From Fusobacteriaceae bacterium (GTDB lineage Bacteria > Fusobacteriota > Fusobacteriia > Fusobacteriales > Fusobacteriaceae): 64,000 bases of DNA. The position numbers were made by a program, and so were the translations under genes. Location: positions 1 to 64,000 of the forward strand of contig JAISTB010000012.1 of the NCBI GenBank assembly GCA_031272775.1, read 5' to 3'. Numbering within the stretch: position 1 is the first letter of the stretch; each line of letters opens with the position of its first letter. Positions 1 to 64,000 of this stretch are shown here, one piece after another. The notes under the pieces were generated by a model. That model was not told the origin of the DNA, did no database searches, and saw only the letters and a list, made by a program, of their open reading frames with translations.

Positions 1-1
1 C

Positions 2-541
2 GACGGGCAATATCAGAAGGCGCTGGACCTTATGTACGGGATCCTGCTCCGGGATTGGGACCGGTTCAACGAAATCAAAGAGATTGTATTTGTGGAGTTA
101 AATCACCTGATCGCCACGCATCCCAAACTTGATCTTTCAAAAATTGACCAACGTTTTATCTATAAAATGCCAGTGGATATCCGGATCGTGCTGGCATGGA
201 GCTCAAACAACACCGATATCGATCTGCATATGAAAGATCCTTACGAAGAAGTCTGCTTCTACGACAACACGTTGACAAAAATCGGCGGCAAAATAACCTA
301 TGATTTTACCCAAGGTTACGGCCCTGAGGAGATCATGCTGAAAAAAGCGATTCCCGGCAACTACAGTATTTTTACAAACAATTACGGCGATCACCGTCAA
401 GATCTTCTGGGCCCGAGCACGCTCTATCTGGACATCTACACCCATTACGGATCGCCCGATGAAAACCATCAACGAATTCTCGTGCGAACCGCAGAAGTCA
501 AAGAAAAAAACGAAATCGGTTCAATTGACATTGAGCAATAA
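2..541 (+). CDS. YfaP-like DUF2135 domain protein, C-terminal part
   Basis: The reading frame is open to the left edge of the window, so the N-terminus is missing; the first internal ATG is at 32. The visible part has a short helical stretch (about 45 residues) and then a beta-rich domain with the motifs NNTDIDLHMKDP, KIGGKITYDFTQGYGPEE and FTNNYGD. These match the DUF2135/YfaP family (from memory), usually the C-terminal domain of larger secreted or TPR-containing proteins. Biochemical function is unknown. It ends just before a strong bidirectional terminator. Family assignment is fairly sure; role is not. Confidence 0.75.
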   Translation, partial: DGQYQKALDLMYGILLRDWDRFNEIKEIVFVELNHLIATHPKLDLSKIDQRFIYKMPVDIRIVLAWSSNNTDIDLHMKDPYEEVCFYDNTLTKIGGKITYDFTQGYGPEEIMLKKAIPGNYSIFTNNYGDHRQDLLGPSTLYLDIYTHYGSPDENHQRILVRTAEVKEKNEIGSIDIEQ

Positions 542-556
542 GAAAATACGCTTTCT

Positions 557-600
557 AAAAAACACGGCCCCTCCCATAGGAAAGCGGGCCGTGTTTTATT
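557..600. terminator. bidirectional rho-independent terminator
   Basis: A 10-bp GC-rich stem (AACACGGCCC at 561-570 with GGGCCGTGTT at 586-595) is flanked by A-rich and T-rich tracts on both sides. It can end the YfaP-like gene from the left and the rib/binding-protein transcript from the right. Confidence 0.9.
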
Positions 601-635
601 TTCATTGAATCGAATCGTGTGCTGTTTCTCTGCGT

Positions 636-2159
636 TTACTTGTTTTTTACGACCTTGCGGATCATGAATACGCTTCTCGGCGTCGGTTCGAAGCCGCTGA
701 TATACTTTTGCGTCCCCATAAAATCGCTGGGATAGAGGACCGGAAGAACGGCGATGTCGTCATAGACGATCTTCTGCGCTTCCTGATACAGGGGAATCCG
801 CTCGTTGATGTCGAGCGTCGAACTCCCGTTGTCCAGGAGCTCGTCGACCCGCTCGTTCTTGTAAAAGGACCGGTTTCCGCCGAAGCCGAAATTGCTCGAG
901 TGGAAGATCGGATACATGGTCTCGTTGGGATCGGGAGACGTGGGCCATCCGAGAATGAAGAGATCGTGTTCCCCTTTGCTGATTCTGTCAAGGTAGGAAC
1001 TCCACTCCAGCGTCTCCACCGAGAGATTGATCCCCACTTCCTTCAGCTGATCCTGCATAATGACGGCGGCGTCTTTTCTTGCGGGGTTTTCGTTAACCCA
1101 GATCTTGAGGTCAAGGCCGTCTTTGTAGCCCGCCTCGGCGAGCAGCGCCTTTGCCTTGGCGACGTCCCGTTTCCGGTACTTCAGGTCTTTGTTTACGCCC
1201 ATAACGGCCGGAGGCACGAAGGAATCGGCCACGATGGCGGCCTTCTGATAGGCCGTATCGGCTATGGATTGCAGGTCTATTCCGTAGGCCAGCGCTTCCC
1301 GTACGCGCAGATCGGCCAGGGGCTTTTTGTTGAAATTGATCCCGATGTAGGTCGTCGAAAGGGACGGCACCTCATGGAGAACCAAATAATCCTTGCTTTT
1401 CACGATACCGGTGTCGACCGGATAGATCGCGAATACAATATCTACTTCTTTTGTCTCTAACGCAATCGAGCGGTTCGTCCCTTCGGGGATGACCCGGAAA
1501 ACGACGCTGTCCACGCCGGGCGCGCCCCGGAAATAGTCTTTGTTCGCCTTGAGCGTGATCCGGTCTCCGGCTTTCCAGCTGTCAAACTTGAAGGGGCCTG
1601 TGCCGATCGGTTCAAAAAAGGCCTTGTCCGGATTTGTTTCCACATATTTTTTGTTGAGAATTGCGCCGCTGCCATGGGCCAGATTGCCCACGAGGGGGCC
1701 GAAGGCTTTTTTCGTGACGATATTGACCGTATAGGGGTCCACAACGTCAACTTTGTCGATGATTCCCATAAAGCTCGAGACCGCCCCGGATTTGGACGCT
1801 CGTTCGAGGGAAAACTTGACGTCTTCCGCAGTCAGCTCGTCGCCGTTATGGAATTTGACGCCCTTTTTGATCTTGATCTGAAGGGTCAGCGGATCGATCT
1901 GGGTATAGCTCTCGGCAAGATTGTTTTCCAGCTGTACGTCGGCCGTCCAGTCAAAGAGCCGGTCATAGATGTTTAGCGTCAGATTCTGCGAGTAGACGTC
2001 CGTCGTCATGGACGGATCAAGGGTTTTGGCGTCCGTCTGCTGCGCGATGATCAGCTCTGTTCCTGCGCTTTTGGCGCTCGCCCATACGCTCGTTCCCAGC
2101 GCGATTGCCGCCGTCACAAGAAGGGCCAGGGTAAAGAATGTTCTTTTCAACGCTTTCAT
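636..2159 (-). CDS. Peptide/oligopeptide ABC transporter substrate-binding protein (DppA/OppA family)
   Basis: 507 residues, the usual size for SBP_bac_5 proteins. A Sec signal peptide of about 30 residues ends near SVWASA without a lipobox cysteine, which suggests a free periplasmic protein. Family motifs follow: KTLDPSMTTDVYSQN, NLAESYTQ, GVKFHNGDELTAEDVKFSLERA and GTGPFKF. The start has a good ribosome site (TAGGAGGACAC before ATG). The gene begins only 36 bp after ribBA on the same strand with no terminator in between, so it may be co-transcribed with the FMN-riboswitch-controlled rib genes. No permease or ATPase is adjacent. It is clearly paralogous to the protein at 6934-8442 (long identical stretches around the NGDELTAEDVKF motif). 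The ligand is unknown. Confidence 0.9.
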   Translation of the reverse strand: MKALKRTFFTLALLVTAAIALGTSVWASAKSAGTELIIAQQTDAKTLDPSMTTDVYSQNLTLNIYDRLFDWTADVQLENNLAESYTQIDPLTLQIKIKKGVKFHNGDELTAEDVKFSLERASKSGAVSSFMGIIDKVDVVDPYTVNIVTKKAFGPLVGNLAHGSGAILNKKYVETNPDKAFFEPIGTGPFKFDSWKAGDRITLKANKDYFRGAPGVDSVVFRVIPEGTNRSIALETKEVDIVFAIYPVDTGIVKSKDYLVLHEVPSLSTTYIGINFNKKPLADLRVREALAYGIDLQSIADTAYQKAAIVADSFVPPAVMGVNKDLKYRKRDVAKAKALLAEAGYKDGLDLKIWVNENPARKDAAVIMQDQLKEVGINLSVETLEWSSYLDRISKGEHDLFILGWPTSPDPNETMYPIFHSSNFGFGGNRSFYKNERVDELLDNGSSTLDINERIPLYQEAQKIVYDDIAVLPVLYPSDFMGTQKYISGFEPTPRSVFMIRKVVKNK

Positions 2160-2195
2160 GTGTCCTCCTATGTAGTTTTGTGAGTTTTGTAACGT

Positions 2196-3389
2196 TCAGA
2201 TGTGGAGCAAATGCCCCATCTTATCTTTTTTCGTCTTCATATATTTTTTATTGATGGCGTTGTAGCCGATTTCAAGCGGTTCACGGCCGGTGATTTTGAT
2301 GCCGTAGTCTTCGAGCCCGTGCATTTTCTCGGGGTTGTTCGTCAAAATCCGGACGGAGTTGATCCCCAGCGCCTTCAGCATCTGGGCGGCAACCGCGTAA
2401 TCCCGCATATCCGGCTCAAAGCCCAGCTCGATATTGGCCTCGACCGTATCGGCGCCGTGATCCTGCAACGTATAGGCTTTGAGTTTGTTCAAAAGCCCTA
2501 TACCACGCCCTTCCTGTCGGAGGTAGAGCACGATTCCCTCCCCTTCCTCGTTAATGAGCTTCATGGCCTGATGCAGCTGGGAGCCGCAATCGCAGCGCAG
2601 CGATCCCAGGACGTCGCCCGTAAAGCACTCCGAATGGATCCGCATCAGGACATTTTCCTTCCCCTTGAGGTCCCCCTTGACCAGGGCGATATGTTCCTTG
2701 CCGTCCAGGCGGTTGTCAAAGCCGATCAGGCGGAAATCTCCGAAGGGCGTCGGGAGATCTGGGCTCACGATGACGTCCATCAGCTGTTCGTGCATTTTCC
2801 GGTATTTGATCAGATCCTTGATCGTGATCAGTTTCAGTCCGTGTTCTTTCGCAAAGGGGATGAGTTCGTCAAGTCGCATCATCATGCCGTCGTCCCGCAT
2901 GACTTCGCAACAGAGTCCCACAGGTTCCAATCCGGCCAGGCGGCAGAGGTCAACGGTCGCTTCCGTGTGTCCTTCCCGCTCGAGAACGCCGCGATCCCGC
3001 GACAAGAGCGGAAACATATGACCCGGGCGTCTGAAATCCCGAGGCTTAGCTCCCTTTTCCACAACCTTGAGCGCCGTAATGGAGCGCTCCCAGGCGGAAA
3101 TGCCGGTCGATGTGGAAATATGATCAATGGAAACCGTGAAAGCCGTACTGTGATTGTCGGTATTGTCCGGACACATCTGGGGCAAATTGAGCCGCTCCGT
3201 ATACTCGCGGTTCATGGGCATGCAAATGAGGCCTCGCGCGTATTTGGCCATAAAGTTTACGTTTTCGAGGGTGGCGTACTCGGCCGCGCAGATGACATCC
3301 CCCTCGTTTTCGCGCTTTTCGTCGTCGACCACGAGGATGTTCTTTCCCTGCCGCAAGTCTTCCAACGCTTCTTCAATCGTATGAAACAT
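2196..3389 (-). CDS. ribBA: Bifunctional 3,4-dihydroxy-2-butanone-4-phosphate synthase / GTP cyclohydrolase II
   Basis: Makes both starting compounds of riboflavin: RibB (about residues 1-200) turns ribulose 5-phosphate into dihydroxybutanone phosphate, and RibA (about 205-397) opens GTP. RibB motifs are DDEKRENEGDV and RRPGHMFPL; RibA shows HSECFTGDVLGSLRCDCG with the zinc-binding cysteines and RQEGRGIG. I chose the ATG at 3389 because AAGGAG lies 9 bases upstream; a TTG at 3407 in the same frame is weaker. Last of the four rib genes, 14 bp after ribE. Full length for the fused enzyme. Confidence 0.96.
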   Translation of the reverse strand: MFHTIEEALEDLRQGKNILVVDDEKRENEGDVICAAEYATLENVNFMAKYARGLICMPMNREYTERLNLPQMCPDNTDNHSTAFTVSIDHISTSTGISAWERSITALKVVEKGAKPRDFRRPGHMFPLLSRDRGVLEREGHTEATVDLCRLAGLEPVGLCCEVMRDDGMMMRLDELIPFAKEHGLKLITIKDLIKYRKMHEQLMDVIVSPDLPTPFGDFRLIGFDNRLDGKEHIALVKGDLKGKENVLMRIHSECFTGDVLGSLRCDCGSQLHQAMKLINEEGEGIVLYLRQEGRGIGLLNKLKAYTLQDHGADTVEANIELGFEPDMRDYAVAAQMLKALGINSVRILTNNPEKMHGLEDYGIKITGREPLEIGYNAINKKYMKTKKDKMGHLLHI

Positions 3390-3403
3390 GTAACTCAACT
3401 CCT

Positions 3404-4072
3404 TCAAAATCCGTTTTTCATGAGAAATTCCATGGTAATCCCGCCCGGCGTCTCTCCGGCCGTCTCTGCTTCCGTCCGGGAAAAGAGCAGTTTTTCGACA
3501 AATTTGCCGATCAGGTCCGTTTCCACGTTGACCGGATCTGAGACCCGCTTTCCGCCGAGGATGATCTTATCCTGCGTGTGGGGAATCAACGAAACGGAAA
3601 AGCTGTCGTCCGTAATCCCCATGACCGTGAGGCTGGCGCCGTCCACGGCCACCCGTCCTTTCTCAACGATGTATTTCATATATTTTTTATCCGTTTTGAT
3701 TTCGTAAATCCTGGCGATGCCGTCTCTGCTGATGGCGCTAATGGTCCCCACGCAATCGACGTCTCCGGTGACCAGGTGCCCGCCCAGCGGCGTGGAAAGC
3801 GTCAGGGATTTTTCAAGATTGACGGGATCTCCCGCCTTCAGATAGCGCAAATTGGTCCTTTTCACGGTCTCATGCATACAGTCGGCGATAAAATAATCGC
3901 TCCCTACTTCAACGGCCGTAAGGCAGGTCCCGTTTGTGGCGATGCTGTCCCCGACCGCGCTCACTTTGGCGATATTCTCGCTTTTGATCTTGATTTTGAG
4001 GGAGGTCGTATCGTTCCGGAGCGAGAGCACCTGTCCGATTTCCTCCACAAGCCCTGTAAAAATGGTCCTCAC
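3404..4072 (-). CDS. ribE: Riboflavin synthase, alpha chain
   Basis: Converts two molecules of 6,7-dimethyl-8-ribityllumazine to riboflavin. Two lumazine-binding repeats are visible: the first opens with IFTGLVEEIG, the second follows GHLVTGDVDCVG; NGTCLTAVE and DGASLTVMG are the paired core motifs. The family normally begins MFTGLVEEIG. Here the codon in that place is ATT (4063), preceded by GAGGTGAGGACC, a good ribosome site. A GTG at 4072 is the nearest conventional start and is used here; a TTG lies at 4093. The gene starts against the stop of ribD, so translation is probably coupled. The C-terminus has an acidic tail of about 20 residues beyond the usual end. Confidence 0.93.
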   Translation of the reverse strand: MRTIFTGLVEEIGQVLSLRNDTTSLKIKIKSENIAKVSAVGDSIATNGTCLTAVEVGSDYFIADCMHETVKRTNLRYLKAGDPVNLEKSLTLSTPLGGHLVTGDVDCVGTISAISRDGIARIYEIKTDKKYMKYIVEKGRVAVDGASLTVMGITDDSFSVSLIPHTQDKIILGGKRVSDPVNVETDLIGKFVEKLLFSRTEAETAGETPGGITMEFLMKNGF

Positions 4073-4073
4073 C

Positions 4074-5156
4074 TCAGTTTCTGTAAAATTCAAGGGAAAT
4101 ATTGTCCCCCCAGGTGTTGCAGCACGCGTGGGGGAGTTCGAAACAATCGCTCATGGTCTCCTTGACGAAGCCCCGCACAAGCGGAATCGCCCCGTCGTCT
4201 CCCAATATTTTCGGCGCGATGAAGATTTCCCCGCCGTCAAGGACATTTTCCGCGAAGGCTCTGGAAATGAGGCTGCTCCCGCCCTCGAGCAAGACGGAAT
4301 CCAGGTTGAGCCCGCCCAATTTTTCCAGAATACGGGAAAACTTGAACGTCGTTCCGGGCAGAAAGAGCATCCGGATATTTCGCCGGGCCAGCTCCTTGCA
4401 TTTTTCGTCGGAAGCCCGCTCCTCCGATGTGATGATGACGCTCTTGCCGTCCTCATAGTTTGCGAAATGTCCGCGCAAATCCACCTTGAGATGCGGATCC
4501 ACCACGATCCTGAAGGGATTTCTGCCGTTTTCGATTCGCGCCGTCAGCCGCGGATTGTCCGTCAAAAGAGTCGTGATGCCCACGAGGATCCCCATGTATT
4601 TGTGCCTCAGGTACTGGACATGGGCCCGGGCGGCCTCGTTGCTGATCCATTTGGAATCCCCCGTGCGAGTCGCGATCTTGCCGTCCAGAGTTATGGCGCA
4701 TTTGAGAAACAAAAAGGGAATTTTCGTCGTAATGTATTTGAAGAATACCCGATTGATCTTCCTCGCCTGCTCGGCATGCAGGCCCACGTCGACCTGAACG
4801 CCTGCTTCCCGGAGCATCCGGATGCCGTTTCCCGAGACTTTGGGGTTGGGGTCCAAAATGGAGACCACGCAACGTTTTATGCCCATACGAATGATTTTTT
4901 CCGCGCAAGGGGGCGTCTTTCCGTAATGAGAGCAAGGCTCCAGCGTTACGTAGAGCGTCGCGCCCCGGGCGTTTTCTCCGGCTTCATCGAGGGCGTACAC
5001 CTCGGCGTGAGGACCGCCGTATTCCCGATGGTATCCGGATCCGACGATTTTTCCGTCCTTGACCACAACAGCGCCCACCATGGGATTGGGATTGACCCGC
5101 CCCACGCCTTGGAGACTCAATTCCAGGGCTTTTTCCATATAGAGGCTGTCGTCCAT
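4074..5156 (-). CDS. ribD: Bifunctional pyrimidine deaminase / 5-amino-6-(5-phosphoribosylamino)uracil reductase
   Basis: Second and third steps of riboflavin synthesis. The N-terminal deaminase (about 1-145) has the zinc signature H50-A-E52 and PC75SHYGKTPPC84; the C-terminal reductase (about 148-360) shows KCAITLDGKIATRTGDSKWIS and LLEGGSSL. 360 residues, typical. The ATG at 5156 follows AAGGAG and lies 5 bp after the ribH stop. Second gene of the rib operon; its TGA overlaps the start region of ribE. Confidence 0.96.
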   Translation of the reverse strand: MDDSLYMEKALELSLQGVGRVNPNPMVGAVVVKDGKIVGSGYHREYGGPHAEVYALDEAGENARGATLYVTLEPCSHYGKTPPCAEKIIRMGIKRCVVSILDPNPKVSGNGIRMLREAGVQVDVGLHAEQARKINRVFFKYITTKIPFLFLKCAITLDGKIATRTGDSKWISNEAARAHVQYLRHKYMGILVGITTLLTDNPRLTARIENGRNPFRIVVDPHLKVDLRGHFANYEDGKSVIITSEERASDEKCKELARRNIRMLFLPGTTFKFSRILEKLGGLNLDSVLLEGGSSLISRAFAENVLDGGEIFIAPKILGDDGAIPLVRGFVKETMSDCFELPHACCNTWGDNISLEFYRN

Positions 5157-5161
5157 TCCGT

Positions 5162-5623
5162 TTACATCTCCTTCAGCAGATTGACCATCTCGATGGCTCC
5201 GACGGCGACGTCGCTTCCCTTATTGCCGGCTTTCGTGCCCGCCCGCTCGATGGCTTCCTCGATGGAATTTGTCGTGAGTACCCCGAACATCACGGGAATA
5301 TCGCTGGCAAGCCCTACGGCCGCGACGCCCTTGGAGACTTCGGCGCTTACATATTCAAAATGCGGCGTAGCGCCCTTGATCACGGCGCCAAGGGCCAAAA
5401 CGGCGTCGTATTTTTTTGAATTCACCATTTTTTTCACAATAAAGGGAATCTCAAAGGCCCCCGGCACCCAGGCCACCGTAATGTCTTCGGGCGCCACTTC
5501 ATGGCGGATCAGGGAATCCTGAGCGCCCGCCACGAGTTTATTTGTGATAAATTCGTTGAACCGTCCCGCGACGATGCCGATCTTCAAGCCTTTTCCGAGA
5601 AATTTTCCTTCCAAAACCTTCAT
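5162..5623 (-). CDS. ribH: 6,7-dimethyl-8-ribityllumazine synthase
   Basis: Condenses the RibD product with dihydroxybutanone phosphate; normally forms a pentamer or 60-mer shell. 153 residues. Motifs include [35 protein letters not shown] (catalytic histidine) and [12 protein letters not shown]. The start ATG at 5623 is preceded by AAGGAGG; in-frame sequence further upstream runs through the riboswitch and is not coding. First gene of the rib operon, unlike the common order in which ribH is last. Confidence 0.96.
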
Positions 5624-5647
5624 ATTCGTTCTTCCTCCTTGAGATAT

Positions 5648-5672
5648 AAAAAAGCCCGGACTTCTTCCGGGC
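5648..5672 (-). terminator. Riboswitch expression-platform terminator
   Basis: Read on the minus strand, a 7-bp stem (GCCCGGA with TCCGGGC) is followed at once by six or more T. It lies between the FMN aptamer and ribH, the position expected for transcriptional attenuation when FMN is bound. Confidence 0.88.
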
Positions 5673-5699
5673 AACATAACAAAATAACAGCGTAAAACC

Positions 5700-5813
5700 A
5701 TTATTTCTTCTCCCATCCAGACTATACTGTCGGTTTTGGAATTGCACCAAATCAAGCTTTCGCCTCGCAGACTTTACTGCCGGTCGGGAATTGCGCCCTG
5801 CCCTGAAGATAAT
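5700..5813 (-). promoter_or_regulatory. FMN riboswitch (RFN element)
   Basis: On the minus strand the segment carries the conserved RFN blocks: GGGCAGGGCG-AATTCCCGACCGGC near the 5' end, AATTCCAAAACCGACAGT, and the nearly invariant AGTCTGGATGGGAGAAGA at the 3' end. The closing P1 helix can form between about 5805-5813 and 5700-5710. It precedes the terminator and ribH, so high FMN should shut off the operon. Confidence 0.96.
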
Positions 5814-5847
5814 AGTTTGTTCAATATTCGATTGTCGGTCTGATAGT

Positions 5848-5876
5848 AGTATAACCCCAAAGCGCGATTTTGTCAA
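5848..5876 (-). promoter_or_regulatory. Sigma-70 promoter of the rib operon
   Basis: Read on the minus strand: TTGACA (5871-5876), exactly 17 bp, then TATACT (5848-5853). It lies about 35 bp upstream of the FMN aptamer. Confidence 0.88.
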
Positions 5877-5908
5877 GGGGATTTCCCGCAAATCTTCCCA
5901 AAAATATT

Positions 5909-5938
5909 TTGGAATTGCAAAATTTCCGCTTTTATAGT
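5909..5938 (+). promoter_or_regulatory. Probable promoter of the M23 peptidase gene
   Basis: TTGGAA (5909-5914), 18 bp, TATAGT (5933-5938); about 58 bp upstream of the start codon and divergent from the rib promoter. Confidence 0.6.
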
Positions 5939-5996
5939 ATGATTAAGGCGTAGAAACCACAGGAAAAATCTTCGCGTTTCCCTTAAAGGAGTTGCC

Positions 5997-6833
5997 ATGA
6001 AAAAAATCGTCTGTCTCATCCTGACGCTCTTGTCTCTTGTTCTTGCGGCCTCCGGGTCCTTACGACTTTCGACCGCTCACCTCAAGCAAGGGGGCTTTTT
6101 CTACCTTGTCTATCCCGCAGAAAAAAAGTATACCATTCATTTCCCCTACGCGCCCAAAAGCCTCAAACCCTTTCTCCATCAGGGAAAAAAGGTTGTCTTC
6201 GTCCCGGTCCATTACTCGACGCCCGCGGGGACATATCCCCTTGTGGTCAAGGAAAATGAGCGCGAAATTTTTACGGCCGAGATCACCGTGGGCGACGGAA
6301 ATTTCAAAAAAAGCTATCTGACCGTGACAAAGCAAATGGCCGGCAAACGCTCGGACGAAAACCTTAAGGCGGGTTCCGACAAAATCGGGGAAGCCAAGAA
6401 AAATTCCCTCGTCGAAAAGCAGTGGACCGGCAAATTCGTCAATCCCGCGGGGATCAAATCCAGCAATAACTTCGGCGCCATGCGCTATGTGAATAAAAAA
6501 GTCGTGGGCTATCACTCGGGTCTGGACTATTCCGTAGGCGTCGGAACGCCGATCAAGGCAGCTAACGCCGGCAAGGTCATTTTCGCGCAAAAACTTGTCA
6601 CCACAGGAAACACCCTTGTGATCGATCACGGCATGAATATTTTTTCCAGCTATTCCCACCTCAGCGCCTTCGCGGTCAAAGAGGGCCAGATCGTCAAAAA
6701 AGGGGACCTCGTCGGGAAAAGCGGCGCGACCGGCTTTGTGACGGGACCTCATCTGCATTTTGTGATCAGCATCGGGACCATCGCCGTCAATCCGGCGCTT
6801 TTTATGGAAGAGGCCGTACTGGAGGGGGAGTGA
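5997..6833 (+). CDS. M23-family peptidoglycan endopeptidase (LytM/peptidase M23 domain)
   Basis: 278 residues with an N-terminal signal peptide (hydrophobic core about residues 4-19). The C-terminal third is a LytM zinc peptidase domain: H173-SGLD177 supplies two metal ligands, SSYSH221LS the general base, and GPH252LH254F the last ligand, so the active site looks intact. The middle part has no recognised domain. It likely acts in the envelope, cutting peptide cross-links or activating other hydrolases. AAAGGAG precedes the start. Single-gene unit ended by a hairpin at 6871. Confidence 0.9.
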   Translation: MKKIVCLILTLLSLVLAASGSLRLSTAHLKQGGFFYLVYPAEKKYTIHFPYAPKSLKPFLHQGKKVVFVPVHYSTPAGTYPLVVKENEREIFTAEITVGDGNFKKSYLTVTKQMAGKRSDENLKAGSDKIGEAKKNSLVEKQWTGKFVNPAGIKSSNNFGAMRYVNKKVVGYHSGLDYSVGVGTPIKAANAGKVIFAQKLVTTGNTLVIDHGMNIFSSYSHLSAFAVKEGQIVKKGDLVGKSGATGFVTGPHLHFVISIGTIAVNPALFMEEAVLEGE

Positions 6834-6870
6834 GGGGGAGGCTTTACAGCGCGTTGTCCTTCGCCAAAGA

Positions 6871-6903
6871 AAAACCCTGCGCGTAATCGCGCAGGGTTTT
6901 ATG
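6871..6903. terminator. Bidirectional rho-independent terminator
   Basis: A 12-bp stem (AAACCCTGCGCG with its complement ending at 6900) followed by T on the plus strand and preceded by A. It separates the convergent M23 and substrate-binding-protein genes. Confidence 0.88.
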
Positions 6904-6933
6904 ATAATTTTCGCTGATTTTACGAATCGGACG

Positions 6934-8442
6934 TCACTTATTGTTTTTCTTCACGTTCCGGAAGAAATGCACAAAGGTCGGATAGGCCGCAAAACCCTCA
7001 ATGTAGGCCTGGGTCCCCAAAAGGATCGGCGGCAGTCCCAGCGAAAGGATCGGTCGGTCGGCCACAATGAGTTCCTGGGCTTTGAGATAGTATTTGGCGC
7101 GCTCGGCCTGATCTACGGTCTCTCTGCCCCTATCGAGCAGTTCGTCGACTTCTGGATTGCCGTAAAAGGCCATGTTGCCGGCTGTCCCTTTGTTTTTGGA
7201 GTGATAGAGCAAAAACATGATGCCGTCGGGATCCGTGGATCCGGGATTGCCCAGAATGTACATATCATGCTCGGCTTTCCCCAATTTATCGAGATAAGCG
7301 CTCCATTCAAGGATTTCTATGGAAATTTCGATCCCCACTTCCCGCAGCTGGTCTTGCATAATGACGGCCGCGTCGGTTCTGGTTTGCACGCCGTTTGTCC
7401 ACAGGCGCAGCTTCAAGCCGTCTTTGTATCCGGCCTCGGCCAGGAGCTGTTTCGCCTTTTCGACGTCGCGCTTCGGGAAGGGAATCTTGTCGTTGAAGCC
7501 CATGGTCGCGGGAGCGATAACGCTTGTGGCCGGCAAATAGAGGTCATTGAAGGCGTTGTCGAGGATCGACTGCAGATCGAGGGCGTAGCAGACCGCCTGC
7601 CGCACTTTGACATCGCTTGTGGGGCCCTTTTCACAGTTGAATCCGAGATAGGTCAGTCCCACGGAAGGCTCATGGTAGAGCTTCAGGTAGTCTTTTGACT
7701 TGATGATCGGTACATTCAGCGGCTCCAGGGTAATAGAAATATCGATTTCCCCTGTTTCAAGGGCGATCACGCGATTGTCGCTCTCGGGAATCGGGCGAAA
7801 AATGGCGGTGTCGACGCCGGGCGCGCCCCGGTGATAATTTTTGTTGGCTTGGAGAACGAGCTTGTCGCCGGTCTTCCACGACTCAAAGCGGAAAGGTCCG
7901 GTCCCCACCGGCTCGAAAAAGGCCTTGTCTCCTGCGGATTCGAGGTATTTTTTGCTCAGGATCGAGCTGCTCCAATGCGATAACGCGTTAAAGAGCGGAC
8001 CGTAGGGCTTTTTCGTTTTGATGTTGACCGTGTAGGGATCGACGATGTCCACGCCGTCAAGGTCCCCGAGAAGGGCCATTCCGCCGGGCGCTTTGGAAGC
8101 TCTTTCGAGGGTGAATTTGACGTCTTCGGCCGTGAGCTCGTCGCCGTTATGGAATTTCACCCCTTTTTTGATCTTCACTTGCAGCGTCACGGAATCCAGC
8201 TGCGTGTAGCTTTCGGCCAGGTTGTTTTCCAGCTGCATGTCCGGCGTGCGGTCAAACAACCTGTCATAGAGATTGATGTTGATATTGTTGGAATACACAT
8301 CATTGGAAGCCGCGGGATCCAGCGTTTTTGGATCGGCCTGCTGGGCAATGATCAGATCGGATGTGGCCTTCGGGTAGAGCAGGGTCGGTAGGGTAAGGGC
8401 AGCCAGCAAAAAAAGGCAAACAAGTCTTATCGTTTTTTTCAT
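6934..8442 (-). CDS. Peptide/oligopeptide ABC transporter substrate-binding protein (DppA/OppA family), second paralogue
   Basis: 502 residues from the ATG at 8442, chosen because CAGGAGGGG lies just upstream; in-frame sequence upstream of it overlaps the promoter. Signal peptide about 1-25 without a clear lipobox. Motifs as in SBP_bac_5: KTLDPAASNDVYSNN, GVKFHNGDELTAEDVKFTLERA and GTGPFRFESWK. Much closer to the protein at 636-2159 than to the one at 9636-11171, so these two are probably recent duplicates. No permease adjoins it; it probably feeds a transporter encoded elsewhere or shares the one at 11.3-15.1 kb. The LysR gene immediately upstream is a candidate regulator. Confidence 0.9.
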   Translation of the reverse strand: MKKTIRLVCLFLLAALTLPTLLYPKATSDLIIAQQADPKTLDPAASNDVYSNNININLYDRLFDRTPDMQLENNLAESYTQLDSVTLQVKIKKGVKFHNGDELTAEDVKFTLERASKAPGGMALLGDLDGVDIVDPYTVNIKTKKPYGPLFNALSHWSSSILSKKYLESAGDKAFFEPVGTGPFRFESWKTGDKLVLQANKNYHRGAPGVDTAIFRPIPESDNRVIALETGEIDISITLEPLNVPIIKSKDYLKLYHEPSVGLTYLGFNCEKGPTSDVKVRQAVCYALDLQSILDNAFNDLYLPATSVIAPATMGFNDKIPFPKRDVEKAKQLLAEAGYKDGLKLRLWTNGVQTRTDAAVIMQDQLREVGIEISIEILEWSAYLDKLGKAEHDMYILGNPGSTDPDGIMFLLYHSKNKGTAGNMAFYGNPEVDELLDRGRETVDQAERAKYYLKAQELIVADRPILSLGLPPILLGTQAYIEGFAAYPTFVHFFRNVKKNNK

Positions 8443-8491
8443 AAACCCCTCCTGTATCATAAAATTTTGTTTGAAAAATAAGACTGTCTGT

Positions 8492-8520
8492 ATCATATTC
8501 TATTTTTCAGATTATTGCAA
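8492..8520 (-). promoter_or_regulatory. Probable promoter of the second binding-protein gene
   Basis: Minus strand: TTGCAA (8515-8520), 17 bp, TATGAT (8492-8497). It overlaps the last codons of the LysR gene, so the binding protein can be expressed independently of it. Confidence 0.6.
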
Positions 8521-9376
8521 GAAGTTTTTCGACGAATTTGCGAACCGCATCTTTTTTCATGGATTCATTTTTGCAGAGCGCCCAACTGCTGCGCCAGAAG
8601 CGGCTTCCGTCTTTTTTGACCATGGGATGGAACTGCAGATCGTCCCGATTTTTCGCGTGGATTTCCGGAAGAACGGCCCATCCCATCCCCTGGGCCGCCA
8701 GATTGACCACGGTCTCAATGGAATTGACCGTCATAACCTCCCCCGCGAAGAGATCCTGAAAATGGTCCTTCCACCAGTCTTTGAGGAATTCTCCGGACTG
8801 GATCCGCGTTCCCGCGATTTCCTGCCGGATCCAGGGCGTCTTCCGGATATCGGCAAAATGGAATTTCTTCGCGGTGAGAAAGCCGTAGGTCTCCCGTCCG
8901 ATCAAGAATTTCTTCTCATGCCAGTCCGTCTCTCCCCGGATCACCAAAAGATCGACCTTGTTTTTCTTGAAATTCTCCATGAGCTCGTAATAATGCGCCG
9001 TAATCATTTCAATCCGGATCCCCGGGTTTTCTTTTTTGAACAGAGACAAAATATCGGGCAGATAGTACTTGGCCCAGGTCGTCGTGATTCCGATGGAAAG
9101 CGTCCCCGTCTGCCGCTCTTTGCAGCAGTGTAAATCGAGGCGCAGTTTTTCATATTCCGCGAGCATTTTCCGGCAGTAGTCCACGAGGATCTCCCCCTCG
9201 GGGGTGAAGGAAACCCCGTTTGAATGCCGCTCCACAATATTCACGCCCAATTTCGTTTCAAGCTTGTTGAGGCGATAAGTCAATGAAGGCTGGGAAATAA
9301 ATAATTTTTCAGCCGTTTTCGTCATGCTCAGTTCTTCACGCAACACCTTCAAAAGTTCCCAATCGCTGGTATCCAT
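8507..9376 (-). CDS. LysR-family transcriptional regulator
   Basis: 289 residues. N-terminal winged helix-turn-helix (about 1-62) with MTKTAEKLFISQPSLTYRLNKLE; the rest is a LysR-type effector domain of the periplasmic-binding-protein fold. AGGGAGGAA precedes the ATG. It lies between a binding-protein gene downstream on the same strand and the divergent peptide transporter operon starting at 9636; a LysR-style dyad at 9457-9469 is in that divergent spacer. It therefore likely controls one or both uptake systems. Effector unknown. Confidence 0.9.
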   Translation of the reverse strand: MDTSDWELLKVLREELSMTKTAEKLFISQPSLTYRLNKLETKLGVNIVERHSNGVSFTPEGEILVDYCRKMLAEYEKLRLDLHCCKERQTGTLSIGITTTWAKYYLPDILSLFKKENPGIRIEMITAHYYELMENFKKNKVDLLVIRGETDWHEKKFLIGRETYGFLTAKKFHFADIRKTPWIRQEIAGTRIQSGEFLKDWWKDHFQDLFAGEVMTVNSIETVVNLAAQGMGWAVLPEIHAKNRDDLQFHPMVKKDGSRFWRSSWALCKNESMKKDAVRKFVEKLLAII

Positions 9377-9456
9377 GACGGATATTCCTCCCTGTGATCA
9401 ATAAAATCAATAGACCGATTCAAAAATTTGTATTTCCCAAGCGTCCGATTCTGTCG

Positions 9457-9469
9457 TATAATGATTATA
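9457..9469. promoter_or_regulatory. Candidate LysR operator
   Basis: A perfect dyad, TATAAT-G-ATTATA, in the 259-bp spacer between the divergent lysR and peptide-transporter genes. It fits the T-N11-A rule for LysR sites. One half may also serve as a -10 element. The rest of the spacer shows no further clear feature. Confidence 0.45.
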
Positions 9470-9635
9470 GGATTTTGGTATAAGAGGACTGAAAATTCGG
9501 ATCATCGGGGCCGGATTTGTCTGTATCTTATATTTTAGCAGGAAACCCCGACGCCTGTCAACGGTTTCTTGCCTGTAGCCGCGATCTCCGCGGCGTTTTG
9601 CGGAAATTCACCATCATTCAAGGAGGACATCTTTT

Positions 9636-11171
9636 ATGAAAAAACTGAAAAGCATCCTGGTATTACTGCTTGTGGCGTGCGCGTTTCTCACCGGCGGCGT
9701 GCTGAACGCCAAGGGCAGGACGGATTTCAAGATGGGCATGAGCGCGGAGCCCACCTCGATGGATCCCGCCAAGTCCAAAGACCTGATCACCTGGATTTTT
9801 ATCCTGCAAACCTATGATACCCTGATCAAATACGACCAGGAAAAAAGGGTATTCATCCCCGCGCTGGCCAGTTCCTGGAAAGTCAGCGACGATTCCAAAG
9901 AAGTCCTGTTTACGCTGCGGGATGACATCAAATTCCAGAACGGCGACAAAATGACGGCCGATGACGTGCTGTTCTCCCTGAATCGCGCGCTCAAGTCGAC
10001 CTTCACGGACCAAATCGACGGTTCCATTGATCATTTCGAAAAAGTCGGCGACAATCAGATCAAACTCGTACAAAAATACGGTTATGCCCCGATCCTCGAG
10101 GTCATGATCACGCCCTGCTGGGGGATTGTCAACAAAAAATATGTGGAAGAGCACGAAGCCAAAGGCGAAGACATCGGTCGTATCGAATCTTGCGGCACCG
10201 GCGCCTATATCCTCAAAGAATGGCGGAGCGGCGACAAGTTGGTCTTCAAGGCCTTTGACGGCTACTATGACGGCGCGCCTGCCATAAAAGACGTTGTCTG
10301 CACGCTGATCGCCGACCAGACTTCCGGCGCTTTGGCCCTCGAACAAGGCGCCCTCGATTACTACTACGGCGCCCAGAATCGGGACATCGCCCATTTGAGA
10401 GAAGTTCCGACGCTGAAAGTCTATGAGAGCCATGACGGACCCGGCATCTATGACATCACCTTCAACGTGAAAAACGGCGTATTTGCCGATAAAAAACTGC
10501 GGCAAGCCGTCGCTTACGCCATCGACCGGGATGAGATCCTTTTGGGCGGCCAGGAAGGGGACGGCGTCGTAACCAACACAATTTGCGCTTCCGGCGCTTT
10601 CGGCTACATGCCCGATTACAAATGGTATGAGCAGGACAAGGAAAAAGCCAAAGCCCTCGTGAAGGAAGCGGGCTATCCTAACGGCGTTGACGTCGTATTC
10701 ACCCAGGATTCCAGCCGGACCTATATGCTTTCGGCCGAAATCATGCAGGCCCAGCTCAAGGAAGTGGGCATAAACGTCACCTTTGACAAGCTGGAACGGG
10801 CCACATGGCTCGATATCGTGGCTTCAAAGATGAACTACGTCGCTTCTCTCCGGATGACGAACCACGTCGTTATGGACGCGGATTACATCCTCACGAGACG
10901 GCTCACGACGGGCATGATCGGCGGAGGCAACAACTACGCCGGATACTCCAACCCCGTCTTTGACGAACTCGTTGTAAAAGCGCGGACGGAACCCGACACG
11001 GCCAAACGTCTCGAGCTCTACAAACAATGCTATGACATTATCAAAGAAGACGTTCCCTTTATCCCGCTCTACACCACAAACAACCAGCAGGTGGTCAACG
11101 CGAAGATCGGCGGATGGACGCCACATTCCCTTTACAGAACCCCCTGGTCCAAGCTCTACTACAAGGATTGA
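9636..11171 (+). CDS. Peptide ABC transporter substrate-binding protein (DppA/OppA family)
   Basis: 511 residues. The N-terminus can be read as a Sec signal ending near LNAKG or as a lipoprotein signal with LVAC at residues 12-15, so anchoring is uncertain. Family motifs: EPTSMDPAKSKD, DDIKFQNGDKMTADDVLFSLNRALKS, GTGAYILKEW. Less similar to the two proteins at 0.6-2.2 and 6.9-8.4 kb than those are to each other. AAGGAGGACAT precedes the ATG. First gene of the operon with two permeases and two ATPases. A hairpin just after it probably lowers expression of the following genes, giving an excess of binding protein. Confidence 0.93.
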   Translation: MKKLKSILVLLLVACAFLTGGVLNAKGRTDFKMGMSAEPTSMDPAKSKDLITWIFILQTYDTLIKYDQEKRVFIPALASSWKVSDDSKEVLFTLRDDIKFQNGDKMTADDVLFSLNRALKSTFTDQIDGSIDHFEKVGDNQIKLVQKYGYAPILEVMITPCWGIVNKKYVEEHEAKGEDIGRIESCGTGAYILKEWRSGDKLVFKAFDGYYDGAPAIKDVVCTLIADQTSGALALEQGALDYYYGAQNRDIAHLREVPTLKVYESHDGPGIYDITFNVKNGVFADKKLRQAVAYAIDRDEILLGGQEGDGVVTNTICASGAFGYMPDYKWYEQDKEKAKALVKEAGYPNGVDVVFTQDSSRTYMLSAEIMQAQLKEVGINVTFDKLERATWLDIVASKMNYVASLRMTNHVVMDADYILTRRLTTGMIGGGNNYAGYSNPVFDELVVKARTEPDTAKRLELYKQCYDIIKEDVPFIPLYTTNNQQVVNAKIGGWTPHSLYRTPWSKLYYKD

Positions 11172-11215
11172 TCGCAATCCGCGGGAAAACTCTCTACGAA
11201 AGAAAAACTTCAGGC

Positions 11216-11246
11216 GGCAGGGGTATTTCGCTATCCCTGCCCTTTT
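11216..11246 (+). terminator. Intra-operon attenuator or partial terminator
   Basis: A 10-bp stem (GGCAGGGGTA at 11216-11225, TATCCCTGCC at 11232-11241, one G-U pair) with a 6-nt loop followed by CTTTTG. It lies between the binding-protein gene and the permease genes, a usual place for setting expression ratios or protecting the upstream mRNA. Confidence 0.75.
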
Positions 11247-11262
11247 GTGAAAGGAGTCAGAT

Positions 11263-12213
11263 ATGGGTAAATATGTATTCAGACGTTTGCTGCTCATGAT
11301 TCCGGTGCTTTTGGGCGTCTCTTTCATCATTTTCACGATCATGAACATGACGCCCGGCGATCCGGTCATGCTGATCCTGGGCGAGGGAGCGCCCGCCGAG
11401 GCTCTGGCGGCAAAGCGGGAGGAAATGGGCCTCAACGCGCCATTTTTTCTCAGATATCTCCGATATCTCGCCGACGCTTTCCGGGGAAATTTCGGCCAGT
11501 CCTATCGGACGGGCATCCCGGTCTTTTCCGAGATCCAGACCCGGATCGGCTATACGGTCCTGCTTTCGGTCGTCAGCATCACGCTGGCGGTCCTGATCGG
11601 CCTCCCCATCGGGATCCTCTCGGCCGTCCGGCAATATTCCATTACGGACCAGCTCTCCATCGGCATATCGCTGATTGTGACGTCCATGCCGGGCTTTTTT
11701 ACGGCCATGCTGTTGATTTTGCTGTTTTCGTTGAAATTGGGGTGGTTGCCGCCTATGGGCGTCAACACCTGGGTGAATTTCATCATGCCCAGCATCGCCC
11801 TCTCCTCGGCGACGACGGCGTCCCTGATCCGGATGACGCGCTCGACCATGCTGGAAGTCATCCGTCAGGACTATATCCGGACCGCCCGGGCCAAGGGCGC
11901 GTCGGAGCGGGCCGTCATTTTCCATCACGCGCTGAGGAACGCGCTTCTGCCGGTGGTGACCGTGATCGGCGTCAATTTCGGGCAGGCCCTGGGCGGATCC
12001 ATCGCCATCGAGCAGGTCTTCGCGATCCCCGGAATCGGGCAGCTGATGATCAACTCCATTCGCCAGAAAGATACGCCGATGGTTATGGCGGCGGTAATCT
12101 TTTCGGCTTTTATCGCGAGCTCGGTCAATCTGCTGGTCGATCTGCTGTATTCCTTTATCGACCCGCGTCTCTCGAGTCAGTACGCCTCGAAAAAACGCAA
12201 GGGCAGGGGGTGA
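11263..12213 (+). CDS. Peptide ABC transporter permease (DppB/OppB type)
   Basis: 316 residues. N-terminal segment GKYVFRRLLLMIPVLLGVSFI is typical of DppB; six predicted membrane segments. The EAA-type loop that contacts the ATPase is RTARAKGASERAVIFHHALRN. GVNFGQALGGSIAIEQVF is a conserved C-terminal motif. AAAGGAGTCAG before the ATG. Followed after 4 bp by the second permease. Assignment is sure; substrate is not shown by sequence. Confidence 0.95.
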   Translation: MGKYVFRRLLLMIPVLLGVSFIIFTIMNMTPGDPVMLILGEGAPAEALAAKREEMGLNAPFFLRYLRYLADAFRGNFGQSYRTGIPVFSEIQTRIGYTVLLSVVSITLAVLIGLPIGILSAVRQYSITDQLSIGISLIVTSMPGFFTAMLLILLFSLKLGWLPPMGVNTWVNFIMPSIALSSATTASLIRMTRSTMLEVIRQDYIRTARAKGASERAVIFHHALRNALLPVVTVIGVNFGQALGGSIAIEQVFAIPGIGQLMINSIRQKDTPMVMAAVIFSAFIASSVNLLVDLLYSFIDPRLSSQYASKKRKGRG

Positions 12214-12217
12214 AGCG

Positions 12218-13111
12218 ATGAGTGAAGCCACGGCTGTGTTGAAACCCAAGAAGAAATACCGGAAAAAGAGCCAGATCGCGGTCATCTGGACGCGCTTCAA
12301 ACGAAACAAGCTGGCCCTCGCGGGTATGGTGATCTTTCTCATTATGCTGATCGCGGTTTTGGGCGCGGACCTTTACCTCAACTACGACGTTGACGCGATT
12401 TCGATTCACATCAAAAACCGCTTCGCGCCGCCTTCCGCAGCCAACTGGTTCGGAACGGACCACAACGGCCGGGATGAATTCGCCCGGGTCATTTACGGCG
12501 GCAGAATTTCCATGTTTGTCGGCATCGCCACCGTTTTCGTCTCGCTGACCTTCGGCGCCGTCATCGGCTCCGCGGCGGCCTACTACGGCGGTAAAGTCGA
12601 CGATATCCTCATGCGGATCATGGACGTGCTCCTGGCGATCCCCAGTATGCTCTTGGCCATTACGCTGATCTCGGCCTTCGGATCGAGCCTCTTCAACCTG
12701 ATCCTCTCCATGGGGATCTCCCAGATCCCGCGGATGAGCCGCATTGTGCGCTCGGCCATCCTGGGCGTAAAAGAACAGGAATTTGTGGAAGCGGCCCGGG
12801 CCTTCGGCACCAGCGACCGGAGAATCATTTTCCGGCATATCCTCCCCAACGCCATGGGGCCCATCCTCGTCCAGGTCACCCAGACCATCGCCCGGAGCGT
12901 GATTACCATCGCGTCTTTGAGCTTTATCGGCCTCGGGATTTCGGAGCCCACGCCCGAATGGGGCAGCATGCTCTCCGAGTCCAAATCCCTGATGCGCTAT
13001 CATCCGCATCTGGCCATATTTCCCGGGATCTCCATCGTGCTTTCCGTACTTTCGCTGACCCTCGTCGGTGACGGATTGCGCGACGCCATGGATCCGAGAC
13101 TAAGGAATTAG
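12218..13111 (+). CDS. Peptide ABC transporter permease (DppC/OppC type)
   Basis: 297 residues with the OppC-type N-terminal region (about residues 1-75, one membrane segment) and a BPD_transp_1 domain with five more. The EAA loop is EAARAFGTSDRRIIFRHILPN. FGTDHNGRDEFARVIYG is the usual DppC motif. Partner of the DppB-like protein; together they form the channel. Confidence 0.95.
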   Translation: MSEATAVLKPKKKYRKKSQIAVIWTRFKRNKLALAGMVIFLIMLIAVLGADLYLNYDVDAISIHIKNRFAPPSAANWFGTDHNGRDEFARVIYGGRISMFVGIATVFVSLTFGAVIGSAAAYYGGKVDDILMRIMDVLLAIPSMLLAITLISAFGSSLFNLILSMGISQIPRMSRIVRSAILGVKEQEFVEAARAFGTSDRRIIFRHILPNAMGPILVQVTQTIARSVITIASLSFIGLGISEPTPEWGSMLSESKSLMRYHPHLAIFPGISIVLSVLSLTLVGDGLRDAMDPRLRN

Positions 13112-13124
13112 GGGGAGGGAAACT

Positions 13125-14123
13125 ATGGAAAAATTACTGGAAATCAAAAATTTGCATGTGATGTATAAAACCGACGAAGACAATATTTACGCGCTGAACG
13201 GCGTGTCCCTCGATATCTGGAAAGGCGAGAGCCTGGGCCTCGTCGGGGAAACCGGCGCGGGGAAAAGCACGATCGCCCTTTCGACCATGCGGCTCCTGCC
13301 GGAAAAAGTCGGCTTCGTCACAGAGGGGGAAATCCTCTTTGACGGCGTCGATCTGCTCAAAGGACGGACGGAAGCGGATATGCGCGCCATGCGGGGAAAT
13401 GATATGTCCATGATCTTTTCCGATCCCATGAGCGCCCTCAATCCCATCCACACCATGGGCGACCAGATCGGGGAAGTGGTCAGGCTCCATTTCCCGGACC
13501 TCAAAGGGGAGGAAATCGAGAAAAAAGTCGATGAGATGATGGAAATGGTCGGCATCCCCGCGGAGCGGAAAATCGAATATCCTCATCAATTTTCAGGCGG
13601 CATGAAACAAAGGATCGTGATCGCCATCGCTCTGGCCTGTCGACCCCGGCTGCTTTTGGCCGATGAACCGACGACGGCCCTCGACGTGACGATCCAGGCC
13701 CAGGTCCTCAAAATGATGAACGACCTCAAAGAGCAGCTGGGGACGTCCATGTTGCTCATTACCCATGATCTGGGCGTTGTGGCCCAGGTCTGCACCCGGG
13801 TCGCCATCCTCTACGCCGGGGAAATCGTCGAAAGCGGACCTGTGGAAGATATCTTCGACACGGATTTCCGGCATCCCTATACCAACGGCCTTTTCGGCTC
13901 CATCCCGGATCTCGTGCAAAAGACCGCGCGGCTCAGTCCCATTGACGGCCTGATGCCTGATCCCTCGAGCCTGCCTGTGGGATGCGCCTTCGCCGAGCGC
14001 TGTCCGCACCGGACGGAAATCTGCGAGACTGTGAAACCCAAGGAGCTCTTTTTCGGCGATCACATGATCCGCTGCCATCTTTACGCGAAGCAAAAAAGCA
14101 AAGGAGGCGCGAAAAATGACTAA
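13125..14123 (+). CDS. Peptide ABC transporter ATP-binding protein (DppD/OppD type)
   Basis: 332 residues. Walker [10 protein letters not shown] (about 42-50), signature FSGGMKQR, Walker B LLLADEP, switch histidine in LLITHDLG. The C-terminal oligopeptide-transporter extension carries the cysteine cluster typical of the family ([15 protein letters not shown]...RCH). AGGGGGAGGG precedes the start. The last codons overlap the next ATPase gene by 8 bp, so the two subunits are probably translationally coupled. Confidence 0.95.
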
Positions 14124-15078
14124 TCCTGCGCCGCTTATCGAAACGAGAGAACTGAAAAAATATTTTGCCACCAAGCGCGGCCTGCTTCACGCCGTTGACG
14201 GCGTCAACATCAAGATCTTCAAGGGAAAAACGCTGGGCGTCGTGGGCGAAAGCGGCTGCGGGAAATCCACGCTGGGGAGAACCGTCCTGCGGCTTTTGGA
14301 GCCGACCGGCGGAGACGTCCTCTACAACGGCGAAAGCATCCTGCAATTGGGCCGGGATCGGATGAACGAGATGCGGAAAAAAATGCAGATCATATTCCAA
14401 GATCCCTTTACGTCCCTCAATCCCCGGATGACCGTCAGCGAAATCATCGCCGAGCCCATGAAAGTGTGCCATACGGTAAAAACCAAAGCGGAGCGGGAGG
14501 AGGTCATCGACCGGCTCATGGAGACCGTAGGCCTCGCCGAGCGCTTTGTGAATACCTATCCCCACGAACTTGACGGCGGCAGACGCCAGCGGATCGGTAT
14601 CGCCCGGGCCTTGGCGGTAAATCCGGAGTTTATTGTCTGCGACGAGCCCGTATCGGCCCTTGACGTCTCGATCCAGGCCCAGATCCTCAATCTGATGATG
14701 GATCTTCAAGAGAAAATGGGCCTGACCTATATGTTTATCACTCATGACCTCTCGGTCATCAAGCACATCAGCAACCACATCGCGGTCATGTATCTCGGCC
14801 AGTGCGTGGAATTCGCCGAAACGGACGAGCTCTTTGCAAATCCCGTCCATCCCTACACCAGGGCGCTTCTGAATTCCATTCCCATCGCGAGCCTGAAGCA
14901 CAGAAAGCCGCTTCATATCATCGAAGGCGAGGTGACAAGCCCCATCAACCCCAAACCGGGTTGCCGTTTCGCCGACAGATGCCCCTTTGCCGAAAACGCC
15001 TGCAAAGAAGGGAACGCGCCGCTGAAGGAACTGAAGCCGGGTCATTTTACCGCCTGTCTCAGGGCGGGGAACATCTAA
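14116..15078 (+). CDS. Peptide ABC transporter ATP-binding protein (DppF/OppF type)
   Basis: 320 residues. Walker A GESGCGKST (about 47-55), Walker B FIVCDEP, D-loop SALD, switch MFITHDLS, and the C-terminal cysteine cluster GCRFADRCPFAENAC...ACL. The signature motif reads LDGGRRQR instead of LSGGQRQR: the serine that contacts ATP gamma-phosphate is aspartate. I recall this variant in some OppF-like proteins, so it may be a lineage trait giving one degenerate ATP site. Overlaps the upstream ATPase gene by 8 bp. Confidence 0.94.
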   Translation: MTNPAPLIETRELKKYFATKRGLLHAVDGVNIKIFKGKTLGVVGESGCGKSTLGRTVLRLLEPTGGDVLYNGESILQLGRDRMNEMRKKMQIIFQDPFTSLNPRMTVSEIIAEPMKVCHTVKTKAEREEVIDRLMETVGLAERFVNTYPHELDGGRRQRIGIARALAVNPEFIVCDEPVSALDVSIQAQILNLMMDLQEKMGLTYMFITHDLSVIKHISNHIAVMYLGQCVEFAETDELFANPVHPYTRALLNSIPIASLKHRKPLHIIEGEVTSPINPKPGCRFADRCPFAENACKEGNAPLKELKPGHFTACLRAGNI

Positions 15079-15098
15079 AACAGAAAAAAGGAGTGATT

Positions 15099-16142
15099 AT
15101 GTATCCCGTTATCGAAATCACAGCCTCCGCGCCCTACGAACGGGGCGTGGAATACGGAAAAAAAGCGAAAAAATGGATCGATCTGGCCGTAGCGCACTAT
15201 TATCAGCGCTTCCAAAACGAAGGCTATACAGTCACGGACCTCGAGCGCTACGCGCTGGATTTTGTCGCCTGCCTGACGGGGGAGACGCCGATCCAGATGG
15301 AAGAGACAAAGGGGATCGCCGCGGGATCCGGCCGGACACTGGCCGAGATCATGGTCGTCAACTGCCGCTACGAGATTTCCAAATTTCCCAAGACGCCGGA
15401 ATGCACCACGGCGGCTATACTGCCGGAGTCGACGGCGAAAAAAAATACATTTTTGGTAAAAAATTGGGACTACAGCACGCACATTCTGCCCCATGTGGTG
15501 CTTCTGCACTTCAACACGCCCGAGTTCAAGGCCTGGGGGATCACCGAAGCGGGGCAGCTCGTCAGAGACGGCTTCAACCAATACAAAGTGGGCTTTGTCA
15601 ATAACAACCTGCAATCGGTGACAGACAATCCCGGAATCGGCGTTCCGGCTACTTTTTTGCGCCGCCGGCTCCTGGAGGCAAAGTCCTTTGACGAAGCGTG
15701 CGATCTGATCGAAAAAGCCAAACGGACCGTCTCCTGCAATATGCTTGTGGCCGACGGTTACGGTCACGCCAGAGACTATGAGACTTATCCGGGCGGCGTC
15801 GACGCCATCGAGGAAACCGACGGCCTTTTGACCCACGCCAATCACTTCGTCGTGGATCCCCGAAAGGACGCCCTGACGGACAGACCCAAGAATCGCGACG
15901 CCCGTCTCCGGGAGATTCTTCTGATGAAAAAGGGAGCGATCACCTCGGAATACGTCATGACCTGCATGCGCGACCACAAGTACCACCCGCTCTCAATCTG
16001 CGCCCATCCCGACCCCGGCGGCATCGCCTATGTACGGGACCGGATTACGGTCTCCTCGGCGATCATGAATCTTACAGACTGTGAAATGTGGTTTTGCGCG
16101 GGTCCCCCCTGTCAGGGCGACTATGCGCGTTACGCCTTATAG
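15099..16142 (+). CDS. C45-type Ntn acyltransferase/amidohydrolase (acyl-CoA:6-aminopenicillanate acyltransferase-like)
   Basis: 347 residues from the ATG at 15099, which has AAAAGGAG upstream; in-frame sequence before it belongs to the ATPase region. The fold signature is an N-terminal-nucleophile hydrolase: PEC102TT would expose Cys102 after self-cleavage, then NWDY, LLTHANHF and DRLREI-like elements (here DARLREILLM). Such enzymes cleave or transfer amide-linked acyl groups. No signal peptide. Located in the peptide transporter operon, 20 bp after the last ATPase, so it may process an imported N-acyl or amide-linked compound. Exact substrate unknown. Confidence 0.8.
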   Translation: MYPVIEITASAPYERGVEYGKKAKKWIDLAVAHYYQRFQNEGYTVTDLERYALDFVACLTGETPIQMEETKGIAAGSGRTLAEIMVVNCRYEISKFPKTPECTTAAILPESTAKKNTFLVKNWDYSTHILPHVVLLHFNTPEFKAWGITEAGQLVRDGFNQYKVGFVNNNLQSVTDNPGIGVPATFLRRRLLEAKSFDEACDLIEKAKRTVSCNMLVADGYGHARDYETYPGGVDAIEETDGLLTHANHFVVDPRKDALTDRPKNRDARLREILLMKKGAITSEYVMTCMRDHKYHPLSICAHPDPGGIAYVRDRITVSSAIMNLTDCEMWFCAGPPCQGDYARYAL

Positions 16143-16153
16143 GAGTGTTTGCG

Positions 16154-17284
16154 ATGAGAAAGATTCCCTTTACCTACATCAGAGGCGGCACAAGCCGGGC
16201 CGTGTTTTTCGAAAAAAAGAATCTTCCCGACGACAAAAACGAATGGAACGCCATATTCAAGGCCGTCCTGGGTCTCCCTCCCGGGACGGGCGGCCCCAAA
16301 AGCGCGCTTCCGAAACAGCTTCCCACCAGTAAAATCGCGGTCATTTCCCCCTCCGGACGGCCGGGATATGACGTGGAGTATCACTTTTTCCAGATGAATG
16401 ACCTCACCGGCATTGCCGACGACAGGGGAACCTGCGGAAATATGTCCTCGGCCGTGGGGCCCTTTGCCGCCGATCACGGTCTCGCGGCCGTAAAGGAAGG
16501 AGAAAATACACTTCGAGTTTACAATGTAAATACAAAAAAATGCTTTCTGACAACATTTTTTGTAAAAGACGGCCGCGCGGAAGCGACGGGAAACGTCCTT
16601 CTGCCCGGTCTCGCCGAAAGCGGCTCCCCCGTGACGCTGGATTTTATCTCGCCGGGCGGAGGATATTCGGGAAAATTATTCCCCACGGGGCATAAACTGG
16701 ACCGGATCGATTGCGGGGTCTTCGGGGAAAAGGAGGCGACCGTCATCGACTGCGTCAATCCCATCGCCGTCGTGCGGGCGGCCGATGTGGGCATGACGGG
16801 ACTGGAGCTCAGAAATGAAGAGATCACAAAAGACGCCATGACCCTGCTGCAAATGATCCGCGGGAAGACCGCCGCCCTCCTGGGACTCGTGAAAAACTGG
16901 GAGGAAGCCGCGGTCAGCTCGACCTACATCCCCCACCTGGCCGTAGTCGCCAAGTCCTCGACGTACCGGACCTCGACGGGGGAAGAAGTCGTCGAAGCCG
17001 GCGTGGATTTTTGCGCGCGGGCGATTTTTACCGGCCTTCATCCGACCTTTCCCGCCGGAGGCGCCGTGGCCGCCGCGGCTGCCGCCTGCATCCCGGGGAC
17101 CGTTCTCGACGCCGTTACGGAGAAAGAAAAACCCTCGGGTCCTGTCCGGAAAATCGTGATCGGCCATCCCGCCGGCTGTATTTCCGTGCCTCTTGAGATC
17201 AGCGGCGAAAACGTAAAAATGGGGACGCTGATCCGGACGGCCAGACATCTGTTCGAAGGGGAGCTGTATTTCGAGCGGGAATAG
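16154..17284 (+). CDS. PrpF-family protein (2-methylaconitate isomerase-like)
   Basis: 376 residues. The start ATG at 16154 has AGGAGTG upstream, 11 bp after the C45 gene. PrpF features: N-terminal FTYIRGGTSRAVFF with the conserved TSRAVFF, DRGTCGNMSSAVGPFA in the middle, and FISPGG. PrpF proteins have a diaminopimelate-epimerase-like fold and isomerise small unsaturated tricarboxylates; many homologues have unknown substrates. No prpB, prpC or prpD genes are near, so a methylcitrate role is not supported here. Last gene of the transporter operon. Confidence 0.82.
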   Translation: MRKIPFTYIRGGTSRAVFFEKKNLPDDKNEWNAIFKAVLGLPPGTGGPKSALPKQLPTSKIAVISPSGRPGYDVEYHFFQMNDLTGIADDRGTCGNMSSAVGPFAADHGLAAVKEGENTLRVYNVNTKKCFLTTFFVKDGRAEATGNVLLPGLAESGSPVTLDFISPGGGYSGKLFPTGHKLDRIDCGVFGEKEATVIDCVNPIAVVRAADVGMTGLELRNEEITKDAMTLLQMIRGKTAALLGLVKNWEEAAVSSTYIPHLAVVAKSSTYRTSTGEEVVEAGVDFCARAIFTGLHPTFPAGGAVAAAAAACIPGTVLDAVTEKEKPSGPVRKIVIGHPAGCISVPLEISGENVKMGTLIRTARHLFEGELYFERE

Positions 17285-17310
17285 AGAGAAACGCCAAAAG
17301 AGACAAAAGA

Positions 17311-17346
17311 AAAAGCGCGCCGCTTTCCTTGACGCGCTTTTATTTT
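17311..17346. terminator. Bidirectional rho-independent terminator
   Basis: A 9-bp stem AAAAGCGCG/CGCGCTTTT (17311-17319 with 17333-17341) between the convergent prpF-like and spoVG genes. Confidence 0.85.
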
Positions 17347-17350
17347 CCGT

Positions 17351-17668
17351 TCAATTGATCTGAGCCACGGCTACGATCGTAGCGGTGGCGGGAGTAAGAT
17401 CGCCTGTCTCGACCAGTTCCTGATATTTGGCGATCACGGTTTCCGTGATGTCCTTTCGCAATTCGGGCGTGATCGGATGCGCAATGTCCTTGTATTCCCC
17501 GTCCGGCATCTTTCTGGAGGGCATAGCGACAAACATGCCTTTCTGGCCGTCAATAATTTTCAGCCCGTGGATCACAAAACATTCCTCGAATGTGACATCC
17601 GCGTAGGCTTTCAACTTCAGCTCATTTTCGTTCTTGACTGCTCTCAGTCTAACGTCTGTAATTCTCAT
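17351..17668 (-). CDS. spoVG: SpoVG family nucleic-acid-binding regulator
   Basis: 105 residues from the ATG at 17668 (start MRITDVRLR, as in the family; GGGAAGG lies upstream). A GTG at 17677 would add three residues. Core motifs: ADVTFEECFVIHGLKII, GMFVAMPSRK, YKDIAHPI. In other bacteria SpoVG binds DNA and RNA and affects division, capsule or sporulation genes. No sporulation genes are visible here. Downstream of ispE with a 41-bp gap, as in many genomes where the two are neighbours. Confidence 0.95.
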   Translation of the reverse strand: MRITDVRLRAVKNENELKLKAYADVTFEECFVIHGLKIIDGQKGMFVAMPSRKMPDGEYKDIAHPITPELRKDITETVIAKYQELVETGDLTPATATIVAVAQIN

Positions 17669-17709
17669 CACACGCACACCTTCCCTTATTTCATAGTATT
17701 AAAGATCCT

Positions 17710-18582
17710 TTATAAGAAATTGCAAAGAAAGACTTCACAATTAATTAACTTGTACTTGAGTTCTGCGATCTTTCCCTCCGTGGTATCCTCCGGGACAAAG
17801 GCATAGTACGCGCTTCCGCTTCCTGACATGAAAAACCTGTAAGTCTCTGTTTTTTCCAATTCCCGCTTAAACGCGGCCAGCTTTTCGTTTGTGGTCAGTA
17901 AACCCTGTTCCAGTTGATTTTGAACGGCCCCGTCGACGAGATCCGGCCGGTTTTCGGCGAGACCCCGGAGGATTGCCGGGATATCCGCCGCTTTTTTTTC
18001 CTTAAGGGTTCCGCTCAAGCGATAGGCTTCGCTTGTCGAGACCCCGAAGGGCGGCTTGACGATGAGAATTTTGCGTCTGAGCCTGTTGACGACTGGGGTC
18101 AGGACCTCGCCGATCCCTCCGACCCTTGCCGTTTTGTTCAGCAGGAAAAAGGGGATGTCCGCGCCTGTCTTCAATCCGATTGCCGCCAGCTCATCCGGCG
18201 AAAAATGATCATTGTGGTATTTGTTCAGGACTTTCAAGAAAAAGGCGCCGTCGGCGCTTCCCCCGCCCAATCCCGCCTCATGGGGGATGATTTTTTCGAG
18301 GAAGACGGCCGTCTCTCTGCGTTCCAGTCCGCTCTCCGTATAGAAAGACTCGTAGACCTTGTATAAGATGTTTCTGTGATCCGTAGGAATGTCATCTTTG
18401 TTCGTATTGATTTTCAGTGTACCGGATTTGTCAGAAATGTTTATTTCCAGTTTATCTTGTATGCCAATCGGAGCCATAACCATGTCCAGTTGGTGGTAAC
18501 CTGTCGGAAGTCGTCCGATTACATTTAAGCCGATGTTGATCTTCGCGTTGGGCTGTACAAATTCTTTTAACAAAAAACACAC
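17710..18582 (-). CDS. ispE: 4-diphosphocytidyl-2-C-methyl-D-erythritol kinase
   Basis: GHMP kinase of the MEP pathway to isoprenoids. 290 residues; N-terminal PNAKINIGLNVIGRLPTGYH, ATP loop GLGGGSADGAFFLKVLN (about 92-108), C-terminal FFMSGSGSAYYAF. The best upstream start is a GTG at 18582 that lies very close to GGAG, so a TTG three codons in may be used instead. Pairs with spoVG downstream. Confidence 0.93.
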   Translation of the reverse strand: MCFLLKEFVQPNAKINIGLNVIGRLPTGYHQLDMVMAPIGIQDKLEINISDKSGTLKINTNKDDIPTDHRNILYKVYESFYTESGLERRETAVFLEKIIPHEAGLGGGSADGAFFLKVLNKYHNDHFSPDELAAIGLKTGADIPFFLLNKTARVGGIGEVLTPVVNRLRRKILIVKPPFGVSTSEAYRLSGTLKEKKAADIPAILRGLAENRPDLVDGAVQNQLEQGLLTTNEKLAAFKRELEKTETYRFFMSGSGSAYYAFVPEDTTEGKIAELKYKLINCEVFLCNFL

Positions 18583-18676
18583 ATCTCCGGTCTTCTTGTC
18601 GGCAAGATAATTTTCTATATTTTACCACTAAATGAAGAATTTTCCAAACGTTTTTTTGAATTTTCCCGAATTTTTT

Positions 18677-19666
18677 TTACCTTTTGTAACCGTCGGGATG
18701 TTTGCTGTGCCAGGTCCAAGCGGTCTCGATTATGCTCTCAAGCCGCTGAAATTGCGGTTTCCAGCCCAATTTCTCCAGGGCTTTTTCCGAACCGGCGACG
18801 AGTTTTGCCGGATCTCCGGGCCGTTTTGGAGAATGTTCCGCGGGGATCGGATGTGCGGTGACTTTCCGCGCAATTTGTATGACCTCTTTTACAGAAAAGC
18901 CCTCCCCGTTGCCAAGGTTGTAGATATCGCTTTCCGTGTTGCTTTGCAGTTGTTTCATGGCCAGGATGTGGGCGTCCGCAAGATCCATGACATGGATGTA
19001 ATCGCGGATACATGTGCCGTCCGGCGTCGGGTAGTCGTCTCCATAAATACTTATTTTGTCTCTTTTCCCAAGAGCAACTTGCAGAATGATGGGAATGAGA
19101 TGGGTTTCCGGACAATGATCCTCGCCGATTTCTCCCGAAGGATGCGCCCCTGCGACATTAAAATACCGCAATACTTTATATTTTATGCCATAGGCAAAGT
19201 CACACCATTTCAACATTTTTTCGACAGATAATTTACTTTCTCCGTAGGGATTTGTTGGACAGGTCCTGTCCGTTTCAAGGATCGGGATGTGATCCGGTTC
19301 TCCGTAGGTGGCGGCCGTTGAAGAAAACACGATTTTTTTGACGCCGTGGGCCCTCATATGCTTCAGGAGACAAAGGGTCCCGAAAAAGTTGTTCTCGAAA
19401 TATTTCAAGGGTTCCGTGACGCTCTCGCCGACGAGGGAAAAGGCCGCGAAGTCGATGACCCCTTCGATTTCACCGGCCGAAAAGAGCTTCTCCATGAAAG
19501 CCCCGTCCCGCAGGTCTCCCACAAAGAGCTTCGCCGCCCGATGGACCGCCTCGGCGTGGCCCGTGACCAGAGAGTCCGCCACGATCACTTCCGCCCCCGC
19601 ATCCACAAGGGCCCGAACGACGTGACTGCCTATGTAGCCCGCGCCGCCGCATACCAATATTGCCAT
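18677..19666 (-). CDS. galE: UDP-glucose 4-epimerase
   Basis: Interconverts UDP-galactose and UDP-glucose. 329 residues; NAD-binding [10 protein letters not shown] at the N-terminus, [10 protein letters not shown] with the catalytic serine/threonine, and YGESK with the catalytic tyrosine and lysine. Third gene of a galK-galT-galE operon (27 bp after galT). AGGAGGAAAA precedes the ATG. Confidence 0.95.
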
Positions 19667-19693
19667 TTTTCCTCCTCTTTATGCCATGCTTGA

Positions 19694-21223
19694 TCAGATT
19701 TGATTCACATTCCGGATAAATTTTAAAAAACCTTCCCGCCCCGCCGGCGTCCGCTTGTATACTCCGGCAAATTCGAGAACCCGGAGAATGGTCCCGCCGA
19801 CCTCTTCCCGCAGGATTTCCCGGATATTACCGGGCGCGAGATCCCGTCGCCTTCCGACAATGTCCCTTGCCCAGTCCGCGTGTTTGGCGACGAGGGGATC
19901 CGCTTCGATTTTCGCGGGCCCGTCCTTTTCCGTGAGATAATTCCCCACGAGGGCGAGCTCGTCCTTCAGGCGTCCCGGCAGGACCGCCAGCCCCATGACC
20001 TCAATGAGCCCGATATTTTCTTTCTTGATGTTGTGGACTTCCGCGTGGGGGTGGAAAATCCCCAGCGGGAATTCCGCCGTGGTCCGGTTGTTCCGGAGGA
20101 CAAGGTCCAGCTCGTACTCTTTTCCCCTCCGCCGGGCAATGGGCGTAATCGTATTGTGGGGCGTATCGTCCGTACGGGCAAGAATGTCGCAGTCGGGATC
20201 GCTCCAGGCCCGCCAAGCGCCGAGGATCTTATCCGCCAGTTCCGCCAGCCTGCCGGGATTTTCTCCCCTGAGACGGATCACGGACATGGGCCATTTGACA
20301 ATCCCCCCGCCGATATCTTCGTAGCCTTGAAACGCCAGCGGGGTCTCCACGGGAGCCTTTGCCATGGGGAATTCATGGTTTCCGCCCTGATAGTGGTCGT
20401 GGGTCAGAATGGAGCCGCCCACAATGGGCAGATCGGCGTTGGAGCCCAGAAAATAGTGGGGAATCTCCCCCACAAAGCGCAGAATTCGCTCGAAGGCCCT
20501 GCGGTCGATGACCATGGGCCGATGTTCCCCGGAAAAGACAATGGCGTGCTCGTTATAATAAATGTACGGGGAATATTGCAGATACCATTTTTCCGCGGGA
20601 TCAGGGTCTATCGAAAGGGGAATCGCCCGGTGATTCTGCCGCGCCGGATGGTTGATCCTGCCGCCGTAGCCCACATTTTCGTAGCAGAGCAGGCATTTGG
20701 GGTAGGATTTGGCCGCGGCGGTCTTTTCCCGGGCGATATCCCGGGGATCCTTTTCGGGTTTCGAAAGGTTGATCGTGATCTCAAGGTCGCCGTATTCCGT
20801 CGGCGCCAGCCAGTAAAGATTTTTTTCGATCCGCTCGACCCGGATGTAGTTCGTCGCGCGGGAAAAGGCGTAAAACCATTCGGTCGCGGCGGCTATTCCC
20901 GATTTTGCCCGGATGTCCTGAAACGCGGACGTCACCGTCGAGGGAAAAGGCGTCAGAATCCCCATAATTTCCGTATCGAATATGTCCCGGATCGTGGGGG
21001 TATCCTCGATCAGCCCTTTTTCCGCCGCGTAATCGCAAAGTCTGTCAAGCGTCTCCTGAGCCCGGTCGGGGGTGTCGACCGCTTCCTCTTGCGGATCTAT
21101 CCATTCCTCGAGCCGAAACAGCGAAAGCAGGCGATTTCTGACGTAAATTGCATCGGGCGCGGCGATCAGGCCGTTTTTTTCCGCGTAACGGCACAGGCGG
21201 TCCAGTTCTTCATAGATCTTCAT
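19694..21223 (-). CDS. galT: Galactose-1-phosphate uridylyltransferase, class II
   Basis: About 509 residues, the long class II form found in Firmicutes and fusobacteria rather than the shorter E. coli type. The active-site region is GGSILTHDHYQGGNHEFPM. Starts at ATG 21223 after GGTGATTACC; a GTG three codons earlier is possible. Its start overlaps the end of galK, implying coupled translation. Completes the Leloir pathway with galK and galE. Confidence 0.94.
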   Translation of the reverse strand: MKIYEELDRLCRYAEKNGLIAAPDAIYVRNRLLSLFRLEEWIDPQEEAVDTPDRAQETLDRLCDYAAEKGLIEDTPTIRDIFDTEIMGILTPFPSTVTSAFQDIRAKSGIAAATEWFYAFSRATNYIRVERIEKNLYWLAPTEYGDLEITINLSKPEKDPRDIAREKTAAAKSYPKCLLCYENVGYGGRINHPARQNHRAIPLSIDPDPAEKWYLQYSPYIYYNEHAIVFSGEHRPMVIDRRAFERILRFVGEIPHYFLGSNADLPIVGGSILTHDHYQGGNHEFPMAKAPVETPLAFQGYEDIGGGIVKWPMSVIRLRGENPGRLAELADKILGAWRAWSDPDCDILARTDDTPHNTITPIARRRGKEYELDLVLRNNRTTAEFPLGIFHPHAEVHNIKKENIGLIEVMGLAVLPGRLKDELALVGNYLTEKDGPAKIEADPLVAKHADWARDIVGRRRDLAPGNIREILREEVGGTILRVLEFAGVYKRTPAGREGFLKFIRNVNQI

Positions 21224-22397
21224 GGTAATCACCGATTTTTTTCGCCCCGTCGCCGATGGAAGCGACGTAAAATTCCGGTCTCAGCGGGGTCTTTTCCCGG
21301 TAGGTCTCCCCCACGGTCCGGATAAATTCCTGCGCCGCCGCGTGTTTCACAAGGTTTACGGTACAGCCGCCGAAGCCGCCGCCGGTCATCCGCGCGCCGA
21401 TTGTCCCCGGACAGTTCCAGGCCGCTTCCGTCATGACGTCGAGTTCGGGACAGGAGACTTCGTAATCGTCCCTGAGCGACACATGGGATTCGTTCATCAA
21501 TTTTCCGAAACCCCCCAGATCCCCCTTTTGCAAAAGATCCACGGCGGTCACGGTCCGGAGGTTTTCATAGACCGCGTGGCGGGCCCGTTTCAACTTTTCC
21601 GGATCTTTGATGTACCCTTTGACGTCTTCGAATTGTTCTGCCGAAAGTTCCCCGAGATACGAGATTTTGACGCCTTTCTTGTTGAGCAGTTTCACGGCCT
21701 CCTCGCAGGACTTTCTGCGCTCGTTGTATTTGGAATCAACGAGCCCGCGCTTTTTATTGGTGTTGCCGATAATGATGTCCACGTCTTTCAAGTCAAGAGG
21801 CGCGTAAGTATAATCAAGGGTGTTGCAGTCCAGGAGAATGGCGCTTTTGGCCTTCCCCATGCCGATGGCGAACTGGTCGAGGATGCCGCACTGCATGCCC
21901 ACATAGGTATTTTCCGCCATTTGAGCCATTTTGACCATTTCAATCATCGGGAGTTCAAATCCGCCCAGATCGTTTAAAATAACGGCCGTCAAAAGCTCCA
22001 CCGAGGCCGAGGACGAAAGCCCCGCGCCGTTTGGAATCGTGCCGTACATCAGCATGTCAAAGCCCTTGTCCAGCCGGTACCCGCGATCGGAGAAAATTTT
22101 GGCCACGCCCTTTTCGTAGGCCGACCATCCTTCCCCTTCCTGCTTTTCAAGCTGATCGACCCGGAATTCTTTCAGCGGAGAATTTTTGATGTTCAGTGAA
22201 AACAGCCTGCATTTTTTGTCCCGGCGTCTCCTGACGACGCCGTAAGTGCCGAAATCCAGCGAACAAGGGAAGGCGTGCCCTCCGTTGTAGTCCGTATGTT
22301 CCCCGATCAGGTTGACCCGCCCCGGGGCAAAGTATACGCCGAATTGCCCTTCATGGCCGAAAAAATTCTGAAATTCGGATAATAATTTTTGGATCAT
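21210..22397 (-). CDS. galK: Galactokinase
   Basis: Phosphorylates galactose at C1. 395 residues from ATG 22397 (AAGGGGTG upstream); an earlier in-frame ATG at 22415 has a poor site. GHMP motifs: PGRVNLIGEHTDYNGG, GAGLSSSASVEL, and GGGFGGCTVNLV. First gene of the gal operon. Confidence 0.95.
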   Translation of the reverse strand: MIQKLLSEFQNFFGHEGQFGVYFAPGRVNLIGEHTDYNGGHAFPCSLDFGTYGVVRRRRDKKCRLFSLNIKNSPLKEFRVDQLEKQEGEGWSAYEKGVAKIFSDRGYRLDKGFDMLMYGTIPNGAGLSSSASVELLTAVILNDLGGFELPMIEMVKMAQMAENTYVGMQCGILDQFAIGMGKAKSAILLDCNTLDYTYAPLDLKDVDIIIGNTNKKRGLVDSKYNERRKSCEEAVKLLNKKGVKISYLGELSAEQFEDVKGYIKDPEKLKRARHAVYENLRTVTAVDLLQKGDLGGFGKLMNESHVSLRDDYEVSCPELDVMTEAAWNCPGTIGARMTGGGFGGCTVNLVKHAAAQEFIRTVGETYREKTPLRPEFYVASIGDGAKKIGDYHEDL

Positions 22398-22439
22398 AGA
22401 CACACCCCTTTTCATTTTTGATCACAAAGGATTACAGAC

Positions 22440-22468
22440 ATTATAATACAATTCGCCGCTCAGAACAA
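22440..22468 (-). promoter_or_regulatory. Probable gal operon promoter
   Basis: Minus strand: TATAAT at 22440-22445 with a weak -35 (TTGTTC, 22463-22468) at 17-bp spacing. No clear operator nearby. Confidence 0.5.
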
Positions 22469-22502
22469 CAGAAATTTTATATATATTATTGAAGTCAAAA
22501 TA

Positions 22503-22511
22503 TGATATAAT
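22503..22511 (+). promoter_or_regulatory. Extended -10 element before the MORN lipoprotein gene
   Basis: TGATATAAT fits the extended -10 consensus (TGN-TATAAT), 30 bp upstream of the start codon; no good -35. Confidence 0.45.
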
Positions 22512-22540
22512 ATATTCAGAAAAATCAAACCAGGGGGGCA

Positions 22541-24802
22541 ATGATGAAAGAGAAGAGAATTCGACGCTGCATACTGTTGGTCCTGACCCTTTGCGCTCTG
22601 CTTGCCGCCGGTTGCTTCCGGAAAGTGTTTCATCTGGAGGAACGGGAAACGGACGGAGCCCTCTTGATGTATCATGTGGAAAAAAACGTCCCCTATACGG
22701 GCGTCATGAGGCGAACGGCAAAAACGCCCGGAGGGAAGCGTTATACGGCCCTGAAGGCCGAGTACAAAGACGGACGCCTGCACGGTAGTTACATCCGCTA
22801 CTACGACAACGGCAAAAAGGAACTGGAAATGGAATATCTCTCCGGGAAGCGCGGAGGGCCCTGGAAAGTCTATGACTACGGCGGGACGCTCCGGGGGACG
22901 GGCGTTTTCAAAAATGACCTCCCCGAGGGGGAATTTACGCTCTATTACCGGAAAAAAGAACCGCTTTTGCGCGGAAAATTTCAGGAAGGAAAGCGACACA
23001 ATCTCTGGGAATGGTTCTACCCGGGCAATGTGGCGAGCCACCGGGAGCTCTTCAACAACGGGGTCCCGATTTCCGAAAGCGCGTCTTTCTATGAAAACGG
23101 AAAAGACAAGGAAAAAGGCGCTTACGCCGCGGGCCTCCGGGATGGCCTGTGGACGCGATATTACGACAACGGCAATGTTCTCGCCGAAGGGACGTACAAG
23201 GCGGGGCTGAAGAACGACGAGTGGACGTACCATTTTCCCGACGGCGAGCCCAAAGCCTCGGAGCATTACCGCGAGGGGAAGCTGGACGGCGCGGTCCGGG
23301 GCTATTGTGAAAACGGCAATACCATGGTTGAGGGCACATATACCGAAGACCTGAAAATCGGCCCCTGGAGCTATTATCATGAAAACGGAACCCTGAAGAC
23401 CGCCGAAAATTATAACGACAAGGGTCGGCTCGACGGTCCGGTCAAAATGTTCCGGGAAGCGGACAGACTTCCTTCCTTTGAGGGAAATTACGCCGACGGA
23501 AAAGCCGAAGGGACCTTCAAATGGTACGGCGACAACGAAGTCCTCGTCCGGGAGGCCAATTACAAAGGGGGTATCCTCGACGGCCCGCAAAAACAATATT
23601 ATCCCGACGGCATCGCCGCCGAGGAGGGCGCTTATGTCCTCGGGCGCAAAGAAGGCAAATGGACGAAGTGGTACGGCGACGGAAAGAAGGAAGCCGAAGA
23701 GAACTTCAAAGACGGGAAACCAGACGGCTTGCAGCAGTATTTTGGGGAAAACGGCGTTCGGATCCGGGAGGCGAACTTTGCGGCGGGCCTTCCCGAAGGG
23801 ACCCAACGTCTGTATTATGAAAACGGAAATCCGAAGGAAGAAAAGCAATACAAAGCCGGAAAGCTGACGGGGCCGTCATTTTCCTGGTATGAGAACGGAA
23901 AAACAAAAGAAGAGGGCGCCTGGCTTGAGGACAAAAAGACCGGCGTTTTCAAATATTATTCTCCCGACGGCAGTCTCATGAGGGAAGAGCCCATGGGGAA
24001 AAGCGGCGAGCCCGACGGCCTTGTCCGGGAATATTACGCGGACGGCGGGGAAAAAAGCGCCGTTCCTTACGTCAACGGCAGGAAAATAGGTCCCTTTACG
24101 GAGCGCTATGAAGACGGGACCCTCCGGCGGGAAGGGGCTTATGACGGAGAATCACGGCCCGACGGGACCTGGAAGGAATACGATGAAACCGGCGCCTTGA
24201 AACTGGAGATCAACTATGTCGGCGGCGCCAAAGAGGGGATCTGGACAGGCCGGTATCCCCAAGAAGGCGTTACCGTCACCGGCGAATTCAAGGCCGACAA
24301 GCTCCTCTCGGGCTGGAAATTTACTGACAAAGACGGAAAAGAAATCAAAGTCACCCAAAATGACCGGAAGATCATCCCCCTGGAGGGCTATCAACCGGAC
24401 CGGGGAGCGGATCCCGTCCCGCCGGAAGAAGAGAAAACAAGCGCCCAACCGGAACTCGCTATCCCCGACGGGCCCTTTGCGGAACATTATCCCGGCGGCG
24501 TCATCATGGAAATCGGGCAGTACAAGGGCGGAAAGAAAGACGGCGCCTGGAAATACTACACCCACACGGGAGATTTGCAAATCCTCGCCTGGTACAAGGA
24601 CGGAAAGCGGAACGGAACCTGGGTCTTTTTCTCGGAGGACGGTCTCTGGGAAAAGGAACTGACCTACCGGGACGACGTACAGGTCCTTGAACGAAAGTCG
24701 CTCTTTCCCTGGTCGGCGTCCGAATTTCCCCTGAGTCCGGCGGGAACGGCGGAAGCGTCCGCGGAAATTCCGGATACGGAAGAAACGGAGGAAAACCTGT
24801 AA
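22541..24802 (+). CDS. Large MORN/YwqK-repeat lipoprotein
   Basis: 753 residues. Signal peptide with lipobox LAAGC (Cys25). From about residue 50 to 730 it is built of roughly 23-residue repeats of the form Y-x-(D/N)-G-x-x-x-G-x-W/F-x-x-Y, for example YYDNGKKELEMEYLSGKRGG and WYGDGKKEAEENFKDGKPDG. These are YwqK/MORN-type antiparallel beta units. Such proteins are abundant in fusobacteria and often annotated as YwqK antitoxins, without good evidence. Likely a surface or periplasmic lipoprotein. A spacer rich in Pro/Glu (about 640-655) splits the repeats. Overlaps the next gene by 1 bp. Confidence 0.85.
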   Translation: MMKEKRIRRCILLVLTLCALLAAGCFRKVFHLEERETDGALLMYHVEKNVPYTGVMRRTAKTPGGKRYTALKAEYKDGRLHGSYIRYYDNGKKELEMEYLSGKRGGPWKVYDYGGTLRGTGVFKNDLPEGEFTLYYRKKEPLLRGKFQEGKRHNLWEWFYPGNVASHRELFNNGVPISESASFYENGKDKEKGAYAAGLRDGLWTRYYDNGNVLAEGTYKAGLKNDEWTYHFPDGEPKASEHYREGKLDGAVRGYCENGNTMVEGTYTEDLKIGPWSYYHENGTLKTAENYNDKGRLDGPVKMFREADRLPSFEGNYADGKAEGTFKWYGDNEVLVREANYKGGILDGPQKQYYPDGIAAEEGAYVLGRKEGKWTKWYGDGKKEAEENFKDGKPDGLQQYFGENGVRIREANFAAGLPEGTQRLYYENGNPKEEKQYKAGKLTGPSFSWYENGKTKEEGAWLEDKKTGVFKYYSPDGSLMREEPMGKSGEPDGLVREYYADGGEKSAVPYVNGRKIGPFTERYEDGTLRREGAYDGESRPDGTWKEYDETGALKLEINYVGGAKEGIWTGRYPQEGVTVTGEFKADKLLSGWKFTDKDGKEIKVTQNDRKIIPLEGYQPDRGADPVPPEEEKTSAQPELAIPDGPFAEHYPGGVIMEIGQYKGGKKDGAWKYYTHTGDLQILAWYKDGKRNGTWVFFSEDGLWEKELTYRDDVQVLERKSLFPWSASEFPLSPAGTAEASAEIPDTEETEENL

Positions 24803-25149
24803 TGAAAAACGGAAAAACCCTGTTTTGGCTGGCCATAGTCCTGCTCTTGTTTACAAGCCCCTTTTTCAGGCGCTTTATCCTCGGCTCTTTTATGTTTATG
24901 CTGATTTTTCTGGCCTTTATCGTAATGCTGATCCTTTTCGGCGTCAAAAATAAGAATTGGACCATCTTTCGCTATCCGAATAATACAAAAACAGAACGAA
25001 ATACCCAAAATCAGAACACAGAGAGGAGCCGTCCCTTCGATCCCCATGAAGATATCCCCGACATCGAGATCGTGGACAGTCCCGGGGAAAAAGAGACCCC
25101 GCGGCGGAAAGCCGCCGAACCTGAAGATATCGAGGAGTTGCCGCGATGA
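24802..25149 (+). CDS. Small membrane protein of unknown function
   Basis: 115 residues. One long or two adjacent hydrophobic segments (about 7-20 and 27-48) are followed by a polar, acidic tail. No recognised family. The start overlaps the MORN gene stop (TAATG) and its stop overlaps the next start (ATGA), so it is translated within the same operon. Confidence 0.65.
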
Positions 25150-26024
25150 TCCGCAAACTGATCGTAGCGCCGGAATTTGACCGCTTCAAGATCGACCGCT
25201 ATTTGAAGCGGGTCATGGGCTATTCGGGACGGGGATTGCGGCGCCTGGACATCTATGTCAACGGGAAAAAGCTCAAAAACCTCGAAAAAGAGGTCCGCAA
25301 GCTGAACCGGGTCATCGTCGTCGAACGGGAAAAGGAGACCGGCATTGCGCCTATCGACATTCCTCTGCGGGTCGTCTACGAAGACAAAAATATGCTGCTC
25401 ATCGATAAAGATCCCGGCATTGTCGTCCACCCGACGGAAAAAAAGGTCGACGTGACGCTGGCCAACGGGCTCGTCAGCTATTTTCTCAAAACAAGCGGAA
25501 AGATCCTTGTACCGCGCTTTTTCAATCGTCTCGACATGAATACCTCGGGGCTGATTATCGCGGTCAAAAACGCCTATACACAAAATTTCCTGCAAAAACG
25601 GGGCGAGGTCAAAAAGACTTATCAGGCCCTCGTCAAAGGGATTCTCTCCGAAGACGCGTTTCTCGTGGACATCCCCATCGGAAGGCGCGGCGAGGAATTG
25701 AGACGGACGCGGCTTTCCCCCGAAGAAGGCGGGCAGGAGGCGCGCACTCAGGTTACGGTCCTCAAGCGCCTTGAAACCGAGGATCTGACGTTGATCCGGG
25801 CGGAACTGCTCACGGGGCGGACCCATCAGATCCGGGCCCATCTGTCGCTTCTCGGCCACCCGCTTCTCGGCGATACGCTCTACGGCGGCGAAGACCCCCG
25901 GGTCAGCCGGCAGATGCTCCATTCCTGCAAATGCGAATGGACGGACCCCGAAAGCGGGGAAAGAAAAAAAACGGAAGTCGGGTTGCCGGCCGACATGCGC
26001 CGGTGGATCCCAGAGGAGGGTTGA
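25146..26024 (+). CDS. RluA-family pseudouridine synthase
   Basis: 292 residues. N-terminal S4-like region (about 15-60), then the catalytic domain with FNRLD130MNTSGL, where Asp130 is the nucleophile, KTYQALV, and [25 protein letters not shown]. Converts specific uridines of rRNA or tRNA to pseudouridine; the target cannot be told from sequence (RluC/RluD-like). Overlaps both neighbours by a few bases. Confidence 0.93.
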
Positions 26025-26959
26025 TGTATTATTGCTTTCGGGACAAGGACGTCCTTGAGATCAAAGCGGAGGAAATCGACGGAAAGGAGCTGGTGGCAGG
26101 CTGTATCGGGACCGGCGAATTGAAGGAGCGCTACCAAGCCTTCGGTTTTGCCGAGGCGACCTTTCTGCATTGCATGGCCGAGGCCGAAAACTTCGGGATC
26201 GGGCTCGAGCAGTACGACGGTTATACCTTCGGTTTTATCAGCATTCTCAATTTTTATGATATCGACGCGACCGAAAAGCGCATGGCCTTCTTCATCAAGG
26301 AAAATTTCTTCCTGCTCGTCAAATGCTTCGATACCACCGACGAGCTTGAAAGGATGTTTGAGGCGTCGGTCCAGCGCTTCAAACGGCTCCCGACGCTGGA
26401 AAAAATCATTTACGGCGTACTGGACAGCCTGATCGTCAACGGAACCCGTATCCTGGACGCCCAGGAATCGAAGATCATCCAGCTCGAGGATGATTTGATC
26501 CTCAAAAAAGAATACAAAAACCTCAACGAATATATCTTCATCATCAAAAAAGAGCTCGTTGTCCAGAACCATTTTTATGAGCAGTTGATTTATATCGGGG
26601 AAGAACTCGAGGACAATGAGAACAATATTTTCCAACTGGAACATCTGCGCTTTTTCAAAATCTTTTCCAACAAGGCCCTGAGGCTCTCCAAGTACAACGA
26701 AGTGCTCTCGGAAAATCTTGTCCATTTGCGGGAAGCTTATGAAGCCTATCTCGAGTATTCGCTGAACAATACGATGAAATTTTTCGGCGTCGTGACGATT
26801 ATTTGCCTCCCCCTCTCGTTGATCGCCACCTGGTACGGCATGAATTTCACCAACATGCCCGAACTGAGCTGGCGGTACAGCTACTATGTGATCACGGGAA
26901 TCAGCGTCCTGCTGATGATTTTTCTGATTTGGCTTCTGAAAAAGAAAAAAATGTTTTAA
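26024..26959 (+). CDS. CorA-family divalent cation transporter
   Basis: 311 residues from ATG 26024, which overlaps the RluA stop. Cytoplasmic N-terminal domain, long helix, and two C-terminal membrane segments (about 252-272 and 285-306) separated by the signature YGMNF. Transports Mg2+ or another divalent metal as a pentamer. AGGAGGG is upstream. Confidence 0.9.
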   Translation: MYYCFRDKDVLEIKAEEIDGKELVAGCIGTGELKERYQAFGFAEATFLHCMAEAENFGIGLEQYDGYTFGFISILNFYDIDATEKRMAFFIKENFFLLVKCFDTTDELERMFEASVQRFKRLPTLEKIIYGVLDSLIVNGTRILDAQESKIIQLEDDLILKKEYKNLNEYIFIIKKELVVQNHFYEQLIYIGEELEDNENNIFQLEHLRFFKIFSNKALRLSKYNEVLSENLVHLREAYEAYLEYSLNNTMKFFGVVTIICLPLSLIATWYGMNFTNMPELSWRYSYYVITGISVLLMIFLIWLLKKKKMF

Positions 26960-26982
26960 AAGACCCGCTTCTGTGCTATAAT
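26954..26982 (+). promoter_or_regulatory. Possible promoter of the SDR/CoA-transferase genes
   Basis: TATAAT at 26977-26982 with a poor -35 (TTTTAA) at 17 bp, overlapping the end of corA. Confidence 0.4.
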
Positions 26983-27029
26983 TTCTATTGCGGGAACACG
27001 ATAAAATGAATTTCAAGGGAGATGATACC

Positions 27030-27818
27030 ATGGATTCCAACAGTTTGGTCAAAGGCAAAATCGGGCTCATCACGGGAGCGACGTCGGGCATCGGCAAGGC
27101 CTGCGCCGCGGAGCTGGCAAAATTGGGCGTAAACCTCATCATCACAGGCCGCAGGGAACAGATCCTCAAGGATCTCTCGGCGGAAATCACAAAAACCTAC
27201 GGGGTAAAAGTGCTGCCGGTCGCGCTGGACGTGCGAGATTCCAAGGCCGTGGCTGAAAAACTGGGCGGTCTCCCGGCGGAATGGAAGGACGTCGACATCC
27301 TCGTCAACAACGCGGGGCTGGCCTTAGGGACCGACAAGGTCTACCTCAACAGCGTCGAAGAAATCGATGCGATGGTCGATACCAACGTCAAGGGGCTGCT
27401 CTATGTGACAAAGGCCGTCGTGCCTCAGATGGCGGCGCGGAAGGCCAAAGGGGTCGTCGTCAACCTCGGGTCCGTGGCGGGCAACATCGCCTACGGCGGC
27501 GGCGCCATTTACTGCGGGACCAAGGCCGCTGTGCGCTTTATCAGCGACGGACTGCGGGTCGATCTCATGGATACGCCGATCCGGGTCACAAACATCGAGC
27601 CCGGCCTCGTGGAGACGGAGTTCAGCATTGTGCGCTTCAAGGGCGACAAGGAAAAAGCGAAGAAAGTCTACACGGGCATCGAGGCCCTGACGCCCGAAGA
27701 TATCGCGACAGCCATCGCCTGGGTCGTCAATTTGCCTGAAAATATCCAGATCCCGGAAATCATCGTAACCCCCGCTCATCAGGCGGACAGCCTCAACAAG
27801 CATTATGAAACGGTATAA
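27030..27818 (+). CDS. Short-chain dehydrogenase/reductase (YdfG-like)
   Basis: 262 residues from ATG 27030 (AAGGGAGATG upstream). Rossmann motif GATSGIG, NNAG, catalytic Ser in NLGSVAGN and Y-C-G-T-K. The loop GTNKVYL-like region (here GTDKVYLNSVEEID) resembles the NADP-dependent 3-hydroxy acid dehydrogenase YdfG. Oxidises or reduces a small hydroxy acid or amino acid such as serine or 3-hydroxypropionate. Followed by a CoA-transferase after 33 bp. Confidence 0.88.
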   Translation: MDSNSLVKGKIGLITGATSGIGKACAAELAKLGVNLIITGRREQILKDLSAEITKTYGVKVLPVALDVRDSKAVAEKLGGLPAEWKDVDILVNNAGLALGTDKVYLNSVEEIDAMVDTNVKGLLYVTKAVVPQMAARKAKGVVVNLGSVAGNIAYGGGAIYCGTKAAVRFISDGLRVDLMDTPIRVTNIEPGLVETEFSIVRFKGDKEKAKKVYTGIEALTPEDIATAIAWVVNLPENIQIPEIIVTPAHQADSLNKHYETV

Positions 27819-27851
27819 GGTATTCTTTAACGAATTGGAGGAAAAAGCAAT

Positions 27852-29150
27852 ATGGATTGGAAGGAACTGTACAAATCAAAACTGAAAACGGCTGAGGAAG
27901 CTGTGAAAGTAATCAAATCCGGCGACCGGGTCGTCCTGCATCACGCGGGGTCCGAACCCGCTTACCTCGTGGAGGCCATGGCCAAAAACGCCGCCTCCCT
28001 GGAAAATGTCGAAGTGGTACAATGGGTGGCCCTTACGCCCTCGAGCTATTCCAAGCCCGAGATGAAGGGGCATTTCCGCTTCAATTCCCCCTTCGTGGGC
28101 GGATCCAACCGCAGGACCATGACCGGAAAATACGGGGATTTCACCCCCTGCTTCTTCTATCAGGCGCCCAAACTCATGCGGGAAAAGTTTATCCCCGACG
28201 TGGCCTTGATCTCCCTCTCGACTCCGGACAAAAACGGCTTTTGCAGTTTTGGCGTCTCCTGCGATTACGCCCGGGCCATTGTGGACCACGGAAAAGTGGT
28301 AATCGCGCAAGTCAACAAATATCTGCCCAGAGTCATGGGGGACAATTTTATCCACATTTCGCAGCTCGATATGATCGTGGAGCATGACGAAGAAATTCCT
28401 CTGGTTCCCCAGGCCAAGATCGGCCCCGTGGAGGAAGCCATCGGGAAAAACTGCGCGAGCCTCATTAACGACGGCGACACGCTGCAATTGGGGATCGGCG
28501 CCATACCCGACGCCGTGCTCCTCTTCCTCAAAGACAAGAAGGACCTCGGCATCCATTCGGAAATGTTTTCCGACGGCGTCGTGGATCTGGTGGAATCGGG
28601 CGTCGTGACCTGCCAGCGGAAGAACTTTCACAAGGGAAAGCTCGTCGTGACGTTCCTTTTCGGGACCAGACGGCTCTATGATTTTGTCGATAACAACCCC
28701 ATGGTGCAGATGATGCCCGTGGACTATGTCAACGACCCCCGGATCATCGGGCAAAACGACAACCTGATTTCCATCAACTCCGCCATGGAGGTGGATCTCT
28801 ACGGTCAGGTCTGCGCCGAGGCCATGGGAAAGACCCAGTTCAGCGGCATCGGCGGGCAGCTGGATTTCGTCCGCGGAGCGTCCTTTTCCAAGGGCGGAAA
28901 ATCCATTATCGCCTTCCCCTCGACTGCCAAAAACGATACGATCTCGAAGATCGTGCCCTGGCTAAGCGAGGGAACGCCGGTCACGACCACAAGAGTCGAC
29001 GTCGACTACGTGGTGACGGAATACGGCGTCGCCAAACTCAAGTTCAATTCACTGCGGGAGCGGGCAAGACAGCTCATCGGTATCGCTCATCCCAATTTCC
29101 GGGATGCGCTCAAGGCGGAATACGAGGACAGATTCGCGGAAAAATTCTAG
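27852..29150 (+). CDS. Acetyl-CoA hydrolase/transferase family CoA-transferase (4-hydroxybutyrate or butyrate type)
   Basis: 432 residues. Typical of the Cat2/AbfT family: GDRVVLHHAGSEP at the N-terminus, GIGAIPDAVL, and IHSE237MFSDG carrying the catalytic glutamate that forms the CoA thioester, then GIGGQLDFVRGA. Moves CoA between acetyl-CoA and a short acid (4-hydroxybutyrate, butyrate or similar). Cytoplasmic, fermentation pathway. GGAGGAAAAAGC precedes the ATG. Confidence 0.9.
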   Translation: MDWKELYKSKLKTAEEAVKVIKSGDRVVLHHAGSEPAYLVEAMAKNAASLENVEVVQWVALTPSSYSKPEMKGHFRFNSPFVGGSNRRTMTGKYGDFTPCFFYQAPKLMREKFIPDVALISLSTPDKNGFCSFGVSCDYARAIVDHGKVVIAQVNKYLPRVMGDNFIHISQLDMIVEHDEEIPLVPQAKIGPVEEAIGKNCASLINDGDTLQLGIGAIPDAVLLFLKDKKDLGIHSEMFSDGVVDLVESGVVTCQRKNFHKGKLVVTFLFGTRRLYDFVDNNPMVQMMPVDYVNDPRIIGQNDNLISINSAMEVDLYGQVCAEAMGKTQFSGIGGQLDFVRGASFSKGGKSIIAFPSTAKNDTISKIVPWLSEGTPVTTTRVDVDYVVTEYGVAKLKFNSLRERARQLIGIAHPNFRDALKAEYEDRFAEKF

Positions 29151-29159
29151 GGAGGACGC

Positions 29160-29474
29160 ATGGCGGAGAACGAAAAAAACATGAGCGAAGAGCCGGTAGT
29201 CAAGGGAAATGAAGCCCTTTCCGAAGAGGCCAAACGACTCAAACGGGAAGAGAGCGGACGGATGCAGGACAGAGGCGGCTGTCTCTGGGCGCTGCTCGGC
29301 CTGCTTTTCCCCTATGTGGGCGTGATCCTCTGGTTCGTCTGGCGCAAGGGGAACCCGAGGACGGCCGAGGCCGTCGGGAAAGGCTCCCTGATCAGTATTC
29401 TGTTCTTCGCAATCTTCATCCTGATCTTTTTCGGAATCTTCTTCCTCAACACTTATCTGAAAACCGTGATGTAG
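29160..29474 (+). CDS. Small two-segment membrane protein
   Basis: 104 residues. A charged N-terminal part (about 1-40) is followed by two hydrophobic segments (about 42-60 and 76-98). No family recognised. Nine bp after the CoA-transferase gene with GGGAGG as ribosome site, so the same transcript. Confidence 0.6.
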   Translation: MAENEKNMSEEPVVKGNEALSEEAKRLKREESGRMQDRGGCLWALLGLLFPYVGVILWFVWRKGNPRTAEAVGKGSLISILFFAIFILIFFGIFFLNTYLKTVM

Positions 29475-29475
29475 A

Positions 29476-29508
29476 AAAAGGGCTGCCCGTGAGGGCGGCC
29501 CTTTTGAT
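29476..29508. terminator. Rho-independent terminator
   Basis: Stem AAAGGGCTGCCC / GGGCGGCCCTTT with one mismatch region and T-rich flank; between convergent genes. Confidence 0.82.
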
Positions 29509-29530
29509 TGAAACGTTTATACGCGGGGAA

Positions 29531-29935
29531 TTACTTGTGGGAAACGGTGGCCCGCCCCTTGATGACTTCCCTGCCGTCCTGATTCGTGCAGACGGTGCTC
29601 AGGATGACCCGCTTTTTTTCGGGAATAAGTTCAGTCACTTCCGCCTTTGCGGTGATCGTATCCCCGAAATAGACAGGGGCGGTAAAATCCAATTCCTGGG
29701 ACAGGTAGACGGTCCCCTCGCCGGGGAGCTTCGTCCCCAACACGGCCGAAATGAGGCCGGCCGACAACATGCCGTGGGCAATCCGTCTTTTGAAAAATGT
29801 CGAGGAGGCATAGGATTCGTCCATGTGGGCGGGGTTGACGTCCAGGGATACGCCGGCGTACAGGATCACGTCGGTTTCCGTAATGGTTTTGGTAACACTG
29901 GCTTTCTGGCCGACATGCAATTCATTGAAATTCAT
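29531..29935 (-). CDS. MaoC-family (R)-enoyl-CoA hydratase
   Basis: 134 residues, a single hot-dog domain. The hydratase signature D-x-N-P-x-H is present as SLDVNPAHMDESYA with the catalytic Asp and His, followed by RIAHGMLSAGLIS. Likely hydrates crotonyl-CoA-type substrates to (R)-3-hydroxyacyl-CoA. AGGAGGAAT precedes the ATG. Single gene with its own promoter, near an SDR and CoA-transferase that could share intermediates. Confidence 0.9.
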   Translation of the reverse strand: MNFNELHVGQKASVTKTITETDVILYAGVSLDVNPAHMDESYASSTFFKRRIAHGMLSAGLISAVLGTKLPGEGTVYLSQELDFTAPVYFGDTITAKAEVTELIPEKKRVILSTVCTNQDGREVIKGRATVSHK

Positions 29936-30016
29936 ATGATTCCTCCTTTGGGTGAATCGGTCTTGACTGGATAAAAGAAATATTGAGAGATTCCTTAATT
30001 TTCATTCTATACCAAC

Positions 30017-30045
30017 ACTATAGACCTTTTGTCAGAGGATGTCAA
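30017..30045 (-). promoter_or_regulatory. Sigma-70 promoter of the MaoC gene
   Basis: Minus strand: TTGACA (30040-30045), 17 bp, TATAGT (30017-30022). It leaves an untranslated leader of about 75 bp. Confidence 0.8.
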
Positions 30046-30150
30046 GTCTTTTTATGAATGAAATTCATCGATAACACCGAAATATGGCAAAAATAAAACA
30101 CAAAATAGCATAAATTCGGCATTGAAAATTAGTTGTATGATAAATATTCA

Positions 30151-30179
30151 TTGACTTTATCGAAAAAATGTATTATAAT
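30151..30179 (+). promoter_or_regulatory. Sigma-70 promoter of the LysR gene
   Basis: TTGACT (30151-30156), 17 bp, TATAAT (30174-30179). The 367-bp spacer between the divergent maoC and lysR genes holds this promoter, the maoC promoter and the dyad at 30247; the remainder is AT-rich with nothing clear. Confidence 0.85.
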
Positions 30180-30246
30180 GGAGTAGGATTACTCTTAAAT
30201 TTTACGGAAAAATATGCTATGATATAGCTGCGGTGTATCATGGACA

Positions 30247-30264
30247 TTAATCGTATATGATTAA
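30247..30264. promoter_or_regulatory. Candidate LysR auto-operator
   Basis: Inverted repeat TTAATC-N6-GATTAA, downstream of the lysR promoter and 39 bp before its start codon; contains a T-N11-A pattern. Confidence 0.4.
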
Positions 30265-30302
30265 CGATCGTTTGCCTGTTTTGGCGTTAGGAGGTGGAAC
30301 AA

Positions 30303-31223
30303 ATGAATCTGAGACAATTGGAATATTTTCTGGAAGTAGCGAGGCTCAAGAGTTTTACGAAGGCCTCGAAGAATTTATATGTCTGTCAGTCGGCCCTCAG
30401 CAAGTCTATCCAGCAGTTCGAGAACGAGCTGAACCTGAAGCTCATTGACAGAAGCTCCAAGAGCTTCAAGCTGACCGCCGAGGGGGAGATCCTGTTTGAA
30501 AACGGAAATACGACGCTCAAGACGATTACGGAGCTCTTCGACCGGCTGAACGAGAGCCTGAACTCGGAAAAGGGGACCATCAACGTGGGGGTGCCCCCGG
30601 TGATCAGCACGGTATATTTCACGCGGATCGCCCACAAATTCAAAAATATGTACAGCGACATCAAGCTGAACATCCTTGAGGTGGGGGCCAACATCGTCAA
30701 GACTTCGGTGGAAAACGGGGTGGTGGATATCGGCGTGGTGATTCTGCCGTTCCAGTCCCACAATTTCAACAAAAAATCGGTCTTTTCGTCCGACGTGGTG
30801 GCCGTCGTCAACAAGAACCATCCGCTGGCGGACAGGGGGGAAATTTCCGTCGCCGACCTCAAGAACGACAATTTCCTGATCCTGAATGAGACCTACATGC
30901 TGCACAACAAGATTTTGGAGACCTGTAACGAAGCCGGATTTTCACCCAAGATCACGTCGACAAGCTCCCAGTGGGACTATCTCGTGGAGCTCGTTTCCCT
31001 CGATCACGGCATCACGATCCTGCCGCGGCTCATTACGAAGAAATACAACTCCAAAAACATCCGGATGCTTACCCTGAAAAATCCGGACTTTCCATGGGAT
31101 ATCGCGCTGATTACAAAAAAGGACAAGTACATCTCGAAACCCATGCAGCTGTTCATCAACATGTGCGAACGGGAAAACGAGCAATATTTCAACAAGCTCA
31201 ATACGAGCCTGGCGGGAAAATAG
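30303..31223 (+). CDS. LysR-family transcriptional regulator
   Basis: 306 residues from ATG 30303, with TAGGAGGTGG upstream. N-terminal HTH: MNLRQLEYFLEVARLKSFTKASKNLYVCQSALSK (shown in part: LRQLEYFLEVA, SQSALSK-like). Effector domain follows, resembling the CbbR/CynR group in general layout. Divergent to maoC, which is a plausible target. Its 3' end overlaps the convergent DUF3842 gene by 26 bp. Confidence 0.9.
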   Translation: MNLRQLEYFLEVARLKSFTKASKNLYVCQSALSKSIQQFENELNLKLIDRSSKSFKLTAEGEILFENGNTTLKTITELFDRLNESLNSEKGTINVGVPPVISTVYFTRIAHKFKNMYSDIKLNILEVGANIVKTSVENGVVDIGVVILPFQSHNFNKKSVFSSDVVAVVNKNHPLADRGEISVADLKNDNFLILNETYMLHNKILETCNEAGFSPKITSTSSQWDYLVELVSLDHGITILPRLITKKYNSKNIRMLTLKNPDFPWDIALITKKDKYISKPMQLFINMCERENEQYFNKLNTSLAGK

Positions 31224-31626
31224 GATCAAGTTTTCGCAAAATAGCGGGAATCTCATCGAGATATTTGGCCAAAGGAAGATCCGCGGTCCCTACGACAACG
31301 GCGTTACAGCGCGTGGTGGGGACGAGGATCTTTTTTGCTTGGCTGGCGGAAACGGCGTTTGCTATCCCGGGGCTGATCTCGCCCAGCATGGCGTTGGCGA
31401 GGAGAATCCCCATGGGGCCGATGATGCAATCGGCGCGGGCGCAGTTGTAAATTACGGCGTTTTCACCGGTCGCGGCCTGGTGCGCGCCTGCCGTGAGCAT
31501 GGCCGATGTGGCGGCCGTATTGGTCCCCACGGCCGTTATGATCCAGTCTTCCTTCGCGGCCCGGAGCCGCTCGATGATGGCTTTCCCGACGCCGCCGCCC
31601 ATGCCGTCAATCACGAGGATATTCAT
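31198..31626 (-). CDS. DUF3842 family protein
   Basis: 142 residues. N-terminal VIDGMGGGVGKAIIERL looks like a dinucleotide-binding loop; ADCIIGPMGILLANAMLGEI and ILVPTTRC follow. I recognise this as DUF3842, found in clostridia and related anaerobes, of unknown function. 11 bp after rseP on the same strand. Convergent overlap with lysR. Confidence 0.75.
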   Translation of the reverse strand: MNILVIDGMGGGVGKAIIERLRAAKEDWIITAVGTNTAATSAMLTAGAHQAATGENAVIYNCARADCIIGPMGILLANAMLGEISPGIANAVSASQAKKILVPTTRCNAVVVGTADLPLAKYLDEIPAILRKLDPIFPPGSY

Positions 31627-31637
31627 GGCTTTCCTCC

Positions 31638-32675
31638 TTAACCTTTGAAGATGTTGACCACGTCGTTGACCGTGATCAGGAAAATCAGCGCCAGCAGCAT
31701 AAAATAGCCCGCGTAATGGATGCGCTCCTCGATTTTTTTATTGACGCGGATATGCAAAAGTTCCAGCAGGACAAAGAGGATCCGTCCGCCGTCAAGGGCC
31801 GGAATCGGCAGGAGATTGATGATCCCCAGATTGACCGAGAGCATGGCCGCAAAGAACAGGAGCGTACCGACGCCGTCTTCGGACCATTGCCCGATCTGGC
31901 GCACGATGCCTATGGGACCGGACACCTCTTCTTTTTTGACCTTCCCCCGGACGAGACTGCCCAGGCCCCGGAAGATATTGAAAAAGATGTCCCGGGTGAG
32001 CGTAAGGCTGCGGATAAAGCTTTCTTTCGGGCTTAAATTCACTTTTACCGATTGAGAAGTGACGCCCAGCACAAAGTCCCCCGATTCGGGAAGTTCGGTC
32101 AGGGGAATGTCGGCCGCCTGTTTTTGTCCTTCCCGCAGATATTCGAGGCGCAGCGTCAAAATCTTTTCCGCCGCGTTTTTTCGCACATTTTTGCTGATGT
32201 CGCTCCAGACGTCGACCGGAGCGCCGTTAATCGAGAGAATCCGGTCCCCCGGGCGCAGGAATATGTTGGCGTGGCTTACCGGAAGCACGCCTCCGATGAC
32301 GGGTTCCGTACTTGTGACATATTTGCCGATCAGGACGCCGCTCAAAAATAGGACAATGATCGAAAAGAGAAAATTCATGAAGACGCCCGCGCTTAGGACC
32401 ACGATCCGGGCGAAGGGGCCTTTTTTATTGAAACCGTCCTCCTTGTCGCTGTCGAGGTCCATGCCTTCGATGGCGACGGAACCGCCGACGGGGATGGCCC
32501 TCAGCGAGTAGGTCGTGTCCGCGCGGCCGAAGGCGACCACCACGGGCCCCATGCCGATGGAAAAATCCGCGACCGGCATTCCGGCCAGTTTTGCGGTCAC
32601 GAAATGACCGAGTTCATGGACGAAGACCAAGACGCCCAGAATGAGGACGGCGATCAGGAATTGAAAGATATGCAT
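31638..32675 (-). CDS. rseP: RseP-type site-2 metalloprotease (M50)
   Basis: 345 residues. First membrane helix has the zinc motif H-E-L-G-H; the second zinc site is NLLPIPALDGG near residue 290. A PDZ domain lies between (about 110-190, SINGAPVDVW). Cuts transmembrane proteins such as anti-sigma factors or leftover signal peptides within the membrane. Full length. Eleven bp after tmk, in a tmk-rseP-DUF3842 unit. Confidence 0.93.
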   Translation of the reverse strand: MHIFQFLIAVLILGVLVFVHELGHFVTAKLAGMPVADFSIGMGPVVVAFGRADTTYSLRAIPVGGSVAIEGMDLDSDKEDGFNKKGPFARIVVLSAGVFMNFLFSIIVLFLSGVLIGKYVTSTEPVIGGVLPVSHANIFLRPGDRILSINGAPVDVWSDISKNVRKNAAEKILTLRLEYLREGQKQAADIPLTELPESGDFVLGVTSQSVKVNLSPKESFIRSLTLTRDIFFNIFRGLGSLVRGKVKKEEVSGPIGIVRQIGQWSEDGVGTLLFFAAMLSVNLGIINLLPIPALDGGRILFVLLELLHIRVNKKIEERIHYAGYFMLLALIFLITVNDVVNIFKG

Positions 32676-32685
32676 AGATTCTCCT

Positions 32686-33384
32686 TTACAAGAGCTCCCG
32701 AACCATGGTCAGGATCTCGTTTCCGATGTCTTCGACGCTTTTCAGGGCCCGCATTTCCGCTCCGGGGCCTTCGGAATTCCCGCGCACACAGCGGATTTCT
32801 CTCCAACCGTAGCGTCTCGCGACTTCGCAAGCGGTGTCATGGGCTTTTTGGAGATAGTCGGGACTTTTTTCGTGAATGTCGGGGGATTTCCCGCCGGTCA
32901 TTTTATTTTGACGGGCTTTCATCAGTTGTATGCCCACGGATACCGGCATATTGAGGAAGATCACCAAGTCTGGACGGGGAATCCCCATTTTTTCGTATTC
33001 CAGATCTTCCAACCACTCAAAATACCGTTGTTTTTCGTCCGGATCACTGATTTTCCCGCCCTGGTGAATCATGTTGCTGGTCACGTAGCGATCAGTGATT
33101 AGGACGCCGCCTTCGCGGTAGAAAGCCCCCCAATCGGTCTGGTAGGAAGCGTAGCGGTCGATGGCGTACATGGCCGAGATCGGATAGGGATTGATCCGGA
33201 GCGGGTCTTCGCCAAAGCCCCCCGAGAGATAGAATTCCACGGGAGCGCAGGCGGGAGCGCCGTAATTGGGAAAGGAAATTTTCCGGACGCGCGTTCCCCG
33301 GGAAACGAGCGCTTCAAACAGGCGCGCCGTCTGAGTTTCCTTGCCGCTGGCGTCCGTTCCTTCGATAACGATGATTTTTCCCAT
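32686..33384 (-). CDS. tmk: Thymidylate kinase
   Basis: 232 residues, slightly long. P-loop GTDASGKET, DRYVTSN for the nucleotide-binding DR motif, FLNMP. Phosphorylates dTMP to dTDP. Lysine after the P-loop glycine and glutamate substitution (KET) occur in long-form enzymes. AGGGAGG precedes the ATG. Confidence 0.92.
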   Translation of the reverse strand: MGKIIVIEGTDASGKETQTARLFEALVSRGTRVRKISFPNYGAPACAPVEFYLSGGFGEDPLRINPYPISAMYAIDRYASYQTDWGAFYREGGVLITDRYVTSNMIHQGGKISDPDEKQRYFEWLEDLEYEKMGIPRPDLVIFLNMPVSVGIQLMKARQNKMTGGKSPDIHEKSPDYLQKAHDTACEVARRYGWREIRCVRGNSEGPGAEMRALKSVEDIGNEILTMVRELL

Positions 33385-33434
33385 GGGGCCTCCCTCCGGT
33401 TAGATTACGTAAAATTATACAAAATAAGTCTATT

Positions 33435-34253
33435 TTATTTACCGAACAGCGTAAAAAGCAAAACCGCGGCGCCGAGAACGATCCGATAGACGCCGAAAAT
33501 CCGGAAGCTTTTTTTCTTGAGGTAGGCCATCAGCCATTTGATGACGATCCAGGCGACCGCAAAGGAAACGACGTTTCCGAAAAGAAGAAAGGCCCACTCG
33601 GCGCCCGAAAAGGAAAGCCCGTTTTTGACCAACTTCAGGCCCGTCGCGCCAAACATGGTGGGGATCGCCAGCAGAAAGGAAAATTCCGCCGCGCATTGCT
33701 TGGAAAGGCCCAGAAAAAGTCCCCCAAGGATCGTGGATCCCGAACGGGACGTGCCCGGAACGAGGGCGAGACACTGGAAAAGGCCGATGGCAAATGCCTT
33801 CGACCAGCTCAGGTTTTCCGTAGCGGAAATCGGGTCGGATTTGCCGCAAAGAGCGCTTTCCGGAATCAAAAACAGAACGCCGTAAAAAACCAAAGCCGCG
33901 GCCACCACAAAGACGTTGTCCATGAAGTAATCGGAAATAATATTTTCGAGAAAGAGGCCCGCGATGACCGTGGGGATCAGGGCAACCCCCAGCTTGACAT
34001 AGAGCAGGAAGCGCTTTTTCAGCGTGTCCGGATCCCGCGTAAAGGGATTGAGGACGGGCCAGAAATACAGGACGACCGCCAGGATCGGTCCCAGTTGGAC
34101 GACCACGAGAAAATTGTCCATAAAATGTTTGGAAAGGAGCCCTTTCGCGAAAAGGCTCCCGAAAATGATCATGTGGCCGGTGCTGCTGATCGGCAGGAAT
34201 TCCGTCAGTCCTTCCAATACCGAAAGGAGAAAAATCAGGATAATCGGGTTCAT
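33435..34253 (-). CDS. uppP: Undecaprenyl-diphosphatase
   Basis: 272 residues, about eight membrane segments. The two signature regions are EGLTEFLPISSTGHM and PGTSRSGSTI. Recycles the undecaprenyl lipid carrier for peptidoglycan and other envelope polymers. 11 bp after hldD; both serve envelope synthesis. Confidence 0.95.
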   Translation of the reverse strand: MNPIILIFLLSVLEGLTEFLPISSTGHMIIFGSLFAKGLLSKHFMDNFLVVVQLGPILAVVLYFWPVLNPFTRDPDTLKKRFLLYVKLGVALIPTVIAGLFLENIISDYFMDNVFVVAAALVFYGVLFLIPESALCGKSDPISATENLSWSKAFAIGLFQCLALVPGTSRSGSTILGGLFLGLSKQCAAEFSFLLAIPTMFGATGLKLVKNGLSFSGAEWAFLLFGNVVSFAVAWIVIKWLMAYLKKKSFRIFGVYRIVLGAAVLLFTLFGK

Positions 34254-34264
34254 ATTGCGTTCTC

Positions 34265-35263
34265 CTACAAGTAAGGATCTTCCGTCGCGAGGTAGTTCGC
34301 CACATAGTCGCGAACGCCCTCCTCAAGGGAAGTAAAGTCTTTGGAATAGCCCGCTTTTCTCAGCTTTTCCATTTTCGCCTCGGTGAAATACTGGTATTTT
34401 TCCCGTAAATCATCGGGCATGGGGATGTAGCGAATGACGTCCTTTTCCGAAAGGGCCGGATTTCCCGCGGCCACCCGGACCGCGCCCAGCGCCAGGTCGA
34501 GGAAGGAGCGCGCCTTCCCGGTCCCGAGGTTGTAAATGCCCGAGGGGAAAGGGGAGGTCAGCATCCAGTACAGGATATCGACCACGTCTTTTACATAAAC
34601 GAAGTCCCGCAACTGTCCGCCATCGGCGTACTCTTTCTTGTGGGACATGAAAAGCCGCACGTTTCCGCTGTCGCGAAATTGATTGAAGGCGTGAAAGACC
34701 ATGGAGGCCATGCGCCCCTTGTGGTACTCCTGGGGGCCGTAGACATTGAAAAATTTGAGCCCCGCCCATTTGGGGGGCGTTTCCGTCTGCTTGAGGGCCC
34801 AGTCGTCAAAGATCTTCTTCGACCAGCCGTATTTGTTCATGGGCATGAGTTTATGGAGTTCCGCCGCCGTCCCTTCGTCGTTGTAGCCCGATTCTCCCGC
34901 GCCGTAGGTCGCCGCCGAAGAGGCGTAGAGAAAGGGAATCCGCGCTTTTGTCGCGAAGATCCAGAGCTTTTTCGTATATTCGGAGTTATTTTCCATGAGA
35001 AAATCGGCGTCCCGCTCCGTCGTCGACGAGCAGGCGCCCATGTGGACGACAGCCTCCACAGACCCGGCGTTTTCCGTGTCTTCCAGCCAGTCAAAGAGCC
35101 TGTCTTTGTCTATCCACCCGGCGTAGTCCCGTTTTCGCAAGTTCAGCCATTTGTCGTCGCTGCGGAGCTTGTCGGCCAGAAGAATATCGCCGCAGCCTTC
35201 CCGGTTGAGCTTCCAGACAAAGGCGCTTCCGATAAATCCCGCCGCTCCCGTTACAAGGATCAT
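34265..35263 (-). CDS. hldD: ADP-L-glycero-D-manno-heptose 6-epimerase
   Basis: 332 residues. Extended SDR with GAAGFIGSAFV, DKLRSDDKWLNL, SSAATYGAGE and Y-G-W-S-K as the Y-x-x-x-K catalytic pair; C-terminal FVYVKDVVDI and YNLGTGKARSF are typical of HldD/RfaD. Makes the heptose donor for the inner core of lipopolysaccharide, so it argues for an outer membrane with LPS. ATG lies 14 bp after the preceding gene. Confidence 0.93.
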   Translation of the reverse strand: MILVTGAAGFIGSAFVWKLNREGCGDILLADKLRSDDKWLNLRKRDYAGWIDKDRLFDWLEDTENAGSVEAVVHMGACSSTTERDADFLMENNSEYTKKLWIFATKARIPFLYASSAATYGAGESGYNDEGTAAELHKLMPMNKYGWSKKIFDDWALKQTETPPKWAGLKFFNVYGPQEYHKGRMASMVFHAFNQFRDSGNVRLFMSHKKEYADGGQLRDFVYVKDVVDILYWMLTSPFPSGIYNLGTGKARSFLDLALGAVRVAAGNPALSEKDVIRYIPMPDDLREKYQYFTEAKMEKLRKAGYSKDFTSLEEGVRDYVANYLATEDPYL

Positions 35264-35277
35264 GTTAGCCGCGATCC

Positions 35278-36021
35278 TTATTTGCCCCAGCGGTCGGGTC
35301 TGGAGAGAAATTCGGGATAAGCCACATAAAGCGCTTTGGCGTTGATGTTGTTCCGCTCCCGTTTCCCTACGCCAAGGCCTTTATTCAGCTCATCGAGGGT
35401 CTTTACCCGGGCGGAGACTTCCTTGTGGTACCAGGAATCGGCGTCAAAGAGGGCGTCTTTTTTCAGCAGATCGTTCAGGATCTTCCGCAGTTCTTTGACT
35501 TCCTTTTTCGTGAAATCCCGTTTCTTGGAAAAGGCCACGAGAGTCGACCAGTCCTTGGGATCGGCGATCTGCCGGATATGGGACGAGGGATTTTTGTAGG
35601 TCGCGACGCTTCCCTCGAGGACCATGGTCTTGGCGAGACCCGCGGGATCCTTGATGTTTTCGTTCTTGAGGCTGAAGGTCCGGGGCATCTTTTTCCGGTA
35701 CTTGTCCACAAGATCAACGAATTCCTTGAAATCGTCGGAAGAGATCTGATATTCGTCTTTCTGGCTCAGGGACATCAGGAATTGGAATTCCTTTTCCTTC
35801 ATGATGCCGGATTTCCGTAAATACAATATCGGACCGTCTTCACCGTACCAGTCGTCGATATAAGCCTCCTGCCGGATGATCTTGTCGATGGTCTTGTCCC
35901 AGTTCTTCGCGTCCGCGTAGGTCAGGGCATATCGCAGTTCCGCGGGGTCGGAATTTGAGAAAATTCCGCCGAAGGAGACGATGGACGCCGCCATTACCAA
36001 TGCCAATAAAATTTTTTTCAT
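35278..36021 (-). CDS. Secreted protein of unknown function
   Basis: 247 residues with a short signal peptide (about 1-18, ending near SFGG). The rest is helical and rich in Lys, Asp and Glu, without motifs I recognise. CGAGGAGGTAAC precedes the ATG. Lies upstream of hldD-uppP and may be in the same transcript. Confidence 0.7.
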   Translation of the reverse strand: MKKILLALVMAASIVSFGGIFSNSDPAELRYALTYADAKNWDKTIDKIIRQEAYIDDWYGEDGPILYLRKSGIMKEKEFQFLMSLSQKDEYQISSDDFKEFVDLVDKYRKKMPRTFSLKNENIKDPAGLAKTMVLEGSVATYKNPSSHIRQIADPKDWSTLVAFSKKRDFTKKEVKELRKILNDLLKKDALFDADSWYHKEVSARVKTLDELNKGLGVGKRERNNINAKALYVAYPEFLSRPDRWGK

Positions 36022-36083
36022 GTTACCTCCTCGTAACAGACATTTTAATCGTTATCACAGAACTTCTTCGATGAAATTTATAG

Positions 36084-38771
36084 TTATTTTTTGATTCTTC
36101 CACAACAATTTTTGTATTTTTTACCGCTGCCGCAGGGGCAGAGGGAGTTTCTGCTGGGTTCTTCGGCCTCGGGCGTATTGTCGATGGCCGCTTCACTGCC
36201 GCCGCTGTATTTGACCTGAGCGATCTCTTCTTCCTTGGGTTCGGGGATTTCTTCGTCGGGATTGCGGATGATGACCTTGAAGAGGAAGGACGTCGTCTGT
36301 TCTTTGATGGTCGTCAGCATCTGCTCGTAGAGCTCGCCGGAAAGGAGCTTGTATTCGACGATGGGATCCTTCTGTCCGTAGGCCCTGAGATAAATCCCTT
36401 CCCGCAGACCGTCCAGGGACTTCAGATGCTCGCGCCAGCGCCCGTCCACCACATCCAGCAGGATGTATTTTTCGAGTTTGCGCATAAGATCGGGCCCGAG
36501 ATTTCGCTCTTTTTCCTTGTAGATGGCGAGCAGGCCCTGATAGAGGATTTCGCTGTATTCCTCGACGCTGTGGGCCTTGTATTCCTCAAGGTCTTCAATG
36601 TCGTAGCCGTATTTTTCAAAGAGATATTCGGCGAGTCCTTTGATGTCCCAATCCTCTTTGAATTCTCCCTGGAAGCGCATTGCCGTCTGATCGTAAACCG
36701 TATCCCGCAGCATGGTTTTCACGGTATCCTCGAGATCATCGATGCCCAGGGCTTCGTTTCGGCTCGCGTAAATAGCCGAACGCTGTTTGTTCATGACGTC
36801 GTCAAACTCGAGCAGGCTCTTTCTTCTGCCAAAATTGAGTGATTCTATCTGCTTTTGCGCCGAGGCGATCCGCCGGTTGACCATGGAGTGCATGATTGGC
36901 TCGCCTTCGGGGTATTTCAACATTTCCATGGCTTTTTTCGCCCGGTCGGAGCCGAAGAGACGCATGAGGTCGTCCTCGAGGGAAAGATAGAATTCGGACA
37001 TGCCCGGATCGCCCTGCCGGCCGGAACGTCCCCGGAGCTGGTTATCGATCCGGCGGGATTCGTGCCGCTCGGTGCCGAGGATGAAAAGCCCGCCCGTTTC
37101 CAGAACCTGCTGACGTTCGGCTTCGCATTGGGCCGTATATTTCGCGAAGGCTTCGGGATAAGCGTCCGCTTCCCGGCTCCCCGTCTGTTTGATCGCGAGG
37201 AATTCCGGATTGCCGCCCAGCATGATGTCCGTACCGCGTCCGGCCATATTGGTCGCGATGGTTACGGACTTGTAGCGACCCGCCTGGGCCACGATCTCCG
37301 CTTCCTTGGCGTGGTATTTGGCGTTCAGCACACTGTGGGGGATATTTTCCGCCTTGAGCCGTTCGGAGAGTTCTTCGGAGCTCTTGATGGAAATGGTGCC
37401 GATCAGGATCGGCTGCCCCTTTTCATAGAGATCTTTGATTTTTTGGGTGATGGCGTCTATTTTTTCTTTTTTTGTCTTGTAAACGAGATCCAGCATGTCT
37501 TTGCGGATCATGGGTCGGTTCGTGGGGATCACGACGACCTCGAGGCCGTAGGTGTGCATGAATTCAGCCGCTTCCGTTTCGGCCGTACCGGTCATGCCGG
37601 CCAGTTTCTGATACATCCGGAAATAATTCTGCAGCGTGATCGAGGCGAGGGTCTGATTTTCCCCGGCCACCGTAACGTTTTCTTTCGCCTCAAGGGCCTG
37701 GTGGAGACCGTCGGAATAGCGTCTGCCGTTGAGGGCCCGGCCCGTGAATTCGTCGATAATGATGACTTCGCCGTCCCGGATCAGATAGTCCTTGTCCCGG
37801 GTAAACAGTTCTTTGGCCCTAAGAGCCTGGGTCAGGTAATGGGTCAGCTCAATGTGCTCGGCGGAATAAAGGTTGTCCAGTTTCAGCAGTTTTTCGACTT
37901 TTTTGACGCCCTTTTCCGTCAGCACAACATTTTTCGATTTTTCGTCAATTTCATAGTCGCCCCAGATGCTGTCCGTAATGGGGATCAGGCGTTTGGCCTT
38001 GATGTCTTTGATCTTTTCGGTTTCCGTACTCCGTTCCAGGAGATTGGCCACCTGTTTGAAAATTTTATAGATCTCGATGACGTCGTTGCTGGCGCCCGAG
38101 ATGATGAGCGGTGTCCTCGCCTCGTCGATCAGGATGGAGTCCACTTCGTCGACGATACAGTAATTCAGCTTTCGTTGGACTTTGTCCTCCATGGTGGACA
38201 CCATGTTGTCCCGCAGGTAGTCGAAGCCGAATTCGGAATTGGTCCCGTAGGTGATATCGGCCAGATAGGCCTGTTTACGTTCCTCTTTAGACATTTCGTT
38301 GAGGATGGCGGCGGCGGAAAGCCCCAAAAATTCATATATCCTGCCCATATTGTCGCGGTCGCGGGCGGCGAGGTAATCGTTTACCGTCACGACGTGGACG
38401 CCCTTTCCCAAAAGCGCGTTCAGATACACGGGGCAGGTAGCCACGAGGGTTTTTCCTTCGCCGGTCTTCATCTCGATGATCTTTCCCTCATGGAGCGCGA
38501 TGCTGCCGATAATCTGCACGTCGTAGTGCCGCTGCCCGAGGGTTCTTACGGCCGCTTCCCTGACGAGGGCAAAGGCTTCGACCAAAATATCCTCAAGGGT
38601 CTCGCCCCCCGCGAGCCGTTCTTTGAATTCCGTTGTTTTGGCGCGCATTTCTGCGTCGGAGAGCGCCTTCATTTGAGGTTCCAGGCGGTTGACGTCTTCG
38701 ACGATTTTGCCGTATCGTTTTATTTCTCTGTCATTTTTTGTCCCGAATATTGATTTGAATAATCCGATCAT
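36084..38771 (-). CDS. secA: Protein translocase ATPase SecA
   Basis: 895 residues. Motor of Sec secretion. [12 protein letters not shown] is Walker [20 protein letters not shown] Walker B region, [14 protein letters not shown] helicase motif VI, and the C-terminus ends in a SEC-C zinc motif [14 protein letters not shown]. Full length. Single gene. Confidence 0.97.
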
Positions 38772-38831
38772 GTTTTCCTCGCTTCCTCTTGGGTTGAAAT
38801 TTCCGATGCTTTCTGTCTTTCTCTATGTTAT

Positions 38832-38860
38832 ATGCTACCACAAATCAGGAGGATAGTCAA
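38832..38860 (-). promoter_or_regulatory. Possible secA promoter
   Basis: Minus strand: TTGACT (38855-38860), 17 bp, TAGCAT (38832-38837). The -35 lies over the ligA stop. Confidence 0.5.
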
Positions 38861-40911
38861 ATATTTATCCTGTCTTTGCAGAGGGCAAAAAATTCTTCTT
38901 CGCCGAGAATTTTGACCGTTCCCAGAGCCCGCGCTTTGGCGAGCTTGCTGCCGGCGTCCTCGCCGACGATGAGATAATCGAGCTTTTTGCTGACGCCGGA
39001 CAGGTTCTCTCCGCCCAGGCGCTCGACGATATCCTTGATGTTTTCCCGGGTAAATCGGGCCAGTTTTCCGGTAAATAAAAAGGTCTTTCCCCTGAAGGGG
39101 TTGTCCGTATCCGCCGCCATGTCAGAAGGCGCCTCTTCGGTTTCGGAGAAATTGACGCCCGCGTCTTTCAGCTTTTGGATAAGCGCTTGATTTTCCGGCT
39201 GCCGGAAGAAATCATAGACGGCCGTCGCGATTTTTTCGCCCACGTCGCCGATGGCAAGGAGCTCGTCAACGGTCATTTCCGCGAGGCGCTCGAGGGTTTT
39301 GCTTTTCTTCGCGAGGAGATTGCCGAGAAATTTCCCCACGTTGGGGATGCCCAGGGCATAGAGCGTTTTCGCGTAAGGTCGGGCCTTGCTGGCCTCGATG
39401 GACGCCAGCAGGTTGTCGACGCTCTTTTCGCCCATTTTGTCAAGGGCGATCAGTTCGTCCCGGTAGCGGTCCAGGCGGTAAATGTCGCTCACATCTTTGA
39501 TATACCCCAGTTTCAGGAATTTTTCGACGATTTTGGCGCCGAGGCCCGTGATGTTCATACCGTCCCGAGAGACGAAATATTCGATTGTTCCCTGGATAAT
39601 CGCGGGACACTGGGGATTGACGCATTTGAGGTCGATAAGCCCCGCTTCCCGTTCCAGTTTTCCGCCGCAGACAGGGCAGACCGCCGGTTCCGGAATCTCC
39701 TGTTCTTTGCCGGTCCTGAGCTCCTTGACGGCGCTGACGACTTGGGGGATGATTTCCGCCGCTTTTTCAATAAAGACCCTGTCGCCGATCCGGATGTCCT
39801 TCCGGCGGATTTCGTCCAGATTGTGCAGACTCGCTCTTTTGATGCGGCTTCCGGAAAGCTCCACGGCCGCCAGTTCCGCCACCGGCGTCAGTTTTCCCGT
39901 GCGCCCCACCTGCCAAGTGACGTCTTCCAACAGCGTCGTGACCTGCTTTGCGGGGAATTTGTAGGCGATGGCCCAGCGGGGCGATTTTGTCGTATAGCCC
40001 ACTTCTTCCCAGAGATCCATGTCATCAAGCTTGATGACCATGCCGTCCGTCTCGTAATCGAGCTCTTCCCGGGCGTTTTCCCACCAGGCGATCCGCGCTT
40101 CCATTTCGTCCATATCACTGATCAACTCAAAAATGCCGGTCGTCTGAAAGCCCAGCCGCTTCAGATAGCGAATACTGTCGCTGTGGGTGTGGAGGCCCAG
40201 CGCCGGCGCGTCAACGAGGAAATAGAAATAGGCGTCGAGTCCTCGTTCGGCGACGATTTGGGATTCAATCTGCCGGAGCGTTCCGCTGGCGGCGTTTCTC
40301 GGATTGGCAAAGATTTCCTCGCCCCGGGCGAGGCGGATTTCATTGATTTTCGCGAATTTTGATTTCGGCAGGACGATTTCCCCCCGGACTTCAAGGGTCA
40401 GCGGCTCTGGCAGCGTCCTCGGGATCGAGGCCACGGCGAAGATATTTTCCGTCACGTCCTCCCCCTCGATTCCGTCTCCTCGGGTGACTCCCCGGGCGAG
40501 ATTTCCGTTCTCGTACTGGAGGCTTATGCTCGCGCCGTCCAGTTTCAACTCCAGCACAAAAGGCAGGTCCTTATAGCGGTATTCCAGCGTTTTGTACACC
40601 CGTTCCGCAAAACTCTTCACTTCGCCGATGTTGTAGCTGTTGCTCAGGCTCAACATGGGCTTTTTGTGCCGGACCTTCTGAAATTTTGTGTCCTTGAGGC
40701 TCGAGCCCACGCGGGCCGTGGGCGATTCCGCCGCTTTGTACTGCGGATAGGCCGCTTCCAGTTCCTCCAATTCCCGGAGCATCCGGTCGAACTCGACGTC
40801 GGAGATCAGGGACTCGTTTTCCGCGTAATAGGCGTTGCTGTATCGTTGCAGATCAGCCCGCAAAGTTTCCATTTTTTCACGGATCAGCTCCGGATTTTCC
40901 GGCAGTTCCAT
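38857..40911 (-). CDS. ligA: NAD-dependent DNA ligase
   Basis: 684 residues from ATG 40911, which has CTGGAGGC upstream; a frame extension of 9 residues has none. Adenylation domain with K123-L-D-G as the active lysine, OB fold, zinc finger CPVCGG...CVNPQCPA, HhH region and C-terminal BRCT domain (about 610-684). Seals Okazaki fragments. Confidence 0.97.
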   Translation of the reverse strand: MELPENPELIREKMETLRADLQRYSNAYYAENESLISDVEFDRMLRELEELEAAYPQYKAAESPTARVGSSLKDTKFQKVRHKKPMLSLSNSYNIGEVKSFAERVYKTLEYRYKDLPFVLELKLDGASISLQYENGNLARGVTRGDGIEGEDVTENIFAVASIPRTLPEPLTLEVRGEIVLPKSKFAKINEIRLARGEEIFANPRNAASGTLRQIESQIVAERGLDAYFYFLVDAPALGLHTHSDSIRYLKRLGFQTTGIFELISDMDEMEARIAWWENAREELDYETDGMVIKLDDMDLWEEVGYTTKSPRWAIAYKFPAKQVTTLLEDVTWQVGRTGKLTPVAELAAVELSGSRIKRASLHNLDEIRRKDIRIGDRVFIEKAAEIIPQVVSAVKELRTGKEQEIPEPAVCPVCGGKLEREAGLIDLKCVNPQCPAIIQGTIEYFVSRDGMNITGLGAKIVEKFLKLGYIKDVSDIYRLDRYRDELIALDKMGEKSVDNLLASIEASKARPYAKTLYALGIPNVGKFLGNLLAKKSKTLERLAEMTVDELLAIGDVGEKIATAVYDFFRQPENQALIQKLKDAGVNFSETEEAPSDMAADTDNPFRGKTFLFTGKLARFTRENIKDIVERLGGENLSGVSKKLDYLIVGEDAGSKLAKARALGTVKILGEEEFFALCKDRINI

Positions 40912-40944
40912 GTTGCCTCCAGCGTGTTTTCCGTTCATGTCTTT

Positions 40945-42126
40945 TTATTCCTCATTCAAATAGTCGCAGGCGAATTGCGCGGTCACGGCAACCCCCATTT
41001 CAAGCGCGTTCTCGTCGGGGGAATAGCACTCATTGTGCAGGCTGATGTCGGAACCCGGGACATCGTCGCTTTTTGCGCCCAGGATGCCGTAGACGCCGGG
41101 GATTTTGTCCAGATACCAGGCGAAATCCTCGGAGCCCATGAGCTTTTCCATATCGGAAAGTCCCGTTTCCCCGTAGAGTTTGACGACGGCCGCCCGGGCG
41201 ATGTCCACGATGCGTCTGTCATTATTGAAAACGGCCGGAAGTCCTCCGATAAAGGTCGCCGTCCCCTTGCAGCCGTAGCCGTCCGCCACGGTTTCCACGA
41301 TTTTGACAATATTGGCCTTGACGTCCTCGCGGGTTTTCTTGTTGAAGCAGCGGATCGTGACCTCCATCGTCACTTTGTCCGCGATGATGTTGAAACGCCG
41401 TCCGCCGTCTACTTTCCCGATGGTGACGACAAGGGGGTTCAATGGATTGTTCAGGCGGCTCACCAGCGTCTGTACGGCCAGGATAACCGCCGAAGCCGCC
41501 ACAATGGCGTCTTTGCCCAAATGGGGCGCCGAGCCGTGGGCGCCGTAACCTTCTATGGTGATTGTGCACCCGTCGGCCGAAGCCATGCGCTCGCCGTATT
41601 CAAAATTGATCTTGCCCGTATTCATGGCAGGCATCGTATGAAGACCGTAACAGGCGTCGACCCCTTCGAGGAAGCCCTGATGGATGACCTGTCTCGCGCC
41701 GCCGATAAATTCCTCGGCCGGTTGAAACAGAATCTTTACGGTCCCGCGGAACTCATCCTTTACGGTATTCAGAATTTTCGCCGCCCCAAGGAGCATGGCG
41801 ATATGGGTGTCGTGTCCGCAGGCGTGCATGGCGCCCGGATTTTCCGAGGCAAAGGGCAGCCCCGTTTTTTCCGTTACGGGCAGGGCGTCGATATCGGCCC
41901 GCAGCATAAGCGTCCTTCCCGGGCCTTTGCCGCCGGTGATGGTTCCCATGCAGCCCGGCAGTCCGTCCCGGAAGGTTTCGACGGGGATTCCCGTTTCCCC
42001 CAGGTCCCTGACGAGGGATTTTGTCGTCTCCGTTTCGTGCATGGAGAGCTCCGGATGGCTGTGATACCATCTGCGGCGGGCGATCGTGTACGGTTTTATT
42101 TCTTGGGCGAGTTTTCGGATATCCAT
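40945..42126 (-). CDS. M20-family amidohydrolase (hippurate/N-acyl amino acid hydrolase-like)
   Basis: 393 residues. Metal-site motifs: MHACGHDTHIAMLLGAAKIL and FQPAEE; dimerisation domain in the middle (about 180-290); SEDFAWY near the end. Removes acyl groups from amino acids or peptides. Follows its paralogue after 2 bp (TAATCATG), so translation is coupled. No signal peptide. The exact substrate is not shown; related enzymes include IAA-amino-acid hydrolases, N-acetyldiaminopimelate deacetylases and hippuricases. Confidence 0.9.
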   Translation of the reverse strand: MDIRKLAQEIKPYTIARRRWYHSHPELSMHETETTKSLVRDLGETGIPVETFRDGLPGCMGTITGGKGPGRTLMLRADIDALPVTEKTGLPFASENPGAMHACGHDTHIAMLLGAAKILNTVKDEFRGTVKILFQPAEEFIGGARQVIHQGFLEGVDACYGLHTMPAMNTGKINFEYGERMASADGCTITIEGYGAHGSAPHLGKDAIVAASAVILAVQTLVSRLNNPLNPLVVTIGKVDGGRRFNIIADKVTMEVTIRCFNKKTREDVKANIVKIVETVADGYGCKGTATFIGGLPAVFNNDRRIVDIARAAVVKLYGETGLSDMEKLMGSEDFAWYLDKIPGVYGILGAKSDDVPGSDISLHNECYSPDENALEMGVAVTAQFACDYLNEE

Positions 42127-42128
42127 GA

Positions 42129-43310
42129 TTATTTCCCCCCTTTTTCGGCGAGATAATCACAGGCAAATTGGGCGTACAGCGCCGCGCCCATATGGAGAAT
42201 ATCCTCGTCTACGGTATATTTGTTGTCGTGGTTGCTGTAAATCGTCCCCTTTTCCGGATTGACGGAGCCGATGAAGCCGTAAATCCCCGGCGCTTCCTTC
42301 ATCAGCATGGAAAAATCTTCGGAACCCATGAGCTGCGGCATGTCTTTGAGGATTTCCGCTCCGAAAAGCTTTGTGGCGGCAGCCCTTGTGATCCGGACAA
42401 GATCCGGGTCTTCGTTGATCACGGGATCCAGGAGGCTGTCATAGTCAAGGGTCGCCGTACAGCCGAGGACGTCCGCCGAGTCTTCGACGATCTTCCTGAG
42501 TTTTTCCTCGATCTGTCCGCGCAGTTCCCGGGAAAATGTCCTGACGGTCCCTTCCATCTCCACGTGGTTTGAGATGATATTGGCCCGCTCGCCGCCTTTC
42601 ATGGTTCCTATGGTAATGACCAGGGAATTAAGCGGGTTGTTGAAACGGCTGACCATGGTCTGGATATTCATGACCGCCGAAGCCGCCGCGACCACGGCGT
42701 CATGTCCCAGTTGGGGCGTAGATCCGTGGGCGGCCTTGCCGTGAATCGTGATTTTGAAATTGTCGCAGGACGCCATCCGGTTTCCCGCCTCAAAGTTGAT
42801 ATAGGGCGCTTCCAGCGTTCCCCAGACATGCATGCCGAAAACGGCGTCGACGCCTTTGAGGACGCCGCGCTCTACATAGCTTTTCGCGCCAAAGCAACTT
42901 TCTTCCGCGGATTGAAACAATAGCTTCACGTCGCCCCGCAGTTCGTCCTTCATGGCGACCAGGATTTTTGCCGCTCCAAGAAGCATGGCGGTATGGGCGT
43001 CATGCCCGCAGGCGTGCATTTTTCCGGGAATTTTTGAGCAAAAGGGAAGGCCGGTCTCTTCGGACACCGGCAGGGCGTCGATATCGGCCCTGAGCATGAC
43101 GGTTTTTCCCGCTTTACCGCCCTTGATGGTTGCGACGCAACCATAGACGCCATCGACGGTTGCGGCCGGAATGCCCAGCTCCGCCAGCGCCTCGAGGATA
43201 TGCCCCGTCGTCCATTCTTCTTCAAAGGACAGTTCCGGGTGCTCGTGAAACTCCCTTCTTTTTCCGATGATGTAGGGGTTCGCATCTTCGGACAATTTTC
43301 TGATATCCAT
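42129..43310 (-). CDS. M20-family amidohydrolase, tandem paralogue
   Basis: 393 residues, the same length as the downstream copy and alignable throughout (both begin MDIRKL), but well diverged. Motifs: MHACGHDAHTAMLLGAAKIL, FQSAEES (serine where the partner has proline) and SEDFSML. The gene pair is probably an old duplication with separate specificities. AGGAGGAACC precedes the ATG. Confidence 0.9.
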   Translation of the reverse strand: MDIRKLSEDANPYIIGKRREFHEHPELSFEEEWTTGHILEALAELGIPAATVDGVYGCVATIKGGKAGKTVMLRADIDALPVSEETGLPFCSKIPGKMHACGHDAHTAMLLGAAKILVAMKDELRGDVKLLFQSAEESCFGAKSYVERGVLKGVDAVFGMHVWGTLEAPYINFEAGNRMASCDNFKITIHGKAAHGSTPQLGHDAVVAAASAVMNIQTMVSRFNNPLNSLVITIGTMKGGERANIISNHVEMEGTVRTFSRELRGQIEEKLRKIVEDSADVLGCTATLDYDSLLDPVINEDPDLVRITRAAATKLFGAEILKDMPQLMGSEDFSMLMKEAPGIYGFIGSVNPEKGTIYSNHDNKYTVDEDILHMGAALYAQFACDYLAEKGGK

Positions 43311-43391
43311 GGTTCCTCCTGAAAATTCTACAAATTCGATTATCTTATTTTATCACGTCGCAAAGAAAATTTCAAATTTTCAAAAAATTAT

Positions 43392-43420
43392 TTGAATTTT
43401 TTCCGAAATAATGCTATAAT
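43392..43420 (+). promoter_or_regulatory. Promoter of rpmB
   Basis: TTGAAT (43392-43397), 17 bp, TATAAT (43415-43420). Confidence 0.8.
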
Positions 43421-43457
43421 TATAAGCCGGAGATAAATTTTCAAAAGAGGTGTTACG

Positions 43458-43715
43458 ATGCAAAGATGTGAAATAACCGGGACCGGTCTTACCAGCGGAA
43501 ACCTGATCTCGCATTCGCACAGACTGACGAAGAGAGTCTGGAAGCCGAATCTTCAAGTTGCGACCATAAACATAAATGGAAATCTGCTTAAAATCAAGGT
43601 TTGCGCGCGAACACTGAAGAAATTGAAGAGTTCCAACGAGGCGGAAGTAATGCAGTATCTGAAGGAAAACAGCGAAACGCTGAGCCCGAGGATTACGAAA
43701 CTTTTGGCGAAATAA
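43458..43715 (+). CDS. rpmB: 50S ribosomal protein L28
   Basis: 85 residues. Family features [27 protein letters not shown] and [21 protein letters not shown] precedes the ATG. It stands alone, whereas rpmB is often beside rpmG. Confidence 0.95.
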
Positions 43716-43730
43716 TAACGGAAGACCAAT

Positions 43731-43764
43731 AAAAAAGACAACGTTACGGATGTCTTTTTTATTT
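43731..43764. terminator. Bidirectional rho-independent terminator
   Basis: AAAAAAGACA (43731-43740) pairs with TGTCTTTTTT (43751-43760). It serves rpmB and the convergent tRNA array. Confidence 0.88.
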
Positions 43765-43786
43765 TATATTGATTTTATCCGATTCA

Positions 43787-43871
43787 TGGTGCCTGAGAAG
43801 AGACTCGAACTCTTAAGCCTTGCGGCACCAGATCCTAAGTCTGGCGTGTATGCCAATTTCACCACTCAGGC
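43787..43871 (-). tRNA. tRNA-Leu (anticodon TAG)
   Basis: 85 nt with encoded CCA; acceptor GCCTGAG/CTCAGGC, anticodon stem CCAGA/TCTGG with loop CTTAGGA, long variable arm as expected for Leu. Last tRNA of the array. Confidence 0.95.
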
Positions 43872-43879
43872 AAATAAAA

Positions 43880-43955
43880 TGGTGCGTCATACAGGGATTG
43901 AACCTGTGACAACACGATTAAAAGTCGCGTGCTCTACCAGCTGAGCTAATGACGC
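43880..43955 (-). tRNA. tRNA-Lys (anticodon TTT)
   Basis: 76 nt with CCA; acceptor GCGTCAT/ATGACGC, anticodon loop CTTTTAA. Confidence 0.95.
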
Positions 43956-43958
43956 ACT

Positions 43959-44035
43959 TGGGGTGACTGACGGGGCTCGAACCCGCGCCAACCAGATCCA
44001 CAATCTGGCGCTCTACCAACTGAACTACAGTCACC
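43959..44035 (-). tRNA. tRNA-His (anticodon GTG)
   Basis: 77 nt; the extra 5' G (position -1) paired with C73 that marks tRNA-His is encoded; anticodon loop TTGTGGA; CCA encoded. Confidence 0.95.
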
Positions 44036-44053
44036 GTCTGAAAGTTATGAATT

Positions 44054-44129
44054 TGGAGCGGGAAACGAGGTTCGAACTCGCGACATTCAGCTTGGAAGGC
44101 TGACACTCTACCAACTGAGTTATTCCCGC
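44054..44129 (-). tRNA. tRNA-Gly (anticodon TCC)
   Basis: 76 nt with CCA; acceptor GCGGGAA/TTCCCGC, anticodon loop CTTCCAA. Confidence 0.95.
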
Positions 44130-44134
44130 AAAAA

Positions 44135-44211
44135 TGGTCGGAATAGCAAGGTTCGAACTTGCGACCCCCTGCTCCCAAGGCAGGTGCGCTACCTGGCTGC
44201 GCTATATTCCG
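44135..44211 (-). tRNA. tRNA-Pro (anticodon TGG)
   Basis: 77 nt with CCA; acceptor CGGAATA/TATTCCG, anticodon loop CTTGGGA. First tRNA of the array, directly after the promoter. Confidence 0.95.
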
Positions 44212-44234
44212 AATGCCTTGCATGGCCGATACAT

Positions 44235-44263
44235 ATTATAACATTCCCGGGAATTTCTGTCAA
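44235..44263 (-). promoter_or_regulatory. Consensus sigma-70 promoter of the tRNA array
   Basis: Minus strand: TTGACA (44258-44263), 17 bp, TATAAT (44235-44240), perfect in both boxes. The spacer contains the 12-bp palindrome ATTCCCGGGAAT at 44243-44254. Confidence 0.92.
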
Positions 44264-44313
44264 ATGTTTTTTTGGGGGAAACCTGTCGGGGGAATCTGCC
44301 GGTCCCGACCGGA

Positions 44314-45051
44314 TCAACCCGTGCTCGCGTCCGTCCCGACGACGTCGACGGTCATTTTGATGTAGATGTCGGTTGTTTCGTTTTTGACGGACTTTCTGCG
44401 GAACAATTTTCCCAGCAGCGGCACATCGCCCAGTACCGGCACTTTGCTTTGAAGGTTGTGCATAATCGCGCGCTTGAGACCGCCGATAAAAATCGTCTCG
44501 CCGTTTTTGACGCGAATCGTGGTGACGACGGAGCGCCCGACTTTGGAGCCGCCCTCGGCGTTGTAGGTGCCCGTATCCTCGGAGGAGTTTTCCTTCCGGA
44601 GCTTGAAATTGCTGACTTCGATCTTGACTTTGAGCAGGATTGTGTCGTCGTCCTGGATAAAGGGTTGGACGTTGAGGATAATCCCCGCTTCCCGAAACAG
44701 CGGGGTGTAGGTTGTTTTTCCGGTTTCGTCGTTTTCATCCTTGGATTCCCCTACGATGACTTCTTCGGCGATTTTGAACTCTCCTGTCTCGCCGTCCGCG
44801 ATGAGAATCGAGGGAATGGCGCTAATGACAAGATCCTGATTGGCTTCCAACATGTGGAGGCCCACGCTCAGCATGTCTTTCCCGCCGCGAAACTGGCGGA
44901 CGAGCCCGAACCCGGCGGAGTAATTGGAGCCGAGGCCGTCGACGACGGCGCTTTTCAGCAGAGACGCGTTTGTTCCCCGGGCTTCGGTAATGCCTCCATT
45001 GCTGCTGTATACCCAGTCAAAACCGAGCTCTGTAAAGAGATTGTCGGACAA
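44314..45051 (-). pseudogene. Truncated secretin (GspD/PilQ-type), C-terminal domain only
   Basis: The frame encodes the C-terminal secretin domain of an outer-membrane channel (type II secretion or type IV pili): SAIPSILIADGE, FREAGIILNVQPFIQDDDTILLKVKIEVS, TTIRVKNGETIFIGGLKR and VPVLGDVPLLGKLFR. The N-terminal N0-N3 domains, signal peptide and a proper start are missing. Reading upstream, two in-frame TGA codons occur within five codons of the first residue shown, with only a TTG as start. The break coincides with the beginning of a 246-bp repeat array and is near the integrase, so the gene may have been cut by insertion of the element. Not likely functional as it stands. Confidence 0.8.
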
Positions 45052-45662
45052 AGTTCATCAGTTGGGATATATTGGCATCTTTCGGGGAAAAAATTATTCT
45101 TCTATCCAAATGAACATCCAAAGACAGCACTTTCTAATTTTCAACGTCCAAAGAAACCGACAAAAACCAAAATTTTTTCTTGATATATCTGCGGAAGATA
45201 AAGACGACAGGAAACTATTCTGTTCCCAGAAAAATTTGTTAACTGGGTCTCGCTTCATCTAATAAATAACGCAAATCAGGAACAGATTGTCGTGAAAAAT
45301 TCGTCAACTGCAGTAAATTGACTTTTTAGGATGCAAAAGACTTTCTTCCATCCAAAGGAACATCCAAAGACAGCTCTTTCCAATTTTCAACGTCCAAAGA
45401 AACCGACAAAAACCAAAATTTCGTCTTGGTATACCTGCGGAAGAAAAAAACGATAGACAATTTTTTCATTCTCAAAAAAATTTGTTTACTGGGTCTCGCT
45501 TCATCTAATAAATTATGTAAATCGTAAAGAGATTATCCTGCAAAACTCATCAACTGCATTAAATTGGCATTTCAGGACGCAAAAGACTTTCTTCCATCCA
45601 AGAGGACATCCAAATTATAGATTTCCAATCTCCAGCATTCAAAGAAACCATCAAAATCTTTT
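45030..45662. repeat. 246-bp imperfect tandem repeat, about 2.5 copies
   Basis: Corresponding positions recur at exactly 246 bp: AAGACAGC at 45121 and 45367, TGGGTCTCGC at 45244 and 45490, GCAAAAGACTTTC at 45333 and 45579. The phase extends into the secretin fragment: GTAAAGAGATT at 45032 recurs at 45524 (2 x 246). Copies differ at many positions, so the duplication is not recent. No intact frame runs through it; AT-rich with many CATCCAAA and CAAAGAAACC words. With the stretch 45663-45780 (AT-rich, nothing seen) it fills the space between the secretin remnant and the integrase gene. Confidence 0.8.
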
Positions 45663-45780
45663 TTCTCTGATCGCACACCTACATCAAAACAATTTTATCA
45701 AAACAAAATATTTGTCAATATAATGACTTGGTTTATTGAATTTTTTATAATTGGTCTGCTTTTTGATCAGCCATATTAAC

Positions 45781-47022
45781 TTACAAATTGAGTTTCATCA
45801 GTTCATTGATCATTTCCCGTTCTTTATGCGGGTATAAGTGACCATAGATTTTTTGTGTGATATCCGGACTTGCGTGTCCCAGTCTTTTCGCAATTAAGAT
45901 GACGTCCATATTCTTACTAATAAGTAAAGACACATGCGAATGTCTGAAATCATGGAGACGCACAAATTTTTTTGGATCTCCGGGGTATCCTCGGTTGCCT
46001 TTTTTTCCAATCTTTTGTGTTCCTTCAACTATTCCAAAGGCTTCACGTAGTGCCCAATTTTTTTGTCGTTCTATCTGATCTTTAGAACAAGGGAAAAGCC
46101 GGAATTGTGGATCAGGATCGACCAATCGATCAATATAAGTCTTCAATGAATCTTTTAGTGAAGGCGTAATTGCAATCTGGCGCTTTCCATTAACTGTCTT
46201 GGGGTCTTGAACAAGATCATGGCCAAATAACCTTATATATGTATGACGAACGTTGATTATGCTATTTTCCAAATCAACATCCATGACTCTCAGTGCCAAG
46301 AGTTCTCCAATTCGCATTCCTGTACCGAAGAGAACTTCAAAGATCAACTTGTATACACGCCCCATTGAAGTACTATCGTCAAATGCTGCGATAAAGGTCT
46401 TGAACTCATCTAATGTCAAAAAAGACATTTCATGCTGAGTTCGAGCAGTGCCCATGTGTTTAACATCACGAAGCGGGTTGACGGCAAGTTTTTTGATCTT
46501 GATTCCAAAGTTAAATATACCACTTAATATCGAGCTCATTGATCTAAGGGTTGTTTTTTCGTATGGTTGTCCAGTTTTGGCAGACAACTCTGTTCGTTTT
46601 CTCGTCTGCCATTCGATAATGTCGTAATTAGAAATCTTTGAAGCCACGTAATGACCGAAATCAGGCATTATATGATTTCTAACAAACACTTCCTTATTTC
46701 TTTGAACCCCCGGCCGAACTCTGCTCTTGGATTCAAGCAGAAATTTTTCGATCAATTCAGAAAACATGAAAGGCTTTACCAAACATCCGTTTTCTTTGAA
46801 TTCTTTTTCAAGCGCTTCAAGTTCATTTTTTCTTATCCGTTCGGCTTTTTCTGCTTCATCCTTCGTCAAAAAACCTTCTTTGGTGTATGCCTTCTTTTTT
46901 CCTGTCTCAGGGTTGAATCCTTGAAATTTATATCCCCAATTTTTTTTGCTTTTATTTTTCCTCTTTTTTTCATCAAGCAGTTTCTGATATGATTTTCTCT
47001 TGCTTATTTCGTATACTGGCAT
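45781..47022 (-). CDS. int: Tyrosine recombinase/integrase of the mobile element
   Basis: 413 residues. N-terminal arm-binding region rich in Lys/Arg (GYKFQGFNPETGKKKAYTKEG), SAM-like core-binding domain (about 85-190) and catalytic domain. The catalytic residues are present: Arg in GTGMRIGE, H-x-x-R in LHDFRHSH, His in GHASPD and Tyr in QKIYGH. Resembles integrases of integrative conjugative elements and phages of the Tn916 type. Its start lies within the end of the excisionase-like gene. Integrates and excises the element; the target is not identified. Base composition is more AT-rich than the chromosome. Confidence 0.93.
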   Translation of the reverse strand: MPVYEISKRKSYQKLLDEKKRKNKSKKNWGYKFQGFNPETGKKKAYTKEGFLTKDEAEKAERIRKNELEALEKEFKENGCLVKPFMFSELIEKFLLESKSRVRPGVQRNKEVFVRNHIMPDFGHYVASKISNYDIIEWQTRKRTELSAKTGQPYEKTTLRSMSSILSGIFNFGIKIKKLAVNPLRDVKHMGTARTQHEMSFLTLDEFKTFIAAFDDSTSMGRVYKLIFEVLFGTGMRIGELLALRVMDVDLENSIINVRHTYIRLFGHDLVQDPKTVNGKRQIAITPSLKDSLKTYIDRLVDPDPQFRLFPCSKDQIERQKNWALREAFGIVEGTQKIGKKGNRGYPGDPKKFVRLHDFRHSHVSLLISKNMDVILIAKRLGHASPDITQKIYGHLYPHKEREMINELMKLNL

Positions 47023-47266
47023 CTTCTCGTACTCCTGTTCTCAGATCTTCCAATATCAGTTCGATTTCTTCATCATTCAAAAAAAGTTTTTGTAAAAATA
47101 ATTTCGCTGGCACATAAGCCGGCCGTATTATTTTTCCCTTTTTTTCAAGTTCATTGTTGAATTCTCTGACGACCTGATATGCCTTACACTTGCTACATCC
47201 CATTATCACTCTGACCTGTTCGACATCCAGCCAAAATATTCTGGCCAAATCTTCAAATCTTCGCAT
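46973..47266 (-). CDS. Small DNA-binding protein, probable excisionase
   Basis: 97 residues from ATG 47266, which follows GGGAG; an earlier ATG at 47287 lacks a site. A predicted helix-turn-helix reads IMGCSKCKAYQVVREFNNELEKKGK, a pattern I know from small ICE and prophage proteins beside integrases. Size, position and overlap with int suggest a recombination directionality factor. No direct evidence for excision activity. Confidence 0.65.
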   Translation of the reverse strand: MRRFEDLARIFWLDVEQVRVIMGCSKCKAYQVVREFNNELEKKGKIIRPAYVPAKLFLQKLFLNDEEIELILEDLRTGVREDASIRNKQEKIISETA

Positions 47267-47298
47267 TTTCACTCTCCCATAACCCATATAAATTTATG

Positions 47299-47775
47299 TT
47301 ACAATGTTTGTAACTGATGCACAACTTTTGTTTTTATCTCTTCAAGCAACTGCATTTTTTTTGCTAAAGTATTTGCTTTTGTACTGTAGATTTCCATCTT
47401 TTTTTCGATATATTTTATCTGTCTTTCAAGCTCTATATGTGTTCGCCCTATTGGAGTCTTTCCCCATATTACCTTTGATTCTGCAAGTATCGGATGTTTC
47501 TTTCTTATCCTATCAAGATCAAGCGCTTCCAATTTTTCCGTAAAATCCTTTTCGGATAAAGAAAAATCAACCTCGAAAAGATTACTCAAATGATCAAGTT
47601 CCTCCGAATACACAGGCCTCAATCCTTTTTCAATCTTTGATATAATTGATTTTTCAGATCTCCCTATTATTTGAGCCATTTGCATAAGCCCAATATCAAA
47701 TTTGATTCTTACAAGTTGTAAATTTTTACCAATAATCTTGCGATTTTCAATTTCCTGTCCGGTTTTCTGTCTCAT
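47299..47775 (-). CDS. XRE-family regulator of the mobile element
   Basis: 158 residues from ATG 47775 (AGAAGGAG upstream). Helix-turn-helix at about residues 15-70 (LVRIKFDIGLMQMAQIIGRSEKSIISKIEKG), then a coiled-coil C-terminus (about 100-158). First gene of the regulator-xis-int unit. It probably represses its own promoter by binding the 20-bp palindrome in the leader and so controls excision. Confidence 0.82.
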   Translation of the reverse strand: MRQKTGQEIENRKIIGKNLQLVRIKFDIGLMQMAQIIGRSEKSIISKIEKGLRPVYSEELDHLSNLFEVDFSLSEKDFTEKLEALDLDRIRKKHPILAESKVIWGKTPIGRTHIELERQIKYIEKKMEIYSTKANTLAKKMQLLEEIKTKVVHQLQTL

Positions 47776-47801
47776 ATATTCTGCTCCTTCTGTTACGGTA
47801 A

Positions 47802-47821
47802 ATATTTTTCCGGAAAAATAT
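47802..47821. promoter_or_regulatory. 20-bp perfect palindrome, candidate operator
   Basis: Half-site ATATTTTTCC followed by its reverse complement. It lies between the -10 box of the promoter at 47832 and the start codon of the XRE gene, where a bound repressor would block transcription. Confidence 0.7.
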
Positions 47822-47831
47822 AACCTCCACA

Positions 47832-47860
47832 ATTATAGCATAAACACGGCCTTTTGTCAA
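47832..47860 (-). promoter_or_regulatory. Consensus sigma-70 promoter of the XRE-xis-int unit
   Basis: Minus strand: TTGACA (47855-47860), 17 bp, TATAAT (47832-47837). A 10-bp palindrome TGTGGCCACA sits upstream at 47880-47889. Confidence 0.9.
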
Positions 47861-48146
47861 CACTGAAGCTAAATTTTCGTGTGGCCACAATCTAATCCGC
47901 TGTATTTTTGAAATTTCGAAAATTCAAATTTCGTTTTAGCCACTTTACTCAATAAAAGTAAAAAATATTTTTTCCTTAATACCAATATATGTAAAATAAT
48001 ACAATTTCCATCACAACAACAATCTAATATCCTTAAAAAAAGAAACTCGTAATCGAATTTCCTTTTCTTTTTTCATTGTATCACGTATGATACCCTTTCT
48101 TGCCGTCCAACTCCCAAAATTCACAAAAACCGATCCTTTTTATAAA
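47861..48146. other. AT-rich spacer
   Basis: No gene found. Besides TGTGGCCACA (47880-47889) there is an inverted repeat GTATCA-N4-TGATAC at 48078-48093. The rest is AT-rich with poly-T and poly-A tracts. Confidence 0.6.
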
Positions 48147-48632
48147 CCTCCGGCGGGCCGTGAGCCACGACAGGCATGGGTTAGCCGTGAGCCACGGCGG
48201 GCATCGGTTATTGGCTGATCACTGAAGCCAGCTGAACTCTACTATCCGACTTTCACGACCTGCAAATGGAAATAAGTAATTCCCACATCCGACGGTCACG
48301 CAGTGATCCTCGGTCTGGGTACTAGAAACAGAAACAAACTGGTGGACACTTCCACAAAATTATGACTGTCTCCGACAGCGCGGGAGCCCCGTGACGGCGT
48401 CGGTTATTGGCGGGCATTATCCGTCAGCGAAATCTCCTCATGCAAGTTGATCTTAATTCGCGTGCAATTCTGGGGGGCCGCCGCTGCCAAGCCGGCCGGA
48501 GGCCGAAACAACAACCTGACGTCCCCTCCCCCATGCCAGTTGGGGCGCCGGGGTCCTGGCTGGCATGGGTTATGTCCAAGCACATAAACTTCTCACCCAT
48601 TGGGTGAAAACTTTTCACCCGTTGGGCGATAA
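48147..48632. repeat. Mosaic GC-rich repeat locus 1
   Basis: Non-coding. Block order: leading CCTCCGGCGG block with GAGCCACGRCRGGCAT (48147-48220), CTATCC block, 70-bp conserved block ending GGTGGACACTTCCAC (48284-48355), a GGGAGCCCCGTGACGGCGTCGGTTAT block (about 48395), then a long block from GGGGGGCCGCCGCTGCC to TATGTCC (48472-48577) whose arms CCATGCCAG/CTGGCATGG can pair, and two palindromes at 48591-48632. Each block recurs in other spacers of the element. The locus lies downstream of the mipA-like gene. Confidence 0.85.
48591..48632. repeat. Two adjacent copies of the CACCC-N3-GGGTG palindrome
   Basis: First copy CTCACCC-ATT-GGGTGAAAA, second a degenerate TTTTCACCC-GTT-GGGCGATAA. They sit 8 bp beyond the mipA-like stop codon, so they could act as its terminator. 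Confidence 0.8.
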
Positions 48633-48639
48633 CTTTTCC

Positions 48640-49398
48640 TTAAAAAACAAACCTCAATCCAACACCGCCATAAAACTGAACATTCGTTTTGACGATGTCA
48701 GATTTCTGCACTTCTTTTTCAAAAAGCTCCATGCCGCCAAATAGATTTAGCGCCGCATTATCTGTAATTCCCATCTCCAGCGACAGATCAAAACAGCCGC
48801 TAAAAACGGATTTTCCCCTATAAGTCTTCGTAATTCCCAAATTTTCTGCTACTTCCCGAGCATTTATTCCCAAAAAGTGATCGATATAGCTTCTACTATA
48901 ATATCTCGCAGAAAGAGACGGAATAAGTGTGAACCTATCGGGTAGTTCAAATGTTTTCCCAAATAAAGCCGTTGCTTTGATTCCCTTTTCTCCCCAATAC
49001 CCACTGAAATCAGTAAAAAAGTCATCAGAGAACATGGCTTCAATTGATCCTCCGACAGCCGGGAAAGATTTTCTGTCTCTGATCTCATCATACCCACCTT
49101 TGAAATCAGTACTTTTGGCTGACCATCCATCAAAATATCCAATCAAGGGATTGGCCACAAGTGAAAAGCGAAATCCAGATTCTTCATATACGATTACACC
49201 AAATTCAAGCGGGCTTCGTAAGAAGACGCGATCAAATTCAAAATTCACTGCGGGAATTGCGACAATTGCCGCATCAGCGTGATACAGTGTTTTGTTATAG
49301 CTCCCCATAAGTCCTACTGAATTGGCTGGAGTAATCTCATCTCCGGCAAAAGCCAGAGAAGTTGTAAGCAAAGTAAATATCATCAGAATTTTTTTCAT
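48640..49398 (-). CDS. MipA/OmpV-like outer-membrane protein
   Basis: 252 residues. Signal peptide about 1-18 (cleavage near AFAG). The mature part is a series of amphipathic strands with aromatic girdles and ends in VGLRFVF, a C-terminal phenylalanine signature of outer-membrane beta-barrels. FLRSPLEFGVIVYEESGFRFSL and NPLIGYFDGW resemble the MipA/OmpV family. AAAAGGAGCAC precedes the ATG. It is the last gene of the transfer cluster, 23 bp after virB4. MipA-type proteins are not usual parts of Trb systems; a role in envelope adaptation or entry exclusion is only a guess. Confidence 0.7.
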   Translation of the reverse strand: MKKILMIFTLLTTSLAFAGDEITPANSVGLMGSYNKTLYHADAAIVAIPAVNFEFDRVFLRSPLEFGVIVYEESGFRFSLVANPLIGYFDGWSAKSTDFKGGYDEIRDRKSFPAVGGSIEAMFSDDFFTDFSGYWGEKGIKATALFGKTFELPDRFTLIPSLSARYYSRSYIDHFLGINAREVAENLGITKTYRGKSVFSGCFDLSLEMGITDNAALNLFGGMELFEKEVQKSDIVKTNVQFYGGVGLRFVF

Positions 49399-49421
49399 TT
49401 TGTGCTCCTTTTCGATTAGAT

Positions 49422-51965
49422 TTATGCAACCGAGAATACAGAATTACGAGAAATTTTCTTTTCTGTCTCATCTTCGGCAGCCATGAGTTTTTTTGTAAGT
49501 CGCAATATAATTTCCCCATTCAAGCTCTTGTAATCAAGCCACAGAGAATTGAATCGGTCAACATCAAATGTACCGTTTGGCTTTGTACAAGCCACTTTGA
49601 TCTCTATAGCCTTGGCCTGATCCTGTTTGCTGGAAGCCGCCACATAACAAAGCTCCAATTTGGAAAGCGCCAACTCAAAAAGTCGTGATCCTTCCGGATT
49701 CTTAAAATAATACTGTCTTTTGGGAATTGATAACGCAATTCTCGAAATTTCGGTTTCATTCAAGCCAAATCCAACATAGCTTTCCTTCTGGTCAAGTTCT
49801 TTTGCATTCGGATTCGGCAAAAAAATCTTTGTCGGACAATTATCCTTCAACGCAGAAAAAATCTTGGAATTTTTGGCATCACTGATTGACTGCGTGGCAA
49901 ACACAACAAAAGCATTTAATTTCCTGAATGTTTTAAGCCACCTTGATATCCTATGTTCAAACTTCGGATTTGTCAAAAACAGCCACGCTTCATCCAGCAC
50001 AATCATTGTGGGAAACCCTGTAAGAGATGATTCCAATTTGTGAAACAAATAATCCAGAGCCGGTGCAACCGCATTCTTTGATTCAGCCAACTTTTCCATT
50101 TCATAAACAGTAAATTTGGCAGCTCTGAATCTCTCGTTTGCTCCATCAAAATATTTTGCGTAAGTCCCAGAACCGCAATATTGGGCGAGCCCTTCGGCAA
50201 GTTTTGGATCAACACCGGCCAACAAAAACTTAAACGTCTTGATTGTCCTCTTCTCAGGATCATATTTTGCAAGACCAGTCAACGCCTCCCATATTTCTAT
50301 CTTCTTTTGAGGATCCAGAATCATATTTTGATCTTCCAACAGAGTTTCTATCCATTCTTGACACCATTCCCGCTCTTTCTCATCATCAACATTAATAAGC
50401 GGCTGAAAAGCAAGATCGTCATTTTCTCCCAGATCATAAAATTCACCACCGGCCGCATAAGCCAAAACTCTTGAAGATGCCCCCATATCGAATACGTACA
50501 CACGTGCCTCTTTATATCGCAGAAATTGAGCAATCAAAAGCTCCAAAAACACCGACTTACCAGAACCCGTTGGCCCGAACACCAAAGTATGCCCGACATC
50601 CCCAAAATGTAAGTTTAGCCGAAACGGCGTGTTTCCTGTCGTCTGACAATATACAAGAGGCGGTTCATTCAAATGCTTGTTTCTCACATTGCCAGCCCAA
50701 ATGGCCGAAGTTGGCAGCATATGAGCAACAGAAAAAGATGATATTGGCGGCCTTCTGTCATTAGATAAAATATTTCCAGGAATTGTTCCCATAAACGCCT
50801 CGACTGCGTGATAAGTCTCGACAACAGCTGTAAATCCAGCTGTATTGAGGACATTTTTTACAGTTTGCGCTTTCTTTAAAACCACATCCTTATCCCGATC
50901 AAATATCACAGCGGTAAGCGTATAATATCCTATTGAAATTGCGTCATTTTGCACATTCAACATTTCATCTTTGATTTCATGGGCTTTTATGACGGCATCT
51001 CTATCCACATTTGACGGCTGTTTTCCAGTCATTGCCGCAATCATAGAATCTTTGAAACTGTATCTTTTCCCAAACCAACGTTTCCATTGGGTATTGAGCT
51101 CTTTCAATGCAGTCAGTTTATCAAGCGGTATGAACCTTGTTACCAGACGATATTCCATATTGAGTGAATTAAGTGAATCAAGGATTCCCTCATACGAATC
51201 GGAGGGAAAATTCAGAATTGAAACAACCTTGAAATACCTTTCGCCGAGCATAGGCTCTAATCCAGTAACCAAGTCACAATCTGAGAGATAACTATCAAGC
51301 ATTTGAAAAGAGATTTTCGTATCCGGCACTGCAATCGGATGATCTTCATCCGAAACCGTTGAATGATAATATCTGATCTGTTCTTTCGATGTGAGAAGCG
51401 ACAATTTTGGGAAAACCGGGCTCAACATTTGTCTGATATTAGAGACTTCTTGCTTAAACTCCGTGAGATTTTCCATAAAGGTATCTTTGAGCTCATGTTC
51501 AGCGCTTGCTGTAAAGAAAATGTTATTCAGCTTCTTGATATTGTCTATTGGCGGAAAATATGAAATCGTAAGGTAATAATCAGATTCAAAATGAACGCCA
51601 GAAGAAAAGAAACTTTCCCTTTCTTTTTCAACGATAAATACCGGAATTTCTTTGATCCCTTTCGTTACCTGATAGGCATTTGCCTTGGATCGTCTCATTT
51701 CCACATGAAACGCCCAATTTTCATCAAGCCGTTTCAAAGCGTTATTCAGTATCTGGCTCATATTATCAAGCTCCCCTTGGGTTGAGCTTGCCAAATCTGC
51801 GCCTCTATACCTAAAAGTAACCTGAAACCCGCCTGCTTTATTAACCACAATTCCTTCTTCTTCGATGTAAGCCCATGGCAGGGCATGATAAAATCGTGCC
51901 CCCTTGGGTCTAAACTCCCGATAAACCACATCAGTTGTGGATTTTTCGTAATCTCTCCAAAACAT
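49422..51965 (-). CDS. virB4: VirB4/TrbE conjugation ATPase
   Basis: 847 residues. N-terminal region with LPWAYIEEEGIVVNKAGGFQVTF and YRGADL, typical of TrbE; Walker A GPTGSGKS near residue 465, Walker B IVLDEAWLFL and ATQS motif. Powers assembly of the type IV secretion channel and pilus at the inner membrane. AGGAGAAACG precedes the ATG. Downstream of virB3. Confidence 0.95.
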   Translation of the reverse strand: MFWRDYEKSTTDVVYREFRPKGARFYHALPWAYIEEEGIVVNKAGGFQVTFRYRGADLASSTQGELDNMSQILNNALKRLDENWAFHVEMRRSKANAYQVTKGIKEIPVFIVEKERESFFSSGVHFESDYYLTISYFPPIDNIKKLNNIFFTASAEHELKDTFMENLTEFKQEVSNIRQMLSPVFPKLSLLTSKEQIRYYHSTVSDEDHPIAVPDTKISFQMLDSYLSDCDLVTGLEPMLGERYFKVVSILNFPSDSYEGILDSLNSLNMEYRLVTRFIPLDKLTALKELNTQWKRWFGKRYSFKDSMIAAMTGKQPSNVDRDAVIKAHEIKDEMLNVQNDAISIGYYTLTAVIFDRDKDVVLKKAQTVKNVLNTAGFTAVVETYHAVEAFMGTIPGNILSNDRRPPISSFSVAHMLPTSAIWAGNVRNKHLNEPPLVYCQTTGNTPFRLNLHFGDVGHTLVFGPTGSGKSVFLELLIAQFLRYKEARVYVFDMGASSRVLAYAAGGEFYDLGENDDLAFQPLINVDDEKEREWCQEWIETLLEDQNMILDPQKKIEIWEALTGLAKYDPEKRTIKTFKFLLAGVDPKLAEGLAQYCGSGTYAKYFDGANERFRAAKFTVYEMEKLAESKNAVAPALDYLFHKLESSLTGFPTMIVLDEAWLFLTNPKFEHRISRWLKTFRKLNAFVVFATQSISDAKNSKIFSALKDNCPTKIFLPNPNAKELDQKESYVGFGLNETEISRIALSIPKRQYYFKNPEGSRLFELALSKLELCYVAASSKQDQAKAIEIKVACTKPNGTFDVDRFNSLWLDYKSLNGEIILRLTKKLMAAEDETEKKISRNSVFSVA

Positions 51966-51982
51966 TCGTTTCTCCTTTCTCC

Positions 51983-52210
51983 TTACGCTTCATATCGATC
52001 TTCATGCTTCATTGCCGCAAGAAAATGATCAAAAAACTTGGCGTCCTTTTTCGTAAGCCTCACAATCAGAATATGCGTAATGATAAAAATCGGAACAAGC
52101 CATACATTACCATAAAACATGCAAAATCCAATACCGGCATTTAAGATAACGGGAACACGAGCCCCGCCGGCTATAGTAACATCCGTTACAAGAGCTTTGC
52201 AAATTTTCAT
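51983..52210 (-). CDS. virB3: VirB3/TrbD inner-membrane component
   Basis: 75 residues. Short N-terminal part with KALVTDVTIAGGARVP, close to the VirB3/TrbD pattern, then one or two hydrophobic segments (about 20-50). Positioned directly before virB4, as in most systems. I chose ATG 52210; a GTG two codons earlier is possible. Confidence 0.85.
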   Translation of the reverse strand: MKICKALVTDVTIAGGARVPVILNAGIGFCMFYGNVWLVPIFIITHILIVRLTKKDAKFFDHFLAAMKHEDRYEA

Positions 52211-52216
52211 TCTCAC

Positions 52217-53152
52217 TTATACCACCTTCTCGACAATATAATTCTCATCCTTGTATCCAAAAACCGCAACAATCTCTTCGACGATCCTGCTTTTATCTTT
52301 TCGTCTGATAAAAATAACCAAATCTACCACATCGGAAATTGTCCTGCTTTGTGGATTTGCACTTACCTCAGATATATATTGCTCTAATTTCCGCAATCCG
52401 CCAATAACCGAATTTGCGTGAATTGTGCAAATTCCGCCCGGATGACCGGAATTCCAGGCTTTAAGCAAATCCAATGCAGCGCTATCACGAAGCTCTCCTA
52501 CCACAATGCGATCCGGCCGCATCCGCATGGCATGAGCGATCAAATCGCGGATTGATTTTGTTTCACTCGTTTTATAATAGACTCTATTTTCCCCGCAATA
52601 CTGCAATTCTTGCGTGTCTTCGATAATGATGATTCTCTCATGATAAGACGCCATTTCACGTAAAATAGCGTTGCAGAGCGTTGTTTTGCCCGATCCCGTC
52701 CCACCGACCACCAAAATATTCTTATGGTCTTTGACCGCTCTTTCGATTACAGCCTTTTGGCCTTCTGTCATGATTCCGCTTGCGACATAATCCGCAAGAC
52801 AAAACACTTTAATCGCCTTTTTGCGTATTGCGAACGTAGGAATCTTCACAATTGGCGGAATATCTCCATGAAACCGTTCCCCCGACAAAGGTAATTCCGC
52901 ATCAATTACCGGATTTTCCGGATTTACTACCTTATGCACATTGGAAGCAACAAGCCTGATTGCGTTTTGAGCATCATCCGGATCGACCAGCAACCCAGTA
53001 TCTGACATTCCAAAGCCCAGCCTGTCCACCCACAAATGCCCGTCATCATTGAGAAGTATATCAGTAACCTCCTCATCGGCCAGAAAAGTAAGTATCCCTT
53101 CACCCAGCGAATCTCTCAAAATATCCCGCAGATCAGTTCCCTTATCTGTCAT
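52217..53152 (-). CDS. virB11: VirB11/TrbB secretion ATPase
   Basis: 311 residues from ATG 53152 (GGGAGGAA upstream). Walker A VVGGTGSGKTT near residue 150, Asp box IIIEDTQELQ, RMRPDRIVVGELRD and GHPGGICTIHANS, all diagnostic. Hexameric ATPase at the channel base. Overlaps the upstream small gene by 11 bp. Confidence 0.95.
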   Translation of the reverse strand: MTDKGTDLRDILRDSLGEGILTFLADEEVTDILLNDDGHLWVDRLGFGMSDTGLLVDPDDAQNAIRLVASNVHKVVNPENPVIDAELPLSGERFHGDIPPIVKIPTFAIRKKAIKVFCLADYVASGIMTEGQKAVIERAVKDHKNILVVGGTGSGKTTLCNAILREMASYHERIIIIEDTQELQYCGENRVYYKTSETKSIRDLIAHAMRMRPDRIVVGELRDSAALDLLKAWNSGHPGGICTIHANSVIGGLRKLEQYISEVSANPQSRTISDVVDLVIFIRRKDKSRIVEEIVAVFGYKDENYIVEKVV

Positions 53153-53525
53153 TTCCTCCCACTCCCTCAGCACCCAAATCATCTTTTATGTAGCGCCTGA
53201 TCAGTTCTTGCAATTCCTTTTTTCTTGCTGGGCTTGCGATCCTATACCACCTGAAAGCATCACTTGCGTTGCAATCGAAAACGCGCTCCAACTTGGCCTT
53301 GTTTGAAGCTACCGCAAATTCCTTTTCAGCTCTCAGTTTTTTGGCACGTTCAGCGGCCAACTTTGCCCGTTTCCTTTCAGCTTCCAACTTTGCGTCAAAT
53401 AACGCCTCATCTTTGAGATCCAAAATCTCGTCCGTCTCTTCTTTCTCCATTTCCATCACATTCATCACTTCCTTTTCTTCGTCAATTCGTTCATCAAGTT
53501 CTTTTTTCTCTTTCAAAAATCCCAT
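53142..53525 (-). CDS. Small charged coiled-coil protein of the transfer operon
   Basis: 127 residues from ATG 53525 (AAAGGAG 9 bases upstream). The first 85 residues are almost entirely charged helix (ERIDEEKEVMNVMEME, KRAKLAAERAKKLRAEKE). The last 40 contain a compact part FDCNASDAFRWYRIASPARKKELQ. No family recognised. Between virD4 (beyond a repeat locus) and virB11, with which it overlaps, so it is translated with the secretion ATPase genes. Confidence 0.7.
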   Translation of the reverse strand: MGFLKEKKELDERIDEEKEVMNVMEMEKEETDEILDLKDEALFDAKLEAERKRAKLAAERAKKLRAEKEFAVASNKAKLERVFDCNASDAFRWYRIASPARKKELQELIRRYIKDDLGAEGVGGNDR

Positions 53526-53790
53526 TTTCATCAACTCCTTTCAAAACTTTTCACGCTGTTACTAAAACTTAATTTGAGATGCCTCCGGCGGGCCGTGAGC
53601 CACGACAGACATGGGTTAGCCGTGAGCCACGGCGGGCATTGGTTATGGCGGATCACGAAAGCCAGCAAACCCAGCTATCTCGCAATCACAATTATCAGCC
53701 GGATTCCCCGATCAGCTCACATCCGACGGTCACGCAGTGACCTCGGACGGGTACTGGAAACAACAAACTGGTGGACATTTCCACGAAACA

Positions 53791-53809
53791 TTTCACCCAT
53801 TGGGTGAAA
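53791..53809. repeat. CACCC-N3-GGGTG palindrome, copy in locus 2
   Basis: TTTCACCC-ATT-GGGTGAAA, inside the mosaic locus rather than next to a gene. Confidence 0.8.
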
Positions 53810-54143
53810 ACTTTCGAAGTAATTGCCTCCGGCGGCGGGGGCCCCCCCCGACGGCATTGGTTAGCCGGGAGCCCCGGCAGGCATAGATTCTGGCTGATTT
53901 CGAAAGTCAGCAGGAATCTTTTAATGATAGTCCATACCCCAAGAAAAATATCATGAGGGGGCCGCTGCGCTGCTGCTGGCCGAAGGCCAACCAACCTACA
54001 GTTGACCACCCCAAAAAAATCAGGGGAGCCGCCGCCGCTGCCAAGCCGGCCGGAGGCCGAACCAACAAAGTGACGTCCCCTCTCCCATGCCAGTTGGGGC
54101 GCCGGGGTCCTGGCTGGCATGGGTTATGTCCAAACCAAAAAAC

Positions 54144-54164
54144 TTTTCACCCATTGGGTGATAA
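54144..54164. repeat. CACCC-N3-GGGTG palindrome next to virD4 stop
   Basis: TTTTCACCC-ATT-GGGTGATAA, 7 bp after the virD4 stop. On the minus strand the hairpin is followed by AAAAGTTTTTTGG, so it may terminate virD4 transcription. Confidence 0.75.
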
Positions 54165-54170
54165 CTTTTC

Positions 54171-56138
54171 TCATGCTTCAAAATTAGACTCTTCGAAATA
54201 ATTATGTTCAACCCGATCAATTGTATCTTGAAATTTCCCGCCCCACCGGAGGCGTTCCAAATACCTTTCTTCGCGGTAATATCTTATTTTTTCTCCCCGG
54301 ATCGGGTGTTCTCCGGTAACAAAGATCAGTGTTTCATCGTTATCCATAGTCAGGATCTCATCAACCGTCATCAGGGATCTTGAAATATACGATTCGCTGT
54401 AATTGATCTTGGAAAACACAGAGAAAATACCCGAAAAGCTATGCGATTTCTGCATAACCGTCTTTTTCCCCAGCTTCTTTTCAATGAGCCCAGGGGTCTT
54501 ATCGTCATTAGGCGTGTAGAAAATGGAAATCCTGCAATTGGACAGGATGGAATTGTCTTTGGTATAGATGCTCGCCAGTTGATTGATATCCTGATAGATA
54601 ATAAAAGGCTTGATTCCATACCCTGCCACATAGGCCATGGCCTTTTCCAATAGCTCAATTTTACCCAAAGCAGGAAATTCATCTATTAGGAGTAGAAGCC
54701 TGTGTCTGTAGCTTGCACGTCCATCTTCGATTTTCATTTGCCTTGTATGGTGATAAATGATTTGTGTTATGATAAGTCGCATCAAAACTGCCGTATTGGT
54801 AAGCTCAGACGGAGGAATCACAAAATACAAAGAAATAGGCCTTTCATGATTCATCAAGTCATCTATTCTGAAATCAGAATCTTCTGTGTTTCGCATGATT
54901 GTCGGAAACCCAAAAGGCTGTAAATTAAGTATTGCGCTTGATATGATACCCGATCTCTCCGGACCCGGCCGACCCAGCATATCAAAACCAGTTCTTGCCG
55001 CAATAGGGTGTATCCTTGGCTTTTCTTCACCCATGGCATCTTTAACAACAGAACCATAGATCTCGTGAAAGAGATTGATATCAGCAGTGGTATTGTGATA
55101 AGCTTTCGTCATCTCTTTCATAGCAGCCTCTATCAAGGCTTCGCTTTCTTCGTCGTCGAAACCTTTGAAATTCGCGGGTTTTACGAAATTCAAAACATCG
55201 GCCAATGAGGCACATTCTTTATCTTTCACGACATAGAGAACATGGAGAATGACACCGGTCAAGAAATTGACGCCACTTGGGGCAAAGAACCCATCTTTAT
55301 CTTTTCCCGGTGCAATGATGATATTTGCAATCGCCATAGCATCTTGATATTCATAGACTGTCCCCTTTCTGATTTCCTGCAGTGGGTTATAATGACAGCT
55401 CACCAAATCTGTCGGCGCAAATTTCAGACAAAGTTGGCCCATTTTGCGCCTGTAAGCGCTGGTTATTTGCCAATTTTCCCCTTTGATATCGTTCACAATG
55501 ACCGAAGATTTCCATGTGAGCAACGTCGGGATAATTACCGACACCCCTTTTCCTGATCTCGTGGGCGCTCCAAGTGCAATAGGGTGAGGCTCCAAGTCAT
55601 AAAGTTCATGACCATAGAGATCGCGTCCGATTACAATACCATCAAGATCACGTTCAGGACGCCCGGCAAGGGTGACACTATAGACCTTATCTGTCCCAGC
55701 CTTTCGGAAAGAATCCCAAATCTCTTTCTTTGCCGGAAATAAAAGCATATTTCCGATCTCTTTTGTATTCGCAAAGCGGGCAGACCCATGGGTTGTGGGC
55801 TCTTCATTTTTCGAAAGCGAAAAAATCAATATTTCAGGCGTCAAAAATATCAACAGAAACAGACTTAACGATATCCCCACAGCAGCAGGCGCAGCCTTTT
55901 GATACCGGAACACCCAAAAGAATATCTGAAACGGGAAATAAAGATGGATATTCCCAATTTTCAGCCCCCAAAGATGCGGGTTATAATAGACGCACCGGGC
56001 AAAAATCTGTGTTGCGACAAGAGCCCCCACAAAAAAAGACGCCAAGATGATAATTGCCTCAACTTTTCTGTCATTCAGAGCTTCTTTGATTCCAAGCCTT
56101 TTGCACCTGTAAAAAAATCTTTTGACTGACTTAACCAT
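54171..56138 (-). CDS. virD4: VirD4/TraG coupling protein
   Basis: 655 residues. N-terminal membrane segments (about 25-110), then HGSARFA, Walker A GAPTRSGKG near residue 190, Walker B LLLIDEFPALG and a C-terminal region with GYGIKPFIIYQD. Brings the relaxase-DNA complex to the channel. The last 15 residues are acidic. Start taken as ATG 56138; a GTG at 56147 lies against the virB10 stop. Last of the virB8-9-10-D4 module. Confidence 0.94.
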   Translation of the reverse strand: MVKSVKRFFYRCKRLGIKEALNDRKVEAIIILASFFVGALVATQIFARCVYYNPHLWGLKIGNIHLYFPFQIFFWVFRYQKAAPAAVGISLSLFLLIFLTPEILIFSLSKNEEPTTHGSARFANTKEIGNMLLFPAKKEIWDSFRKAGTDKVYSVTLAGRPERDLDGIVIGRDLYGHELYDLEPHPIALGAPTRSGKGVSVIIPTLLTWKSSVIVNDIKGENWQITSAYRRKMGQLCLKFAPTDLVSCHYNPLQEIRKGTVYEYQDAMAIANIIIAPGKDKDGFFAPSGVNFLTGVILHVLYVVKDKECASLADVLNFVKPANFKGFDDEESEALIEAAMKEMTKAYHNTTADINLFHEIYGSVVKDAMGEEKPRIHPIAARTGFDMLGRPGPERSGIISSAILNLQPFGFPTIMRNTEDSDFRIDDLMNHERPISLYFVIPPSELTNTAVLMRLIITQIIYHHTRQMKIEDGRASYRHRLLLLIDEFPALGKIELLEKAMAYVAGYGIKPFIIYQDINQLASIYTKDNSILSNCRISIFYTPNDDKTPGLIEKKLGKKTVMQKSHSFSGIFSVFSKINYSESYISRSLMTVDEILTMDNDETLIFVTGEHPIRGEKIRYYREERYLERLRWGGKFQDTIDRVEHNYFEESNFEA

Positions 56139-56147
56139 AAGAATCAC

Positions 56148-57293
56148 TTACTTGGTGTAAGGTTCCAGGATCATATCCGAATGAACCGAAATATTGATCC
56201 GTGCCCCTTGTGCAATTTCAATCGTGGGTTGTCTACCAAGGGCTTTTTCCGCGAACGAGTTTCCAATCGTTACAATCTCTTCTCCGGCGCCATTTGTAGC
56301 CCTACCTTCCCATGATCTTTCATCGTTATCCATAATGGCCGCTGCCGCTCCCATGGCAGAAGCCAACACAACGCCTTTCAGCAATTGCGCAAAATGATTA
56401 TTCACTTTTCCGGTAAGCCCTGCTTTTCCTGTCAGATCAATGCCCTGCATATTTTCCAAATTGAGCGATGAACCATTCGGAAAAATTAACCGCTGCCAGA
56501 TCACAAGAAGCCTGTTTTGCCCAAAAGTAACGTTCGAATCATAGGTCCCAACTACACGCGTCCCTTGCGGAATCAAAAGAAAATTCCCCGTAACAGAGTC
56601 AAATACATTCTCACGAACCAAAGCCACGATGGTTTTTGCCGGAAGATCTGAATTGATTGCCGTCATCAAGACAGCCGGAATGAATGATCCGGCTTTCAAC
56701 TCATAGGGACTAATTGCAGGAATTGTGGTTGAACCAAGATAAAAATTTTGCGCTCGTTTCGATTCCAAGAATTTTACTTTGCTTCCTTGCCTGTTTTGGT
56801 CATAGTCTTCTGGCGACTGAGCCGCCCCGACATCTACAAGAGGACTGGGGGCGCCGTTACTTCGTCCCACGCTATTGAATGAAGGCGCTGCCTTTCTGGC
56901 CTGTTCAGATTCTTCCATGAACTTTCTCAAAAGTTCCTTCTTATATTCAGCCGTAGGATTCGCGTCAGCCGGGGCCATCCGGTAATCTTCCCGAAATTGA
57001 GACGCCGAAGGCTCCACTTTTCTTGTGAAATCTTTGACCTCAGGTATCGCTTCGTCCTCTCTATTTTCAGAATATGAAGCGAAAAAAGGATTTTCTGCCC
57101 TAATTTGCGTGTCCTCTTCCTTTGCGATACTGACATTGGCCTTTGATTTCCCGCTTGACGCTACAGTCACAATGGTTATTGCCGCAATCACCAGAAGCGG
57201 GACAAGGATAAAAACTTTTTTAACCTTCTTGGCTGAAGTATTTGCGTTTTGTGACCCGCCAACAGGTTGTGTTACGTTATTATTTTCTGCCAT
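56148..57293 (-). CDS. virB10: VirB10/TrbI channel protein
   Basis: 381 residues from ATG 57293. Short cytoplasmic N-terminus, one membrane helix (about 25-46, VFILVPLLVIAAITIVTV), a Pro/Ala-poor linker and the C-terminal TrbI domain: IPQGTRVVGTYDS, GQNRLLVIWQRLIFPNG and ARINISVHSDMIL. Spans both membranes and forms the outer-membrane pore with VirB9. Confidence 0.94.
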   Translation of the reverse strand: MAENNNVTQPVGGSQNANTSAKKVKKVFILVPLLVIAAITIVTVASSGKSKANVSIAKEEDTQIRAENPFFASYSENREDEAIPEVKDFTRKVEPSASQFREDYRMAPADANPTAEYKKELLRKFMEESEQARKAAPSFNSVGRSNGAPSPLVDVGAAQSPEDYDQNRQGSKVKFLESKRAQNFYLGSTTIPAISPYELKAGSFIPAVLMTAINSDLPAKTIVALVRENVFDSVTGNFLLIPQGTRVVGTYDSNVTFGQNRLLVIWQRLIFPNGSSLNLENMQGIDLTGKAGLTGKVNNHFAQLLKGVVLASAMGAAAAIMDNDERSWEGRATNGAGEEIVTIGNSFAEKALGRQPTIEIAQGARINISVHSDMILEPYTK

Positions 57294-57306
57294 TTTCTTC
57301 GCCCCC

Positions 57307-58233
57307 TTACCTTCGTACCCGCGACGCACTGTCAGCCCGTCTTGTATAAGCGCCTTTTCGCTTGATTACAACCTCTTTTTTGCCTAACTTCAATGTCGCA
57401 GCATCAAACAGCCTGTCAATTACGATCGTATTTTCATTCATTCTGGAATTTACGATAGCCAAGTTCCCAGTCTGCTCGTCTTTGATATAGACAACCGGAA
57501 TTTCTCTTGTCTTGACAGCTTCCCGCAAAATAATAAAAGTTTTTTCGCCATCATCAAATACCTGTTTTGGCGCGAAAAAGATTCGCTTGTTATTCCACTT
57601 ATACTCATAATTGAGCTTATCCAACGATACCTTTGTCGTTTGGCCTAAGGTCGTGGCTGCTTTATTCTGAAATTTCATCTTCTCATCTTGCGGATAGAGA
57701 AATCTAACTTCCGGGTTATACCAATCATTGGCCGCATGCAGGAAAAAATTATACGACCTCTTATTTGTGTTGACCACAAGATTCGTTTTGATCCCTGCCA
57801 AAAAAGGCTTCACGGCTACAATCTGCCGTTCACCCTCAGAAGATCCCGTTTTCCCAACATCAATGACCCATCTTGCTGTATCTCCACCCGCTGTATAGAT
57901 AATCTCTTCATCCGGATTCAAGTAAATCGTCGTGATAAACCCCGCCCGACAGTAAATCCGGTACATATCATCTTCGAAATAGACAAATCTCGTCGCAACT
58001 GATCGTTTCGCTTCTTTGATACCGCTTTTGATCTCCGGTTCTTTCATGGAATAATCCTTGTATTCGTTTCGGAGTTCTTCAGCAGCTTGATATTCCGCAT
58101 AAATATTGACCCCATATTTTTCAATTGATTGCTTTACCATTTCATCAGTAATCACAACTTCACTGGCATGACCCGGTATCGATAAGACCAACGCCATCAT
58201 AAAAAGCATGGCTAAATTCTGTAATTTCTTCAC
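57307..58233 (-). CDS. virB9: VirB9/TrbG channel protein
   Basis: 308 residues from GTG 58233, with AAAGGAGAG upstream. Signal peptide about 1-23. CagX-like domains: IYTAGGDTARWVIDVG (N-terminal) and NYEYKWNNKRIFFAPKQVFDDGEKTFI (C-terminal). Outer-membrane core complex. Between virB8 and virB10 in the usual order. Confidence 0.93.
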   Translation of the reverse strand: MKKLQNLAMLFMMALVLSIPGHASEVVITDEMVKQSIEKYGVNIYAEYQAAEELRNEYKDYSMKEPEIKSGIKEAKRSVATRFVYFEDDMYRIYCRAGFITTIYLNPDEEIIYTAGGDTARWVIDVGKTGSSEGERQIVAVKPFLAGIKTNLVVNTNKRSYNFFLHAANDWYNPEVRFLYPQDEKMKFQNKAATTLGQTTKVSLDKLNYEYKWNNKRIFFAPKQVFDDGEKTFIILREAVKTREIPVVYIKDEQTGNLAIVNSRMNENTIVIDRLFDAATLKLGKKEVVIKRKGAYTRRADSASRVRR

Positions 58234-58251
58234 TTCGATTCTCTCCTTTGC

Positions 58252-58941
58252 TTATAGCTCATGGTTATACGAAAAATCTTTGATCATAATTCCCAAGGGA
58301 TTAACCATGAGCGTCTTTTCATCAGTTGATTCTTTGATTTCAAATGTAAAAATTCCCGAAAATTTTTCTTTCTTCTCGACTGTCCCATTTTCGGCATACG
58401 ACACTTCTTCCCATCGGGCTTGATATGAGTTTCCTGACATTTTGAGTATTGTCGATAACTTGACTTCCCGTGACCGCTTGTTTTTGAAATACTCATTCAC
58501 ATTATCTGCCTGCATATAAGCATTCAGTTTCTGCTGGGCTTGCGGTGTCAGGAACAAATACTGTTTCTCAATATTTTGTCCAAACAGAACATAATCCAAT
58601 GGAACCGACCTCGTATCCTTGATATGCTGTCCCAAGACAGAAAAGATCATCTTATCCGAGGGTACATACTTCACGTGCGACAATTCCCCCACGTTTCGGA
58701 TAAGCCCTTCCTTTTCATCTACCAACACGACATACGGCTCAACATATACCCTGTTAGATAGCCTCACATAAGCCGCGAGCATGCCTGCAAGCATCACAAA
58801 CAAAACCAAACAGACCATCTGCCAGTTCCTTCGAGCCCGCGCCTGAATGAAAAGTTTATCGTAAAAGTGATCCTCACGAGGATTAATTTCTTTCCCTTTA
58901 TACAAGGCCCCCGCATGTGGATCATAATTCAAAGTAGACAT
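58252..58941 (-). CDS. virB8: VirB8/TrbF inner-membrane component
   Basis: 229 residues. One membrane helix (about 43-62) and a periplasmic VirB8/TrbF domain with YVEPYVVLVDEKEGL and YQARWEEVSYAENG. TAAGGAGTTGTC precedes the ATG. First gene of the virB8-9-10-D4 module; a repeat locus separates it from virB2. Confidence 0.92.
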   Translation of the reverse strand: MSTLNYDPHAGALYKGKEINPREDHFYDKLFIQARARRNWQMVCLVLFVMLAGMLAAYVRLSNRVYVEPYVVLVDEKEGLIRNVGELSHVKYVPSDKMIFSVLGQHIKDTRSVPLDYVLFGQNIEKQYLFLTPQAQQKLNAYMQADNVNEYFKNKRSREVKLSTILKMSGNSYQARWEEVSYAENGTVEKKEKFSGIFTFEIKESTDEKTLMVNPLGIMIKDFSYNHEL

Positions 58942-59072
58942 GACAACTCCTTAAAAATATAAAAAAATAACAATTATTAATCACAACGACGAAAAAAATT
59001 TCTTTTCAGTTTTTCTTACAACATTGTGGTTTCATTGATCGGTTCAGCAACAAAATCATTTTCACTCGTTGA

Positions 59073-59463
59073 GCCTCTGGCAGGCCGCGAGCCTCGGCAG
59101 GCATTGGTTACGGCTGATCGTAATAGCCAGCAAAACCTACTATCCAGCATTCCCGATCCGCAGACGGAAAAGAAACCAGCCCCAACAAAGGCAGCCGGAC
59201 CATCCGGCCCGTCGGAGACACATAAAACTTTTCACCCATTGGGTGAAAACTTTCATCTGGATTGCCTCTGGCGGCGGGGGCCTCGCGGGCCGCGAGATCG
59301 CAGTAGTTATTGGCCAATCACACAAGCCTGATTATATCAATCATGTCAGATTTTCCCAGACTTCAATATCAAGTTCAGGGAGGATCCCACATCGAAATAA
59401 CGGCCAACATCGAAATCCCGCCCCAACCCAGGCCCCCAGCGGCTCGCTGGCCGCCGGAGGCAA
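59073..59463. repeat. Mosaic GC-rich repeat locus 3
   Basis: Non-coding. Leading block GCCTCTGGCAGGCCGCGAGC (59073), B block with CTATCCAGCATTCCCGATCC, palindrome (59229-59249), a second leading block (59263-59310) and the CCCCCAGCGGCTCGCTGGCC block (59433-59462). The 70-bp conserved block is absent. Together with an AT-rich stretch (58942-59072, nothing clear) it fills the gap between virB8 and virB2. Confidence 0.82.
59229..59249. repeat. CACCC-N3-GGGTG palindrome, copy in locus 3
   Basis: TTTTCACCC-ATT-GGGTGAAAA; perfect 9-bp arms. Confidence 0.82.
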
Positions 59464-59493
59464 CCCAATATATGGAAGAAATCTTTTCTTATG

Positions 59494-59844
59494 TCAGATC
59501 AACATCCCACCTGCATGACCAAAGAAAGAAGGTACCCAAGTTGCAGCGACAAAGCAGACCGCGATAGCAATGCAGATCTGCAAGAGTTTCTGAACGATTC
59601 CGCCCCCATGACCAAACATCAGACCCAGCATCAGCAAAATGACCGAAATGATTGATACCGTTCTTGCAGTAGGTCCTGCCAGATTATCCAATAACTTTTT
59701 AAGCGGCCCATCCCACGGCATCGACTCAGACGCCATAAGTTTTCTGCAAAGCACAACACCTAACCCAACCAAAAATAAAAAAAACATTTTCCAACGGATT
59801 TTACGTTGAGTCTTCCCATCATTCTCAACTTTTTTAATTTTCAT
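59494..59844 (-). CDS. virB2: VirB2/TrbC major pilin
   Basis: 116 residues from ATG 59844 (AAAGGAG upstream). Long positively charged leader, hydrophobic signal helix (about 20-35), cleavage probably near LMASES, then the TrbC pattern PWDGPLKKLLDNLAGPTART, two membrane helices around GLMFGHGGG, ending GGMLI. Sixteen-odd residues of the C-terminus match TrbC pilins well. Repeat locus 3 follows immediately, so this pilin gene is detached from the rest of the operon. Confidence 0.9.
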   Translation of the reverse strand: MKIKKVENDGKTQRKIRWKMFFLFLVGLGVVLCRKLMASESMPWDGPLKKLLDNLAGPTARTVSIISVILLMLGLMFGHGGGIVQKLLQICIAIAVCFVAATWVPSFFGHAGGMLI

Positions 59845-59892
59845 TTCGAAGCAACTCCTTTTAGTAAAATTTTTGCATAGCGCCATTACACG

Positions 59893-59905
59893 CCATTGAC
59901 AATGG
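59893..59905. promoter_or_regulatory. Palindrome in the virB2 leader
   Basis: CCATTG-A-CAATGG, 22 bp downstream of the -10 box, with a nearby direct repeat CGCCATT. Candidate operator for control of the transfer genes. Confidence 0.5.
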
Positions 59906-59926
59906 TTAATAATTGTGATATCATAT

Positions 59927-59955
59927 AATATACCATGGCAGTTAAACTTTGTCAA
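59927..59955 (-). promoter_or_regulatory. Sigma-70 promoter of the transfer operon
   Basis: Minus strand: TTGACA (59950-59955), 17 bp, TATATT (59927-59932). Confidence 0.85.
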
Positions 59956-60041
59956 TGAAAAATAAATTCAAGATTATTGATCGGGTCGTTCAACAAAAGA
60001 AAAATCCTGCATTGAGGTAATCGCAAAAAAATGTTGTCTGA

Positions 60042-60363
60042 CTCCGGCGGCGGGGGAGCCCCCCGACGGCATTGGTTAGCCGGGGGTCCCGGCAGGCATC
60101 GGTTATGGACTGATCGTAATAGCCAGCAGAATTTGACTATCCAGCATTCCCGATCCGCAGACTGATTCCAAACCAACTCACATCCGACGGTCACGCAGTG
60201 ATCTCGGCCGGGTACTGGAAACAACAAACTGGTGGACACTTCCACCCGCGAGCCGCTATTGGTGGGACACCTGATGTAGCCAATCGTAACTATCCCACTT
60301 TCACGATCAGCAAACGGATTCAGCATAACTTTACCCAAAAACTTTTCACCCAACGGGTGAAAA
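60042..60363. repeat. Mosaic GC-rich repeat locus 4
   Basis: Non-coding. Leading block CTCCGGCGGCGGGGGAGCCC (60042), B block CTATCCAGCATTCCCGATCC, conserved 70-bp block (60179-60245, with the GGTGGA-CACT-TCCACC hairpin), a divergent CTATCCCACTTTCACGATC block and a terminal palindrome. It occupies the divergent spacer between virB2 and the relaxase gene. Confidence 0.84.
60343..60363. repeat. CACCC-N3-GGGTG palindrome, copy in locus 4
   Basis: TTTTCACCC-AAC-GGGTGAAAA: arms conserved, loop changed from ATT to AAC, as expected if the pairing matters. Confidence 0.82.
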
Positions 60364-60376
60364 CTAAGATCTCAGT

Positions 60377-60520
60377 CCTTAAAAGAGACTTTTAAGGCAC
60401 GCTTACAAGTTTGCATAAAGCAAACTCTAAAACCTGCGTGAAATCCCGCCGAAATCTTCGGCAGGATTTGGGGTCAAGGCCTGCGGCCTTGAAAAAAGAT
60501 TTACCCCCCTTGGAGGGGGG
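60377..60520. other. Candidate origin of transfer (oriT): four hairpins before the relaxase gene
   Basis: In order: CCTTAAAAG-N3-CTTTTAAGG (60377-60397), AGTTTGC-N5-GCAAACT (60408-60426), AAATCCCGCCGAA-N3-TTCGGCAGGATTT with one mismatch (60441-60469), TCAAGGCC-N3-GGCCTTGA (60474-60492), and a further CCCCCC-N5-GGGGGG (60504-60520). The minus strand reads ATCCTGCC at the third hairpin, like the nick core of IncP-type origins. Position directly upstream of the relaxase gene is typical for oriT. The nick site itself is unproven. Confidence 0.5.
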
Positions 60521-60580
60521 AGCGGAAGGAACAATTCTGTTTGTTTCTCGTACCCATGTATAAAAGAAAGGAGCCGTACC

Positions 60581-62716
60581 GTGGCTGAATATAGACTTAA
60601 ATATAAGAAGGGCAAAGTTGGATCTGCCCGTCCTCACGCAATGTATATTTTGAGACAGGAACGCTACGCAGAACATGATGATCTTGTCCGTTTTGGATTT
60701 GGAAACTTTACTCCAAGCGACCGCATGTCAATTACCGATTTCTGGTTTTTGGCCGATTCTTTTGAGCCCGCAGGTTCAACAATCTACCGAGAATTTGAAG
60801 TCAATATCCCCGAAGAACTTAACCACGAGCAGGGGCATGAGCTGATTGAATCTTTTATCGCAAAAGAGATCCCCAACCAGCCTTATACTTACGCGATCCA
60901 TGAGAAGAACGGCCGACAACATTGTCACCTTATGTTTTCAGAACGATCCTTCGATGGAATCAAACGCGATCCCGCCACTTTTTTCAAAAAATATAATCGG
61001 TACCACCCTGACCAAGGCGGGGCCAAAAAGAATCCCTATTTCCATAGCAAAGAGGCACTTTTGCATTTTCGAAAGTCATGGGAACAAGAGCAAAACAGAA
61101 TCTTGCAAAAATACGGACACACCGCCAGAGTTGATTGCCGATCTTTATACGAAAGACGAAAGGAAGCTGTCGCCCAGGGCGACATGGAAAAAGTTGCCGA
61201 ACTCGACCGGGAAGCCGTCAACGTAGACGGGAACATCTACGCCAAAGTTAAATTCAAAGGAATCGAATCATTGACAACTACTGAACGCGACCAATGGGAC
61301 AGGTACCTCACGGCAAGCGAAGCCAAAAAAAGAAAGGAGAAAGGGCGTAACATAACCCCCAAACAAATCACCCCACAGCTTGACCTGAGCTCTACTCAGA
61401 TCAAAGACCGAATCTCCGAAATCGACGCTAAAGATTACGACAAGATCGCCTTGGGGGTGCTTTCTCATAAGAAATATCAAACGGCAACCGCAAACCTCAA
61501 AAGATTGAAAATCGATTTCGGCCATCTGGACGTCTTCGAAGCCAAACGCCAAGAATATGAATCTCAAATCAAAGAAATTGAAGCCTTTCGGGGAACTGGC
61601 AAGTATAACCAGCTGGTCTTTTTCCTCAAACGAGAAAACGAAACTGAAAAGAAAAGGCTTCAATCAATCCTTCATACCAAGTTTGGGATTGACCCTGCTC
61701 ATTTTTCTGCGACATCAGAAGATGAAGCTGCAACCAAGGCCGCCAGACAAAAGATTTTTGCCAGTTATGACGCCTACACACCTGAAAAGATCCGTATGGA
61801 GTACAGGTCTCTTTTATATAGGAATCCCAAAGAGGAAGCAACATATCGCGTGACCCAGTACCGAAACGAAACCCTCATATCAAACCTCTTGGCTTTGGAA
61901 TCCGATCTGGTAAGCTGTCAGAAATCTATCCTATCCACCAAAGACACGACGCAAAAAGAAAAACTTGCGGCCGATATATCTGCTATCAATTCCAAAATGC
62001 TTTTTATCACTCAGGAAAATATCCGGTTATCAGATACCATCAGCAGTCTCCGGCCTGAAATTGAAAAAGAAACCCAAAACCGCCAAACTGACATCGCTAT
62101 GCGTCTTGCTATAGCCCAAGAGATCTTGACCCAAAAGAACCTTGCACCCGAACCCCGTACCCCCGAAGAGATTATTCAGGATTACATCATGTGCCGATAT
62201 GAGCTTCATACAAAAAACAAGCTCTACAGTTATTTCGCTCAAAAGAACCAAACAGAAGGGTATAGCCGGCCGCTTTACCTGCTGCGTTCTGAAATCCAGT
62301 TCCTACAGGCCGATTACAAAAAAGTCCAGGCGTCGTTCCGAAACCTCAGCCCCGAAACGTCCAACAAGATTATATTTGCCCGTGAACGTACCGTCCATCA
62401 AGAATTGAAATCCATCAGACGCGAAATAAAAGATCTTTCCATTGGTCCCAAATCAGCCAGTACCGAAAAGGATCTTCTTACCTTACAAAAAAAGGCCCGC
62501 GAACTTTCGACCCTCGCAAATATCTACCATGATATCATTGTGCGGAAAGCCGAGCCAAAAATCAATCGACGCCTTGACATGATCCACAAATCTCATGCAG
62601 ACCCTGAAAAGCTCTACTTCAAAATGGCCGGGGCCCTCGATTTTACCGGAGAAAAAAAAGACAAGTCTCTCGAAATCAACTACCACGAATACGACGGCTA
62701 CGACCCCGGAATGTAA
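60581..62716 (+). CDS. MobA/MobL-like relaxase
   Basis: 711 residues, GTG start with AAAGGAGCCG upstream. N-terminal relaxase domain (about 1-200): candidate catalytic tyrosines Tyr22 and Tyr30, YREFEVNIPEELNHEQG, and the metal-binding H107 and H114-C-H116 in YTYAIHEKNGRQHCHLMF. The remaining 500 residues are charged and helical, probably coiled coil; no helicase motifs seen. It nicks oriT and leads the strand into the recipient. Divergent from the virB genes, next to a TraD-like gene. Confidence 0.88.
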   Translation: MAEYRLKYKKGKVGSARPHAMYILRQERYAEHDDLVRFGFGNFTPSDRMSITDFWFLADSFEPAGSTIYREFEVNIPEELNHEQGHELIESFIAKEIPNQPYTYAIHEKNGRQHCHLMFSERSFDGIKRDPATFFKKYNRYHPDQGGAKKNPYFHSKEALLHFRKSWEQEQNRILQKYGHTARVDCRSLYERRKEAVAQGDMEKVAELDREAVNVDGNIYAKVKFKGIESLTTTERDQWDRYLTASEAKKRKEKGRNITPKQITPQLDLSSTQIKDRISEIDAKDYDKIALGVLSHKKYQTATANLKRLKIDFGHLDVFEAKRQEYESQIKEIEAFRGTGKYNQLVFFLKRENETEKKRLQSILHTKFGIDPAHFSATSEDEAATKAARQKIFASYDAYTPEKIRMEYRSLLYRNPKEEATYRVTQYRNETLISNLLALESDLVSCQKSILSTKDTTQKEKLAADISAINSKMLFITQENIRLSDTISSLRPEIEKETQNRQTDIAMRLAIAQEILTQKNLAPEPRTPEEIIQDYIMCRYELHTKNKLYSYFAQKNQTEGYSRPLYLLRSEIQFLQADYKKVQASFRNLSPETSNKIIFARERTVHQELKSIRREIKDLSIGPKSASTEKDLLTLQKKARELSTLANIYHDIIVRKAEPKINRRLDMIHKSHADPEKLYFKMAGALDFTGEKKDKSLEINYHEYDGYDPGM

Positions 62717-62750
62717 ACCTACCTCATTGAATGACGCCATCACTCTACTT

Positions 62751-63419
62751 GCCTCCGGCGGCGGGGGAGCCCCCCGACGGCCCCGGGAGCCCCGGGAGGC
62801 ATTGGTTATTGGGTAGACGCGAAAGTCAGCTGAACCCAACTATCCCGCAATCGCAACCAGCCTCCGGAATCCACAACAAACTCACATCCGACGGTCCGAT
62901 AGGATCCTCGGTCTGGGTACTAGAACCAGAAACAAACTGGTGGACACTTCCACCCGAGAGCCTCGGGAGGCAATGGTTATGGCTGATCTCTATAGCCAGC
63001 TTGACCCTGTATAGTGGCAGTCCCTACTCCCAAAGAAAAATCCCAGGGGGCCGCTGCGCTGCCGCTGGCCGAAGGCCCACAACAAACAGTTGACCAACCC
63101 CTAAAAATATCAAAGGGGGAGCCGCCGCCGCTGCCAAGCCGGCCAACGGCCGAACCAACAAACTGACGTCCCCTCCCCCATGCCAGTTGGGGCGCCGGGG
63201 TCCCGGCAGGCATGGGCCATGACACGTATGTCTCCGGCGGCGCGGGAGCCCCGCGAGGGCGTCGGTTATAGGCATTACTCCAAAGTCAGCAGTAGCTTTA
63301 CACGAAAAATGACCAAAATAGCAGAAATTTCGAGATCCACCCAAATTCGAATAACACGAAAAATTTAAAAATCCAGCCCCAACCAAAGCCCCCAGCGGCT
63401 CGCTGGCCGCCGGAGGCAA
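62751..63419. repeat. Mosaic GC-rich repeat locus 5, the longest
   Basis: Non-coding. Leading block (62751-62812), B block, conserved 70-bp block (62883-62953), second leading/B blocks (62955-63040), GGGGGCCGCTGCGCTGCC block (about 63052-63113), GCCGCCGCCGCTGCC block (63115-63226), the GTCTCCGGCGGCGCGGGAGC block (63230) and the CCCCCAGCGGCTCGC block (63389-63419). No CACCC palindrome here. It separates the relaxase from the TraD-like gene. Confidence 0.85.
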
Positions 63420-63587
63420 GCTCAACAACCATGATCCTCACAACACAGCATTATTCCGCGCACAGATGGCACCAAATGAAACAAATTTTATTATTGATCT
63501 AATCCAGATTGACATGATCTGTCCGTAATTGATTGTGTTTTATCGCGGTATATCAGAACTTACATTACTACATCGAGGTTATTCAGA
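63420..63587. other. AT-rich spacer upstream of the TraD-like gene
   Basis: Contains TTGACA near 63509 but no matching -10 at the usual spacing. GAGGT lies 8 bases before the next start codon. Nothing else seen. Confidence 0.5.
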
Positions 63588-64000
63588 ATGACGGCTACCC
63601 AGAGAAAGAAACTCAAACAGATAGTGTCCCTGAAAAAGAGGACACAAGCCTTGAAAAATCAAGAGAAATCAGCTGAACGGCAGGCCAAACGCTTGCGAAC
63701 CAAAAAACTCATTCGTCTGGGCCTTCTTTGTGAGTTGACAGGCATAATATACCTTCCGCAAGAGCTTGTACTTGGGCATTTGATGAATTTCAACCGCACC
63801 TTTACCCCCACCATGATAGATGAAGGCAAACGAATCTTCGAGTCCCTCGACCAATACGACTCAACCAAGGCCAATTCCCTCACAACGGACGACCGCCGCC
63901 ATCGTAACCATGACCTTATCACCTTTGGAGCCCTATTCGAGATCGCAAACCTCGACAAACCCCTCAACGTCTTGGCCGGATACCTTACCCAAATCACAAC
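63588..64000 (+). CDS. TraD-like conjugal transfer protein, N-terminal part
   Basis: Open frame from ATG 63588 to the window end (137 codons). Basic N-terminus (TQRKKLKQIVSLKKRTQ), then RLRTKKLIRLGLLCELTGI, which matches the start of the small TraD family of IncP/Ti-type transfer regions (RTRRLIQLGGLVEKAG), and further on DLITFGALFEIANLDK. An insertion of about 50 residues separates these two parts compared with the family I recall. TraD-like proteins accompany relaxases. Confidence 0.65.
   Translation, partial: MTATQRKKLKQIVSLKKRTQALKNQEKSAERQAKRLRTKKLIRLGLLCELTGIIYLPQELVLGHLMNFNRTFTPTMIDEGKRIFESLDQYDSTKANSLTTDDRRHRNHDLITFGALFEIANLDKPLNVLAGYLTQIT

Follow-up and report, generated by a model that had tools for sequence, protein, structure and literature searches.

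Mitochondrial GC clusters and double-hairpin elements are pairs of GC-rich hairpins, which spread in the AT-richer spacers of a compact replicon. In yeast mtDNA, a GC-rich mobile family has been described (PMC4478555). In bacterial chromosomes, the imperfect palindromes of REP and BIME sequences are short and GC-rich, share a conserved tag and are organized with other motifs in intergenic mosaics, where pairing is kept by complementary changes (PMC2817692). The BOX elements of Streptococcus pneumoniae (boxA-boxB-boxC) are intergenic and likely parasitic: they feature ordered modules of variable presence, form extensive hairpins, and range from tens to several hundred bp (PMC3049150). Conjugative elements also carry structured DNA in the form of Frpo/ssi single-strand promoters, which stand in a defined relation to the strand that is transferred (PMC11541004).

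The repeats described here belong to an integrative conjugative element (ICE) whose host genome, of about 54% GC, is from the Fusobacteriaceae, a family placement upheld in our analysis; they look like a new family that is private to the element and parallels the chromosomal REP/BIME and BOX repeats. The window, i.e. the whole stretch of 64,000 nucleotides analyzed, contains the left part of the ICE, with a tyrosine integrase (45781..47022, minus strand), VirB2/4/8/9/10/11/D4 and a MobA/MobL-type relaxase (60581..62716, plus strand). Contamination of the genome bin, considered as a source of the GC content of the window, is unsupported: the other bin contigs sampled have 46–57% GC. The type IV secretion genes form a block on the minus strand (49422..58941), including virB4 (49422-51965), virB11 (52217-53182), virD4 (54171-56147), virB10 (56148-57329), virB9 (57307-58233) and virB8 (58252-58941); a mipA-like gene (48640-49398) and the virB2/trbC pilin gene (59494..59955) are also on the minus strand. 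The assembly lacks part of the ICE. The contig stops inside the sixth repeat locus, and VirB6, a marker for the missing part, has no match in the genome bin. Relatives of VirD4 were not found in IMG/VR. An oriT-like site (60376..60440, minus strand) consists of CACGCTTAC at 60398-60406 (GTAAGCGTG on the minus strand) beside an inverted repeat, a layout that nine related loci also show upstream of their relaxase gene; the site predicts the minus strand as the transferred one. Third-position GC skew of the ICE tracks one strand regardless of gene direction, and indicates a constant strand polarity.

The repeats are found in six loci, which match the GC-rich islands of the ICE one to one and are all in one orientation (plus): R1 (48147..48637), R2 (53581..54168), R3 (59073..59463), R4 (60040..60367), R5 (62751..63419) and R6, just beyond the window edge (contig positions 64150-64582). 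A first-pass annotation had described the first five as sharing blocks and surrounded by AT-richer genes. The five loci are present at the coordinates given there, and both observations are borne out: local alignments between loci are far beyond chance (E 1e-50 for R1 versus R2, 1e-103 for R2 versus R6), and GC content is 55–60% in the loci versus 42–47% in the element genes, although the loci, being about equal to the host chromosome (54%), are rich only relative to the element. Each inter-operon gap of the transfer region holds a locus, and five of the six are within 45 bp of a stop codon. The right ends of R1 and R2 adjoin the 3' ends of the mipA-like gene and of virD4, respectively; R3 is 31 bp off the 3' end of virB2; R4 sits between the divergent virB2 and relaxase genes, adjoining the oriT-like site; R5 begins 35 bp past the relaxase stop codon and, like R6, comes after plus strand genes. 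Repeats that are tolerated where genes end would be expected in such positions, next to genes on either strand. A coding role for the loci was rejected, as their ORFs lie on differing strands and are not common to the copies.

Each unit starts with a leader (L), GCCTCCGGCGG, followed by one or two hairpins (H1) with a GNG-AGC-CNC tip and by a tail, GGCATNGGTTA. Hairpin modules H2, D and E-F-G come next in fixed order, and the unit usually ends with P, palindromic and terminator-like, or with T, an inverted copy of leader and hairpin. The scheme L-H1(1-2)-H2-(D)-(E)-(F-G)-(P or T) applies across the six loci. The blocks had been reported to vary in order and copy number: presence and copy number do vary, but order is constant, and the loci differ mainly in the modules they carry, not by free shuffling. 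R1 is composed of unit a (L-H1-H1-H2-D, 48147-48355) and unit b (L'-H1-linker-F-G-P-P, 48367-48637); R2 of unit a (L-H1-H1-H2-D-P, 53581-53814) and unit b (L-H1-H1-H2-E-F-G-P, 53825-54168); R3 of unit a (L-H1-H2-X-P, 59073-59253) and unit b (L-variant hairpins-T, 59263-59463). R4 reads L-H1-H1-H2-D, degenerate H1/H2, P, while R5 features unit a (L-H1-H1-H2-D-H1-H2-E-F-G) and, from 63229, unit b (L'-H1-variable-T).

Module D, two hairpins on the plus strand (48283..48355, 53716-53784, 60177-60245, 62881-62953), has 93–96% identity between loci; among the same loci, the H2 linker in front of it shows 66–78%. F-G, with hairpin CATGCCAG/CTGGCATG (54027..54124, 48473-48570, 63120-63217, plus strand), is 89–93% identical between loci. 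P is found, on the plus strand, at 54144..54168, 48590-48614, 48612-48636, 53790-53814, 59229-59253 and 60343-60367. The T modules, both on the minus strand, close R3 (59413..59463; covariance model 59395-59462, E 5.4e-6) and R5 (63369..63419; covariance model 63381-63417, E 1.0e-5). They correspond to the CCCCCAGCGGCTCGC block already noticed in these two loci, which is the inverted copy of leader and hairpin. An element of about 70 bp with a GGTGGA/TCCACC hairpin is present, as annotated, in four loci, its outermost pair being lost in R1 and R2; the block with CCATGCCAG/CTGGCATGG arms, previously assigned to R1, R2 and R5 (with an A.A mismatch), is also in R6 (with a T.T mismatch). Inverted termini of 14 bp (TTGCCTCCGGCGGC/GCCGCCGGAGGCAA in R5) are confined to R3 unit b and R5; no direct repeats flanking either were seen on inspection, and no other site with these ends, which the parent transposon of a MITE would share, was found in the bin, where the ICE is incomplete.

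Searched with a covariance model of the leader/hairpin module, the host genome yields 14 units, a count from the assembled part of the ICE; all are in the ICE, which contains about 19 hairpins. Twelve of the 14 point one way, and the two inverted ones are the T modules. DNA and leader pattern searches of the host genome likewise place units in the ICE only, and the module is absent from positions 1-44000, in agreement with the first-pass annotation, which had linked the blocks to the element. The model has no match in 96 other genomes of the class, nor did a distant blastn search of plasmids and phages detect the family; four block patterns gave nothing in IMG/VR, and the exact D pattern gave three matches in 84,980 GTDB species, about the chance number and otherwise unlike the loci. 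The leader plus hairpin pattern retrieves seven IMG/VR contigs, mostly GC-rich, with motif TGCCTCCGGCGGC and a GC hairpin: they score about 14–16 bits in the model, suggesting at most a motif-level resemblance. This is also what is left of a suggested Desulfovibrio-like style, the host being a Fusobacteriaceae. A literature search on the leader sequence returned nothing relevant. Related conjugative loci of the host family have neither 55–60% GC islands nor a comparable dispersed repeat set, which indicates that the repeats are an acquisition of this ICE lineage.

Compensatory change, proposed earlier as a check on structure, is clear in H1, the commonest hairpin: 93% paired, versus 68% when shuffled (0 of 500), and the GNG-AGC-CNC tip is conserved while the stem covaries. 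A structural role thus passes that check, although quasi-palindrome correction could also generate such a signal. Blocks within one locus have differing closest relatives among the others: R1 and R2a are 94% identical over L-H1-H1 and 78% over H2, R3a and R4 84% over H2, R3 and R5 94% over T. This discordance between neighbouring blocks suggests that copies probably recombined, and fits the earlier proposal of recombination substrates.

We estimate at about one half the probability that the six loci are an element-private, modular family of GC-rich hairpin repeats, BIME- or BOX-like, which was amplified in a single lineage of the ICE and is tolerated where operons end, with P probably terminating some adjoining operons. 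Restriction of the units to the ICE, gap positions, H1 covariation, mosaic similarity, the single orientation along with constant strand polarity, and the lack of such islands in related conjugative loci are its supports. The repeats, presumably non-autonomous, would have multiplied by copying and by recombination at hairpins, perhaps during a single-stranded phase (transfer or rolling-circle replication); they may persist between operons since copies placed there would cause little damage. The nested palindromic mobile element envisaged earlier holds in this weak sense, but neither a transposase or RAYT with matching hairpins, nor a target duplication, nor an empty site was found. The sole Y1 transposase of the bin, in which the ICE is incomplete, is chromosomal and RAYT-like, below the curated cut-off; it was rejected as mobilizer, its flanking REPs being of an unrelated GTAG type.

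The unequal conservation of modules (D versus linker) and the conserved tip resemble function more than drift. It is conceivable, if unlikely, that the hairpins are a working part of the ICE, as recognition modules of single-stranded DNA (or RNA), ordered and in one orientation along the ICE, which a protein encoded by the element would read in transfer, priming or establishment. Single-strand promoters aside, we know of no repeat family with such a recognition role in conjugative elements.

Arrays of intrinsic terminators or insulators, selected to separate operons and to stop read-through in a compact transfer region, would explain why five operons have a locus at their 3' end and why P at 54144..54168 starts 2 bp past the virD4 stop codon. 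Terminator-like sites in 47830-64000 are 39, versus 17.9 (sd 3.9) in shuffles, many inside the loci; these, however, are mostly on the minus strand (about 14 to 2), yet plus strand genes precede R5 and R6. Moreover, 300–670 bp of ordered modules exceed the needs of a simple terminator, and some hairpins do not end in U tracts. This reading appears doubtful for the loci as a whole.

The orientation common to all six loci might be kept because the hairpins form on the transferred single strand and act there, in conjugation or replication, as sites for primase, for partition or as relaxosome accessories. The adjacency of R4 to the conserved oriT-like site, the strand polarity and the conserved tip on a covarying stem point this way, and structured repeats have a precedent in conjugative elements, namely the Frpo/ssi promoters (PMC11541004). 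One orientation in six loci is weak statistically, however (chance 2 x 0.5^6 = 0.03), and weaker still if loci were duplicated from each other. Relatives among the conjugative loci have the same oriT-like site and manage without repeats, and an Frpo-type role does not fit the tra genes, which, lying on the minus strand, would not have the predicted transferred strand as template. We regard such sites as rather unlikely.

Structured RNAs were also suggested earlier; here they would be a non-coding family with one plus strand RNA per unit and its 3' end at P, which is improbable. Hairpin covariation, the conserved order of modules, the plausibility of P as a 3' terminator, folds stabler than shuffles in most cases and an excess of G-T over A-C oppositions on the plus strand (18 to 4) are in its favour. 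Against it, the Rfam search has only tRNAs above threshold and no family for the loci, no consistent promoter precedes the units, the loci keep no constant strand relative to the genes, the two strands fold about equally well whether RNA or DNA parameters are used, and the G-T excess comes mostly from copies of one module, being about 8 to 4, not significant, by independent position.

Compared with REP/BIME sequences, the ICE family shares GC-rich palindromes, mosaic clustering between genes and compensatory changes. It lacks, however, a GTAG/GGAG-type tag, featuring instead GGCATNGGTTA, a GGTTA tail 3' of the hairpin; it counts about 19 hairpins in one ICE versus more than 100 copies across a chromosome, its units mostly point one way, whereas palindromes alternate in BIMEs, and the only RAYT-like gene of the host genome has unrelated REPs. 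The likeness to BOX is one of architecture: both are intergenic and rich in hairpins, and modules are ordered, with variable presence or copy number, but the ICE family is private to a mobile element, GC-rich and limited to six loci, no target duplication was seen, and terminal inverted repeats are found only in R3 unit b and R5. Frpo/ssi promoters differ in that no strong -35/-10-like pair was listed in the ICE loci by a linear scan, and most genes beside the loci are on the wrong strand for reading from the predicted transferred strand. Mitochondrial GC clusters, which are organellar, shorter and devoid of multi-module order, offer a functional analogy only, as GC-rich hairpins in AT-richer spacers. 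Mosaic hairpin repeats are already known from chromosomes and organelles; a family confined to one ICE of constant strand polarity, with covarying hairpins, fixed module order and one orientation, offers a small natural test system for two questions: do such repeats spread via single-stranded intermediates, and does the ICE carry them as parasites or as parts of itself?

Self-comparison of the sequence recovers the five non-coding loci of the first-pass annotation (R1 to R5, within 48147-63419). It also reveals one more, R6 (64150-64582 of the contig), which lies just outside the window and is cut short by the contig end. The six loci are the six GC-rich islands of the integrative conjugative element (ICE) occupying this region and, as had been remarked, the leader/hairpin module does not occur in the first 44 kb. 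Each locus contains one or two units, each starting with a leader, L (GCCTCCGGCGG). After L come one or two H1 hairpins carrying the tail GGCATNGGTTA, a second hairpin, H2 (TGGCT...AGCCA), and then modules D and/or E-F-G; most units end with the palindromic, terminator-like module P (TTTTCACCCATTGGGTGAAAACTTT) or with the terminal module T. T is an inverted L-H1, and R5 therefore has 14-bp inverted termini (TTGCCTCCGGCGGC/GCCGCCGGAGGCAA); both T copies are matched on the - strand by a covariance model trained on + strand units, T copies not being in the training set. The loci had been described as the same blocks in different orders: presence and copy number do differ, the order is single, and the arrangement is therefore better called a single order modified by loss, repetition and fusion of modules. 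In R5 unit a, for instance, a D-type head is fused to an H1-H2-E-F-G tail; in R2 head and tail are kept apart by P, L and a first H1, all of them missing here. One exception to the order was seen: in R1 a variant leader head (L'), like that of R5 unit b, precedes F-G rather than following it.

The host genome comprises 2.09 Mb in 41 contigs, the present one being 64,582 bp long. From about 45 kb onwards it is ICE, with a tyrosine integrase, VirB2, B4, B8, B9, B10, B11, D4, a MobA/MobL relaxase and a TraD-like protein; the host falls in Fusobacteriaceae by its nearest genomes, and it is there that relaxase and VirD4 have their best plasmid matches (Fusobacterium varium AP017969/AP017970, Ilyobacter polytropus NC_014634). 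The left boundary adjoins a secretin gene whose frame stays open only to about 45051, and the right side extends past the contig end. Since the covariance model found repeats on no other contig of the bin, where VirB6/TrbL was not found either, the remainder of the ICE is probably missing from the bin. The secretin gene (44272-45059), open only up to the ICE start, is the sole secretin-domain match in the bin: probably the ICE inserted into it, or its second part is unassembled. Three imperfect tandem repeats of about 246 bp, 68-79% alike, lie between host gene and integrase gene (45035-45614), possibly integrase arm sites or remnants of earlier insertions. Sampled GC content is about 54% for the host, 51% for one genome of its genus, 26-30% for another and 24-32% for other family members, a large within-genus shift if binning and taxonomy are correct.

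The suggested tie between repeats and element holds against the host chromosome: the R5 locus, used as DNA query, matched only this contig in its own genome, and all 14 units found there by the covariance model are inside the ICE. The DNA query had no match in 99 relatives, plasmids or phages; the model found no units in 96 other genomes, a search of that size being subject to stricter filters; an exact D-module pattern gave only three chance hits in 84,980 GTDB species. The family is private to this ICE within the reach of these searches of genomes, plasmids and phages, which diverged relatives could escape. A motif resembling L, TGCCTCCGGCGGC followed by a GC-rich hairpin, occurs in unrelated, mostly high-GC IMG/VR viral contigs (L055, L056, L057, L058, L059), several times within one contig.

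The closest locus differs from block to neighbouring block. Between R1 and R2a identity is 94% in L-H1-H1 but 78% in H2, where R4 is closest to R3a (84%); the D copies all agree with one another at 93-96%, the F-G copies at 89-93%. Because neighbouring blocks disagree in this way, the alignments suggest that copies swapped blocks or experience very unequal constraint. We give a probability of about one half to a non-autonomous mosaic repeat, whose hairpin-bearing copies would have multiplied inside a single ICE lineage. P is probably used as a terminator for adjoining operons; that terminator arrays are the main role of the family is unlikely.

Among 12 distinct H1 hairpins, 93.1% of cells are paired, against 68.1% after shuffling (0/500). 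The rows were hand-cut around the loop, a procedure that favours pairing; they omit the first hairpin of R2 unit b, a G/C-run copy not alignable without gaps. Pairing falls to 35-53% when partners are slid. Four of the six pairs vary on both sides, one passing through all four Watson-Crick types; the tip, GNG-AGC-CNC, is almost constant, with G5, G7, G9, C11 and C13 invariant. The first hairpin of D is preserved in R5, where its stem is one base pair shorter and its loop is new (GGTCAC-GCA-GTGATC against GGTCC-GATA-GGATC). In the four copies of E-F-G both sides of a pair are never altered, and single copies have lost pairing at two outer positions. The compensatory changes to which a structural role had been linked are thus established only in H1 and hinted at in D. 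Those in H1 may reflect either selection on the hairpin or template switching that corrects quasi-palindromes, which leaves the same signature. Most whole loci form folds of greater stability than their shuffles do, whether RNA or DNA parameters are used, and neither strand is clearly preferred. That the units are RNAs is very improbable. As to the strand on which the hairpins might act, G-T exceed A-C oppositions on the + strand by 18 to 4, but most come from one module.

That the hairpins are DNA sites for transfer or replication appears quite unlikely; strand polarity bears on it. On the upstream side of the relaxase, CACG(C/T)(T/A)TA(A)C lies beside an inverted repeat, an arrangement present in all nine related loci examined. 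Here the oriT-like motif reads GTAAGCGTG on the - strand, which we take to resemble MobQ nick regions; if so, the - strand would be the one transferred, departing in the direction of R4. Within the ICE, third-position GC skew is G-rich on the - strand regardless of gene direction, and all six repeat loci share one orientation. Such a pattern fits repeats deposited along a single strand of a constant-polarity replicon, but six is a small number of loci, and duplication of one locus would equally produce it. Two strong sigma-70-like promoters (11/12 each) overlap on opposite strands at 59896-59955; the + strand one, as predicted, would give the relaxase mRNA a long leader containing R4 and the oriT-like site.

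The host genome also holds a gene for a RAYT-like transposase, accompanied by GTAG-type REPs of its own (L042:1462-2028, - strand, on another host contig, C5; upstream side 2070-2170). A REP pair, gtaggggcaggcccccgtgcctgcc...ggggttgcccctac, precedes the gene, and nearly the same pair is found in frame inside it: apparently a REP landed within the gene for its own transposase and left the frame unbroken. Definitions were taken from PMC2817692 for REP, BIME and RAYT, from PMC3049150 for BOX and from PMC11541004 for Frpo. The ICE family was examined for the BIME traits of REP tag, copy number and alternating orientation, and none was found. Target duplications, as in BOX, were not seen at the repeat loci, whereas ordered modules are present, a likeness drawn from the BOX description. 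The family works like either BIME or BOX, while being assigned to neither.

What the first reader, a model, noticed from the sequence alone, without database searches (positions are those of the whole stretch)
60377..60520. Candidate oriT: a ladder of hairpins before the relaxase gene
Four inverted repeats plus a C6/G6 pair are packed in 144 bp between the divergent virB2 and relaxase genes. The third has ATCCTGCC on the minus strand, the IncP nick-core word, although the relaxase looks MobA/MobL-like, a family usually paired with another nick sequence. That mismatch is itself of interest.
Basis: partly seen in the sequence, partly recalled or inferred. Interest (0 to 1): 0.6.

Follow-up and report, generated by a model that had tools for sequence, protein, structure and literature searches.

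The report
RSF1010-type transfer origin in Fusobacteria
The stretch is almost certainly the site where a mobile element of a Fusobacteriaceae bacterium is cut to start its transfer into another cell; the cut is of the kind expected for its cutting enzyme, and it falls exactly between two abutting DNA hairpins, a layout shared with well-known plasmids such as pSC101.

Summary
The hairpins are real, far beyond chance, and very probably an origin of transfer (oriT). The relaxase is a MOBQ/RSF1010-type MobA (best solved relative R1162 MobA, E 1e-27). The same hairpin-plus-word recurs in 40 divergent site clusters (Fusobacterium, Leptotrichia, Enterobacteriaceae, Paracoccus). ATCCTGCC occurs 138 times in this genome, and ATCCTG in none of the other 54 related sites, so the IncP 'mismatch' disappears.

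The 'ladder' is a conserved layout. The transferred strand folds into three abutting hairpins C|A|B with no base between them, and nic is the A/B junction. A helix starts exactly at +1 in 25 of 40 clusters, against 1 at -1 and 7 at +2; arm sequences and loop lengths vary widely, so structure rather than sequence is conserved. I found no description of this +1 hairpin in the open literature searched. The element resembles an integrative conjugative element (integrase, virB/virD4 operon, mobA, TraD-like partner). Nicking and transfer are inferred, not shown.

The parts
60377..60397 (-). Hairpin B: CCTTAAAAG-tct-CTTTTAAGG on the minus strand, beginning at the first nucleotide (+1) of the predicted transferred strand
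   Evidence: positional counterpart of unrelated sequence in most relatives
60397..60398 (-). Predicted nic: minus strand GTAAGCGTG/CCTT, cut between 60398 (3' OH) and 60397 (5' end)
   Evidence: Ungapped alignment to the RSF1010 substrate in PMC4814116; conserved in relatives. Nick position inferred, not mapped
60398..60440 (-). Hairpin A, core: outer stem CACGC/GCGTG (60436-60440 with 60398-60402) and inner stem AGTTTGC/GCAAACT (60408-60414 with 60420-60426); its 3' side holds the nic word
   Evidence: outer stem covaries among relatives
60441..60469 (-).
   Evidence: counterpart ends exactly at CACG in 18 of 27 relatives
60460..60467 (-). ATCCTGCC word: chance resemblance to the IncP nick core
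60474..60492 (.). Fourth inverted repeat TCAAGGCC/GGCCTTGA; role unknown
60504..60520 (.). C6/G6 hairpin CCCCCCT-tgg-AGGGGGG; terminator-like on the minus strand
60581..62716 (+). mobA, MOBQ relaxase of 711 aa; Tyr22 and His107, His114, His116 on the conserved positions
63588..64000 (+). TraD-family (PF06412) gene, likely relaxosome partner; runs on to 64106 of the contig
59494..59955 (-). virB2-like pilin gene, divergent from mobA
49422..58941 (-). Transfer operon: virB4, virB3, virB11, virD4, virB10, virB9, virB8 (in coordinate order)
   Evidence: same order on F. polymorphum pKKCOM1330A
45781..47022 (-). Tyrosine integrase of the element
   Evidence: tRNA genes at 43787-44211

Best explanation
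This is the oriT of an integrative conjugative element, cut by its own MOBQ relaxase MobA in the RSF1010 manner. MobA recognises hairpin A and cleaves the minus strand after GTAAGCGTG, between 60398 and 60397, staying on the 5' C. The transferred strand therefore runs leftwards: virB2 and the transfer operon enter first, mobA last. The strand folds as three abutting hairpins C|A|B with nic at the A/B junction. I infer that A and B, extruded together in supercoiled DNA, help to open the DNA at nic for cutting, and that in the transferred strand they bring the two ends together for rejoining. Shown here: the sequence, its conservation and its covariation. Inferred: nicking, transfer, and the roles of B and C (about 0.5 that they act as structures in single-stranded or cruciform DNA).
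For: Relaxase is closest to R1162 MobA (2NS6, E 1.2e-27) with catalytic residues aligned. The nic core aligns ungapped to RSF1010 with the same spacing and matches 9 of 12 of the MOBQ consensus. It recurs in Fusobacteriaceae upstream of MobA homologs; 40 hits in 96 genomes of the order, 0 for the reversed control. A helix starts exactly at +1 in 25 of 40 clusters, shuffle mean 2.5, maximum 8; folding puts a helix junction exactly at nic in 19 of 41, at most 4 at any other offset; hairpin C abuts the core in 18 of 27. The window folds as C|A|B with no base between. Integrase, transfer operon and TraD-like partner are present.
Against: No nicking or mobilisation data. About a third of the related sites lack a helix of 5 bp or more at +1. 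A 38-bp R1162 oriT is functional (from memory), so B is not strictly needed there. No VirB6, VirB5 or VirB1 was recognised in the operon, and the element ends were not found.
Confidence: 0.9

Rival explanations
1. IncP-type nick: the relaxase cuts at ATCCTG/CC in the third repeat on the minus strand, as TraI of RP4 does.
For: The 8-letter word is present at 60467-60460 and a hairpin (60474-60492) lies 5' of it.
Against: The relaxase is MOBQ, not RP4-TraI-like. ATCCTG is in 1 of 55 sites. The word occurs 138 times in the genome. The distance from hairpin end to cut would be 12 nt, against 8 in the RP4 substrate. The word lies in a stem.
Confidence: 0.03
2. The hairpins are only transcription terminators or leader elements of the divergent virB2/mobA promoters, not an oriT.
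For: The C6/G6 hairpin and the 60343-60363 palindrome score as minus-strand terminators.
Against: A, B and C were not found as terminators. The core word is also conserved in small plasmids with other neighbours, and in some Leptotrichiaceae genomes lies beyond the relaxase gene.
Confidence: 0.05
3. It is an oriT, but hairpins B and C are double-stranded binding palindromes for the TraD-like accessory protein, which diverge to give each element its own specificity, as IR2 and SmpO do in pWBG749-type oriTs.
For: A TraD-family gene lies next to mobA here and in several relatives. Arms diverge quickly. SmpO precedent: PMC8136818.
Against: Arm length (3-12 bp) and loop length (3 to more than 50 nt) vary while pairing is kept, which a dimer with fixed half-site spacing would not tolerate.
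Confidence: 0.25

Closest known systems
RSF1010/R1162 oriT and MobA (MOBQ, IncQ1)
   Same: Hairpin 5' of nic, 11 nt from AAAC to nic, TAAG.G.G/C word, relaxase family; an interrupted hairpin from +1 (CCC TC CCCTAC AAA GTAGGG TC GGG, read)
   Different: Nic word GTAAGCGTG instead of GTAAGTGCG; uninterrupted 9-bp hairpin B; hairpin C directly abutting; mobA beside a virB operon
pSC101 and related enterobacterial MobA/TraD plasmids
   Same: TAAGTGCG/C core, outer stem, 9-bp hairpin from +1 in pEn_MCR4 and Yersinia relatives, the same sequence visible in pSC101 /CCCTGATAA...TTATCAGGG, TraD partner
   Different: Mobilisable only; TraD gene is on the other side of oriT
F. polymorphum plasmid pKKCOM1330A
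   Same: Same transfer gene order, virB2/mobA divergence, GTAAGCGTG/C core and +1 hairpin
   Different: A plasmid rather than a chromosomal element; hairpin arms unrelated in sequence
pSK41/NES oriT
   Same: TAAGTGCG/C core after a hairpin; 3-bp hairpin /CCC-TTAC-GGG from +1
   Different: Distant relaxase, very short hairpin B
RP4 (IncP, MOBP) oriT
   Same: Only the ATCCTGCC word
   Different: Relaxase family, geometry and conservation all differ

Membership tests
MOBQ relaxase | MobA_MobL domain with motif I tyrosine and HUH histidines | tested here: met
   PF03389 E 1.9e-19; 2NS6 E 1.2e-27 with Tyr22, His107, His114, His116
MOBQ oriT | Inverted repeat followed by a TAAGTGCG/CCCT-like nic at fixed spacing | tested here: met
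   9 of 12 consensus letters, spacing identical to RSF1010
MOBQ oriT | Site-specific nick by the cognate relaxase | not testable with these tools
   Needs purified protein or primer extension
IncP (RP4) oriT | RP4-TraI-type MOBP relaxase | tested here: not met
   Relaxase is MOBQ
IncP (RP4) oriT | Conserved ATCCTG/C nick core 3' of a hairpin at RP4 spacing | tested here: not met
   Word in 1 of 55 related sites; 12 nt instead of 8 from hairpin to cut
Integrative conjugative element | Integrase, relaxase and transfer apparatus together | tested here: met
Integrative conjugative element | Flanking att repeats and excision | tested here: inconclusive
   Right end lies beyond the contig end at 64582; no second copy of the 45000-45800 stretch

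The most novel reading that the evidence does not exclude
MOBQ origins of transfer have a general, so far undescribed part: a hairpin that begins exactly at the first nucleotide of the transferred strand, so that nic is the junction of two abutting hairpins. It is kept by structure rather than sequence from Fusobacteria to Proteobacteria and acts in opening nic or in rejoining the ends.
Probability: 0.4. Interest if true: 0.6.

Novelty: new member of a known kind. Interest (0 to 1): 0.45.

Why it matters
It removes an apparent relaxase/nick mismatch and supplies a defined oriT for Fusobacteriaceae, where a plasmid with the same module is typed 'non-mobilizable' (pKKCOM1330A). The hairpin-junction rule gives a simple, testable criterion for locating nic in MOBQ elements, and raises the question of what a hairpin at the very 5' end of the transferred strand does in starting or ending transfer.

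Tried and rejected
The IncP nick reading was rejected. MAFFT alignment of the cores and the covariance model built from it were not useful: hairpin arms misaligned and only 4 pairs were modelled, so positional helix profiles and folding were used instead. The scan of all genome contigs with GAAACNNNTAAGCGTGC returned mostly chance hits, kept as a negative control. Relaxase peptide scans of genome and viral contigs found nothing. Viral contig scans with the core pattern gave one canonical core word, without a +1 helix, and no convincing site. The second GTAAGCGTGC in the genome (C33) lacks this architecture. A search for a second copy of the integrase-side end found none.

Full report
Observation. 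With arms of 7 bp or more there are four in 144 bp against 0.10 in dinucleotide shuffles (0 of 2000 reach four); the next best stretch elsewhere in the window has two. The minus strand folds at -43.4 kcal/mol as DNA, z = -9.8. The left gene is a VirB2-like pilin and the right gene a MobA/MobL relaxase.

Setting. The window is contig 12 of a genome whose same-family relatives hold contigs matching in length and match position named plasmids of Fusobacterium varium, Ilyobacter polytropus and Cetobacterium somerae, hence Fusobacteriaceae. GC is about 53% up to 44 kb and 40-48% beyond. At the change lie five tRNA genes (43787-44211), then a tyrosine integrase. Then come MipA, virB4, virB3, virB11, virD4, virB10, virB9, virB8 and virB2, all leftward, and mobA rightward. 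A TraD-family gene lies further right. The same gene order occurs on F. polymorphum plasmid pKKCOM1330A, which MOB-suite calls non-mobilizable. The set reads as an integrative conjugative element; its ends were not found.

The relaxase. Its best solved relative is R1162 MobA (2NS6, E 1.2e-27); Tyr22 and His107, 114 and 116 fall on the conserved positions, and the staphylococcal nicking enzyme (4HT4) is second. It is therefore MOBQ.

The nick. On the minus strand the second repeat reads AGTTTGC-TTTAT-GCAAACT-T-GTAAGCGTG/CCTT. It aligns without gaps to the RSF1010 substrate GTTTCTCGAAGAGAAACCGGTAAGTGCG/CCCT (PMC4814116), with 11 nt from AAAC to nic in both. The MOBQ consensus is TAAGTGCGCCCT (PMC3832669); the window matches 9 of 12. 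Beside MobA homologs of Fusobacteriaceae the word GCACGCTTAC or a near variant plus hairpin recurs. The degenerate core gives 40 hits in 96 genomes of the order and none for the reversed control. In this genome the exact word is found twice, here and at one place without the architecture. ATCCTGCC occurs 138 times, and ATCCTG in none of the other 54 sites.

The ladder. I collected 55 distinct nic sites (40 clusters below 70% identity over the first 40 nt) and read them as transferred strand. A maximal helix of 5 bp or more starts at +1 in 25 clusters (22 with 6 bp or more), against 1 at -1 and 7 at +2, with up to 11 at positions further in; shuffles give 2.5 on average and never more than 8. 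Arms are unrelated, for example CCTTAAAAG, CATTTTTATTTT, CACTCC, CATGGTATAA, CTTTCC, CCCTGATAA and CCTTCCGT, and loops run from 3 to more than 50 nt. As a control, 113 chance copies of the word without the core hairpin have such a helix in 14 cases, 12%. Folding each site, without choosing helices, puts a closing/opening junction exactly at nic in 19 of 41, at most 4 at any other offset. pSC101 has the complementary arms /CCCTGATAA...TTATCAGGG, although its own minimum-energy fold is a different one, and pSK41 a 3-bp version /CCC-TTAC-GGG. RSF1010 has an interrupted version (/CCC TC CCCTAC AAA GTAGGG TC GGG, my reading). On the other side a third hairpin ends exactly where the outer stem CACG begins in 18 of 27 relatives. 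The outer stem covaries: CACGC/GCGTG, CACGG/CCGTG, CGCAC/GTGCG, CGCGC/GCGCG. In the window the 93 nt 60469-60377 fold as three hairpins with no unpaired base between them, z = -8.1.

How it works. The conserved core and the relaxase identity make oriT secure, about 0.9. Cleavage between 60398 and 60397 implies leftward transfer with the virB operon first and mobA last. For hairpins B and C, wide variation of loop length with pairing kept argues for a structure in single-stranded or cruciform DNA rather than a fixed protein palindrome. Assisting strand opening at nic, or joining the ends after transfer, are my inferences. The rival is recognition by the TraD-like partner, by analogy with SmpO and the diverging IR2 of pWBG749-type oriTs (PMC8136818).

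Literature limits. The open-access papers found and read in part describe the hairpin 5' of nic. None of the passages I read mentions a hairpin starting at +1 in MOBQ; PMC6856555 on MOBQ4 plasmids contains neither 'hairpin' nor 'inverted repeat' in its main text. Older R1162 and pSC101 papers in subscription journals could not be read, so the novelty of the +1 hairpin is unproven.

Noticed in passing
48590, 48612, 53790, 54144, 59229, 60343 (window) and 64469 (contig): A 21-bp palindrome TTTTCACCCA(A/T)YGGGTGAAAA has seven places, all inside the element and none elsewhere in the 2.09-Mb genome (up to 2 mismatches). It looks like an element-specific operator or repeat; one copy sits just left of oriT.
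   Followed up: partly
48.1-48.6, 53.6-54.2, 59.0-59.5, 60.0-60.4, 62.7-63.4 kb: Composite dispersed repeats (families D1-D13) fill most of the wider intergenic gaps of the transfer region, while the corresponding genes on pKKCOM1330A are tightly packed.
   Followed up: partly
45035-45526: Tandem duplication of 246 nt (79% identical) between the integrase and a secretin-domain ORF (44314-45051), overlapping its 5' end; a possible integration scar.
   Followed up: no
L074 (Leptotrichiaceae genome G084, contig C23, about 1489-1596): Two oriT cores on the same strand 91 bp apart, each followed by its own +1 hairpin.
   Followed up: no
L012, L018, L024, L025 (Leptotrichiaceae): The oriT core is not directly upstream of the relaxase start but some hundred bases or more away, apparently on the far side or upstream at a distance.
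   Followed up: no
related sites: The base after the closing G of the +1 hairpin is A in 21 of 26 sites with a helix of 5 bp or more, often GACT, GATT or GATA; RSF1010 (GGGATTG) and pSK41 (GGGATTT) fit too.
   Followed up: partly
pKKCOM1330A (NZ_CP084160.1): MOB-suite types this plasmid as non-mobilizable although it carries mobA, an oriT core and a virB/virD4 operon.
   Followed up: yes
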